This document shows positions 1 through 42,985 of a stretch of 42,985 bases of DNA, piece by piece (position 1 is the first letter of the stretch; each line of letters begins with the position of its first letter). The notes beneath the pieces are model-generated. The model was not told where the DNA came from, ran no database searches, and was given only the letters and a program-made list of their open reading frames with translations. The position numbers and the translations under genes were made by a program. Source of the stretch: Alphaproteobacteria bacterium (GTDB lineage Bacteria > Pseudomonadota > Alphaproteobacteria > SMXQ01); assembly GCA_009380075.1 (NCBI GenBank), contig WHSO01000024.1:1-42985 (forward strand), in the 5' to 3' direction.

Positions 1-116
1 ATGGCGAAGCGCGCGAGAATGCCGCGCAGGAACTGCTTGAACGCACCGATATGACCAACGATCAGAAGCGCAAGATGCTCTACGACAACGCCGTCGCACT
101 GTTCGGACCGCCCTAG
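1..116 (+). CDS. Amidohydrolase family protein, C-terminal end only (partial)
   Basis: The window opens inside a reading frame whose codons start at base 3 and which stops with TAG at 114-116. The roughly 37 visible residues end in ...KRKMLYDNAVALFGPP. A helix followed by an 'NA..L(F/Y)G' ending is the usual C-terminus of TIM-barrel amidohydrolases of the ACMSD/COG2159 type, where the Asn-Ala helix packs the end of the barrel. No catalytic residue is visible, because all of them lie upstream of the window. The gene is followed 53 bases later by a TctC-type receptor gene on the same strand. The same amidohydrolase-receptor pairing recurs at 30402-32599, which supports the assignment. The family call is inference from a short tail. 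Confidence 0.55.
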   Translation, partial: GEARENAAQELLERTDMTNDQKRKMLYDNAVALFGPP

Positions 117-169
117 CGGCGATCTGCGCGTCGACGGCATCGAACCAACGCGAAAAAAGGGAGGCACCA

Positions 170-1223
170 ATGCGCGTAGGACAACGGATAAAGACGATTC
201 TCGGGATCGGCACGGCGGCCGCCATCGCCGTCTTAGCCGCCCCTGCGGGCGCCCAGTCGTCGGGTGACTTCTACGCCAAGCACGGTCATCGGCACCGCCG
301 TCGGCGGCAGCTACGACCTGATGGGACGCCTCACCGGCCGCCATCTCGTGCGCCACATCCCGGGAAAGCCGTCCGTGCTGTACCAGAACATGCCCGGCGG
401 CGGCAGTCTGCTCGCCACCAACCACATATATAATGTCGCGCCCCAGGACGGCTCGGTGATTGGCGCGGTGGTTCCGGGGATCATCCTGAGCGCATTGTTC
501 CAGGAGAAGTCCGTCCGCTACGACCCCCGGAAACTGCAGTGGGTCGGCAACGCCATGGACGCGATTCCCGTGCCTGTCCTGTATCACACGGCGCCGGTGA
601 AGACCCTCGCCGACCTCAAGACCAAGGGCGCCATCATGGGGGCCGGCGGCATCAGTTCGATGGATGCCACCAACGCCTTCCTGATGAACGAGCTGCTCGG
701 CACCAAGATCCAGGTGGTTCAGGGCTACAAGGGCGGCGATGCTATGAATCTCGCCATGGAACGCGGCGAAATTTACGGCCGCGCCAGCAGCGCCTGGGTG
801 GGATGGCGGGCGATTCGGCCCGACTGGATTCGCGACGGCAAGCTCATTCCGCTGGTGCAGTTCGGCTTCGAACCCATCGACGATCCGAACCTCAAGAACG
901 TGCCGATGCTGACCGATCTCATCAAGGACGAGGGCGACCGCAAGATCGCGCGGGCCTACCTGACGCTAGCTGTTCTGGGCCGGCCGACGGTCATGGGGCC
1001 GGGCGTGCCGAAGGACCGGGTCGAGGCCCTGCGCACGGCCTACAAGGCCATGGTCGCGGATCCCGCTTTCCTTGCCGATGCGAAAAAGCAACGGATCGAC
1101 ATCAAGCCGATCTCCGGCGAGAAAATTCAGGAAATGGTCGCCGAAATGTGGGCGCTGGATGCGAAGCTGTCGGACCGCATGCGCTCGATCGTCCGCAAGA
1201 AGAAGCCTAAGAAGAAGAAATAG
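170..1223 (+). pseudogene. TctC-like (tripartite tricarboxylate type) periplasmic substrate-binding protein, frameshifted after the signal peptide
   Basis: A good ribosome site (AGGGAGG) precedes ATG 170, which opens a clear signal peptide (basic start, then an Ala-rich core ending PAGAQ). That frame carries SSGDFYAK and then degenerates near base 282. The mature receptor continues in the frame of 264-1223 from TVIGTAVGG onward, with the family features GGSYDL, RHLVRHIPGKP and NMPGGGS, and ends in a Lys-rich tail. Compared with the intact relative at 30402-31442, about three residues are also missing at the junction. A net loss of 8 bases would therefore explain it better than one inserted base. 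Either a real inactivating frameshift or a sequence error is possible. TctC-type proteins capture carboxylates in the periplasm for TctAB permeases. No permease gene is nearby, so this would be an orphan receptor. Confidence 0.75.
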
Positions 1224-1257
1224 GCGTTAGACGCATAGCTGCCTGGGGGGATCGGCC

Positions 1258-3939
1258 CTATTCACCGACGGACACGGCAAGCGGCTCGGCGGAAGTCAGG
1301 AGGTTCCGCAGCTCCGGCTTGCACGAGCCGCAGTTCGTGCCCGCGCCCAGGGTTGCGCCGATCTCCTGCACGCTGGCAAGGCCACCCTGGGCGATTGCCG
1401 CCTGGATCTGATTCCGTCCGACCGAGAAGCAGGCGCAGACGATCGGCCCGGTGTCGGCCGCCCCGGCGAGCAGGCGTCCCGACAGGAGCGCGGCGCGTTC
1501 CAGAGGCTCGATGGTGTCGGCGGAGAAAAGGCGGGCGATCCAGTCGAAGGTGCCCTCGACCGGCCCCGCCGCCACGAACAGGCAGGCGTGGAGTCGCCCC
1601 GCGCTGATGCGGGCGTAGCGGTATCGACCGGAAGCGGGATCGCTGTAGCTGATCCATTCGGCGGCGGCGCCCCCGGATTCGAGAAGGCCGCGCGCCCAGC
1701 CGTCCCAGTCACCGGGCGGCGCGTCGCCAGCGATGCGCGTGCGCCAGAAGCCACGCCCGCGCGCCCGTGCCCAGTAGCTTGCACCGCCGACCTCGAGCGG
1801 CCGTCGCGACAGGGCGACGGCCTGCCACGCCATCGCGCAGGGTGAGAGAGCGACGGGCGTGTGCTTGGCCTCGGGCTGGCCGGAGATGGGATCCACCACC
1901 GGGTTCACCACGGCGTCCACTAATCCCCGGCTCGCGAACCGGCCGTTCCAGTGGATCGGCGCAAAAACGCTGCCCTCGGCCTGCGCGTCGTCGCACCGCA
2001 CGCGCGCCACCATGTCGCCCCAGCGGCTGGCGATCCGTGCCAGTGATCCTTCCGCCAGCCCGAAACGTGCCGCATCGCCGGGATGGACGGCGACGAAGGG
2101 CTCATCGATGTGGGCGGACAATACGGGCGAGGCGCCGGTACGGGTCATCGTGTGCCAGTGATCGCGGACGCGCCCGGTGTTGAGGATCAGCGGAAATTCA
2201 TCGTTCACCGCATGTACCGGCGAGCGCAGCGAGACGGCGACGAAACGGGCACGGCCATCTGCGTGGTAGAAGCGGCCGTCACCGAGCATGCGTGCCGTAC
2301 CCTCAGGCCGGTCCGTCATCACCGGCCACTGCACCGGCGCAAGCGCATCGAAAGCCGCGTCATCGAGATCGGCAAGGCCGGAAATGTCGAAGTCGCGGAT
2401 ACCGTCGTTGCCGTAGCCCGACAGCGCGGCATGCTCGCGGAAGATATCGGCCGGCGTGCGGTAATCGAAACCCGAGCCGAAGCCCATGCGCTTCGCCACT
2501 TCGGTGACGATCCACCAGTCGGGCCGGGCTTCCCCCGGCGGCGGCAGAAACGCGCGCTGGCGCGAGATGCGGCGTTCGGAATTGGTGACGGTGCCGTCCT
2601 TTTCCCCCCAGGCCAATGCCGGGAGCACGACATGGGCAAACGCGGTCGTATCGGTACGTTCCACACAATCGGACACGACGACGAGATCGCATTTGGCCAG
2701 CGCCGCCGCGACGCTTCCCGCGTCGGGCAGGCTGACGGCCGGATTGGTCGACATGATCCAGACGGCCTTTACGTCTCCACGCCCGATCGCAGCGAACAGG
2801 TCGACCGCCTTGAGCCCCGGCTTGTCCGCGATCGCCAGCGCGTTCCAGAACGTGCGCACCAGGTCGCGGTGATGGGAATCTTCGAGGTTCATATGAGCGG
2901 CGAGCTGCGTGGCGAGGCCGCCCACCTCGCGCCCGCCCATAGCGTTGGGCTGGCCGGTCAGCGAGAACGGCCCCGCCCCCGGCGTGCCGATCCGCCCGGT
3001 CAGCAGGTGGCAATTGATGATAGCGTTGACCTTGTCGGTGCCGGCCGAGGACTGGTTGACGCCTTGGGAATACAGGGTGACGGTGCGCGCCGTGTGCGCA
3101 AACCAGTCGTAGAACGCCGCCACGTCCCCCGGCTCGAGGTCGCAGGTACGGGCGACCTCGTCGATGCCGACGGGTCCCAGCGCCGCCGCGGCGAGCGCCT
3201 CGTCCAGCCCCGCCGTGGCGCGGCCGGTGAAGGCGTAGTCGGCGGCCCCGACCTCGATCAGGTGCATCAGCAGTCCCGACCACAGAGCGACGTCGGTCCC
3301 GGGGCGAATGGCGAGATGCAGGTCGGCATCGTCGCAGGTCACGGTGCGGCGCGGATCGATGACAACCAGGCGGGACCGGCGTTTCTCCCGTGCCGCCATC
3401 ACGCGCTGGTACAGGACGGGGTGGCACCATGCCGCATTGGAGCCGACGAGGATCAGGAGATCGGCCTCTTCAAGGTCCTCGTAATTGCCGGGAACGGTAT
3501 CGGTGCCGAAGGCCCGCCGGTGGCCGGCGACCGACGACGACATGCAGAGCCGTGAATTGGTGTCGATGTTGGCGCTGCCGATGAAGCCCTTCATCAGCTT
3601 GTTGGCGACGTAGTAATCCTCCGTCAGAAGCTGGCCGGAGACATAGAACGCCACCGAATCGGGCCCGAAACGGTCGATGGTATCCCTGAAGCCCCGCGCC
3701 ACATGGTCGATGGCGGCGTCCCAGCCGACACGCCGGCCCGCGATCATGGGATGAAGCAGCCGGCCATCGAGCCCGATGGTTTCCTCCAGCGCCGCGCCCT
3801 TGGAACAGATGCGGCCGAGGTTCGCCGGATGATCCGGATCGGGCCGGATATCGACGCGGCCGTCGGGCTGGGGCGTGGCGATCAACCCGCAGCCGACCCC
3901 GCAATAGGGACAGGTGGTGCGGACGGCCTCCGTCGTCAT
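1258..3939 (-). CDS. nasA: Assimilatory nitrate reductase catalytic subunit (NasA) with C-terminal [2Fe-2S] BFD-like domain
   Basis: About 893 residues. NasA reduces nitrate to nitrite in the cytoplasm with a bis-MGD molybdenum cofactor. Near the N-terminus a [4Fe-4S] motif is visible as CPYCGVGCG followed about 27 residues later by ICSKG (C-x2-C-x3-C-x27-C). The molybdopterin oxidoreductase body follows with NIDTNSRLCMSSS, GSNAAWCHPV, GTDVALW and the C-terminal dinucleotide-binding part around NTGRVRDHWHTMTRTG. The last 60 residues hold a BFD-like [2Fe-2S] motif (CACFS ... TNCGSCKPEL), as in proteobacterial NasA proteins that take electrons from a separate reductase or ferredoxin. The start is ATG 3939, which overlaps the nirD stop by four bases (ATGA), so the two are translationally coupled. 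The frame stays open far upstream, but that extension overlaps nirD and nirB and lacks homology. It is the last gene of the nitrate operon. Confidence 0.96.
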   Translation of the reverse strand: MTTEAVRTTCPYCGVGCGLIATPQPDGRVDIRPDPDHPANLGRICSKGAALEETIGLDGRLLHPMIAGRRVGWDAAIDHVARGFRDTIDRFGPDSVAFYVSGQLLTEDYYVANKLMKGFIGSANIDTNSRLCMSSSVAGHRRAFGTDTVPGNYEDLEEADLLILVGSNAAWCHPVLYQRVMAAREKRRSRLVVIDPRRTVTCDDADLHLAIRPGTDVALWSGLLMHLIEVGAADYAFTGRATAGLDEALAAAALGPVGIDEVARTCDLEPGDVAAFYDWFAHTARTVTLYSQGVNQSSAGTDKVNAIINCHLLTGRIGTPGAGPFSLTGQPNAMGGREVGGLATQLAAHMNLEDSHHRDLVRTFWNALAIADKPGLKAVDLFAAIGRGDVKAVWIMSTNPAVSLPDAGSVAAALAKCDLVVVSDCVERTDTTAFAHVVLPALAWGEKDGTVTNSERRISRQRAFLPPPGEARPDWWIVTEVAKRMGFGSGFDYRTPADIFREHAALSGYGNDGIRDFDISGLADLDDAAFDALAPVQWPVMTDRPEGTARMLGDGRFYHADGRARFVAVSLRSPVHAVNDEFPLILNTGRVRDHWHTMTRTGASPVLSAHIDEPFVAVHPGDAARFGLAEGSLARIASRWGDMVARVRCDDAQAEGSVFAPIHWNGRFASRGLVDAVVNPVVDPISGQPEAKHTPVALSPCAMAWQAVALSRRPLEVGGASYWARARGRGFWRTRIAGDAPPGDWDGWARGLLESGGAAAEWISYSDPASGRYRYARISAGRLHACLFVAAGPVEGTFDWIARLFSADTIEPLERAALLSGRLLAGAADTGPIVCACFSVGRNQIQAAIAQGGLASVQEIGATLGAGTNCGSCKPELRNLLTSAEPLAVSVGE

Positions 3940-4274
3940 GCGGCGCCCGCGCGCAAGGTGACGCGGTCGAGGTCGAGCTCGATCTGCCCGTCGGTGATCC
4001 GCACCGGAAACGTCCTTACCGATCCCTGGTCCGGTGCCACCGCTTCGCCGGCGGCAAGTTCGATGCACCAGTCGTGCAGCGGACAGGTGACGCGGCCGCC
4101 ATGGACGATGCCCTGACTCAGCGGGCCGCCGCGATGGGGGCAACGGTCTTCGAGGGCGAAGATGCGGTCCCCGACGGCGCGGAATACGGCGATGTCGAGG
4201 GTCGGCGTGCGCACCACCCGGGCGCCCAGCGGCGGGATGTCCTCGACGCGGCCGACGACCGTCCATTTGCTCAT
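3936..4274 (-). CDS. nirD: Nitrite reductase small subunit NirD, with complete Rieske ligands
   Basis: 112 residues, the usual NirD length. NirD is the Rieske-fold partner of NirB in the NADH-dependent assimilatory nitrite reductase. Both Rieske ligand boxes are present: CPHRGG and, about 20 residues later, CPLHDW. This NirD should therefore bind a [2Fe-2S] cluster, unlike the Escherichia coli form, which keeps the fold but lacks the cysteines. The ATG at 4274 overlaps the nirB stop as ATGA, and the nirD stop overlaps the nasA start in the same way. The three enzyme genes therefore form a tightly coupled nirB-nirD-nasA unit. Longer in-frame starts would run back into nirB and are rejected. 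Confidence 0.96.
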   Translation of the reverse strand: MSKWTVVGRVEDIPPLGARVVRTPTLDIAVFRAVGDRIFALEDRCPHRGGPLSQGIVHGGRVTCPLHDWCIELAAGEAVAPDQGSVRTFPVRITDGQIELDLDRVTLRAGAA

Positions 4275-6712
4275 ACGCCGACCACCTTGAGCGGCGCGTA
4301 TTCGCTCCGCACCGGGATTTCGGCCGCCCGCTCGCCCCACGGGTCGGTCTGGCTGAACGATTGGGAGAACAGGAAGCGGGCGTGCAGCGCCTTGCGCTCC
4401 TTCGCATCCTCGACCACATGCGCCCTGACATAGGCGAGGCCGACGCGCTCCAGCCACGGCGCCGTGCGCTCGAGGTAGCGCGCCTCCTCACGGTAGAGCT
4501 GGAGGAAGGCGCCGCAGTACTCCATCACTTCCTCGGGCGTCGCCACCTTGCACAGGAGCTCGGTGGTGCGCACCTTGACGCCGCCGTTGCCGCCGACGTG
4601 CAGCTCCCACCCCGATTCGACCGCGACGACGCCGAAGTCCTTGATCGTCGCCTCGGCGCAATTGCGCGGGCAGCCCGACACCGCCATCTTGACCTTGTGC
4701 GGCGTCCATGACCCCCAGGTCATCTTCTCCAGCGCTATGCCCATGGCGGTCGAATCCTGGGTTCCGAACCGGCACCATTCGGAGCCGACGCAGGTCTTTA
4801 CGGTGCGCAGCGCCTTGCCGTAGGCGTGGCCCGAGACCAGTCCGGCGGCGTTGAGGTCGCGCCATACCGCGGGGAGGTCCTCCTTGCGCACGCCGAGCAG
4901 ATCGATCCGCTGCCCGCCGGTGACCTTGACCGTGGGGATGCGAAACTTGTCCGCGACGTCGGCAATGGCGCGCAGTTCCTTCGGGTTGGTGATACCGCCC
5001 CACATGCGCGGTATGACGGAATAGGTTCCGTCCTTCTGGATATTGGCGTGGGCGCGTTCGTTGATGAAGCGCGACTGGCTGTCGTCAACGTATTCGCCCG
5101 GCCAGGCACAAAGCAGGTAATAGTTCAGCGCCGGACGGCACTTCTGGCAGCCGTTGGGGGTGCGCCATTCCATGAAGGCCATCACGTCGGCAATGGTCTT
5201 GAGTTTCTGGGCGACAATGGTCTGGCGCGTCTCAGCGTGGGTGTGGTCGGTGCAGGGGCAAAGAGGCTTTTCGCTCGGCGTCTTGGTGTATTCGCCGCCG
5301 AGCGTCGAGGCGATGATCTGCTCCACCAGGCCGGTGCACGAGCCGCAGGACGACGATGCCTTGGTGTGGGCGCGCACCTCGTCAAGCGTGAACAGCTTGT
5401 TGGTGGTGATCGCCTTGACGATGGTGCCCTTGGCGACGCCGTTGCAGCCGCAGATTTCAGCATCGTCGGCGAGCGCCGAGGCCGAAGCGCCGCCGTGGCC
5501 GGGATCGCCCAGATAGCTCTGGCCGAAGACCAGAGTCTCGCGCAGGGCGGCGACATCGGTGCCGTCGCGCATCAGGCGGAAATACCACGAGCCGTCCACC
5601 GTATCGCCGTAGAGCACGGCGCCGGTCAGCCGATTGTCATGGAGAACGAGCTTTTTGTACACGCCGCGGGTTTCATCGCGAAAGACGATGTCCTCGGCCC
5701 CGTCGCCGCCCTGGAAGGCGCCGGCCGAGAACAGGTCGATTCCGGTGACCTTGAGCTTGGTCGAGATGAGCGAGCCGCGGTAGATGGCATAACCCAGAAG
5801 CGCCAGATGGTTGGCGCAGACCTTGGCCTGATCGAACAGCGGCGCCACCAAGCCGTAGACCTGGCCCCGGTGCTGCACGCATTCGCCGACGGCGTAGATC
5901 CGGGGATCGAAGGTCTGCAGCGTGTCGCCGACGACGATGCCGCGTTCGCAATGAAGCCCGCCGCTCCGGGCCAGCGCGATATTGGGACGGATGCCCACCG
6001 CCATGACCACGAGGTCGGCCTCGATCTCCCGCCCGTCCTTGAGGCGGACGCCGCGCACCCGATCGTCGCCCAGGATCGCCTCGGTCTGCGCCGGCAGCGC
6101 GAAACGCAGGCCGCGGGCCTCCAGCGATTGCTGCAGCATCCGGCCGGCATGGGGATCGAGCTGACGTTCCATCAGCGTATCGACGAGGTGCACGACGGTC
6201 ACCGCCATGCCCCGCTTCAACAGGCCGTTGGCGGCTTCGAGGCCCAGGAGCCCGCCGCCGATCACCACCGCTTTGGTGAAGTCCTCGCAGGCGCGGACCA
6301 TCGCGTCGACGTCGGCGAGATCGCGGAAGGTGACGACACCGGGCAGGTCCTTGCCGGGCAGCGGCAGCAGGACGGGGTCGGACCCCGTCGCGATCAGCAG
6401 CCGGTCGTAGGGCGTCGCGGCGCCTTTGTCGTCGATCACCGTATGGGCGCGCCGGTCGATGCCCACGACCTTGCGCCCGGCGATCAGCTCGATGCCGTGG
6501 TCGGTGTACCAGGCGAGGTCGTTGAGCATGATCTCGTCCAGCGTCTTTTCGCCGGCAAGCACGGGGGACAGGAGGATTCGGTTGTAGTTACCGTACGGTT
6601 CGGCGCCGAAGACAGTGATGTCGTAGAGGTCCGGCGCGACCTGCAGCAGCTCCTCGACCGTTCGCATGCCGGCCATGCCGTTGCCGATGACGACCAGGCG
6701 TTCCTTCTTCAT
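4271..6712 (-). CDS. nirB: NADH-dependent nitrite reductase large subunit NirB
   Basis: 813 residues, typical for NirB, which reduces nitrite to ammonium with six electrons from NADH. In order there are: an FAD domain (VVIGNGMAGMRT near residue 7); an NAD-binding glycine loop (VIGGGLLGLEAANGL); a BFD-like [2Fe-2S] domain (CGCNGVAKG ... SSCGSCTG, about residues 420-465); a second cysteine pair (CPCTDHTH ... NGCQKCRPALNYYL); and the sulphite/nitrite reductase domain with the sirohaem-[4Fe-4S] ligands CVGSEWC and CPRNC. The start is supported by AAGGAG seven bases upstream, which overlaps the TAA of the preceding ATPase gene. All cofactor ligands look intact. It shares an operon with nirD and nasA and with the nitrate importer genes upstream. 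Confidence 0.97.
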   Translation of the reverse strand: MKKERLVVIGNGMAGMRTVEELLQVAPDLYDITVFGAEPYGNYNRILLSPVLAGEKTLDEIMLNDLAWYTDHGIELIAGRKVVGIDRRAHTVIDDKGAATPYDRLLIATGSDPVLLPLPGKDLPGVVTFRDLADVDAMVRACEDFTKAVVIGGGLLGLEAANGLLKRGMAVTVVHLVDTLMERQLDPHAGRMLQQSLEARGLRFALPAQTEAILGDDRVRGVRLKDGREIEADLVVMAVGIRPNIALARSGGLHCERGIVVGDTLQTFDPRIYAVGECVQHRGQVYGLVAPLFDQAKVCANHLALLGYAIYRGSLISTKLKVTGIDLFSAGAFQGGDGAEDIVFRDETRGVYKKLVLHDNRLTGAVLYGDTVDGSWYFRLMRDGTDVAALRETLVFGQSYLGDPGHGGASASALADDAEICGCNGVAKGTIVKAITTNKLFTLDEVRAHTKASSSCGSCTGLVEQIIASTLGGEYTKTPSEKPLCPCTDHTHAETRQTIVAQKLKTIADVMAFMEWRTPNGCQKCRPALNYYLLCAWPGEYVDDSQSRFINERAHANIQKDGTYSVIPRMWGGITNPKELRAIADVADKFRIPTVKVTGGQRIDLLGVRKEDLPAVWRDLNAAGLVSGHAYGKALRTVKTCVGSEWCRFGTQDSTAMGIALEKMTWGSWTPHKVKMAVSGCPRNCAEATIKDFGVVAVESGWELHVGGNGGVKVRTTELLCKVATPEEVMEYCGAFLQLYREEARYLERTAPWLERVGLAYVRAHVVEDAKERKALHARFLFSQSFSQTDPWGERAAEIPVRSEYAPLKVVGV

Positions 6713-6723
6713 CGATGGACTCC

Positions 6724-8439
6724 TTACGCAGCTTTGCCCGTGACAGCGGGCGACGCGCCCTTGGGGTGGGCACCCCCTTCGTAATCCTTGAGGAAACCGA
6801 GAAGCTCCTCCCGGTAGGCGTAATAGCGGGGGCTTTCCAGCAAGGCCTTGCGCGAGCGCGGTCGCGGCAGGTCGACGTCCATGATGTTGCCGATCGCGGC
6901 GTTGGGCCCGTTGGTCATCATCACGACGCGGTCGGCGAGCAGGATCGCCTCGTCTACGTCGTGGGTGACGCAGAGCGCCGTCACCCGGGTTCGCGTCCAG
7001 ACCTCCAGCAGCACCTCCTGCAGATCCCAGCGGGTCAGCGAATCGAGCATCCCGAAGGGTTCATCCAGCAGCAGCAGCTTGGGCGACAGGGCGAAAGCGC
7101 GGGCAATGCCGACGCGCTGCTTCATGCCGTTAGACAGGTCTGCCGCCTTGCGGTCGAGTGCATCGCCAAGGCCGACGCGGGTCAGGTAATAGCGCACGAT
7201 ATCGGCGCGCTCTTTTGCGCGCGCATGGGGATAGACCTGATCGACGCCGAGGGCCACGTTTTCCCGCGCCGTCAGCCAGGGAAACAGGCTCGGCGCCTGG
7301 AACACGACACCGCGGTCGGGCCCGGCGGCGGAAACCTCCTTGCTGTCGAGGATAACGCCGCCCGAGGTCACGTCGTTCAGGCCGGCCACCATGGACAGCA
7401 CCGTGGACTTCCCGCACCCGGAATGCCCGATCAGGGTGACGAATTCGCCTTTCCGGATCTGCAGGTCGATGCCATCCACGACCGTGAGCGGGCCCTTCGG
7501 GGTCGGGTACACCTTGGTCAGGCGGGTGAATTCGAGGTACCGATCCGTCGCGCCCGAGCGCGCCTCCGCCGCCTCCGAAGCGGCGGCCGGCAATTCGGCC
7601 GGCGGCGTTTCGGTATTCGGTCGCACATCGGGCAGCACCAGGTCGTCGCCGGTGTCGAGGCCGCCTTCGCGGCCGACCTCGATCAGGTAGCCGGTGATGC
7701 GCGCGCGCAGGTCCTGGAACGTGCGGTCATGATTCACCGCCTTGCGGTCGCGGGGGCGCGGCATATCGACCCGGAATTCGGGGCCAAGGCACGCACCCGG
7801 GCCCGGATTCAACGGGATCACCCGGTCGGCCAGAAGGATGGCCTCGTCCACGTCGTTGGTGATCATCACAACGGTGCGTTTCTCGCGCTCCCAGATGGCC
7901 TCGATCTCGTCCTGCAACCGGGCGCGCGTCAGCGCGTCGAGGGCCGACAGGGGCTCGTCCAGCAACAGAACCTTCGGACAGGTCGCGAGCGCGCGCGCCA
8001 CCGCGACTCGCTGGCGCATGCCGCCCGACAGTTCCGCCAGCCGCCGGTCGCTTGCGTGGGAAAGACCGACCATGTCGATGTACTTGCGGGCATGCGCCGC
8101 GCGTTCCGTCCGGCTCATGTCCGTGAGCACAGCGTCGACCGCCAGACGCACGTTGCCCTCCACCGTCAGCCAGGGCATCAGCGAATAGCTCTGGAAGACG
8201 ACGCCGCGTTCGGGTGACGGCGCTGTGATCACCCTGCCGCCGAGCCGTACGTCGCCCGCATCGGATGTCACCAGACCGGCGATGGTCGAGATCAGCGTCG
8301 TCTTGCCCGAACCCGAGAAACCGACGATGGCGACGAATTCACCTTCCTCGATGGCGAGGTTGATGTCACGCAGGACCGAGTGGGCGGCCTTGCCCTCGCC
8401 GTAGGATTTGGAGATGTCGCGCAGTTCGAGAAAAGCCAT
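6724..8439 (-). CDS. Nitrate ABC transporter, two ATPase domains fused in one chain (NrtC/NrtD type)
   Basis: 571 residues with two complete ABC ATPase domains. The first has Walker [10 protein letters not shown], signature [14 protein letters not shown] and Walker [13 protein letters not shown]. The second, starting near residue 300, has [23 protein letters not shown] and [12 protein letters not shown]. Each is followed by a 'T-[NH]-D-V-D-E-A' switch region. An acidic, Ala/Pro-rich linker of about 50 residues joins them. Cyanobacterial importers instead use separate NrtC (ATPase plus a solute-binding-like domain) and NrtD, so here one gene supplies both ATP sites. The start ATG follows AGGAGG that overlaps the nrtB stop (TAGGAGGACGCGATG). 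Substrate assignment to nitrate or nitrite rests on the neighbours nrtA, nrtB, nirB and nasA. Confidence 0.93.
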
Positions 8440-8448
8440 CGCGTCCTC

Positions 8449-9543
8449 CTAGCGGCTCGCGCCGTAGCTGAAGGCCGCCTGCAGCGCCAGCATGACGCGA
8501 TCCAGCAGGAAGCCGACGATGCCGATGGTGAACACCGCGACCATGATCTTCGCCAGAGAGGATGAGGACCCGTTCTGGAATTCGTCCCAGACGAATTTGC
8601 CGAGGCCGGGGTTCTGCGCCAGCATCTCGGCCGCGATCAGCACCATCCAGCCGACCCCCAGCGACAGGCGCAGGCCGGTGAAGATCAGCGGCAGCGCCGA
8701 CGGAAGCACCAGCTTGACGATCCTGGTCCACCAGCCGAGCCGCAATACGCGGCCGACGTTGGTCAGGTCGCGGTCGATCGACGACACACCGAGAGTGGTA
8801 TTGATCAGGGTCGGCCACAGGGAGCAAAGTGTCACCGTTATGGCGGAGGTGAGGAACGATTTCTCGAATATCGGGTCCCGGCTGACGTAGACCGCGCTGA
8901 CGATCATGGTGACGATGGGCAGCCAGGCGAGCGGCGAGACCGGCTTGAAAATCTGGATCAACGGATTGAGCGCCGCGCCCGCCGTCTTCGACAGGCCGCA
9001 CAACACGCCAAGCGGGACAGCTACCAACGTCGCCAGCACGAAGCCCATGAACACGGTCTTGAGGCTGGTGAAGATCTGGTCGATGTAGGTCGGCTTGCCG
9101 GTGTAGTCGCGCCACTTGACGGTGGCCTTGGGGTCCGCCTCCAGGCGCGCGGCGTTGCGCTTTTCCTGGCGGTCGAAGAACGCGGCCCCCTTCTCCCGCT
9201 CGGCGACATGGTCGCGCCATAGCACGCCCGCCTGTTCCCACACCTGGACCGGGCCCGGCACGGCGCCGAGGCTGGTCTTGACCTGGGGCGCGGCTTCCGC
9301 CCAGGCGACGACGAAGATGAGAACCGCCAGCAAGGGCACCCCGGCGACGCGCCAGAGCACGCGCAACTGCTGGCGGGGGTCTTCACCCATCGCCATCTTC
9401 AGGAAGGGCACCAGCCAGCCGAAGCCCAGCACGTAGAGATAGCCGGCGGCCTTGTTGATACGCAGGTGCATCCGTGCGGCACGTTCGGCGCGACGGGCCT
9501 TCAGGTCCTCGAGTCGTTCAACGGCTTCACTACCGGCACTCAT
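8449..9543 (-). CDS. nrtB: Nitrate ABC transporter permease NrtB
   Basis: 364 residues of the BPD inner-membrane permease family, forming the transmembrane path for nitrate. A cytoplasmic N-terminal stretch is followed by a hydrophobic segment near residues 70-90, then a charged periplasmic or linker insert (roughly residues 105-165, with RQEKRNAARLEADPK). The permease core of about five helices follows. The EAA-type coupling loop is recognisable as TNVGRVLRLGWWTRIVKLVLP. The insert makes it longer than the cyanobacterial protein of about 275 residues. It sits between nrtA, from which it is separated by 79 bases holding a hairpin terminator, and the fused ATPase, whose ribosome site overlaps this gene's stop. 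Confidence 0.93.
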   Translation of the reverse strand: MSAGSEAVERLEDLKARRAERAARMHLRINKAAGYLYVLGFGWLVPFLKMAMGEDPRQQLRVLWRVAGVPLLAVLIFVVAWAEAAPQVKTSLGAVPGPVQVWEQAGVLWRDHVAEREKGAAFFDRQEKRNAARLEADPKATVKWRDYTGKPTYIDQIFTSLKTVFMGFVLATLVAVPLGVLCGLSKTAGAALNPLIQIFKPVSPLAWLPIVTMIVSAVYVSRDPIFEKSFLTSAITVTLCSLWPTLINTTLGVSSIDRDLTNVGRVLRLGWWTRIVKLVLPSALPLIFTGLRLSLGVGWMVLIAAEMLAQNPGLGKFVWDEFQNGSSSSLAKIMVAVFTIGIVGFLLDRVMLALQAAFSYGASR

Positions 9544-9579
9544 GTCAAACTCGCTTCCTGGCGCGGTGCGCCCGAATTG

Positions 9580-9617
9580 AAAAAATGCCGGGGCGCCCGA
9601 GGGTGAAACGCCCCGGC
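9580..9617 (-). terminator. Intrinsic (partial) terminator between nrtA and nrtB
   Basis: On the minus strand a perfect 9-bp stem, GCCGGGGCG (9617-9609) with CGCCCCGGC (9595-9587), closes a 13-base loop and is followed by ATTTTTT (9586-9580). It lies within a single operon just after the receptor gene. It most likely acts as a leaky terminator that lets nrtA be made in excess over the membrane components, a common arrangement for ABC importers. Confidence 0.85.
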
Positions 9618-9622
9618 TCCCG

Positions 9623-11026
9623 TCAGCCGCCGATCACGTCGGCGCCGGTGACCTTCTGGCCGTCCTTCAGGCCAATGGGGAACTGCTGCAGATAGCCGTT
9701 GGGCTTGCGGCCATCGAAGGTGATGTTGTCGATGAATTCCTTCTGGGGCGCGCGGTAGCCGTCGGTTCCGAACGGGAAGTCGGACTTTTTCGCCTTGCCC
9801 TCGGCGATCAGCAGTTCCGCCGCCTTCAGGTAAAGATCGGGCCGATAAACGTCCTTGGCGACCTTGTCGTACCAGGAGTCGGGTTTGGATTCGGGAATCT
9901 GCCCCCAGCGGCGCATCTGGGTGAGGTACCAGACGGCGTCCGAGTAATACGGATAGGTCGCGAAGTAGCGGAAAAAGACGTTGAAGTCGGGGACCGCGCG
10001 CTTGTCGCCTTTTTCGTATTCGAAGGTGCCGGTCATGGAATTGGCGATGACCTTCGCGTCGGCACCGACATATTCGGCCCGCGCCAGGATCTTGACCGCC
10101 TCGGGACGGTTGGCGTTGTTGTTTTCATCCAGCCAGATGGCGGCACGGATCAGCGCCTTGAGCACAGCGAGGTGCGTGTTCGGATACTTCTCCGCCCATG
10201 CCTTGTTGACCCCGAAGACCTTTTCCGGATTGTTCTTCCAGATTTCGAAGTCGGTGATGACCGGCACGCCGATGCCCTTGAACACGGCCTGCTGGTTCCA
10301 CGGTTCGCCGACGCAGTAGCCGTAGATCGTCCCCGCCTCGAGCGTTGCCGGCATTTGCGGCGGCGGCGTCACCGACAGGAAGGCATCCGCCTTGATCTGG
10401 CCGGTGATATTGGCCGGCGAGTAGAAGCCGGGATGGATGCCGCCCGCGGCCAGCCAGTAACGAAGCTCGTAATTGTGGGTGGAGACGGGGAACACCATGC
10501 CCATGTTGAAGGGCTTGCCCACCGCCTTGTATTTCTCGACCACCGGCTTGAGATAATCCGCCTTGATCGGGTGCACGGGCTTGCCGTCGGCCCCCATCGG
10601 GATGTGTTTCTTCATTTCCTTCCAGACCTCGTTGGAAACGGTGATGCCGTTGCCGTTGAGGTCCATCGAGAAGGCAGTGACGATCGGCGCCTTGGTGCCG
10701 AAGCCGATGGTCGCGCCGAGCGGCTGGCCCGCCAGCATGTGCGCGCCGTCGAGCTGGCCGTCGATGACGCGGTCGAGCAGCACCTTCCAGTTGGCCTGGG
10801 GCTCAAGGGTGACGTAGAGGCCCTCGTCTTCGAAGTAGCGTTTCTCGTACGCGATGGCGAGCGGCGCCATGTCGGTCAGCTTGATGAAGCCGAACTTGAG
10901 TTCGTCCTTTTCCAGCTTGAGCGGCTCGGCTCCTGCACTTCCCGCCGCCGCCACGCCGAACGCCACCGCGCCCGAGGCGAGCGAGCGCCGGGCTCGCCGC
11001 CAGCCGTTCTTCCATCCGATGATCAT
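9623..11026 (-). CDS. nrtA: Nitrate-binding periplasmic receptor NrtA
   Basis: 467 residues. NrtA captures nitrate in the periplasm and delivers it to NrtB. The N-terminus holds twin arginines and a hydrophobic stretch ([10 protein letters not shown] ... [10 protein letters not shown]), so export is likely, possibly by the Tat route, although the motif is not canonical. The mature part shows family features: [53 protein letters not shown] and [12 protein letters not shown]. The ATG at 11026 is nine bases from AGGAG. A TTG at 11032 is in frame but too close to that site. It is the first structural gene after a leader containing a sigma-54 promoter, an ANTAR-type antiterminator and a terminator. 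It is a longer paralogue of NasS, encoded upstream. Confidence 0.95.
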
Positions 11027-11092
11027 CGCCAACTGCTCCTTTGCGTGATCCGCGGCGATCTATCCGACACCGGCCGGAAAATCGCGCAGCCT

Positions 11093-11145
11093 AAAAACAA
11101 AAAACGCCGCATTCGGCCCCTCTCCCGAAGGGGCGCAAAGCGACG
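11093..11145 (-). terminator. Leader terminator (attenuator) ahead of nrtA
   Basis: Minus-strand RNA can form an outer stem CGTCGC (11145-11140) with GCGGCG (11110-11105, one G-U pair). It can also form an inner stem GCCCCT with AGGGGC, and is followed at once by TTTTTTGTTTTT (11104-11093). It ends 66 bases before the nrtA start. The 5' arm of the outer stem is also part of the second ANTAR-type hairpin, so the two structures exclude each other. This is the expected design for NasT-controlled antitermination. Confidence 0.88.
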
Positions 11146-11170
11146 CTGCCTCATCGTCCTGCTCTGGACG
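11137..11170 (-). promoter_or_regulatory. ANTAR-target antiterminator: two hairpins with six-base loops
   Basis: Minus strand, 5' to 3'. Hairpin 1 is CGTCC (11170-11166), loop AGAGCA, GGACG (11159-11155). After two bases comes hairpin 2: GAGGC (11152-11148), loop AGCGTC, GCTTT (11141-11137, with two G-U pairs). Both loops have six bases with A at position 1 and G at position 4, the hallmark of RNAs bound by ANTAR proteins such as NasR, EutV and NasT. Hairpin 2 uses bases 11145-11140, which are also the 5' arm of the terminator. NasT binding should therefore stabilise hairpin 2 and let transcription continue into nrtA. That nasT lies upstream makes NasT the obvious ligand (inference). Confidence 0.85.
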
Positions 11171-11209
11171 GATATGTCACCGCCGAACACGGCGGCCTGC
11201 CACAGTATG

Positions 11210-11225
11210 TGCAAACGCCGTGCCA
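11210..11225 (-). promoter_or_regulatory. Sigma-54 promoter for the nrtA-nasA operon
   Basis: Minus strand TGGCACGGCGTTTGCA fits the sigma-54 (RpoN) consensus TGGCACG-N4-TTGCW exactly, with GG and GC dinucleotides separated by ten bases. It predicts a transcript start near 11199, about 30 bases before the first ANTAR hairpin and 170 before the nrtA start. A sigma-54 promoter needs an enhancer-binding activator, most likely NtrC for nitrogen genes. I found no convincing NtrC site by eye. Confidence 0.88.
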
Positions 11226-11337
11226 CTTTGCGGTAACGGGGAAAATGGCGGAGACGCAGGGCACAGAGTCCGGATGGACCGCAGACGCCAGGGACGGCAT
11301 GCCGAAATTATGGGCGACCCGCCTTCTTGATCGGCAA

Positions 11338-12594
11338 TCAGGCACCCTGGCTGGATGGCGTTGAGCCGCCATGACCGATATCGAAACCGGCCAGGTAGCC
11401 GGCGATATCCTTGGGATCGAAGACCCGGCCGTCGAACAGGAGGGGCACGGGCTCCCGGCTCGCCCCCTGCGCCGCCGCGGGCAAGGCCGCCGGTGGGGCC
11501 GGCGCGGCCAGATCGGGCCGGAACACCTGCGCCACCAGCGCTTCGGCTTGCGGAGAGGGCTCGATCTGCCCCCAGCGCACCATCTGGCTGTAGAGCCATA
11601 GCGCCTGCGCGCGGCTCGGCAGACTGTTGCCCGCCCGGCGAAACAGGATGTAATCGGGCAGGGCCACGTGCGTGCCGTCGGCATCGAGGGACAGATCGCC
11701 CGCGAGGATGCGCGCGATCATCGTCGCCGGCGCGCCGACGTAGCGATCCTCGGCGAGGATGCGCGCCAGGGATTCGTGGTTCGACGCGTCCGACGCCCAG
11801 ACCGCGGCACGATCGAGCGCGCGTATCAGGGCGGCGAGGATATCGGCATGGGCGTCGGCCCATTCGGCGCGCAGGCCAAGCACCTTTTCCGGGCTCAGCC
11901 GCCAGATCTGCGACTTGGTGGCGACGATGCGCCCGAGGCCGGCTTCCACCGCCAGGCTGTTCCACGGCTCACCCACGCAAAATCCCTGGATATGCCCGGC
12001 TCGCAGGCTGTCGACGATCAGTGGCGGCGGAATCACGACGAGGCGGATGTCGCGGTCCGGATCGATCCCTCCCGCCGCCAGCCAGTAGCGCAGTTCGTAG
12101 TTGTGGCAGGAAAAGGGAAACACCATGCCGAAGGTCAGGGGCTCGTCGCCGGCCGCACGCATGTCGGCGATGACCCGCGCGAGCGCGGCGGCCATGGCCG
12201 CGGGATCGCCGTCGCGCACGGGGCCCATCGCCGCCATGCGCGCGAACAGATTGCGCGACACGGTGATGGCGTTACCGTTGAAGCCGAGCGCGAGGGGCGC
12301 GATGACCGGCACGCGCACCTGCGCGATGCCGAGCGTCGCGGCGATCGGCATGGCCGCCAGCATATGGGCGCAATCCAGGTGACCGAGATTGACCTTGTCC
12401 CGGATATTGGCCCAGGACACGTCGCGTTCGAGCACGAGGTCCAGCCCTTCCGCCCGGGCGAAGCCCTGCTTGCGCGCGATGACCGGCAGCGCGCAGTCCA
12501 CCAGTGGGATGAAACCGCAACGCACCGTCAGGCGAGAACGGCGGAAGAACGGGCTTCGGCGCGATTTCGGGCGCGGCATGGAAGACGTGATCAT
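11338..12594 (-). CDS. nasS: NasS, cytoplasmic nitrate sensor
   Basis: 418 residues, an NrtA-like ligand-binding fold without a signal peptide: the N-terminus is polar and basic (PRPKSRRSPFFRRSR). That is the property that separates NasS sensors from exported NrtA receptors. Shared features are [47 protein letters not shown] and GFCVGEPWNSLAV. In characterised NasS-NasT systems NasS holds NasT inactive, and binding of nitrate or nitrite releases NasT to bind leader RNA. It lies 32 bases after nasT on the same strand, so the two are co-transcribed. The start ATG 12594 follows GAGG at a usable distance. The gene ends just upstream of the leader region that NasT should act on. Confidence 0.93.
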   Translation of the reverse strand: MITSSMPRPKSRRSPFFRRSRLTVRCGFIPLVDCALPVIARKQGFARAEGLDLVLERDVSWANIRDKVNLGHLDCAHMLAAMPIAATLGIAQVRVPVIAPLALGFNGNAITVSRNLFARMAAMGPVRDGDPAAMAAALARVIADMRAAGDEPLTFGMVFPFSCHNYELRYWLAAGGIDPDRDIRLVVIPPPLIVDSLRAGHIQGFCVGEPWNSLAVEAGLGRIVATKSQIWRLSPEKVLGLRAEWADAHADILAALIRALDRAAVWASDASNHESLARILAEDRYVGAPATMIARILAGDLSLDADGTHVALPDYILFRRAGNSLPSRAQALWLYSQMVRWGQIEPSPQAEALVAQVFRPDLAAPAPPAALPAAAQGASREPVPLLFDGRVFDPKDIAGYLAGFDIGHGGSTPSSQGA

Positions 12595-12626
12595 GGGGCC
12601 TCGTTTCTCCTTGCTGGTTCCTCGCG

Positions 12627-13220
12627 TCAGCCCAGAAGATCGGCGGCGGTGACGATGGATCGCGCCACGTCGATCAGCTTGCGGTTCTGGTTCATGGCGG
12701 CCTGGCGCAGCATGGCGTAGGCCTCGTCCTCGCCGACCTGGCGGCGCTTCATCAGGATCCCCTTGGCCCGGTCGATGACCTTGCGCTCCGCCAGCGCGCT
12801 CTTGGCCTCGTCCAGTTCACGCTGGAGGGTGGCGAAGGCATTGAAGCGGCTGATGGTCATTTCGAGTATGGGGCGGATGCGTTTCCTGGACAGGCCGTCG
12901 ACGATATAGGCGCTGACCCCCGCGTCGACGGAAGCCTGGATCATCGAGGAATCGGACCGGTCCACGAACATGGCGATGGGCCGCCGGACGGCGCGCGACA
13001 CTTGGAACATCTGCTCCAGCACGTCGCGGCTCGGGTTCTCCAGGTCGATCAGGATGACGTCGGGATCGGCGGCGTAGAGCTGCCGCGCCAGCGCCTGCAT
13101 GTCGGAGATCAGGCTGACGCGGGTGAATCCGGCGTCCCGCAGGCCTTCCTCCAGGATCGCCGCGCGCAGCGGACTGGCATCGACGACGACGATATTGAGA
13201 TCCTTGTCCTTCGGGTCCAC
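12627..13220 (-). CDS. nasT: NasT, ANTAR-domain antitermination regulator
   Basis: About 197 residues from GTG 13220 (VDPKDKDLN). The N-terminal half is a receiver-like domain (NIVVVDASPLRAAILEEGL, DVILIDLENPS). The C-terminal half, after a short coiled helix (LQRELDEAKSALAERK), is an ANTAR RNA-binding domain (VIDRAKGILMKRR ... EDEAYAMLRQAAMNQNRKLIDVA). It should bind the paired hairpins at 11137-11170 and prevent termination ahead of nrtA when NasS senses nitrate. An upstream ATG in the same frame would add about 43 low-similarity residues. The GTG fits the family start, although its ribosome site (AGGT) is weak. It is the first gene of the nasT-nasS pair. Confidence 0.92.
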   Translation of the reverse strand: MDPKDKDLNIVVVDASPLRAAILEEGLRDAGFTRVSLISDMQALARQLYAADPDVILIDLENPSRDVLEQMFQVSRAVRRPIAMFVDRSDSSMIQASVDAGVSAYIVDGLSRKRIRPILEMTISRFNAFATLQRELDEAKSALAERKVIDRAKGILMKRRQVGEDEAYAMLRQAAMNQNRKLIDVARSIVTAADLLG

Positions 13221-13657
13221 GGCTGACCTGTACGCACACCTATCGGCGGACCGGCTATCGGCGCGGGCCCGCATGTCCTGTGGGTATGCAAGTTCTATGA
13301 CAACACGTGGAAACCCCGGCCTGCGGGGAGTCCCCCAAAGTCCGCGCATGACAAGTGAACAATATTTAGTCGGTCTTGCTTATACGCCGTTTTTTTATGC
13401 AGTTTTAGGTGCCCACCCCTGCCTCGCGAACAGGAGACGCCGGGCTTGGTTAACAAGATATCTCTTGCAAATCCTGTAAATAACTTATAGTTAAGAATGA
13501 GTTTCAGTTGCATGTGCTTGGCCCATCGCAGCCTCGCCATTTTGCCGCGCCCCGTGCGCGGCACATTTTTGATCTGAGCCAGCCACTCGGCGCCGCGTCG
13601 TCGGCCGCTGTCGGCAGTCAGCCAGGATCCCCTCAAAAAGACGTGGGAGATTTGGCC
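13221..13657. other. Divergent intergenic region between nasT and the TonB-dependent receptor
   Basis: About 437 bases, less GC-rich than the flanks, with no convincing gene. It must hold the promoters for nasT (minus) and for the receptor (plus). The only element I can point to is a Fur-box-like sequence at 13496-13513, described separately. A GG/GC pair on the minus strand resembles sigma-54 but has the wrong spacing. Confidence 0.6.
13496..13513 (+). promoter_or_regulatory. Candidate Fur-type iron box upstream of the TonB-dependent receptor
   Basis: The sequence AATGAGTTTCAGTTGCAT matches a common form of the bacterial Fur box (AATGAGAATCATTTGCAT) at 15 of 18 positions by eye. It lies about 145 bases before the receptor start. 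Iron-repressed control would fit the gene's likely role. Alphaproteobacteria often use RirA, Irr or Mur instead, so this remains a candidate. Confidence 0.35.
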
Positions 13658-15457
13658 ATGACGCCGAAATCGTTAACCTGCCTGTCGTTGCTGACCCTGT
13701 CCTTCACCTCCCTCGCCACCGTTATCGCCCGGGCCGAAGTGTTCAAGCTCGAGCCGATCGAGGTGAATGCGCCGCCGGTCCATCCGTCCCAGCAGCTTCG
13801 CCACCAGGTCGAGGGCGCGTTCGACCAGACCCGATCGACGTCCACGGTCGACGGCTCGGTCATCCAGAACCTCAATCCCGTCAACAACCTCGACAGCGTC
13901 CGCTACAACGCCACCGGCGTCATCAATGCACCCTTCAATGGCGACCGCTTCGGCGGCGGCACCAGCATTCGCACCTTCGGCGACTGGGGGGCCGCCCGCT
14001 CGATCGACGGCCTTCCCGCCTTCAAGACGGCTGGCGAGGAAGGCGGCGGCTACTCCAACTCGGTGGTTCCTGCCATCGCCATCGAGCAGATCAACGTGGT
14101 CAAGGGCGGACGGGCCGTCCAGTACGGCGACGGGACCGACGGCGGGGTCATGGAAACGCGGATCAAGTCGGGACGGCATTACAAGGATCATCTTGCCGGC
14201 AGCCTCGACCTCAGCACCGCGGGCGACGGGGAGGGGGTCCTGCAGGCGGAGATCGCGAACGGCGAGAAGCAATGGGACTACTACGCCGCAGGGAGCTGGA
14301 TGGAGGGACGCTACGACCGCGAGCCGCCGAACCTCGACCGGCAGCGGATCCTCAACGGCGTGACCAAGGTCGGATTCAATCCGAGCGCCGCGACCCGGGT
14401 GGAGCTGCTCGGCCTCATCGAACGCAGCCGTCCCGACATCATCCGCAACAACAATATCGAGGAAATCACGGTCGACGCGGTCATCGGCGGCCTGACCATG
14501 GATTCGAAGATCGACCCCCGCACCAGCGTCCGCATCGGGCATCTCTATGCCGACAGCCGCTCCATCTGGGATGCGCGGAACCGCGACCGCAGCCTGGAGA
14601 ACTTCATCACCTTCGCCGACGGCTTCTACACGGCGCCCCTTTCGTCGTCCATCACCTACAACGGCAGCGCCGGACTGCAGCACAAGCGGACCAACCTCCT
14701 GCGCGACAACCAGTGGGACAACACCTTCGACGACATCTCAGCGAAGTGGATCAACGCCGTCACCTTCGACAAGAACCTGACCCTGACCCTCGGCTTGCGC
14801 CAGACCTGGTTCAACAACGACATCACCCTCAACGGCCAGGCGCAGCCCGACAACCTGCAAAGCGACAGCGTCACCTCCTATGAGGCCGGCGCCGCCTACA
14901 ACGTGACCGAGAGCACGCGCCTGCGCACCTCCGTCGCCACCGGCTACAACCGGTTTTTCGAGAAATACGGCAATTTCGGCACCGACGCGCTTAATACCCT
15001 CGGCGCCGGGGACGAAGTGGTCGAGTCTCTCTCCCTCGAGGTCGGTGGGCGGTATTCCTGGCTCGACGGGTATTTCGACGCCGCCGTCTACAATATCGAG
15101 CAGGAGAACGTGCCGCGGCGCAACGGCGGCGCCATCGAAAGCGTCACCGTCGAGCAGACCGGCCTCGAACTCGAACTGGCGTCGCGGCTCACGGACCGCC
15201 TCACCATGTCGGCAGGGTACATGCATATCTTCGACGTGGAAGCGACGCGCGCCGACGGCACCGTCCAGAAGCGTGACGGATTCGTCCGTGCGGACATCGG
15301 TGCGGCCTGGCGGGTCACACAGAAGGCCGTGTTGCGGGCACGGATCGAGAACCTTCTCGACGAAAAGGACTTCGGCGCCACGCTCGAAGGTATCCCGGTC
15401 AACGACAGCGGCAAGATCGGCCGCGTGTTCTGGGTCGGCCTCGACTATACCTTCTGA
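13658..15457 (+). CDS. TonB-dependent outer membrane receptor, probably for an iron chelate
   Basis: 599 residues from ATG 13658 (GGGAGA ribosome site). A signal peptide (MTPKSLTCLSLLTLSF ... IARA) is followed by a plug domain. There VIQNLNPVNNLDSVRYNATGV and IDGLPAF resemble the plug, and IEQINVVKGGRAVQYGDGTDGG is the classic 'VLRGP.S..YG....GG' plug signature. The rest is a beta-barrel of alternating segments ending in WVGLDYTF, with the terminal aromatic residue typical of barrel insertion. At about 600 residues it is a small receptor. No obvious extra N-terminal signalling domain is present. The PepSY membrane protein 11 bases downstream suggests ferric siderophore or haem-type uptake with reductive release. 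The actual ligand cannot be read from sequence. Confidence 0.88.
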   Translation: MTPKSLTCLSLLTLSFTSLATVIARAEVFKLEPIEVNAPPVHPSQQLRHQVEGAFDQTRSTSTVDGSVIQNLNPVNNLDSVRYNATGVINAPFNGDRFGGGTSIRTFGDWGAARSIDGLPAFKTAGEEGGGYSNSVVPAIAIEQINVVKGGRAVQYGDGTDGGVMETRIKSGRHYKDHLAGSLDLSTAGDGEGVLQAEIANGEKQWDYYAAGSWMEGRYDREPPNLDRQRILNGVTKVGFNPSAATRVELLGLIERSRPDIIRNNNIEEITVDAVIGGLTMDSKIDPRTSVRIGHLYADSRSIWDARNRDRSLENFITFADGFYTAPLSSSITYNGSAGLQHKRTNLLRDNQWDNTFDDISAKWINAVTFDKNLTLTLGLRQTWFNNDITLNGQAQPDNLQSDSVTSYEAGAAYNVTESTRLRTSVATGYNRFFEKYGNFGTDALNTLGAGDEVVESLSLEVGGRYSWLDGYFDAAVYNIEQENVPRRNGGAIESVTVEQTGLELELASRLTDRLTMSAGYMHIFDVEATRADGTVQKRDGFVRADIGAAWRVTQKAVLRARIENLLDEKDFGATLEGIPVNDSGKIGRVFWVGLDYTF

Positions 15458-15468
15458 GAAACCCCGCC

Positions 15469-16587
15469 ATGCCCCCCGCCGCGAAGCGCGAACCGTCACG
15501 TCTGTACCGCCTGTTGCGCGGCATCCATCTGTGGCTGACGCTGACGCTCGCCGTGCCCATCGTCGTCGTCAGCGTCACCGGCGCGATCCTCGTGTTCGGG
15601 CAGGAACTGGAATCTCTCTTCGACCCGGGCGCAAACCGTGTCACCCCCGGGGCACAGACCCTGTCCCACGGCACGATCCTCGCCCGCGTCGCGGAACAGA
15701 AGCCCGACGCCAGGGTCTGGTCCCTTTCCTCGGCGGAACGGCCCGACCGGGCGTGGACGATGTGGCTCGCGGGCGGCGGCGGTGTCATCAAAGTGGATCC
15801 CTACAGCGGCAAGGTCCTCAAGCACTTCCGGCCACGCGATACGTTCGATGGCTGGGTGGCGGCGCTGCACCGGTGCTGGCTGGTCGACGGGAAATGGGGC
15901 CGGGTTGCCCGCAACAGCGTGGGGGTGGTGACCCTCGCGGTGATGGTCCAGGTCATCCTCGGCCTCTGGGTCTGGCTGGTGCCGCCTCAGCGCGTGCAGC
16001 GCCTGGCGGTGCGGCGTGGCCAGCCTGCGCGCGTGCTGGTCCTGCGCCTGCACAACCTCGCCGGGGTCGTGACCGCGGCGTTCATGCTGCTGATCGCCTT
16101 TACCGGCCTGACCATGACCTGGCACGCGCCCACCCGCGCCGTGGTCGAAGCCCTCGCGGCAAGCCGCGTTACCGGCGATGGGCCGCCCCGATTCGACGAT
16201 CTTGCCCCGATCGCGGACCTCGATGCCGCGATCGCGACGGGGACCGATGCGGTGCCAGGCGGCCGGCTCCAGGGTGTTCGGCCGCCGGCCAAGCCGGGCG
16301 CCCCCGCCGTCCTCCATATCGATGTGCCCGACCGCCTCATCGGAGCCCAGGTCTGGGTCGGCGGGCAGCCGCCGCGCGTCCTTGCCGTGCGGGACGGCCG
16401 CGGGACGTCAGCCGCAGACTGGTTCTGGCGCCTGCGTTACCGGTTCCATGTCGGAAATTTCGGCTGGCCGGCGCAGGTGCTGTGGATGGTGATGTCGCTG
16501 ATGCCGGTGGCCTTCGTCGGTACCGGCCTGTGGCTCTACTGGCGCCGCCGGCGCGACCGCCGCGCGGCACCGGCGGCTGCGGAGTGA
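15469..16587 (+). CDS. PepSY-associated four-helix membrane protein
   Basis: 372 residues. Transmembrane helices are visible near residues 17-43, 146-168, 188-212 and 330-352, with a periplasmic PepSY-like domain between helices 1 and 2 (VIKVDPYSGKVLKHFRP) and a longer loop between 3 and 4. Histidines sit at helix edges (RGIHLWL, ALHRCWLV, RLHNLAG, RYRFHVGNFG), as in the family members thought to bind haem and reduce ferric siderophores (FoxB/FpvG-like). It starts 11 bases after the TonB-dependent receptor, so the two form one operon. The inferred role is electron transfer for iron release at the inner membrane. Confidence 0.85.
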   Translation: MPPAAKREPSRLYRLLRGIHLWLTLTLAVPIVVVSVTGAILVFGQELESLFDPGANRVTPGAQTLSHGTILARVAEQKPDARVWSLSSAERPDRAWTMWLAGGGGVIKVDPYSGKVLKHFRPRDTFDGWVAALHRCWLVDGKWGRVARNSVGVVTLAVMVQVILGLWVWLVPPQRVQRLAVRRGQPARVLVLRLHNLAGVVTAAFMLLIAFTGLTMTWHAPTRAVVEALAASRVTGDGPPRFDDLAPIADLDAAIATGTDAVPGGRLQGVRPPAKPGAPAVLHIDVPDRLIGAQVWVGGQPPRVLAVRDGRGTSAADWFWRLRYRFHVGNFGWPAQVLWMVMSLMPVAFVGTGLWLYWRRRRDRRAAPAAAE

Positions 16588-16630
16588 CGGCGCCCGCCAG
16601 CCCCTGCCCGTTCAGCCCGCCGCATCGCGC

Positions 16631-17299
16631 CTAAAGGCTGGAGATCATGGCGTTGGCGTAGGGCCAGACGTCGAGGGAGCCGCGGTAGATCATATCGGCC
16701 GCGACGTAGAGAATCACCGCCAGGCCGATGTAGGCGATCCAGCGATGGCGGTCCAGGATGCGGGCGATGTAGCTTGCCGCGAAGCCCATCAGGGCGATCG
16801 ACAGGGTCAGGCCGAAGATCAGGACGCCCGGATGTTCCCGCGCCGCACCGGCCACCGCGAGGACGTTGTCCAGCGACATGGAGAAGTCGGCGATGATGAT
16901 CTGCCAGGTCGCCTGCGCGAAGGTCTTGCGCGGCGCCCGCGCGGCTATGGTGCCGTCGGCGTTGATATCGACCCCGGTCAGCACCTCCTCTGCGTCCTGC
17001 GTCTCGGCGGCGGAGATGCGCAGTTCGCGCCACATCTTCCAGCACACCCAGGCGAGAAGGATGCCGCCAGCGAGCATGAGTCCGACCACCTGCAGCAACT
17101 GGGTGGTGACGCCCGCCAGCACGATGCGCAGGACCGTGGCGGCGGCGATGCCCACCAGGATGACCTTGCCGCGCTGCTCCGGGGGCAGGCCGGCGGCGGC
17201 GAGGCCGATGACGATGGCATTGTCCCCGGCGAGGACGAGGTCGATCATGATGACCTGAACGAACGCCGACAGGACTTCCGGGGAGAAGAATTCGCTCAT
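16631..17299 (-). CDS. TerC/YjbE-family integral membrane protein (possible manganese exporter)
   Basis: 222 residues with about seven hydrophobic helices. TerC-family signatures are two acidic motifs inside helices: MIDLVLAGDNAIVIGLA near the N-terminus and IIADFSMSLDNVLAVAG in the middle. These provide the conserved Asp-Asn pairs of the metal path. Length and architecture fit the YjbE subgroup. Family members export manganese or other metals, in part under yybP-ykoY riboswitch control. I could not recognise that riboswitch here, but the leader can form a stem that takes in part of the ribosome site. The gene is convergent with the PepSY gene (43 bases). Confidence 0.85.
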   Translation of the reverse strand: MSEFFSPEVLSAFVQVIMIDLVLAGDNAIVIGLAAAGLPPEQRGKVILVGIAAATVLRIVLAGVTTQLLQVVGLMLAGGILLAWVCWKMWRELRISAAETQDAEEVLTGVDINADGTIAARAPRKTFAQATWQIIIADFSMSLDNVLAVAGAAREHPGVLIFGLTLSIALMGFAASYIARILDRHRWIAYIGLAVILYVAADMIYRGSLDVWPYANAMISSL

Positions 17300-17305
17300 G
17301 GTGCG

Positions 17306-17335
17306 GGCCGCTCCACGTTAGAGGGAAGAGCGGCC
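17306..17335 (-). promoter_or_regulatory. Hairpin covering part of the ribosome site of the TerC-family gene
   Basis: On the minus strand GGCCGCTC (17335-17328) pairs perfectly with GAGCGGCC (17313-17306), with a 14-base loop, ending six bases before the ATG. The only plausible ribosome site, GGAG (17314-17311), has three of its four bases in the 3' arm. Folding should therefore reduce translation. Control by metal or another factor is inference. Confidence 0.5.
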
Positions 17336-18117
17336 GGCACCGGCATCCGCGAGGGGGACGTTACGGTGAAACGGATGACGGGGTGTGGCATGCCGGCCGC
17401 TCGTACGGATACGGGTTTCAGTCCGACATCGCGGCACCATTGCCGCCAGAGGGGCCCGGGCTGAACTCAGGAACCGGTCGGCCCCGCGCAGGGCCGAAAA
17501 CCGGAAAATCTACGTCAACAGGCGACAGGGACCCGTAGGCCCCCGTTTCGCAAAAGATTACAGAAGTTTGGCGCACCCTTCAAGACGTGCGCCGCCCCGC
17601 CCGCGACGGACCGGATTCCAAAGCCTAGCGTCGCACGCCGCCCACACCTCGATGCGGCAAACCCCTGCGGCACATCCGCGATCGTAAAAAAACCATACGC
17701 CATCGACGGGCCTCTGCCGGCGGGGTACGTCCGCGCCTGTCGATGCCATGGCAGCAAGAAGCAGGCCAATGGCGAGAAGGGGTCGCCCCGTCCATTCCCG
17801 TACCCGGGCGGGGGACGTTTCCACCCCCTAGCGCCGTGTGCGAACCAGCCCGTCATGCGAACCCGCTCGGTGGACAACAGCGCAGATGCCGCCAACGCCT
17901 GCCTATTTTTTGATATGGTAGAGTCGGATGCCTACGAAACAGGCAATCGTGGTGCCGGGACGGATGGGCACCGATGCGTGGCTTGGGACGACCGTGCGCC
18001 ATCCTTGCCGGCCCGTTGCCGACGGTCGGCGGGAGGGCTAATGTCCGCTTCGGGCCGACGGCCCATTTCGGGCGAGCACGTTACAGCGAACCGGCGACAG
18101 AACCGTTAAGGTGCATC
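17336..18117. other. Intergenic region upstream of the TerC-family gene and the Rap1a/Tai-like gene
   Basis: About 780 bases without a convincing gene. On the minus strand the leader of the TerC gene can form a second strong stem (CGGCCC 17496-17491 with GGGCCG 17484-17479, extended by CCGGT pairing at 17504-17473). A minus-strand frame at about 17558-17824 encodes a signal-peptide-like stretch (LLAIGLLLAAMASTGA) followed by a short Cys-containing tail. It has a poor start and no recognised relatives, so I do not call it a gene. Confidence 0.45.
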
Positions 18118-18489
18118 ATGAAGCGATCCTTGGGCGTTTGTGGCGTACTGGCTCTGTGTCTCAGCCTTGCCGCGCCGTCCGCGGCACAGGAAAGCGCATC
18201 CGAAACCTTCGAGACCGGCCGGACGCTGCTCCAGAAGTGCGGCGGGGACGCCGCCAGCCAGTCCCGATGCCTGAGCTATATCGAGGGGGTCGCCGACGCC
18301 ATGAGGCTGGAGCAAGCCTATCGGAGGACCTTTTTCGGAGCGCGGGTCTGCATCAACCAGAACATTTTGAGCCGTGAAATCAAGGACATCGTCGTGCGCT
18401 GGCTGAAGGACCACCCAGATAGGCAGCGCTACCCCGCATCGCAACTTATCGCGCAGGCCGTATTCAAGGCATTTCCGTGTGTACGGTGA
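18118..18489 (+). CDS. Small exported Rap1a/Tai-domain-like protein
   Basis: 123 residues from ATG 18118, preceded by AAGG at eight bases. A signal peptide (MKRSLGVCGVLALCLSLAAPSAAQ) leads into a helical domain with four spaced cysteines (LLQKCGG, QSRCLSYIEGVAD, ARVCINQN, KAFPCVR) and the pattern VRWLKDHPDRQRYPASQLIAQAVFKAFPC. This matches Rap1a/Tai immunity-protein domains. In Serratia such proteins protect against type VI secretion amidases, but in alphaproteobacteria they are common outside T6SS loci. No effector or T6SS gene is visible here, so an immunity role is not supported by context. The VOC gene follows three bases later. Confidence 0.7.
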   Translation: MKRSLGVCGVLALCLSLAAPSAAQESASETFETGRTLLQKCGGDAASQSRCLSYIEGVADAMRLEQAYRRTFFGARVCINQNILSREIKDIVVRWLKDHPDRQRYPASQLIAQAVFKAFPCVR

Positions 18490-18492
18490 GTC

Positions 18493-18918
18493 ATGCCGCC
18501 GACCGTACGTTTGAACCATACGATCGTCGTCGGACGCGACAAATCGGAGTCGGCGAGGTTCCTGGCCGAGATCCTGGGTCTTCCACCCCCCAGGATGCTG
18601 GGGCATTTTGCCGTGGTTCAGGTCGGCGACACGTCCCTGGATTTTGTCGAAACCGACGGCGAAATTACGCAACGTCACTTTGCCTTTCTCGTCAGCGAAG
18701 AGGAGTTCGACGAAATCTTCGCGCGACTCCGCGAGCGGAACATGCCGTTCTGGGCGGACCCCTTCCGCAGGGAACCGGGCCATATCAATCATTGGGACGA
18801 CGGCCGCGGGCTGTATTTCGACGATCCGAATGGCCACCTGCTCGAGATCATCACCCGTCCCTACGGCAGTGGCGGACGCGACGCGAAAAACCCTAACCCG
18901 CTGTTGCCGAGGACCTGA
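18493..18918 (+). CDS. VOC-family (glyoxalase/dioxygenase-like) metalloprotein
   Basis: 141 residues, a single VOC module made of two beta-alpha-beta-beta-beta halves. Possible metal ligands are His 9 (LNHTIVV), His 62 (QRHFAFLV) and Glu near residue 118 (GHLLEIIT). The ending YFDDPNGHLLEI is the typical VOC C-terminal motif. Proteins of this size act as glyoxalases, extradiol dioxygenases or antibiotic-binding proteins, and the substrate cannot be told here. The start is three bases after the previous stop, so co-transcription with the Rap1a/Tai-like gene is likely. Confidence 0.82.
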   Translation: MPPTVRLNHTIVVGRDKSESARFLAEILGLPPPRMLGHFAVVQVGDTSLDFVETDGEITQRHFAFLVSEEEFDEIFARLRERNMPFWADPFRREPGHINHWDDGRGLYFDDPNGHLLEIITRPYGSGGRDAKNPNPLLPRT

Positions 18919-18936
18919 CCGGCGGATGCGCGGCGG

Positions 18937-18958
18937 CGCGCCGGATCATCCCGGCGCG
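18937..18958. terminator. Hairpin at the convergent VOC / CHAD junction
   Basis: A perfect 8-bp inverted repeat, CGCGCCGG and CCGGCGCG with loop ATCATC, sits between two convergent stop codons (18918 and 18960). It has no proper U-run on either strand. It may act as a bidirectional transcript 3' end or RNA-stabilising hairpin. Confidence 0.5.
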
Positions 18959-18959
18959 T

Positions 18960-19892
18960 TCACGCGGCATCGGATGAAGCACGAGCGTTCTTTTCCTCCT
19001 CGCGCCAGAGGTTCCAGTAGGTCGCCCATCGCCCGACGAGCGCACCCGTCGATTCGGCGAGCAGTCTCTCGCCCAGTAGGAACGCCCTGGCCTCCAGCAC
19101 GGCCTGACGCTCCCGCGCAAGGCCGCACAGGGCTTCCACGTCTTTTGACGCCCCATAGGCTTCAGGGTCGGCGCCGAGGATGCGGTAAAACTCCGCTAGG
19201 TCGTGATACTCGCCGAGCATATCGCCCAGGTCGTGGGCAATCTTGCGGTGTGCCTTGATCGGTTCGGGCCAGATCGGGGAAAGAAGGCGCGCGTGATACC
19301 AGTGATACTTGACCCTCTTCCGCCAGTCGTGGAAGGCCTCAGCCGTTCCATCGGCACGCGCCCGGATCATCGCCTTGCGCGCCCGCTTGTAGGTCTTGCC
19401 GAGGCCACCAGACAGGGCGTCGAAGTCATCCGCGTCCAGCCGCCACGTTTGGCACCGCTTCCGCGCTTCGATCACGGCGCCCCGGAACGCCTTCAACCTT
19501 TCGTCGATGTCTTCGTCGCGCATGGCTTCCTGCCGCCGGAACGTCAGCCGGCGGCGCACGGTCGCTAGGGCCGGGCGGTCGATTTGCCTTTTGTAGATAC
19601 CGGCCAGCAGATCATAGGTTTGGCGGAGGACTTCGGCGTCGCGGGCCACCGAAAGGGCCCGGGCGGCGTCGCGGAAGGCCTTGTTTTCGTCGGCATAACC
19701 GTCGAATACCGGGCGCACGAGACGCACCAGACCCCGCAGCTTCTTGCAGCGCTTGCGCAGGTCGTGGATCACGGCGTCACGGTCGTCTGCGGGGCGGTTA
19801 ATCTCCCGGATCGCCCCATCGATCTGCTGCAGGGCGATGCGCCGGATGCCCGCGGCGACCGAGGAGTCTTCCTGTTCAAATCGATAGGCCAA
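18960..19892 (-). CDS. CHAD-domain protein (polyphosphate-associated, histidine-rich helical domain)
   Basis: About 310 residues from TTG 19892. CHAD domains are helical bundles with conserved His, Lys and Arg that bind inorganic polyphosphate. Visible conserved parts are AVIHDLRKRCKKLRGLVRLVRP, DAEVLRQTYD, FHDWRKRVKYHWYHARLL and LGDMLGEYHDLAEF. I chose TTG because GGAGGGA lies just upstream and the resulting start, (M)AYRFEQEDSSVAAGIRR, matches the usual start of CHAD proteins. An ATG at 19937 would add 15 atypical residues. It is 110 bases after modC on the same strand. A PPK2 enzyme that uses polyphosphate lies at 26820, which is suggestive but not an operon link. Confidence 0.85.
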   Translation of the reverse strand: MAYRFEQEDSSVAAGIRRIALQQIDGAIREINRPADDRDAVIHDLRKRCKKLRGLVRLVRPVFDGYADENKAFRDAARALSVARDAEVLRQTYDLLAGIYKRQIDRPALATVRRRLTFRRQEAMRDEDIDERLKAFRGAVIEARKRCQTWRLDADDFDALSGGLGKTYKRARKAMIRARADGTAEAFHDWRKRVKYHWYHARLLSPIWPEPIKAHRKIAHDLGDMLGEYHDLAEFYRILGADPEAYGASKDVEALCGLARERQAVLEARAFLLGERLLAESTGALVGRWATYWNLWREEEKNARASSDAA

Positions 19893-20003
19893 AATCCCTC
19901 CGCTCGCTGGACGGTTCGGCGACCTCACAAAAAACATAGTGCCCCGTACCGGGCAATCAAGCATTCCTGAGGAAAAAGCCACCGAAGCGCGGCCCTTCCG
20001 GGT

Positions 20004-21134
20004 TCAATCCGGGCCGGCCAATCCCAGGTTCAGGGAAAGCTTGTCGAACGCGATGGATTTCACCATGGCAAAGACGGCGTGCCCGGGAGCCAGGTTCAAT
20101 TCGGCCACCGATGCTCGCGTGACGCTGGAACGCACGACGGCGCCGCCGAGGTCGATGAGGACCTCCGCGTGGGCGGTTTCCGGCTCTTCGATGATGTCCC
20201 GGATGATGCCCGCCAGGACGTTCCGGATGCTGATTCCCGACGGCCGTTCGATCGCGAGTGAGACGTCGCGCGCAAGAATACGGATGCGCAGGGTGCTGCC
20301 GGGCGCCCTGTCCACCATCGGGATTGCCAGTTCCTGGCCGTGGTGGTCGAGATACGTCAGGCGGAACGCCGTATCGTGCCGCACGACACGGACCGCGAGT
20401 ATGACCCCTGCTTCAGCGCGGTCGATGGCCGACTGCAGGTCGAGCTTCTCCCACACCGTCGTGACCGGGCCGTCGGCGATCTTGCGGCCGTTCGACAGCA
20501 CGACGATCCGGTCGGCGAGGCGGGCGACCTCGGCGATGTCGTGAGAGACGTAAACCATCGGCATGTGCAGCGTCTTCTGCAGCGTCTCCAGGTATGGGAT
20601 GATCTCATCCTTCGTCATGCTGTCAAGCGCGGCCAGGGGCTCGTCCATCAGCAGGAGTTGCGGCTGCGACAGCAGGGCTCGTCCGATGGCGACGCGCTGG
20701 CGCTCGCCGCCGGACAAGGTTGCGGTGCCGCGCCCGAGCAACGGCCCGATGCCGAGCAACGCCACAACGTCGTCGAACCGAAGCGCGTGATCGGATTCGC
20801 GTTTCCCGGATCGCCGCAGGCCGAAGCGCAGGTTTCCGCGGACCGACAGGTGCGGGAAAAGGCTCGCTTCCTGGAGGACGTAGCCCACCGGGCGCCGATG
20901 CGGTTTGAGAAACGTGCGCCGGTCGCTGTCCTGCCAGATGTCACGGCCGATCGCCAGGCAGCCCGGCAGGTTCTGGAGACCCGCCATGCAGCGCAGGATC
21001 GTCGTCTTTCCGCAGCCGGAGGGGCCGAACAGCGCGGTGATGCCACGCATCGGGAACGTGAAGGCGACGTCAAGGGTGAACGCGCCGAGGGTCCCCCGGA
21101 ACGCCACGTCACCCATGGCATCATCGCCGCTCAT
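20004..21134 (-). CDS. modC: Molybdate ABC transporter ATP-binding protein ModC
   Basis: 376 residues. The ATPase domain carries Walker [11 protein letters not shown]-loop [10 protein letters not shown], signature [14 protein letters not shown], Walker [13 protein letters not shown] and switch YVSHDIAE. The C-terminal 90 residues form a TOBE/Mop-like domain ([22 protein letters not shown], ending [14 protein letters not shown]), which in ModC binds molybdate or regulates transport. The start ATG 21134 overlaps the modB stop as ATGA, so the pair is translationally coupled. The protein energises molybdate or tungstate uptake by ModAB, which supplies the molybdenum cofactor of NasA and other enzymes. 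Confidence 0.95.
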
Positions 21135-21814
21135 GAGCCGCCCCGCTTCAACCGCCTGTCGACGGTCATGACGGCGACGATCACCAGGAACGAAAAGACC
21201 AGCATGCCGACCGCCAGTATGTGGGCCTGCGCCCACTGCAGCGTCTCCACATAGTCGTAGATCGCCACCGACAGGACCTTCGTTTCATCCGGGATGTTGC
21301 CGCCAATCATCAGGACGACACCGAATTCGCCGACGGTATGCGCGAAGCCCAGGACCGCGGCGGTCAGGAACCCCGGCCGCGCCAGCGGAACGGCGACGGT
21401 CCAGAACCGGTCCCAGGGCGTCGCCCGCAGGGTCGCCGCCACCTCGAGCGGCCGGTCGCCGAACGCCTCGAAAGCGTTGCGGATCGGCTGCACGACGAAG
21501 GGCATCGAATAGACGACCGAGCCGATCACCAGGCCCTCGAAGGTAAAGGCGAGCGATCGCCCCCCGAACAGGCCGGCGACCCACCCTCCCGGTCCGTCGG
21601 GGCCGAGCGCCAGCAGGAGATAGAATCCGATCACCGTCGGCGGCAGCACCAGCGGCAGGGCGACGACGGCCGCGACGCCCTCTTTCCAGCGCTGGCGCGA
21701 GCGCGCCAGCCACCATGCGATCGGCGTCCCGAGAATGAGGAGCACCACGGTCGTCGTTGCCGCGAGTTGCAGCGTCAGCCGGACTGGCGGCCAGATGTCC
21801 GATCCTTCAAGCAT
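21131..21814 (-). CDS. modB: Molybdate ABC transporter permease ModB
   Basis: 227 residues, the normal length for ModB. Five or six membrane helices are visible, beginning with [20 protein letters not shown]. The coupling loop reads [26 protein letters not shown], the classic ModB/CysT-type EAA motif, and [20 protein letters not shown] is the characteristic ModB stretch that follows it. It lies 12 bases after modA and overlaps modC by four bases. Confidence 0.96.
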
Positions 21815-21826
21815 GGCCCGTGCTGC

Positions 21827-22603
21827 TCATGAGCCGGGCCCGTAACCAAGCTTTTCCATGACGGCCCGCGCCTGCGGCCCCCGGAGAAGTTGCAGGAACG
21901 CGCGGGCCGCCTCGTTCCGTGCTCCACGTTTGAGAAGCACAGCGTCCTGGGCGATGACGGCGTGGAGATTCTGCGGGACGACCCACTTCGACCCCGTGCT
22001 GATTCCAGCAAGCTGCGACAGCGCAACGAAGCCGACCTCCGCGTTGCCGGAATCCACGAACTGAAACGTCTGGGCGATGTTGTTGCCCTGAACGATCCTT
22101 CCCCGCAAAGCATCGTAGACGCCGAGTGCCCTCAACGTCTCGACCGCGGCACTTCCGTAAGGCGCGGTTGCCGGATTGGCGATGGCCAGCCGGGTGAATT
22201 TTCCGGCCCGCAACGTCGCCTCGCCATCAACCCGCCCCGCATCCCGGCTGTAGACGACAATCCTGCCGGTGGCGTAGGTGAACCGGCTGTCGGGGACGGC
22301 GAAACCTTCGGTGACCGCTTTTTGCGGCCGCGCCCGGTCGGCGGCAAGAAACACGTCGAACGGCGCCCCCTGGGTGACCTGGGTGTAGAGCTGTCCGGTC
22401 GAGCCAAAGCTGAGGACGGTCTTGTGACCCGTCTCTTTCGCAAACAGGCCGGCGATGTCCTTGGCGGCGGCCGAGAAGTTCGCGGCGACAGCGGCCCGGA
22501 CCTCGCCGCCAAGGGCGGTTCCGGGTCGGCCGGAAAGAGCCAGCACGATAAAGATCCCGGCCGCAAGAACGGGGCGCAGGCGGAACATCGGTCGCAGCGG
22601 CAT
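21827..22603 (-). CDS. modA: Molybdate-binding periplasmic protein ModA
   Basis: 258 residues with a signal peptide (MPLRPMFRLRPVLAAG ... TALGGEV). The mature protein shows the ModA pattern of ligand residues: VAANFSAAAKDIAG, LSFGSTGQLYTQV (the Ser-Thr loop that holds the oxyanion), GAPFDVFLAADRARP, NPATAPYG and FVDSGNAEVGFVALSQ. The ATG at 22603 is preceded by AAGGGG at six bases. A promoter and a ModE-box-like palindrome lie directly upstream. It supplies molybdate to ModB and ModC encoded next. Confidence 0.95.
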   Translation of the reverse strand: MPLRPMFRLRPVLAAGIFIVLALSGRPGTALGGEVRAAVAANFSAAAKDIAGLFAKETGHKTVLSFGSTGQLYTQVTQGAPFDVFLAADRARPQKAVTEGFAVPDSRFTYATGRIVVYSRDAGRVDGEATLRAGKFTRLAIANPATAPYGSAAVETLRALGVYDALRGRIVQGNNIAQTFQFVDSGNAEVGFVALSQLAGISTGSKWVVPQNLHAVIAQDAVLLKRGARNEAARAFLQLLRGPQARAVMEKLGYGPGS

Positions 22604-22618
22604 ATTTGCCCCTTACAG

Positions 22619-22642
22619 CGATATGTCTATAAGAATATATCG
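22619..22642 (-). promoter_or_regulatory. ModE-box-like operator 1 over the modA promoter
   Basis: Palindrome CGATAT-N12-ATATCG ending 15 bases before the modA ATG. It resembles the ModE box (CG-n-TATAT half-sites in inverted repeat) and covers the likely -10 element, as expected for repression when molybdate is plentiful. The regulator is probably the ModE-like protein encoded upstream. Confidence 0.7.
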
Positions 22643-22654
22643 ACACATACCCAA
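22626..22654 (-). promoter_or_regulatory. Predicted modA promoter
   Basis: On the minus strand TTGGGT (22654-22649) and TATAGA (22631-22626) are separated by exactly 17 bases, a usable sigma-70-type pair with a moderate -35. The -10 lies inside the palindrome at 22619-22642. Confidence 0.5.
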
Positions 22655-22674
22655 CACGTTGCCCCGGCCGCAAG

Positions 22675-22698
22675 CGATATTTTCATTTGGTTATATCG
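22675..22698 (-). promoter_or_regulatory. ModE-box-like operator 2, overlapping the end of the ModE-like gene
   Basis: A second CGATAT-N12-ATATCG palindrome with the same 12-base spacing, extended by one further pair to GCGATAT and ATATCGC. Its centre is 56 bases from the first. It overlaps the last codons and stop of the ModE-like gene and lies upstream of the modA -35. Paired sites suggest cooperative binding or looping (inference). Confidence 0.65.
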
Positions 22699-23048
22699 CC
22701 AAGAAGCCGGCGCAATGCCCGGACCTCGGTTCGGGAACCGGCCTCTGCGCGTTCCTCGATCATTCGGTAAAGGCTGAGGACCCGTTCGCCGGATTCGGTC
22801 AGGGCGGCGCCGCCGAAGGATTTGCCGCCCTTGTTGGTTGTCACCAGGGGCTTGCGGAAATCCCGGTTCATTTCCTCGACCAGGCCCCAAGCGCGCTTGT
22901 AACTCATGCCCAGGCTGCGGCCGGCCGCGGCGATGGAGCCCGTCGCCGAAATGCCCGCGAGCAGGTCTGCCTTGCCGGGGCCGAGCGCGATCCCGGGCTG
23001 CAGCACGATCCGCAGGCGGACGCCGGTCGTCTTGTTGCCTATCCTCAT
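22683..23048 (-). CDS. ModE-like molybdate regulator, DNA-binding domain only
   Basis: About 121 residues. The winged helix-turn-helix of ModE is clear: LGPGKADLLAGISATGSIAAAGRSLGMSYKRAWGLVEEMN, followed by the wing GGKSFGGAALTESGERVL. Full ModE (about 260 residues) adds two Mop domains that bind molybdate, and these are absent here. The ligand must be sensed by another protein or by an unrecognised mechanism, and such short forms are known in alphaproteobacteria. The start ATG 23048 (MRIGNKTTGVRLRI) fits relatives. Longer starts would overlap the preceding gene. It sits directly upstream of modABC, with two palindromic candidate operators between. Confidence 0.85.
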   Translation of the reverse strand: MRIGNKTTGVRLRIVLQPGIALGPGKADLLAGISATGSIAAAGRSLGMSYKRAWGLVEEMNRDFRKPLVTTNKGGKSFGGAALTESGERVLSLYRMIEERAEAGSRTEVRALRRLLGDITK

Positions 23049-23097
23049 GCGTCCAGTCCCGAGCGATGGCCCGGGGGCCATCGTTCCACGACGTCGA

Positions 23098-23865
23098 TCA
23101 AAAGACACCCGCTTCCCGGGCGGCGACCCAGAGAAGCCGGAGGGCGAGCAGGGTCAGTATAAATCGAAATACCGTCCGGAAGATTTTTTCCGGCACGTGA
23201 TCGAGAGCCATCCGCCCGCACCAGGTAGCGAGGATCCCCGATGCGATCAGGGCGACGATCAGCGGCGCATAGGCGCCGAGAGCGATGCCCACGGTCATGA
23301 AGGCGGCCGCTTTCGCCGTATGCATGATCACCATCAGGGCGCCAAAGGTCGCGACGTAGTTGCGCCGATCGGGTGTCGCATGATGGACGAAGGGCCCGAC
23401 GAGGGTGCCGGTCGCGCTGACGAAGACGCCGAGGAATGTCGCGGCGAAGCCGACCACGGCGAAGCGCCCGCGCGCGCCGCCCACGCGCGCCACCTTCGGC
23501 AGCCACACCGCGAGCAGGATGAAGCACGCGATGATCCCCTGCAGCACGCCGGTCGGCAGCGTAACGAAGATCTGCGCTCCTGCCGCGGCGCCGATCACCG
23601 CGCCGGCGAGGAACGGCAGGAGCAGTTCCTTGACCACGTAGGACCACATGATGGCCACGCGGCCGACGTTGGAGACGAGCTGCACCAGCGTATGAAGCGG
23701 GATGACGACGACCGGCGGGAAAACGGTGGCGAGAATGGCCAGCAGCAGCAGGCCGCCGGCCGCACCGGTGACCATGCCGAAGAAATGGGTGAAGAAGGAG
23801 CCCGCGGCGAGCGCGGCGAACAGCCAGGCATCGACACCCGGCACGCCCAGAAATCCCGGCTCCAT
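23098..23865 (-). CDS. TauE/SafE-family membrane permease
   Basis: 255 residues with about eight hydrophobic helices and the two repeated halves typical of TauE/SafE (DUF81). The first half has FGMVTGAAGGLLLLAIL and the second has FLGVFVSATGTLVGPFV. Family members move sulphite, sulphoacetate or other small organic acids and sulphur anions across the inner membrane. The gene precedes the ModE-like regulator by 49 bases on the same strand, so it may belong to the mod operon. A role in oxyanion balance is possible but unproved. A dispersed repeat lies just upstream of its start. Confidence 0.8.
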   Translation of the reverse strand: MEPGFLGVPGVDAWLFAALAAGSFFTHFFGMVTGAAGGLLLLAILATVFPPVVVIPLHTLVQLVSNVGRVAIMWSYVVKELLLPFLAGAVIGAAAGAQIFVTLPTGVLQGIIACFILLAVWLPKVARVGGARGRFAVVGFAATFLGVFVSATGTLVGPFVHHATPDRRNYVATFGALMVIMHTAKAAAFMTVGIALGAYAPLIVALIASGILATWCGRMALDHVPEKIFRTVFRFILTLLALRLLWVAAREAGVF

Positions 23866-23953
23866 TCAGCTAACCCCCCATCCCCAGCGCGCGACCTGAA
23901 CCCAGCAATTTGACCTCGGCCAAACAGAGGCCTCACTCCGCCAAGCCAGGCTG

Positions 23954-24072
23954 TAGTGGCCGAGTTGGCAATCTGGTGCGAACCGTTCGCCGCTGATATT
24001 CGCCGAGATCATTAACAGGGAACTTGGTTCCAGGAACAGGTTAAAATTCATAAATTGCAGGAAATTTCTCAC
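23954..24072 (+). repeat. Dispersed repeat, copy A (divergent)
   Basis: It contains the block TGCGAACCG (23977) and, 40 bases on, AACAGGGAACTTGG, with flanking TTGGCAATC that matches the other copies' GGCAGTC. It is the most diverged of four copies in the window (others at 28612, 32660 and 41505). It lies between the TauE/SafE gene and the dehydrogenase small subunit and encodes nothing recognisable. Confidence 0.6.
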
Positions 24073-24185
24073 TGAAAACGGCCAATCGGTCGTGCGGACG
24101 ACGCTGAACAGATATTCGATGGGAAAAGGTGAAAGTACGTGTTAACGGGAAACTCCGGGAGCGGTCGCGACGTCTTGTCCATATC

Positions 24186-24602
24186 TCAGAAGGTCGCGAA
24201 GGGACTGCCGCACGCCTGAGGCGTACCACGATAGGTGATCGTCTTGGGTCCGTTCGAATAGTTATCAAAGAAGTCGGAGCCCACAAGGAAAGCCGAAAAG
24301 ACCCGTCTTTCCTCTTCTTCGACTTGCCGCCGCAATTCGTCGGGGAGCAACACTTTGACGTCGACGACGCCTTCGACAGCGGCAAACGTTCGAAGCTTGA
24401 GCGCATGCCCCTGTTTCTTGTTGTAGTCACGGATAAAGAGAGCAAGCCCTTCCGGATCGAAACGGTAACCCGGCAACCAGTGTTTCAGGATCGCGTGTAT
24501 CCAGCCGTGGTACTGGTCGGTAATCGCGAATGCCGCGCCACCGGCGATGACAGCCGCTCCGGCCACAGCCCCCATGAACATAAACTTCCGGCGGCTTACC
24601 AT
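24186..24602 (-). CDS. Tat-exported small subunit of a GMC dehydrogenase (gluconate 2-dehydrogenase subunit 3 / gamma type)
   Basis: 138 residues. The N-terminus SRRKFMFMGAVAGAAVIAGG is a Tat-type signal with the twin arginine. The rest is helical and ends YRGTPQACGSPFATF, close to the usual '..C.NPFA.' ending of this family. Gamma subunits fold with the FAD subunit and carry it through the Tat pore as a hitch-hiker, since the large subunit has no signal of its own. Its start overlaps the large subunit stop by seven bases, so the two are coupled. The usual third partner, a multihaem cytochrome c, is not seen in the window. Confidence 0.8.
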   Translation of the reverse strand: MVSRRKFMFMGAVAGAAVIAGGAAFAITDQYHGWIHAILKHWLPGYRFDPEGLALFIRDYNKKQGHALKLRTFAAVEGVVDVKVLLPDELRRQVEEEERRVFSAFLVGSDFFDNYSNGPKTITYRGTPQACGSPFATF

Positions 24603-26059
24603 GACGGCGCCTTTCCCGCCGCGATATCCGCGGCGCGGAGCGACAACGCTGCAGCCGTCAGGCTAGGGGCGACCGGCGGACAGGTCGGCAGAACGCTCGT
24701 TCCGACAACGATAAGATTGCGGATGCCGTGATGCACCTGCGAACGGTCGACGACGGAATCGGCGCGATTTCTCCCCATACGGAGTGTGCCCTGGAGATGC
24801 GATTCCGACGGTCGGTAGCCTTTGAAAACGATCTTTTCGACCGGCAACGGAGCGAGAACCTCCGGGAGCAGGCCAAGGCTGCGTTCAGCACCACGCGCCG
24901 CATACGCCGAATGGCCCTGAAAATGCACCGCAACGTTGCCGGACGAATCGACCGAGACCCTGTTCTCGTTGCGCAGCTCGTCCTCGACGGTCACGTTCAT
25001 GGCCAGCGTTTGCCGCCAACGCCCGATTTCCGTCCGGACGCCATAAGGAAAGCGGTTATCGAAAACCAGGAAGGCACCCCCGTGTTCCGACCGAAAGGCA
25101 CCGTCGTAGAGCGAATAGTTCGCACCCGTGGTGATGGTACTTCCATCGAGGTTGTCAAGCCCGTCGAGAAGCACCTCGACGGCATACCCCAGTTGCTCAT
25201 TAAGTCCGCGGCCGAGCAGGGGATGACCAATGCCCGACCGAAGTAGAATCGCAGGGCTGTGAATTGCGTTGGCGCCGAGCACGCAGAGATCGCACCCGAC
25301 ACGTTGCTCCCCCGACGCGTGCCTGAATCGAACGGTGGAAACACTGGACGCGCCCGATCTCTCGACTTCGATGACCTCGGCTTCCGTGAGTATGCGCACG
25401 TTGGGATTCTCTGTGATGTGCCGGAACCCGTTGAGGGCCGTGAATTTGGCGTGGACGGGACAGAGATTGCACCGAAACGTGGCGCAACATTGAGGTCGTT
25501 GTGCGTTGGCCACACGGGCGCGTGCCGTCGGCATGACGAAATGCCTGTCGGGCTGGGCCTTCTTCATGAGCCTGTCGGCCGCTGAAAACTTGTGGGGCGG
25601 CTGTGGATATGGGCGGCTCCGTGGCGAGATGATGCGGATATCTTCCGGACCTGAAATATCCATGATTTCTTCGGCAGCCATGTAATAGGGCTCCATCTCC
25701 TCATAGGAGACAGGCCAGTCTCGGCCGCGCCCGTAAAGGCTCTTGAGGCGAAAATCGCTCGGATGCAACCGCGGCGTCGTTCCGTACCAGCAATTGGTTC
25801 CACCACCGTAGCCGATCGTAAAATTCCAGGGTTTGTCCTTTCCGATTGATCGGAATGTACTGTTCGACGGAACGACGGAATTTTCATTGCTTTCGAGCTG
25901 TGCATCCCATGGACGATACGGACCACGCTCCAGCATCAGGACACGGGCCTCCGGTTGCCTCTCCAACAACCTGTGAACGAAGAACAACGACCCAAAGCCC
26001 GTACCGATAACGACAACGGGCTGTTGACGGTGTCTGGGATCCAATTCGCTAATTATCAT
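24596..26059 (-). CDS. GMC-family FAD-dependent dehydrogenase large subunit (sugar or alcohol dehydrogenase)
   Basis: 487 residues without a signal peptide. The FAD-binding loop VVVIGTGFGSLFF is near residue 16, and a glycine-rich GYGGGTNCWYG follows near residue 85. The C-terminal GMC parts SESHLQGTLRMG and NLIVVGTSVLPTCP (with the catalytic His region) are intact. Around residue 190 CCATFRCNLCP carries four cysteines resembling the [3Fe-4S] site of FAD-glucose and fructose dehydrogenases (CC-x4-C-x3-C), but with one residue fewer before the last Cys. It probably oxidises a sugar, sugar acid or alcohol in the periplasm. The substrate is not readable. No strong ribosome site is seen before ATG 26059. 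Confidence 0.85.
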   Translation of the reverse strand: MIISELDPRHRQQPVVVIGTGFGSLFFVHRLLERQPEARVLMLERGPYRPWDAQLESNENSVVPSNSTFRSIGKDKPWNFTIGYGGGTNCWYGTTPRLHPSDFRLKSLYGRGRDWPVSYEEMEPYYMAAEEIMDISGPEDIRIISPRSRPYPQPPHKFSAADRLMKKAQPDRHFVMPTARARVANAQRPQCCATFRCNLCPVHAKFTALNGFRHITENPNVRILTEAEVIEVERSGASSVSTVRFRHASGEQRVGCDLCVLGANAIHSPAILLRSGIGHPLLGRGLNEQLGYAVEVLLDGLDNLDGSTITTGANYSLYDGAFRSEHGGAFLVFDNRFPYGVRTEIGRWRQTLAMNVTVEDELRNENRVSVDSSGNVAVHFQGHSAYAARGAERSLGLLPEVLAPLPVEKIVFKGYRPSESHLQGTLRMGRNRADSVVDRSQVHHGIRNLIVVGTSVLPTCPPVAPSLTAAALSLRAADIAAGKAPSW

Positions 26060-26424
26060 TGTCGATACCAGGCGCAGTCACGCGACGAACTGGTCCGCGC
26101 ATTCTCGGGCATGGATTCGAATCCGTATCCAGAACTCTGAACATCCGTTGACGTGACAATGTTGGAGGATCAGCACCCACGTCGGGAGTTCCCGAAAGGG
26201 CGAGGATTGAAGATCAACATTCTGGCAGTTTTGCCGCGCCGGGCCAGTGATCAGGCTGTGAACATGGAAATCCGCAGAAAGCGCCGGACCTCCCGGGATT
26301 CGAGTGCGATCAAGACCGCCAAGGGACGGGCGGCAGGATTGAACAGCGGGAGAGCCCTATCGGCAAATCACTTCGTCATCATACGCACCTGTGATTCACA
26401 GAAGCGAGGGTGCGGCGCCGTGGG
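26060..26424. other. Intergenic stretch upstream of the GMC dehydrogenase
   Basis: About 365 bases between the dehydrogenase start and the nhaA remnant. A plus-strand frame at 26153-26428 is open but basic and without recognisable features. I see no gene, RNA or repeat here. Confidence 0.5.
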
Positions 26425-26754
26425 CTAAGACGCGACAGACGGACTTACTTGTACCCGCCGTCCGGCAAGGATCACGACGACGCCCAGCACGCCGGCGAGA
26501 GTCGAACCCAGCAGGACACCGGCCTTCGCGATGGCCGATTGGGCTTCGACCGCGAATGCCTCGTGTGCCATGAGCAGCGCGATCGTATAGCCGACGCCGC
26601 ACAGGCAGGCCGCCCCGATGAAATTGCGGGCCGTAACGCCGTCCGGCAGGACCGCCAGCCGCAACTTGATGACGAACAGGGACGCCAGAAGGATGCCGAG
26701 CGGCTTGCACCACGCCCAGGAGAATGTCGCTCGCCCCGGGTGCACCCGGGGCAT
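26425..26754 (-). pseudogene. nhaA: nhaA remnant: C-terminal quarter of a Na+/H+ antiporter
   Basis: The frame encodes KPLGILLASLFVIKLRLAVLP, GAACLCGVGYTIALLMAH and AKAGVLLGSTLAGVLGVVV. These are the last three helices of NhaA (compare the family pattern GKPLGI ... LGIGFTMSLFIA ... AKLGILLGSL). Only about 100 of the usual 390 or so residues remain, and the ion-binding aspartates in helix 5 are lost. The upstream ATG and first residues (PRVHPGRATFSW) look fortuitous. It is a truncated, almost certainly non-functional relic, cut at its 5' side near 26755. Confidence 0.85.
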
Positions 26755-26819
26755 GGCAGGTAGCCGTTGAGGGTATGCCGGGGGCCACCATATCCGACGC
26801 GACCCAGCCGTTGCATTGC

Positions 26820-27626
26820 TCAGGGGGCGATCAGGCCGTTGTGAACGTAGGCTTCGTGGTACGGGAAAACGACATCGGGATCGGTCAGAAGAACGGATTC
26901 ATTCTTTTCGCCGTAGTCGAGACGCGAGAGCAGATCCCGGATCAGGTTCAGGCGCGTCAACCTCTTGTCGTCGGCCCGCAGTACGGTCCACGGCGTTATC
27001 GGATTATGCGTACGCGAAAGCATTTCATTGCGGGCCAGACTGTAAGCATCCCATCGTTCCAGCGCCTGACCGTCTATGGGGCTGACCTTCCATTGCTTGA
27101 GGAGGTTTTCGCGACGGTCCTTAAGGCGCTTCTTCTGCTCACCGCGACTGATATCGAGATAATACTTGAAGAGCTTTACGCCCGACCGCGTCAGCATGTG
27201 CTCGAAATCCAGCACGGTTTCCATGAATTCGGCGTATTCCGTGTCGCTGCAAAATCCCATGACGCGCTCCACACCGGCCCGGTTGTACCAGCTCCGATTG
27301 AAGAGCACGAATTCCTGCGCGACGGGAAGATGCAACACGAATCTCTGAAAGTACCAGGCCGACCTGTCACGATCCGATGGCCGGCCGAGGGCGACGACAC
27401 GGGTCTCGCGCGGGCTCAAGTGCTGGACGATTCTCTTGATCACACCGTCCTTGCCCGCCGCATCACGTCCCTCGATCAGGACGAGTATCTTGTCGCCGCA
27501 ACGGATAAAATGGCGCTGGAGCTTTACCAGTTCGATCTGCAGCACGCGCAGGTCGGCACGATAGTCTTTCTTGCTGACGGACCTGGAGGAACCTCTGGCA
27601 TCGCTCGGGCGGCTCTTCTTTGTCAT
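26820..27626 (-). CDS. ppk2: Polyphosphate kinase 2 family protein (PPK2 class I)
   Basis: About 268 residues, one PPK2 domain, the size of class I enzymes that make nucleoside triphosphates from polyphosphate and NDP. Walker A is LVLIEGRDAAGKDGVIKRI (residues about 50-68). Walker B and lid regions are VLFNRSWYNRAGVERVMGF and SRGEQKKRLKDRREN, and the KQWKVSPIDGQALERWDAYS stretch is also characteristic. I use ATG 27626 (MTKKSRPSD). The frame opens with TTG four codons upstream, and neither has a strong ribosome site. It lies downstream of the HU-like gene on the same strand but is separated from it by a strong hairpin, so it probably has its own promoter. A CHAD protein at 18960 is another polyphosphate-linked gene. 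Confidence 0.93.
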   Translation of the reverse strand: MTKKSRPSDARGSSRSVSKKDYRADLRVLQIELVKLQRHFIRCGDKILVLIEGRDAAGKDGVIKRIVQHLSPRETRVVALGRPSDRDRSAWYFQRFVLHLPVAQEFVLFNRSWYNRAGVERVMGFCSDTEYAEFMETVLDFEHMLTRSGVKLFKYYLDISRGEQKKRLKDRRENLLKQWKVSPIDGQALERWDAYSLARNEMLSRTHNPITPWTVLRADDKRLTRLNLIRDLLSRLDYGEKNESVLLTDPDVVFPYHEAYVHNGLIAP

Positions 27627-27750
27627 TCCGGGCACCAATCTGTTTCTTACACAATTGGATCATGCAAGCACCGAAGAATACCACAACGGTGCGAGCGAGC
27701 CTGAGGGATAGCTCCGCGCAGGCTGCCAAGAGAAGATCAACGAACTGCAA

Positions 27751-27768
27751 GGGGGGCCGAAGCCCCCC
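27751..27768 (-). terminator. Hairpin terminator after the HU-like gene
   Basis: On the minus strand GGGGGGC-TTCG-GCCCCCC forms a seven-pair stem closed by a UUCG tetraloop, 25 bases after the stop of the HU-like gene. It is followed by TTGCAGTT, with only a weak U-tract. The stem is very stable and probably ends or protects the HU transcript. Confidence 0.7.
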
Positions 27769-27793
27769 ATAGTCATCCGCGGCCGCCCTTGCG

Positions 27794-28129
27794 CTACTTC
27801 TGCGCTGCCTGTTTCAGCTTGGACAGGACCCGCACCTTCACCTGCATCGAAGCAGGGCGGCCGGGGCTCTGAATCATTTCCCCGGTTGCCGGGTTACGTA
27901 CCAATGTACCGGCCTTCACAGCCGGGCGCTTCCTGGTGACCACTTTGAGTACACCAGGCAGCACGAACTCGCCGGCACCGCGGGGGGCAATCGAGCGGCC
28001 CATAATGTCACCGAGTCCCTCGAGTACGGCTGCTGCGATTTTACGTGGACTCCCGTCTCCGGGAACGTAGTGAGCCAACTCGGCGATCAGTTCAGACTTG
28101 CTCAATCTCTTCGTGACAGGTTTGCGCAT
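27794..28129 (-). CDS. HU-family DNA-binding protein
   Basis: 111 residues. The HU/IHF fold is visible: the N-terminal helices (KRLSKSELIAELAHYV, SPRKIAAAVLEGLGDIM), then the beta arm ending RKRPAVKAGTLVRNPATGEMI, the HU signature (usual form GR...RNP.TG). A basic C-terminal helix (MQVKVRVLSKLKQAAQK) follows. It is longer than typical HU (90 residues), with an extra N-terminal MRKPVT and C-terminus. It should bind and bend DNA as a nucleoid protein. The start ATG 28129 has AAGGAAG upstream. The frame remains open further upstream, but that part has no family similarity. The gene lies at the edge of the repeat-containing region. Confidence 0.92.
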   Translation of the reverse strand: MRKPVTKRLSKSELIAELAHYVPGDGSPRKIAAAVLEGLGDIMGRSIAPRGAGEFVLPGVLKVVTRKRPAVKAGTLVRNPATGEMIQSPGRPASMQVKVRVLSKLKQAAQK

Positions 28130-28611
28130 GGTTTCGTTACTTCCTTCGGTGAATATGTACAGACGGTGTTGTTGGGCTGAGAGCGACAGAAGCGACGGTC
28201 GGAACAACGCGCCACCTGTCACACCCGCTTGAGCCCGCGGCAATAGCATACTCTTGCCGACGAAAATAGCCCCCGCAGCAAGCGCATTCGATCGCTCGTC
28301 CCATGCCCGGATTTTGCCTCGTACACCGCCAAAATCGATGGGCCAAGGTAACGTGACTGAACTCAATCTATATCCATCAGACTTATGAACAGCTTGACTC
28401 AGCGGTGACATCGAGAAACGCGAAAAACTGCGCCAGATTGATATGTCACACTATTTCGTCAGGAACCCCGCATCGTTGATCATGCGTTCCAAAGTGACGC
28501 TCGGCCCTGCCGCAAGTGCTCTAGAGAAGGAGATAATGGATAGCTTCATTACCTCCTGACGATTGCCTTACATAAAAGCTGTAGCTTTAAAGAGCCTAGT
28601 CTAAGGACAAG
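28130..28611. other. Intergenic region upstream of the HU-like gene
   Basis: About 480 bases, becoming AT-richer toward the right. No gene is recognised. At 28536-28559 a seven-codon frame (MDSFITS) has an ideal AAGGAG six bases upstream and sits within an imperfect inverted repeat (GGAGATAATG ... CATTACCTCC). It may be chance or a leader peptide. Confidence 0.4.
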
Positions 28612-28695
28612 ATGGCGGTGCTAGTAGGCCTATGCGAACCGCTCTCCACGTGAATTCCCTGACAACAAGGAAAATACAGCGAATTTCGTCTATTA
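28612..28695 (+). repeat. Dispersed repeat, copy B
   Basis: The core TGCGAACCGCTCTCC (28633) is followed by GAATTCCCTGACAACAAGG and ACAGCGAATTTCG, preceded by GGCGGTGCTAGTAGGCC. It matches copies C and D over about 75 bases with scattered changes. It separates the HU-like gene from the MetE-like gene. The AT-rich 290 bases that follow (to 28981) hold no recognised gene. Confidence 0.75.
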
Positions 28696-28981
28696 CACGT
28701 GAAACCCAAGGTTCACACTAGCATCATCTCCCTTGATTTGAGACGCTTAAAGCAGAGTTCCCTGAGTCTTTTCAACAGCAAAGTTTTCGAGGTTCCGACC
28801 GGGATAACCTTGTGACACTGACGGCAGCCGAGAGTTGGAAAATCCGATCAGCAATCGGCCGCATTGTAAGCCCAACTGTGGTCTGCGCCTCACCACAATG
28901 GCTGATGCAGCACTTAAGCCATTAGAGGTTAGACCTGAACACAACGACGCATCGGGCCTTTAGAGCTAACGGGAAAGTGAC

Positions 28982-30130
28982 ATGGCGCGGGGAAATGGGA
29001 ATCTCAAGAAGTTGCGCGTGGATCAGGTCGGCGCACTGAGAGCGCCTGCGTCACTGCGCCAATTGTTCGAAAAGCAGGGAAAAGGCGATGTTTCTGAAGA
29101 AGCATTCATTGTTGCGCGTGAACAAGCGATCGCCGGAATAATACGTAAACAGGAAGAAATCGGCATACCAGTAGTAACCGATGGCGAATTGCGCCGGCGC
29201 AACTTCCAGGACAGTTTCAACGCCGCGGTGCATGGGTTCTCGCGTCAGAGGCCAAAAGGCCCAGGAGAGAATGTCAGTGCTCAGCCTTGGATCCGCACTC
29301 AATCGGCTGGACCGCGTCGCTGGCCGGTATCGGAAAAGCTGAGCCTCCAACACAACGTGCCGCTCGAGGAGTTTCGCCTGAGCGCTGCGGTTGCCTCGAA
29401 TCCTGTCAAAGTAACGTTGCTCAGCGCTGATCGTATCGCTGATCAGTTCGATGACACCGGCACGGTTTATCGCGATGTCGAGGAGTTCGTCGCCGATGTA
29501 ATTGCGATCGAGCGTGCCATGATTAGTGAACTTGTGGCAGCCGGCTGCCGCTATGTCCAGATCGACGCGCCCGGTTATACCTCCTACGTCGACGACGTTT
29601 CGCTCGAAGAGATGCGCTCTAGGGGCGAGGATCCCGAAAAAAGACTGGCTCGTTCGATTGCCGCCGATAACGCAGTCATAGACGGCTTCGAGGGAGTCGT
29701 GTTTGGCCTGCACGTCTGCCGTGGCGGTGCGCGCACGCTCGATCCTGCGACCGGGAAGGTGGCGCCGCAATGGCACCGCGAGGGTTACTACGATGCCATC
29801 GCGGAACAGCTTTTTTCCGAGCTCAGGCATGATCGCCTGTTGCTCGAATACGATAGCGAACGCGCTGGCGGCTTTGCACCGCTACGCTTCGTGCCGAAGG
29901 ACAAAGTTGCGGTGCTGGGTCTCGTCACCACCAAGAGCCCGGATATCGAGTCCTCCGACGCCTTGCGACGTCGCATCGATGAGGCGGCACGGTACCTACC
30001 CATCGAGTATCTCGCTTTGAGCCCCCAATGCGGATTCGGCGGATACCGTAAGATCGCCATAGAGGACGACCTGCAATGGAGAAAGTTCGAGGTCATCCTC
30101 GAGACGGCACATGCGATTTGGGGTTCGTGA
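28982..30130 (+). CDS. MetE C-terminal-domain-like zinc protein (cobalamin-independent methionine synthase superfamily)
   Basis: 382 residues corresponding to the catalytic C-terminal barrel of MetE, without the N-terminal duplicate. The likely zinc and homocysteine ligands are conserved: GLHVCRGG (His and Cys), LLEYDSERAG (Glu) and LSPQCGFGG (Cys). Substrate-side motifs include VTDGELRRRNFQ near residue 62 and YVQIDAPGYTSY. Stand-alone members transfer methyl groups between thiols and small methyl donors or act in catabolic pathways. This one is unlikely to be the housekeeping methionine synthase, as it lacks the folate-binding half. GGGAAAG precedes the ATG. It stands alone between repeat copy B and a convergent receptor gene. 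Confidence 0.85.
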   Translation: MARGNGNLKKLRVDQVGALRAPASLRQLFEKQGKGDVSEEAFIVAREQAIAGIIRKQEEIGIPVVTDGELRRRNFQDSFNAAVHGFSRQRPKGPGENVSAQPWIRTQSAGPRRWPVSEKLSLQHNVPLEEFRLSAAVASNPVKVTLLSADRIADQFDDTGTVYRDVEEFVADVIAIERAMISELVAAGCRYVQIDAPGYTSYVDDVSLEEMRSRGEDPEKRLARSIAADNAVIDGFEGVVFGLHVCRGGARTLDPATGKVAPQWHREGYYDAIAEQLFSELRHDRLLLEYDSERAGGFAPLRFVPKDKVAVLGLVTTKSPDIESSDALRRRIDEAARYLPIEYLALSPQCGFGGYRKIAIEDDLQWRKFEVILETAHAIWGS

Positions 30131-30401
30131 GAAAGACTGCTTACGGTCAAAAGTCTTCCTCCCGCTTCGTACGGAAAATCGAGCGCCAACATCCTTGTTC
30201 GGACTACTCAATGCCGGCTCGTCACACCTCGTTCGTTTGCAAAGTAGCTTACAAATCGCGGGCTAATTGCCAATGAACTAGTCTTGTCGACGTTTCGCTA
30301 TATTCGTTCTGAATACAAACCAACGAGGGTTTCCCTGGACATCACGTGTCCTTGGACATTGAAATGCTTGTAGATGGCCGTCTCCCCAGCCCCGTGACCG
30401 G

Positions 30402-31442
30402 TCACTGCTTCTTGGCGTTGATGATTCCTTTCAGGCGCTCGACGACCGGCGCCGGGAAGGCGAAGAACTTCTTGAACCGCGCTTCGGTTTTCTCGCCGGT
30501 CATCGGCTCGATCTCAAGGCGCAGCCGCTTTGCTTCCGCGAGCATTGCGGCGTCTTTCATCGTCGCATCGAAACTGCGGCGCAACGCCGTCGTGACCGCT
30601 GCACTCAGGCCCGGCGGCCCGGCCAATGTACGGCCAACTTCGTCCTGGCTGAACAGCAGTTCCGCTAGCATGCGGTCGTCATCATTCTTCACTACTTCAT
30701 AGACGGTCGGCACATTGGGAAAATCCGGAGACCGCTTCTTGCCGAAGGTCATCCAGACCGTCAGGTCGCCGCTCTTGACCTGATCCTGAAAGACGGTGCG
30801 GACCGTGCTGATGATCAGGCCACAGATGCCATCGACCTCGCCGCGCTGCATCGCCAGGTTCGAAGCCTTGGTGCCCTGGTAGCCGTGGATGACCTTGACC
30901 TTGACGCCGAGAATTTCGCCGACCACGCGCGGATGCACGGATGTCGCCGAAACGATGCCGCCCGCGCCGAATCGCGTCTCGCGATTTTTCAGGTCCTGCC
31001 AGGTCTTGATGCCGGTGTGTTTCCATGTGCCGCATAGCGAGGCGTCCGAATCCATATTGCCGATCCAGGTGAACCGGACCGTCTCGTATTTGGCCTTCGG
31101 GTTGCGAAACAGCGGCTGCAACGCGCCGGAGGTGGCGAAGGTGCCGATTTCGGTGCCGTTGCGCGGCGAGACATTGAAAAGCTGGTTGGCGACCCGCATG
31201 CCGCCGGCGCCCTGCATGTTCTTCGGCACAATGTTGGGTTTGCCGGGGAGATGACGGCCGGCATGGCGGCCGTAAAGTCGGGCGAAGGTATCGGCGCCGC
31301 CTCCCGCGCCGGCGCCGATGAGCAGGGAAATTTCCTTGCTGGCGAACATGCCGCTGCCTTGGGCCGCGGCGGTGCCGCCGCAGGCCACAAGGACGGCGCA
31401 GAACAGTGCGATTCTGGACGCACTCCGGATGGCGGTGTTCAT
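30402..31442 (-). CDS. TctC-like (tripartite tricarboxylate type) periplasmic substrate-binding protein
   Basis: 346 residues from ATG 31442, which follows GGGGAGGT. The signal region (ASRIALFCAVLVACGGTAAAQ) contains LVAC, so it may be a lipoprotein, or cleavage may occur after AAAQ. The mature part has the family features ISLLIGAGAGGGADTFARLYGRHAGRHLPGKPN, spread over the first 70 residues, then NMQGAGG, NGTEIGTF and VIHGYQG. Such receptors bind carboxylates or aromatic acids for TctAB permeases, which are missing here, making this an orphan receptor. It is 221 bases downstream of an ACMSD-type amidohydrolase on the same strand and is an intact relative of the frameshifted receptor at 170-1223. 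Confidence 0.88.
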   Translation of the reverse strand: MNTAIRSASRIALFCAVLVACGGTAAAQGSGMFASKEISLLIGAGAGGGADTFARLYGRHAGRHLPGKPNIVPKNMQGAGGMRVANQLFNVSPRNGTEIGTFATSGALQPLFRNPKAKYETVRFTWIGNMDSDASLCGTWKHTGIKTWQDLKNRETRFGAGGIVSATSVHPRVVGEILGVKVKVIHGYQGTKASNLAMQRGEVDGICGLIISTVRTVFQDQVKSGDLTVWMTFGKKRSPDFPNVPTVYEVVKNDDDRMLAELLFSQDEVGRTLAGPPGLSAAVTTALRRSFDATMKDAAMLAEAKRLRLEIEPMTGEKTEARFKKFFAFPAPVVERLKGIINAKKQ

Positions 31443-31663
31443 GGTGTGGTGACCTCCCCGATATGGGTGCCGGTCATGCGCCGGCGACCTCAATTGGTAA
31501 CTGTTGACATTTTATGGCAGCAACGAAGAATGGTCCATCTTTGAAAATAGCTGACGTCTTACGGGTTGCGACTGACGCCACCGGAGCGAAACCGTGTCAC
31601 CAAGGCATGAATCAAGTTTTTGGACCTTGAACGTGTCGGCGCCGGCGCACCAGATGCCCGCGG

Positions 31664-32599
31664 TCAATCGAGCTTGAGCAACTTGCGGGCATTACCTGCC
31701 AGCACCTTAGCGCGCTCGGCGTCGTTGAGCGGTAGTTGGTAAATCAGATGGAGCCCTTGCTGCTTCAGCGGCGTCAGTGGCGGCGCATCGGTGCCGAAAA
31801 CGAAATGATCGACCCCCACAGTCTCCAGGGCGCATTTTGCCGCAGGAAGATGGTAGCACACCGAATCCAGATAGATGTTTCTCAAGTACTCACTGGGACG
31901 GCGCTTGATCAGCATCGGTGCGGTATCCTCGGCCCTCGCGTAGAAACCTTCGGACTGCAAGGCATAGTTATAGTCGAGCCGGCCGATCACTTCTGAAATC
32001 CCGCCACCCAGATGCGTGGCCACGATCTTGAGTGTGGGAAAGGCCTCAAGAACCCCGTAGAGGATGAGGCGCGAAAGGGCGAGGCAACTGTCGAAAGGAC
32101 GCCCGACGCTGGACGCGAGACGGAACTCCCTCATGCGCTCCTCGCCGAAACCAACCGTCGGCGGATGGATCATGACGGGAACATCCAGCTTCGTAGCCAG
32201 TTCGAAGAACGGTCGGGCCTCAGGATCATCCAGGTAAACGCCCTTAAAGCTCGACGTAACCAGCACGCCTTTCAGCCCGTCTTCCGTGATTGCCCGCTCG
32301 AGCTCCCTCAAGTGCTTATCACCACCACCCGGAAGGATGCTGGCCAGGCCGAAGACCTTGCCATTGTAGCGATCCTGAACTTCGGCAAGGTAGCGGTTAG
32401 ATTGCTGGAGGGCTTCGAGCGCGTCGGGCGGTGACCGCCTCTGCAAATAGTGCGTGGTGTTGCTTGCCACGGTGATGTCGATGCCCGCCTGTTCCTGGGC
32501 GCCTAGAATATTCTCGATCACCATCTGGCATCGGCCGTTCCAGGCGGGCTTTCCCGATTCCACCGGGGGAATGAGATGGGTATGCCAATCGATGATCAT
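31664..32599 (-). CDS. Amidohydrolase of the ACMSD / COG2159 family (metal-dependent hydrolase or decarboxylase)
   Basis: 311 residues, a TIM-barrel metal enzyme. Metal ligands are all visible: the N-terminal IDWHTHL (His-x-His), MIHPPT (His), ATHLGGG (His) and FGTDAPPL (Asp). Relatives include aminocarboxymuconate-semialdehyde decarboxylase, gamma-resorcylate decarboxylase and 2-hydroxy-isophthalate decarboxylase, so an aromatic or unsaturated carboxylic acid is the likely substrate. GGAG lies seven bases before the ATG. The downstream TctC-like receptor may take up its substrate. The C-terminal NARKLLKLD corresponds to the NA-helix of the partial protein at the window's left edge. Confidence 0.88.
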   Translation of the reverse strand: MIIDWHTHLIPPVESGKPAWNGRCQMVIENILGAQEQAGIDITVASNTTHYLQRRSPPDALEALQQSNRYLAEVQDRYNGKVFGLASILPGGGDKHLRELERAITEDGLKGVLVTSSFKGVYLDDPEARPFFELATKLDVPVMIHPPTVGFGEERMREFRLASSVGRPFDSCLALSRLILYGVLEAFPTLKIVATHLGGGISEVIGRLDYNYALQSEGFYARAEDTAPMLIKRRPSEYLRNIYLDSVCYHLPAAKCALETVGVDHFVFGTDAPPLTPLKQQGLHLIYQLPLNDAERAKVLAGNARKLLKLD

Positions 32600-32659
32600 T
32601 CCTTCACTCCGCTGTCAGGCTTTTCGTTCTGCGAATCTCGCGATGCTCAACCTTCTAAA

Positions 32660-32760
32660 GCTTGGCGGTATCGGCGGTCGGGTGCGAACCGCTTTCCACC
32701 AAGAATTCCCTGACAACTGGGAAGATACAGGGAATTTCCCCAGTTTCAGGCGTTTTTTCG
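32660..32760 (+). repeat. Dispersed repeat, copy C
   Basis: TGCGAACCGCTTTCC (32683) is followed by AGAATTCCCTGACAACTGG and ATACAGGGAATTTCC, and preceded by CTTGGCGGTATCGG. It is one of the two best-preserved copies with D. It lies between the amidohydrolase and the aldo/keto reductase. Downstream, at 32817-32883, a 12-base unit (C[AG]GGGTAATCCG) occurs three times, the last two 19 bases apart. Confidence 0.8.
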
Positions 32761-32865
32761 TGCCGCTCCCGGCGCGAGTCGACCGGAACATATCGGTGTT
32801 TTGCCGGCCCTGCGCTCAGGGTAATCCGTCGACCCGTAGGCATGATCGGCATCGGGGTAATCCGA

Positions 32866-33825
32866 TCACACCGGGGTAATCCGGTCCCGCCGGCTTTGAT
32901 CGAGCCCGATTCCCTCAAGATGACCGAACAGCGAGGTCAACCGGTCCACGCTGGATCTTGTCAGGGGCGCTTTGAGAAGCGAAGCGACGTTTGCCTCCAG
33001 ATGACGGATGTCGCCGGTGCCGAACAGGATGACGTCCGCGCCGGTCTCGTGACGGGCAAAGCGGTAAGCCGCGTCCATGAGACTGGTGGCGCCCCCTTCG
33101 CCAAGCACAAAGCCCATCGGTTCGTCGGTTTCTCCGAGCGCCGCCGGCAAGGCACCTTGCTTCACAAGCGCCTGGATCGCTTGCGCCAGACGATCAGGCG
33201 TACTGACCAGACAACGAGCGGGCGCCATGATCAGCGTTCCCACGCGGCGCTCTTTTGCCGCGGGCAGCACATGGGAGCGCGCGCCCTGATGCATCATGTT
33301 GAACGAGATCATCATGACGTCCCAGCAATCATCGGTAAGCGCCCGTGTCAACATTGTGTGCCGAAGATCGACCGAAGTTGCTTCGGTAATCCCGAGAAAC
33401 CTGAACTTCCCCCGCTCTTTCTCGCGCAAGAGTGCGGGCAGGAGCGTATCGACCGCATGGCCATAGTCATCCGGCAGAACACCATGGAGGTGGAAGATAT
33501 CGAGATAGTCGGTGCCCGTAGTGCGCAGCGAGTCGTCGAGCGCCTGGACGATTCGATCGGCGGTAACGTCGTGCGCAGCATACTTTGTCGAAAGGATTAC
33601 CGAACTGCGGCCTAATTCCTTCAGGGCAGCGCCAAGAATCGCCTCGGTTCCGTAATTGTAGGCCGTATCGAAAAAATTGATCCCGAGATCGAAGGCTCGA
33701 CGAATCAGGGCAATCGACTGGCCTTTCGAATGGCCTGCCTTTTGGCCGAGACGGCTGGGGCCACCCGCCCCCAGACCGGCGACGCTAACCCTCAGTCCCG
33801 TTCGTCCCAGCGTCGTGTAGTCCAT
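32866..33825 (-). CDS. Aldo/keto reductase
   Basis: 319 residues from ATG 33825 (MDYTTLGRTGLRVS), which is preceded by AAGGGGG. The catalytic tetrad of the family is in place: Asp and Tyr in NFFDTAYNYG, Lys in LSTKYA and His in IFHLHG. The C-terminal NADP(H)-binding part reads VILFGTGDIRHLEANVASL, a slight variant of the usual 'IPG....HL..N' motif. It should reduce a carbonyl compound with NAD(P)H or work in reverse. It is 78 bases downstream of an ABC importer ATPase gene on the same strand and is probably the last gene of that operon, so the imported compound or its product may be its substrate. Confidence 0.9.
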   Translation of the reverse strand: MDYTTLGRTGLRVSVAGLGAGGPSRLGQKAGHSKGQSIALIRRAFDLGINFFDTAYNYGTEAILGAALKELGRSSVILSTKYAAHDVTADRIVQALDDSLRTTGTDYLDIFHLHGVLPDDYGHAVDTLLPALLREKERGKFRFLGITEATSVDLRHTMLTRALTDDCWDVMMISFNMMHQGARSHVLPAAKERRVGTLIMAPARCLVSTPDRLAQAIQALVKQGALPAALGETDEPMGFVLGEGGATSLMDAAYRFARHETGADVILFGTGDIRHLEANVASLLKAPLTRSSVDRLTSLFGHLEGIGLDQSRRDRITPV

Positions 33826-33902
33826 GCATTCCCCCTTGGCACCGATCCACTGAATCCATCCGCCAAGCAGCAAATCTTGCCGCCGGCCACCCTTCCCGGA
33901 GT

Positions 33903-35141
33903 TTATACGGCCGCGTTCCGGTCCGGGCTGGCGGGCTCGGCTGCGGCCCCGCGAATGTGAGATCCGACCCCGGCTGCAGCGCCGGACACGACGATACAGC
34001 GGTCCACCGGCAGCTCGACATAGACCTCGTCTCCCTGTGCGAACTTGAACCGCGAGTGCTGCCGGCTTACCAGGATTTCACCGCGGACCTCGATTTCGAG
34101 CTCGACGTTCTCACCGAGAAACGTGGGTTGGCTCACGCGCCCCGGATACACGTTGCCGCTTCCGGAGGCCGGCGCCTGGGTGGAAATCTGCACGTCCTCG
34201 GGCCGAATGACGACGGAATCGCCCTGGCCGACTTGCCGGTTGTTGTCCACGTTCACCAGCACGGGTCCTATGCCGGTCTCGACCGAAACCGTCCCGGCCC
34301 GTACCGGCGCCGGCGGCCGCACGATCGAAAGCAGGTTCGTTCGCCCGACGAAGGTGGCAACGAATGCGGTACTGGGACGCGAGTAGATCTCGCGCGGCGC
34401 GCCCTGTTGGACCAGGTTGCCTGAATCCATGATGGCGATGACGTCGGACATGCTGAATGCCTCCGCCTGATCGTGCGTCACATAGAGCGTCGTGACACCG
34501 GTCCGGAGCTGCATCGCCCGCAGTTCGCCCCGCATATGGTCGCGCAGGCCCGCATCGAGATTGGACAGCGGCTCATCGAGCAACAGCAGTTCGGGACGCG
34601 TGATCAGCGCGCGCGCGACCGCCAGCCGCTGTTGCTGGCCACCGGACAGTTTCGTGGCCATGCGATCACCGAGCTGGTCCAGGCGAACCACGTTGAGCAC
34701 TTCCTCGACCCGATTGGCGATCTCCTTGCGGGAGAACCGATGGTTGCGACGATTGGCATGGAGCGGGAAGGCCACGTTCTGGAACACCGTCATGTGCGGC
34801 CAGATCGCATAACTCTGGAACACCATGCCGAAGCCACGTTCCGACGCCGGCACGAACTCCCGCGTTTCGGAGTCGGCGAGCACGCGGCCGCTCACCGCGA
34901 TATAGCCCCGTTCATGCCTTTCCAGCCCCGCTATGCATCGGAGCGTGGTGCTCTTCCCGCAGCCCGAAGGGCCGAGCAACGTGAAGAACTGTCCCGGCTC
35001 GATCGCAAATGAGACGTCCTTGATCACCTGGACGACTTCTTGACTCGATGCGAACGACTTTACCAGGTTCCTGACGGTCAGCTGCCCCGGACGGATCGAC
35101 AACACCGATCCGTCCGGGTTCTTTCGCGGAAGAACGCTCAT
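33903..35141 (-). CDS. ABC importer ATP-binding protein (Fe3+ / putrescine / 2-AEP type, FbpC-PotA family)
   Basis: 412 residues. The ATPase domain shows Walker A LGPSGCGKSTTLRC, Q-loop GMVFQSYAIWPHMTV, signature LSGGQQQRLAVARA, Walker [18 protein letters not shown] and switch YVTHDQAEA. The C-terminal third is a TOBE domain (SVVIRPEDVQI ... GRVSQPTFLGENVELEIEV). The start ATG 35141 is one base after the receptor stop, so translation is coupled. An N-terminal extension of about 25 residues (SVLPRKNPDGSVLSIRPG) precedes the ATPase core. It powers the permease at 36275-38047. Confidence 0.93.
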   Translation of the reverse strand: MSVLPRKNPDGSVLSIRPGQLTVRNLVKSFASSQEVVQVIKDVSFAIEPGQFFTLLGPSGCGKSTTLRCIAGLERHERGYIAVSGRVLADSETREFVPASERGFGMVFQSYAIWPHMTVFQNVAFPLHANRRNHRFSRKEIANRVEEVLNVVRLDQLGDRMATKLSGGQQQRLAVARALITRPELLLLDEPLSNLDAGLRDHMRGELRAMQLRTGVTTLYVTHDQAEAFSMSDVIAIMDSGNLVQQGAPREIYSRPSTAFVATFVGRTNLLSIVRPPAPVRAGTVSVETGIGPVLVNVDNNRQVGQGDSVVIRPEDVQISTQAPASGSGNVYPGRVSQPTFLGENVELEIEVRGEILVSRQHSRFKFAQGDEVYVELPVDRCIVVSGAAAGVGSHIRGAAAEPASPDRNAAV

Positions 35142-35142
35142 G

Positions 35143-36231
35143 TCAACGCGGCTTTGCGACCGGGAAGCCCCACGCCTCGAAGATCCGCTTCTGCAACGGC
35201 TCAATTATGGCGACGTCTTCCCAACCGACGAAGGCGATCTTCTTGCCCTTCACCAATGTGTTGGTGAGGGAGCCCTCCCGGAAGATCGAGCCCTTGATGG
35301 GCCCTTCCTTGTTGAAGAGGTCCTGCACCTCGGCGGTCGCGAGGACCTCGATGAACAGCAGGGACGTCGCCGGTTTCTTCGACGTCTTGTTGATCCCGAG
35401 CATGTTGTTGAGCCGGACCGGCACGGGTTCCAGCAAGACCACCCGGAGATGCGGTGCATTGCGCTGCTGGATCCGGTACGCGGAATGATAGTGATTGAGC
35501 GAGCCGATCGCATATTCGCCCGCGGCCATGGCGGTGATCGACCGGGTCGCCCCCTTCGTCCACACCGGACGCTGTGCGCCAAGCTTCCTTGCATATTCGA
35601 GGACCTTGTCTTCACCCCACACGACAGCGAGCGCGGCTATGCCCGAGGCCTGCGAGACATCGGCCCACAGGAGCCCGCTGTTCTTCAGCTTGGGGTTCAG
35701 CAAATCCTCGTAGGATTTTGGGGTAAGGTCTGCCGGAAGCGTTTTGGAGTTATACGATATCCCTGCCAGCGCGCTGCCGACCGAAAGCACCTTCGGCTCC
35801 TTCGGATTGATCATCTTGACCGGGATGTCGATCACCCCTTTCTGGGCCATGGTAAGCAAGTCGATCTTGTAGATGTGCGGATAGTACGAGTTGAGGCCGA
35901 GTTCTTCTTCCATGTGAACGACGTCGTTCGGATTGGTTCCGGCCGCGATTTCAAGCAGTACGCGGGCGTCGGCATCGCCCACCTCCTGCCCGACCGCATC
36001 GACGAAGCTGTACTTCGCCTTGAACATTTTTATGACCTTGTCGATGGTCTTCTGGTCGAAGGCGAACGTCGCCATGAATTTGCCGGACTCCGCCCGAGCG
36101 GCCTTGACGATCTCGTCGTGGCTGGCATAGCTGAGATAACCGGCGGCGTTCTTTTCCGCACTGTAAACCGTTCCGGGCGCCGCCAACAAAATGCCGCAAG
36201 CGGCGATTGACAGGGTTTTCAAGACATTCAT
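35143..36231 (-). CDS. ABC importer periplasmic substrate-binding protein (Fe3+-type, AfuA/FutA-like)
   Basis: 362 residues with a signal peptide (MNVLKTLSIAACGILLAAPG ... YSAE). The fold and motifs fit the type 1/6 receptors of the iron, thiamine and phosphonate group: FKAKYSFVDAVGQEVGDADARVLLEIAAG near residue 70, NPNDVVHM, SYEDLLNPKLKNSGLLWADV and MAAGEYAIGSLNHYH. The tyrosine pair typical of true ferric-binding proteins is not evident, so an organic anion or chelate is possible. AGGGAGGT precedes the ATG. It is the middle gene of a permease-receptor-ATPase operon. Confidence 0.87.
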   Translation of the reverse strand: MNVLKTLSIAACGILLAAPGTVYSAEKNAAGYLSYASHDEIVKAARAESGKFMATFAFDQKTIDKVIKMFKAKYSFVDAVGQEVGDADARVLLEIAAGTNPNDVVHMEEELGLNSYYPHIYKIDLLTMAQKGVIDIPVKMINPKEPKVLSVGSALAGISYNSKTLPADLTPKSYEDLLNPKLKNSGLLWADVSQASGIAALAVVWGEDKVLEYARKLGAQRPVWTKGATRSITAMAAGEYAIGSLNHYHSAYRIQQRNAPHLRVVLLEPVPVRLNNMLGINKTSKKPATSLLFIEVLATAEVQDLFNKEGPIKGSIFREGSLTNTLVKGKKIAFVGWEDVAIIEPLQKRIFEAWGFPVAKPR

Positions 36232-36274
36232 CCCAACCTCCCTTGTGTAGTACTCGTTTTACCTGCCTGACGCG

Positions 36275-38047
36275 CTATTCGTTGCCGGAGTAGCCGCGCG
36301 CGATCAGCTGCCTGGCCAAAATCGTCAGCACGGCCAGTCCGACGACCAGGACGACACCGAGTGCCGATGCCATCGAAAAATCCGCCTGGCGTTCCCACAA
36401 ATCGTAGAGCGTAACCGAAATCAGTTCGTTCTGGGGAGTCGACATGAGAAGAGACACGCTCAGGTTCCGGAACGCGTGCGCCGCCACGAAGATCCAGCCC
36501 GAAACGAACGCGGGCAAAAGCAGTGGGAATAGGATGCGGGCGAGAACGAGCGGCTTTCGCGCGCCGCTGACGTAGGCCGCTTCTTCAAGCGATGCCTCGA
36601 TCTGGGTCATGGCCGCGTTCGAGGTTCGGCTTGCAAAGGCGATGAATCGGGTCACCAACGCCAGCGAAAGCACGATCAGGCCGCCATAAAGGCCCGTCCA
36701 GCGCATCCCGGGCGACAGGTAGAACATGATCATCGCCACGGCCACGACCACTGCGGGAATGGCGTGCGGGATGAACGCGATCGAATCCAGGATGATCCGG
36801 CCCGGCACACGCAGGCGGACGATCACCCAGGCGAGCACGAAGGCCAGGGTCATGGTCCCAGTCGCAACCCAGACCGATACCCAGAGCGAATTTTGCGCGG
36901 ATCTCAGTACGCGCGTGTTGGAGAACAGCGTTTCATAGTTGGCGAGCGTCAGCTGGCCGAACATTTCCATCGAGGGCACCCGGTAAAACGGCAACAGGGA
37001 AGCGAGAATCAGGATCATCAGGGGCAGGAGCACGGCCATGGCGAAGTAGACGATCACGACCCCCAAAGCCGGCCAGCGCAGCCTGCCGAGTTCGATCCGC
37101 CGAGGCCTGAAGGCCTTCCCTGAAACGGTCGCGAACTGCTCGGAGCGACGCAGCACGACGCGGTGGTAGATAATCACCAGGATCACCGCGATGAGCAGGA
37201 ATATTGTCGCGTAGGCCGACGCGAGGCCCCAGCTCGAACTCAGGTATGCGGTGAAGTAGATGACCGTCGGAAGCACGTAGACCTGTGCCGGCAGTCCGAT
37301 GAGGAGCGGCGTTTCGAAGTCGTCGAGCGTTCCTATGAAGGAGTACATCCACGTCGCGAGCAGCATTGGAAGCATCAGCGGCAGGGCGACCCGGCGGAGC
37401 GTGTAGAAGGTTCGGGCGCCCGACGTCGCGGCTGCCTCTTCGAGCGCGGGATCCATCAGGCGGAACCCGGCGACCATCATCAGGAAAAGCGTCGTGCTGC
37501 CGCGGACGCTTTCGACGAATATCATTCCTTCCATAGTGTAGATATTGATCGGACCTACCGCGGCGTCGTACCCGAGCGGCGCGAGGATCGCGCGGAGCGC
37601 GACGTTGATGAGTCCGGTACGGGGCGCGAGGAGCAGGATCCACGCCATGGAGGAGAGCATGCCGGGCATCGCGATGGGCAGCAGAATCATCACCCAGGCG
37701 GCGCCGCGGTAAGGCATGTCCGTGCGTTCGACGAGCCACGCCAGAGCGCCGGCGATGACCATGCTGAGCGTAGCCACCATTACGGTGTAGATCAGCGTGT
37801 TGCCAAGCGCCTCGTACGTCAGGCTGCGGGTATAGACGAGAGCGTAGTTCTGGAGCGTCCAGTCGCCCGGGGCCGCGGCGGTGCCCGAACGAAAGCTGAA
37901 GATGATGAGGTAGACGAGCGGGACGACGACGATCCACGCCAGCACCACGGCAGCCGCCACGCTGATCCAATGTTCCCGGATCCACGCCACGAGGCGCAAA
38001 AGGTTGGCCGATCCTCGGCTGCTGCCGGCGGTCTGGATGACGCTCAT
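36275..38047 (-). CDS. ABC importer permease with two fused permease domains (FbpB-like)
   Basis: 590 residues with about 12 hydrophobic helices in two similar halves, so one chain replaces the usual permease pair. Each half has a coupling loop: LEEAAATSGARTFYTLRRVALP and, 320 residues later, LEEAAYVSGARKPLVLARILFP. The first helix is SVAAAVVLAWIVVVPLVYLIIF. This arrangement is standard for iron(III)-type importers. The gene starts an operon continuing with the receptor (43 bases) and the ATPase. The ribosome site before ATG 38047 is weak (GAG). Confidence 0.92.
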   Translation of the reverse strand: MSVIQTAGSSRGSANLLRLVAWIREHWISVAAAVVLAWIVVVPLVYLIIFSFRSGTAAAPGDWTLQNYALVYTRSLTYEALGNTLIYTVMVATLSMVIAGALAWLVERTDMPYRGAAWVMILLPIAMPGMLSSMAWILLLAPRTGLINVALRAILAPLGYDAAVGPINIYTMEGMIFVESVRGSTTLFLMMVAGFRLMDPALEEAAATSGARTFYTLRRVALPLMLPMLLATWMYSFIGTLDDFETPLLIGLPAQVYVLPTVIYFTAYLSSSWGLASAYATIFLLIAVILVIIYHRVVLRRSEQFATVSGKAFRPRRIELGRLRWPALGVVIVYFAMAVLLPLMILILASLLPFYRVPSMEMFGQLTLANYETLFSNTRVLRSAQNSLWVSVWVATGTMTLAFVLAWVIVRLRVPGRIILDSIAFIPHAIPAVVVAVAMIMFYLSPGMRWTGLYGGLIVLSLALVTRFIAFASRTSNAAMTQIEASLEEAAYVSGARKPLVLARILFPLLLPAFVSGWIFVAAHAFRNLSVSLLMSTPQNELISVTLYDLWERQADFSMASALGVVLVVGLAVLTILARQLIARGYSGNE

Positions 38048-38410
38048 CGCGGACTCGATGGAATGGAAAGGGACTCGTCCAATCCAGCCGTACCGGCCGC
38101 CTTCGGCTGCGGTTCGATCATCGGCACTTCAGAGCGAAAGCCCATCCGCAGCCCCTCTTTTGTGCCCGCGGCAAATTCCACATCAAGAACAGTGACGCTA
38201 CCGCCCTGTGTGGAACCTGCCGGACGCACGCCGATTCCCCTGTCGAGCGCCCAGAGAAAGTCGATATCTGCTTAATGCCCAGGACACGAGGCGGCCGTGT
38301 TTTCCTTTTATGCCGCCGTTCGAAAAACGATAACCGGCGGAAATCGGAGCGGCAAGGGCATTCTGGTTGCCCCAGGCCACAGGGGAAAATCACTTGGGTG
38401 GAGTGCCGCT
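38048..38410. other. Divergent intergenic region between the ABC importer and the hydrolase genes
   Basis: About 360 bases that should contain the promoters for the importer operon (minus) and the hydrolase genes (plus). I recognise no operator, terminator or gene in it. A shared regulator binding here would fit the idea that importer and hydrolase act on related compounds. Confidence 0.4.
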
Positions 38411-38545
38411 ATGCAGCATTATCAACCAGGTTCCGACAACCTCAGGGCAATGATTACAGATCGCGCTACCGGAAAGGCGTTTTTTCGCGCCCACGGCTTG
38501 GCTTCGATCGAGTTCTCAGATGATGACGTGAAGTATGAAGAGTGA
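38411..38545 (+). CDS. Small unknown protein upstream of and overlapping the alpha/beta hydrolase
   Basis: A 44-residue frame with a good ribosome site (GGTGGAG seven bases before ATG 38411) that ends in an acidic tail (SIEFSDDDVKYEE). Its stop overlaps the start of the hydrolase by 11 bases, which suggests translational coupling. I do not recognise it. It could be a real small protein, a leader peptide or the last piece of a lost gene. Confidence 0.35.
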   Translation: MQHYQPGSDNLRAMITDRATGKAFFRAHGLASIEFSDDDVKYEE

Positions 38546-39377
38546 CCATGAGACTGGCGTTCTAATCCAGCTCGATGTGCCTTACGGCGGCGGGCCGCAG
38601 GAAAATCTTTGCGTCGACACCTACCGGCCCGCGGGAGACGGCCCGCACCCGGCACTGCTTTGCTTGCACGGCGGTGCCTGGCTGCACGGTTCCCAGAGGC
38701 AATACGAGAGTTGGGGGCCGTGGCTCGCCAAAAGAGGCTATGCCGTGGTCGCGGTGGACTACCGTCTGTCAAGTCAGGTCAGTCCGGCCTGGCCGGGCGT
38801 GTGGGACGATATTTGCCGGTCGCTCGATTGGCTGATCGCCAAAGCGTCCTCGCTCAATATCGATACCACGCGTATCGCCACCATCGGGGATTCCGTCGGT
38901 GGCCTCATGGCGGCCATGCTCTCGCTCGATGAACGAACAGCGCCTCATATTCGCGCCGTAGTGGGGGTCTACGGCGTTTACGATTTGCCAGAATGGTGGC
39001 GTGTAACGCGGCCGCCGAACCGAACCGAGGATCCCGTCGGCAGGCTGATGGGACGGCCTTACGAAGAGGCCAGGGAGGACTACGAGAGTTTCTCCCCGGT
39101 GCATCGATTGCGGGAGATGTCGGGCAAGCCGGCAGCCAGATATTTGATCATCTACGGCGACCAGGATACGCGCGTACCCCACGACCAGTCGGGGCGGTTT
39201 CTCTCCGCGCTCGGTGAAAAGGACGCCGACTTCGAAGCCATGCGGATTCCCGGCGCGGGCCATTCCTGGTTCACCTACGCCAAGGACCATTCGGCGCGCC
39301 GCCGGGTGGACGAAGAACCGAATGTCACGGTAGCGCCTACGCTCCTGCGGTTCCTAGAAAAATCGGTGCCTCAGTAG
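38535..39377 (+). CDS. Alpha/beta hydrolase (esterase/BD-FAE-like)
   Basis: 280 residues. The oxyanion-hole motif LCLHGGAWLHGS is near residue 42. The nucleophile elbow is GDSVGG (Ser about 117), the acid is Asp in IYGDQDTRVP and the base is His in GAGHSW. This matches HGGXW esterases and feruloyl-esterase or kynurenine-formamidase-like enzymes, which cleave small esters or amides. The start ATG 38535 lies inside the preceding small frame. There is no signal peptide, so it acts in the cytoplasm. It is divergent from the ABC importer operon, which may bring in its substrate. Confidence 0.88.
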   Translation: MKSDHETGVLIQLDVPYGGGPQENLCVDTYRPAGDGPHPALLCLHGGAWLHGSQRQYESWGPWLAKRGYAVVAVDYRLSSQVSPAWPGVWDDICRSLDWLIAKASSLNIDTTRIATIGDSVGGLMAAMLSLDERTAPHIRAVVGVYGVYDLPEWWRVTRPPNRTEDPVGRLMGRPYEEAREDYESFSPVHRLREMSGKPAARYLIIYGDQDTRVPHDQSGRFLSALGEKDADFEAMRIPGAGHSWFTYAKDHSARRRVDEEPNVTVAPTLLRFLEKSVPQ

Positions 39378-39479
39378 ACTCGTTCGGGCGGTAGCGCCAC
39401 TCCGCCAAGGCGCGTTCTCCTGATGCTGTCGCTCGTTTCAGAATACTATTCTCATTCGCCGGCATAGTCACGTTGTCGC
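39378..39479. other. Short non-coding stretch after the hydrolase
   Basis: Spacer between the hydrolase and a decayed transposase region. Nothing recognised. Confidence 0.4.
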
Positions 39480-39755
39480 CCGCACAACGAAAAGCCCGCA
39501 GCCACATAGTTCTCAAGCTGCGGCATTCCTCGGGCCCGACATTCGGCAGATGATCCTCGACTGCCGCCAACCCGCAGACATGAGTACCGAGGCACGTTGT
39601 TCGTGATACAGAATTGCGCTCCGAGCGGCGGGCACAGTGAAAGGTCCTCGGCATTAAGCGGACGGCCAAGTCGGCAAACGGAGAAAACGGATTTCCCGGG
39701 CCAGAACCGCCATCACCGCCCGCTCGCGAAGATCCGTGGAAAGAGGGCGCGTCAT
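39480..39755 (-). mobile_element. Decayed IS630-family transposase remnant
   Basis: On the minus strand ATG 39755 opens MTRPLSTDLRERAVMAVLAR, the characteristic start of IS630 transposases (MxRPLSxDLRERVV). After that the frame is broken. Further on, fragments resembling the IS630 C-terminus (PEECR, then NYVAAGF in another frame) appear near 39480-39540. The middle of the gene, including the DDE catalytic core, is gone. The N-terminal match is good and the C-terminal one tentative. Confidence 0.5.
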
Positions 39756-39969
39756 CGATACCGGCCTCCTCCGCAGCCAGAATCTTGAATCACAAAACGC
39801 ATAAAAGGGGAATCCCTCCGGATTCCCTAACCCGTGAAACGCTCTAACCCCACATTCCCGTAAAATCTTCGCGCTGCGAATCATTTTCTCTATAAACTTG
39901 CCGGTCGACGCGCCGCCGCCTGGCGCGGGTGTCTTCTGTGTACATCCCTCCACACTGGAGAAGCTTCGA

Positions 39970-41196
39970 GTGGCTGACTCACGACCCCCGGGTATCCTGT
40001 CTCGACAACTAATCCTCTCGCTCTATCTGCCGGCCACCCTGCTGGCGCTCGGCCAGAGCATGGTCGCGCCCGTCATCCCAGTGTTCACCAAGTCCTTCGG
40101 GATCGGGGTCGATGCCGCTTCCCTCGTCTTCGTGGCGTACAGCGCGGGCGCGCTCGTCGCCACCTTCCCGGCGGGCTACCTGATGGACAAGATCGGCCGC
40201 CGCCCGGTGCTGCTGGCCGGTCCCCTGCTGACGGCGGTCGGCTCGTTCATGACTCCCTTCTCGCATACCTTTTTTGAGCTGCTGTTCTGGCGGTTCGTGG
40301 TCGGCGCCGCCAGCCAGCTCTGGCAGCAAGGCCGCGTGCTCGTCATCGCCGATACGGCGCCGCATGACCAGCGGGCGCGGCAGATGCAATGGATGGTGGG
40401 GATGACCCGCACCGGCCAGCTCTTCGGGCCTTCCGTGGGCGGTTTCCTGGCGGCGGGGTTCGGCCTGTGGATTCCGTTCGCGGTCCACGCCGCACTGACC
40501 ATCATGGCCGTTATCCCCGCCTACAACATGATCAAGGAGACGGCCCCGGGCCGGCGTCGAAGAAACGACGACTCCGAGGAGGTCAAGGCGCAGGGATGGG
40601 GACCGGTGATCAAGTACATGATCACCTTCCAGATCGTCGCCTTCCTGTGCATCCAGATCTTGGCCCAGTTCGGTCGGGGCGGTCAGGAGCAGGGCTCGCT
40701 GAACCTCTATGCGGTGTACGCGTATGACATGGGCCCAGGCGAGCTCGGGCTGTTGAACACTATTGCCATCTTGTTCGGAATCCCGGTGCCGTTCCTCACC
40801 GGCTATCTCATGGATAAGTTCGGACGCCGCGCGGTCATCGCGCCCGGCTTTGCCGCCTACGCGATCGCGGTGGCGCTCATGTCGCTGACCGCCTTCTATC
40901 CGCTGCCGATGAGCTACTTTCTCGCGACATACGTCCTGGTCCAGGCGACGGCGGGCACCACCGGCGGCACCATGCAGGTGCTGGGCACGGACTTTTCCCC
41001 GCAGGAAAATCGCGGGCGATTCTTCGCGATTTGGCGCACGATCGCCCAGTTGGGGGCGACTGTCTCCCCGGCGATCTACGGCTTGATTGCCGAGCACGCG
41101 GGCTTTGGCATCGCCTTTTTGTACCTCTCGTTCTGCGCCGTTGGCGTCGTCTTGGGGTTGAGCCGGGTCCTGGGAGACACCCGGGCTAAACGCTAG
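39970..41196 (+). CDS. Major facilitator superfamily transporter
   Basis: About 408 residues with 12 membrane helices. The MFS loop 2-3 signature is GYLMDKIGRRPVLLAG, with a second copy in the C-terminal half, GYLMDKFGRRAVIAPG. A charged central loop (GRRRRNDDSEEVKAQG) divides the halves. GTG 39970 is chosen because GGAGAAG lies seven bases upstream. The frame also opens at TTG 39898, but that part looks non-coding. Substrate unknown. Given neighbouring catabolic genes it may import an organic acid or export a product. It lies between an IS630 remnant and an IS5-like remnant. Confidence 0.9.
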   Translation: MADSRPPGILSRQLILSLYLPATLLALGQSMVAPVIPVFTKSFGIGVDAASLVFVAYSAGALVATFPAGYLMDKIGRRPVLLAGPLLTAVGSFMTPFSHTFFELLFWRFVVGAASQLWQQGRVLVIADTAPHDQRARQMQWMVGMTRTGQLFGPSVGGFLAAGFGLWIPFAVHAALTIMAVIPAYNMIKETAPGRRRRNDDSEEVKAQGWGPVIKYMITFQIVAFLCIQILAQFGRGGQEQGSLNLYAVYAYDMGPGELGLLNTIAILFGIPVPFLTGYLMDKFGRRAVIAPGFAAYAIAVALMSLTAFYPLPMSYFLATYVLVQATAGTTGGTMQVLGTDFSPQENRGRFFAIWRTIAQLGATVSPAIYGLIAEHAGFGIAFLYLSFCAVGVVLGLSRVLGDTRAKR

Positions 41197-41269
41197 GTCC
41201 TGTGGACTCTTGGGATTCCCGAAGTCAGTGAAGCGTGTTTCAAGACTGCTTTTCGGAGGCGGTCTGGCG

Positions 41270-41425
41270 GTGACAGATCGGTTGTTCCGAACGACGAGCA
41301 ATGGGGGCGGATCGCACCGTAGATCATCGGGCGGCCGGATCAGCTTGGCTCGACGGGCCGCGACAACGGGATGTTCGGGAAGGCGTGCTGTGGGTGGTGC
41401 GCAGGGGCGCGGTGACGCGATCTAC
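41270..41425 (+). mobile_element. Decayed IS5-family transposase N-terminal remnant
   Basis: With two frameshifts and stops the plus strand reads (GTG)TDRLF, then NDEQWGRIAP, IIGRPDQLGSTGRDN, and in another frame EGVLWVVRRGA. This is the N-terminal pattern of IS5/IS1031-type transposases (TDxQWxRIxPLLPG ... GRDNRLFVEAVLWVVRTGAPW). Nothing of the DDE core remains. It lies just before repeat copy D. Confidence 0.6.
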
Positions 41426-41504
41426 GAGTTCTATCAAACCACCGGCTCGCGGGTTTCTGGGCACATGCCGGGGGAAACCGCGCTTTGCCCGGAAACGGCA
41501 GACT

Positions 41505-41730
41505 TGGTGGCGGTGCTGGCAGTCTTCTGCGAACCGCTCTCCGGCCCAATTCCCTGTTAACAGGGAAAATACAGGGTATTTCGCAAATTTATACCCAAAA
41601 CGGCATTTCAGTTTTGCTGTTCTCTACGCTAATTGAAGCGTTTATGGGGAAATTCCCTATGCCATCGAACAGGGAATTTTAATCCTCGTATCAGCGTATT
41701 TGTTCACGGGAACAGGGAACGCATCTTCCA
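41505..41730 (+). repeat. Dispersed repeat, copy D (longest, with internal AACAGGGAA units)
   Basis: TGCGAACCGCTCTCC (41528) is followed by AATTCCCTGTTAACAGGGAA, itself a near-palindrome, then ATACAGGGTATTTCG. Further 'AACAGGGAA' units occur at about 41672 and 41714, plus GGGAAATTCCC at 41646. The preceding GGTGGCGGTGCTGGCAGTC is shared with copy B. It is the most complete copy and suggests that the repeat extends well beyond the core. Confidence 0.8.
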
Positions 41731-42092
41731 CAATACGAGCCGCCAAGGCGCGCTGTGAAGGAGCCGAAACTCCTAACCAAGAAGCCGCCTCCTCGGACGT
41801 CTCGCGGGTGACCAGAATATCAGGGTATGTAACCTTCTCTGCCAAAAGATCCTCTCATAGTGACCGCGATTGCATTTCTTAAGTATACAATCGCGGTTCA
41901 GGACGTGAACTGAGCTCGAACAGGGTGCCCAGAACGTTAGGGCGCTTCCCCCAATGGCCATTCGAGGCCAGGTCTGGACGTTTGGCGCGCCAGTGGCAGA
42001 GTCGGAGCCGAGCTGACGCTAGTCGGCCAGCCGGTAGGCGTACGGCGCTCGAGCCATGCACTACCAGGGCCGGTGCTGTCTTGGAGGCGGTC
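41731..42092. other. Non-coding stretch before the last complete gene
   Basis: About 360 bases. A minus-strand frame (41657-41845) runs out of repeat D and encodes an unrecognised 62-residue peptide. I do not call it a gene. Nothing else is recognised. Confidence 0.4.
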
Positions 42093-42599
42093 ATGAAATG
42101 GGCCCTGTTCGCGCTTCTCGTGCTGGTCGCGCCGGCACCTGTCGTGGCGTTCGACTCGTTCGTGACCGGCCCCGTGGTCTTCGTGCTAGCGCAGCTCCTC
42201 TACATGCTGGTCGACGCGCGTTCGGACGCGGATATCTGGAACCCCCAGATCATTATGTTCTTCGCCGTGCATCTCGCGACGTACGGGTTCGGTTATTTCA
42301 TCGTCGCCTGGGGCGCGACACAGCTTCTCGCGCTGATCGGGTGCTCAGGGGCGCGGTTTGTGGCGCTGGCGGTGTTCGCTTTGGGGGTTGCTGCTCTCGC
42401 CGCGCTACCGATCTACGGGGGCGGTGGAATCTTCGGCGGGAATTGGGGTTCCCTCTCCGCGTTCTTCATGGTGCTTGAAAGGACCCATTTCGGGCCCGAC
42501 GCCGCACTCAAGATCTATGGGTCCGCGCTCACCATTCTCGGCCTGCTCGCCCTGTGGCGTTTCCACGCAGGGCGCCCTAATTTTCTTGCCGATTCGTAG
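42093..42599 (+). CDS. Hypothetical integral membrane protein
   Basis: 168 residues from ATG 42093, preceded by GGAGG. A hydrophobic N-terminus (ALFALLVLVAPAPVVAF) may be a signal or first helix. Three or four further helices follow (VVFVLAQLLYMLV, IIMFFAVHLATYGFGYFIV, FVALAVFALGVAALAAL, IYGSALTILGLLALW). A Gly-rich turn (YGGGGIFGGNWG) lies between the last two. I do not recognise a family. There is no operon partner in the window. Confidence 0.7.
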   Translation: MKWALFALLVLVAPAPVVAFDSFVTGPVVFVLAQLLYMLVDARSDADIWNPQIIMFFAVHLATYGFGYFIVAWGATQLLALIGCSGARFVALAVFALGVAALAALPIYGGGGIFGGNWGSLSAFFMVLERTHFGPDAALKIYGSALTILGLLALWRFHAGRPNFLADS

Positions 42600-42813
42600 G
42601 TGACGCCGTCGATGATGACATCGATCCCATTGCCGGGCCGCATGGGGAGCCCGCGCCCGTCGAACTACGCCGGCCTTTCGATGAACTTTTTCAGGTAATG
42701 GGAGTATTGGTTTTTCTCTCAATTCATTTTCACAAACCAAGCCAATATTCCTTCGGCGATCACGCGTCCGCCGCGGTTTTCCAATCACTGCACTTTTCAG
42801 CCATTGTGGGTAT
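42600..42813. other. Intergenic stretch
   Basis: The first 100 bases read on the minus strand give a short peptide-like fragment (NQYSHYLKKFIERPA) that could be a decayed gene end. No gene is called. Confidence 0.3.
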
Positions 42814-42864
42814 AGCGCCCTTGGACCGGGGACTCGGAACGCGAGGCCCCGGTCAGCAGGCGCT
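42814..42864 (-). terminator. Long nested hairpin after the ferritin-like gene
   Basis: On the minus strand AGCGCC (42864-42859) pairs with GGCGCT (42819-42814). Inside it GACCGGGG (42854-42847) pairs with CCCCGGTC (42831-42824), and CTCG/CGAG pairs further in. It begins five bases after the stop of the gene at the right edge. There is no U-run, so it may be a Rho-assisted 3' end or a stabilising structure. Confidence 0.6.
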
Positions 42865-42869
42865 ACGGA

Positions 42870-42985
42870 TCAACCGAACTGGAAGGGCTCGGCCGGCAAT
42901 GATCCGCCGATCACACCGTTCAGCGTGGTCCAGTGGATCATTTCATCGGCCGAAATCTGAGCGAAAAGTTGGGATAGACCGGAAT
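42870..42985 (-). CDS. Ferritin-like domain protein, C-terminal end only (partial)
   Basis: A minus-strand frame enters from the right edge and stops at TGA 42870-42872. The 37 visible residues include FAQISADEMIHWTTLNGVIG and end GGSLPAEPFQFG. The Glu-x-x-His in ADEMIHW is the fourth-helix metal motif of ferritin-like (DUF4439 / desiccation-related type) proteins, and the ending resembles theirs. The family call is tentative as most of the protein lies outside the window. Confidence 0.5.
   Translation of the reverse strand, partial: SGLSQLFAQISADEMIHWTTLNGVIGGSLPAEPFQFG

Follow-up and report, generated by a model that had tools for sequence, protein, structure and literature searches.

A set of genes for nitrate uptake and assimilation lies on the minus strand of the 42,985-nucleotide stretch of alphaproteobacterial DNA analyzed here (the window), and the question is how their transcription is controlled. 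The region ahead of the first of them, read from the sequence on the minus strand between 11316 and 11026, contains a leader. We estimate a probability of about 0.92 that this leader is the promoter and attenuator of an nrtA-nrtB-nrtCD-nirB-nitrate reductase operon, acting as a double switch of sigma-54 and NasT. The genes on either side of the leader are as follows.

12627-13349, minus strand: nasT, receiver plus ANTAR antiterminator (PF03861, 78.5 bits; PF00072, 36.6 bits)
11338-12594, minus strand: nasS, NrtA-like (NMT1_2) nitrate sensor (PF13379, 244.6 bits), with no evident signal peptide by eye
9623-11026, minus strand: nrtA-like nitrate-binding protein, first gene after the leader (PF13379, 320.6 bits)
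8449-9543, minus strand: nrtB-like nitrate ABC transporter permease (PF00528; TIGR01183, 162.6 bits, below the model cut-off)
6724-8439, minus strand: NrtCD-like double ATP-binding protein (TIGR01184, 602 bits)
4271-6712, minus strand: nirB, assimilatory nitrite reductase large subunit (TIGR02374, 941 bits)
1258-4491, minus strand: molybdopterin assimilatory nitrate reductase-like protein (PF00384, PF01568 and Fer2_BFD; NasC model below cut-off)

The initial annotation had placed the NasT and NasS genes directly upstream of the leader, and receiver-ANTAR and NMT1_2 domains were indeed found there. A receiver-ANTAR protein is thus encoded beside an NrtA-like sensor and next to nas genes, which is the NasS-NasT arrangement (with the signal peptide judged by eye), and the genome encodes no ANTAR protein other than NasT. 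The nasT start codon is probably GTG at 13220 and not ATG at 13349, because most homologues align from about residue 46-52. The GTG start would leave about 290 bases to the divergent gene at 13508, which encodes a TonB-dependent receptor (13508-15457, plus strand). None of the ten other genomes of the taxonomic family had a NasT of comparable score; the nas cluster therefore appears patchy, through gain by transfer or loss elsewhere. Further transport genes of the window, at 33903-38047 on the minus strand, encode an ABC transporter of polyamine/2-aminoethylphosphonate/iron type; they comprise an ATPase and a double permease, which score under the cut-offs of the models that match best.

Within the leader, the following elements were identified, in 5' to 3' order.

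11316-11300, minus strand: weak candidate NtrC enhancer, CGCCCATAATTTCGGCA, with two mismatches, located 90 bp 5' of the sigma-54 element
11225-11210, minus strand: sigma-54 promoter TGGCACGGCGTTTGCA (GG, 11224-11223; GC, 11212-11211); predicted transcription start near 11199
11196-11179, minus strand: 5' hairpin GCCGCCG-TGTT-CGGCGGT (fold -12.8 kcal/mol)
11170-11155, minus strand: P1, first ANTAR-target hairpin, CGTCC-AGAGCA-GGACG, with A1 and G4 in the loop AGAGCA (fold, alignment and covariance model)
11153-11136, minus strand: P2, second ANTAR-target hairpin and antiterminator, TGAGGC-AGCGTC-GCTTTG, loop AGCGTC (fold, alignment and covariance model)
11146-11104, minus strand: intrinsic terminator stem (fold -26.8 kcal/mol)
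11104-11093, minus strand: U-tract TTTTTTGTTTTT, followed after 66 bases by the nrtA start codon (11026)

Every element named in the initial annotation, namely a sigma-54 promoter, two hexaloop hairpins and a terminator with a U tail, is present in the sequence and in the right order. The 5' hairpin, absent from its list, sits between the predicted start site and P1; with a loop of four bases it is not an ANTAR-type hexaloop. By eye, some relatives seem to have a hairpin at this position too.

We examined the promoter element and its genomic context. TGGCACGGCGTTTGCA has GG at -24 and GC at -12 at the fixed spacing. The leader promoter is the one place in the 3.54-Mb genome where its core, TGGCACN5TTGCW, is matched exactly. 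The reversed control gave four matches, so it is the location of the site that counts, and no enrichment is implied. When the window was scored with a rough weight matrix for sigma-54 sites, the leader site came first at 18.2, a score reached somewhere in one of 30 simulated 43-kb windows. The genome encodes RpoN (TIGR02395, 430 bits) and two clear sigma-54 activators, NtrC (TIGR01818, 698 bits) and NtrX (710 bits), which lie within a single ntrBC-ntrYX cluster; NtrB is also present, and a third sigma-54 activator match in Pfam is weak. Each of 19 leaders, the window's and 18 from relatives, has a sigma-54-like site 5' of P1, at 35-167 bases from the P1 loop. Sixteen of these sites beat all 200 shuffles, and the three from Methylocystis beat 98-99.5% of them. 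In two leaders (L155 and L156) the distance from the site to the P1 loop is 155-167 bases, roughly 100 more than in most others, and these leaders therefore contain extra sequence. A survey of sigma-54 regulons in Pseudomonadota predicts nitrate transporters, NirB and nitrate reductases among its targets (PMC12316311).

To describe the enhancer, we derived an NtrC-like consensus, YGCACAANNTTTNNGCR, from the nas promoters of relatives, leaving the window unused. With at most two mismatches, 11 of the 15 relatives examined carry it ahead of their sigma-54 site, in ten cases at -101 to -129 and in one at -161. The best candidate in the window has two mismatches and lies at -90, near the spacing of the relatives. 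At the same stringency the 3.54-Mb genome has 118 matches, a number equal to that of the control; from this rate, chance would yield about 0.008 matches over the 250 bases searched. Two of the nearest relatives by NasT and NrtA (L037 and L154) had no good NtrC-like site. A general NtrC palindrome (TGCACCA-type), also tried upstream of the promoter, scored below shuffles, and the consensus from relatives outdid it weakly. A second NtrC-like site, TGAACAATATTTAGTCG, was noted upstream of nasT (13356-13372, plus strand; two mismatches, weak), and Paracoccus also has an NtrC site upstream of nasT (PMC5424462). The sites upstream of the nas promoters support NtrC control of the window's promoter, short of demonstrating it.

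These sites also bear on a rather unlikely alternative, which accepts antitermination by NasT and lets nitrogen limitation enter mainly through nasT, with the sigma-54 promoter answering NtrX or another signal and not NtrC. It would resemble Paracoccus, in which nasT is controlled from an NtrC site and the nasA leader has no identified one (PMC5424462), and it fits both the weakness of the window's NtrC-like site and the presence of an NtrX gene. The palindromes that most relatives carry 101-161 bp ahead of their sigma-54 site argue against it, ten of them falling within 101-129 bp compared with 90 bp for the window's candidate. We infer that nitrogen limitation is the input to the sigma-54 promoter.

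The two small hairpins and the terminator were then considered together. P1 has five pairs and P2 five or six, several of them G-U. Both hairpins thus exceed the minimum of three pairs set for ANTAR targets (Ramesh 2012), and both carry the six-base loops of that definition with A at position 1 and G at position 4; P2 also overlaps the proximal terminator stem. The initial annotation was right that P2 and the terminator share bases and drew the overlap too narrowly, at 11145-11140; it extends over 11 bases, 11146-11136. Sequence overlap and folding agree that P2 and the terminator are mutually exclusive, as had been claimed. P2 is weak (-3.8 kcal/mol, compared with -6.4 kcal/mol for P1) and the terminator strong, so P2 should not win unaided, as expected for an antiterminator stabilized by a protein. 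Of 200 dinucleotide shuffles of the whole leader, 199 fold less well than the real sequence (z -3.2). A simple terminator scan did not detect the leader terminator, probably because of a bulge in its stem. Rfam gave no match in the leader, either at the gathering score or at E values up to 10. The only Rfam match in the window is a terC RNA (RF03067; 17414-17467, minus strand; 54.4 bits, where the gathering score is 39.9).

We next analyzed the conservation of the leader. NasT loci were collected from other alphaproteobacteria and scanned for two A1/G4 hexaloop hairpins in tandem with a T-run behind them. The scan recovered the same leader close to nas genes in records of Methylocystis, Methylopila, Xanthobacteraceae, Magnetovibrio and Sphingomonadales, as well as in several further genomes. 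The Bradyrhizobium loci, which made up the majority of contig matches, had no motif-scan match beside nasTS and were omitted from the alignment, as were two leaders with spacings of 19 and 20 bases (L164 and L119) and a near-repeat (L167, of L114). In the resulting alignment of 16 leaders, the CC/GG closing pairs of P1, the GC/GC closing pairs of P2, and A1 and G4 of both loops are invariant. Paired cells amounted to 98.4%, compared with 89.6% after shuffling, a percentage that is partly high by construction because the scan required stems; the spread over pair types is less so. The covariation score was 0.390 compared with 0.186 in shuffles (reached in 0 of 500), and sliding the pairing partners by one to three columns abolished the signal. 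Two pairs in each of the P1 and P2 stems changed on both sides, and P1 of the window adds a compensatory change of its own, U-A for C-G. When 17 leaders were folded, three to six of the six P2 loop bases lay inside the terminator stem in every one, together with the 3' arm of P2; mutual exclusivity is therefore a shared feature.

This conservation weighs against the improbable alternative that P1 alone is needed, with P2 unformed and NasT holding P1 and the linker. The weakness of P2 in the window's leader would suit this idea, as would the mutations in Paracoccus, where the effect of altering hairpin HI was severe and that of altering HII was not (PMC5424462). HII may, however, be the terminator and not P2, and in our alignment the P2 stem covaries, with changes on both sides of two pairs, and A1 and G4 are retained in the P2 loop of all 16 leaders.

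The spacing of the hairpins is short. The linker between P1 and P2 is 1-4 bases, depending on the P2 pairs counted, and the two loops are 12 bases apart; most relatives have 10-16 bases between loops. Short spacing is thus usual in this group, and the spacing rule seems to differ from that of eut leaders, in which working linkers are 5-12 bases and linkers of 3 and 14 bases are harmful in eutP (PMC3369931). The harm that a three-base linker does to induction in Enterococcus faecalis eutP (PMC3369931) makes the close placing of P1 and P2 a point against the proposed mechanism, and the weakness and G-U content of P2 are another.

The initial annotation had named a covariance-model search for ANTAR targets as a check. 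With a P1-P2 model built from relatives, excluding the window and L037, the best match in the 43-kb window was indeed P1-P2 (18.0 bits, E 0.019; next match 13.1 bits), but the search was not decisive across the whole genome, where nine other matches exceeded 18.0 bits. In the fifteen genome-wide matches that we retrieved, no T-tract follows the motif, and the sequences resemble coding DNA. Taken by itself, P1-P2 is thus weak evidence, and it is the combination of elements that carries weight. Because the P1-P2 model is too short to decide genome-wide, we used a composite pattern, CCANNGNNGG-N4-16-GCANNGNNGC-N20-50-TTTTTT. It has one match in the genome, at the leader, and its reversed control has none. 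The sigma-54 core and the composite pattern fall within 130 bases of each other, beside the genome's only ANTAR gene. Across 289 genomes of the class, the pattern occurred in 25, nine of which have a NasT at E ≤ 1e-40; the match was the nas leader in eight of these nine. Matches in genomes lacking such a NasT look like scattered background.

One further alternative, that the terminator is the constitutive end of the nasTS transcript, with nrtA served by its own downstream promoter and the small hairpins incidental, would suit a terminator that comes after nasS and a U-tract 66 bases ahead of the nrtA start codon, yet it is very improbable given the sigma-54 promoter upstream of the terminator, the lack of any sigma-70-like promoter found in 10950-13600, and the retention in relatives, with compensatory changes, of the A1/G4 loops, both stems and the terminator overlap.

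The double switch of sigma-54 and NasT would operate as an AND gate, a reading that is well supported by comparison: nitrogen shortage would start the transcript, and nitrate would let it pass the terminator. When nitrogen is short, phosphorylated NtrC (or NtrX) would activate sigma-54 RNA polymerase, with transcription predicted to start near 11199. If nitrate is absent, NasS would hold NasT, the weak P2 would lose to the terminator, and transcription would end at the U-tract near 11093. In the presence of nitrate or nitrite, NasS would release NasT. By analogy with known families, a NasT dimer may then bind the loops of P1 and P2 and stabilize P2, which would withdraw 11146-11136 from the terminator and allow the polymerase to read into nrtA. 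These parts fit the general scheme for ANTAR proteins, in which a dimer attaches to the two loops, keeps P2 in place and thereby weakens the terminator (PMC3369931, PMC3369936).

Several known systems resemble this proposal. At nasFEDCBA of Klebsiella oxytoca, two inputs also act in series, with Ntr control of the nasF promoter (NtrA, NtrB and NtrC) and a nitrate-responsive ANTAR protein, NasR, that opens a terminator through A1/G4 hairpins (PMC5424462, PMC3369936). There, however, NasR (NIT plus ANTAR) both senses nitrate and binds RNA, whereas in the window these tasks would be split between NasS as sensor and NasT as RNA binder, and the genes are ordered differently. Paracoccus denitrificans shares the NasS-NasT pair, nasTS adjoining the operon and the leader hairpins (PMC3795266, PMC5424462). 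Nitrate drives the release of its NasT from NasS, NasT binds the nasA leader with nitrate present (PMC3795266), and the bacterium no longer grows on nitrate when a leader hairpin is mutated (PMC5424462). Paracoccus differs in having its NtrC site at nasT and not at nasA, whereas the window has a consensus sigma-54 promoter directly before the leader. The sigma-54 survey describes similar NasS-NasT control of the nas leader for Azotobacter vinelandii nasAB (PMC12316311). The EutV/EutW system of Enterococcus faecalis has the same dual A1/G4 hexaloop hairpins, with P2 exclusive with the terminator (PMC3369931), but serves another signal and other genes, and its loop spacing in eutP (18 compared with 12 bases) and its linkers (5-12 compared with 1-4) are longer.

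We regard it as possible, though somewhat doubtful, that alphaproteobacterial NasT leaders form a compact ANTAR-target subclass with its own spacing rule and without a matching Rfam family. Its traits would be an invariant CC-ANNGNN-GG, a short spacer, GC-ANNGNN-GC, a P2 loop inside the terminator and, upstream, a sigma-54 promoter that is often accompanied by an NtrC site.

Given the precedents of Klebsiella nasF, Paracoccus NasT and the sigma-54 survey, the leader is ordinary in kind; it is a new example of a known design and leaves the understanding of the mechanism unchanged. It does offer a clean, comparison-backed case of two nitrogen signals placed in series on one operon within about 130 bases. 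The aligned leaders also yield a NasT-target consensus that can be used to find more NasT targets in alphaproteobacteria.
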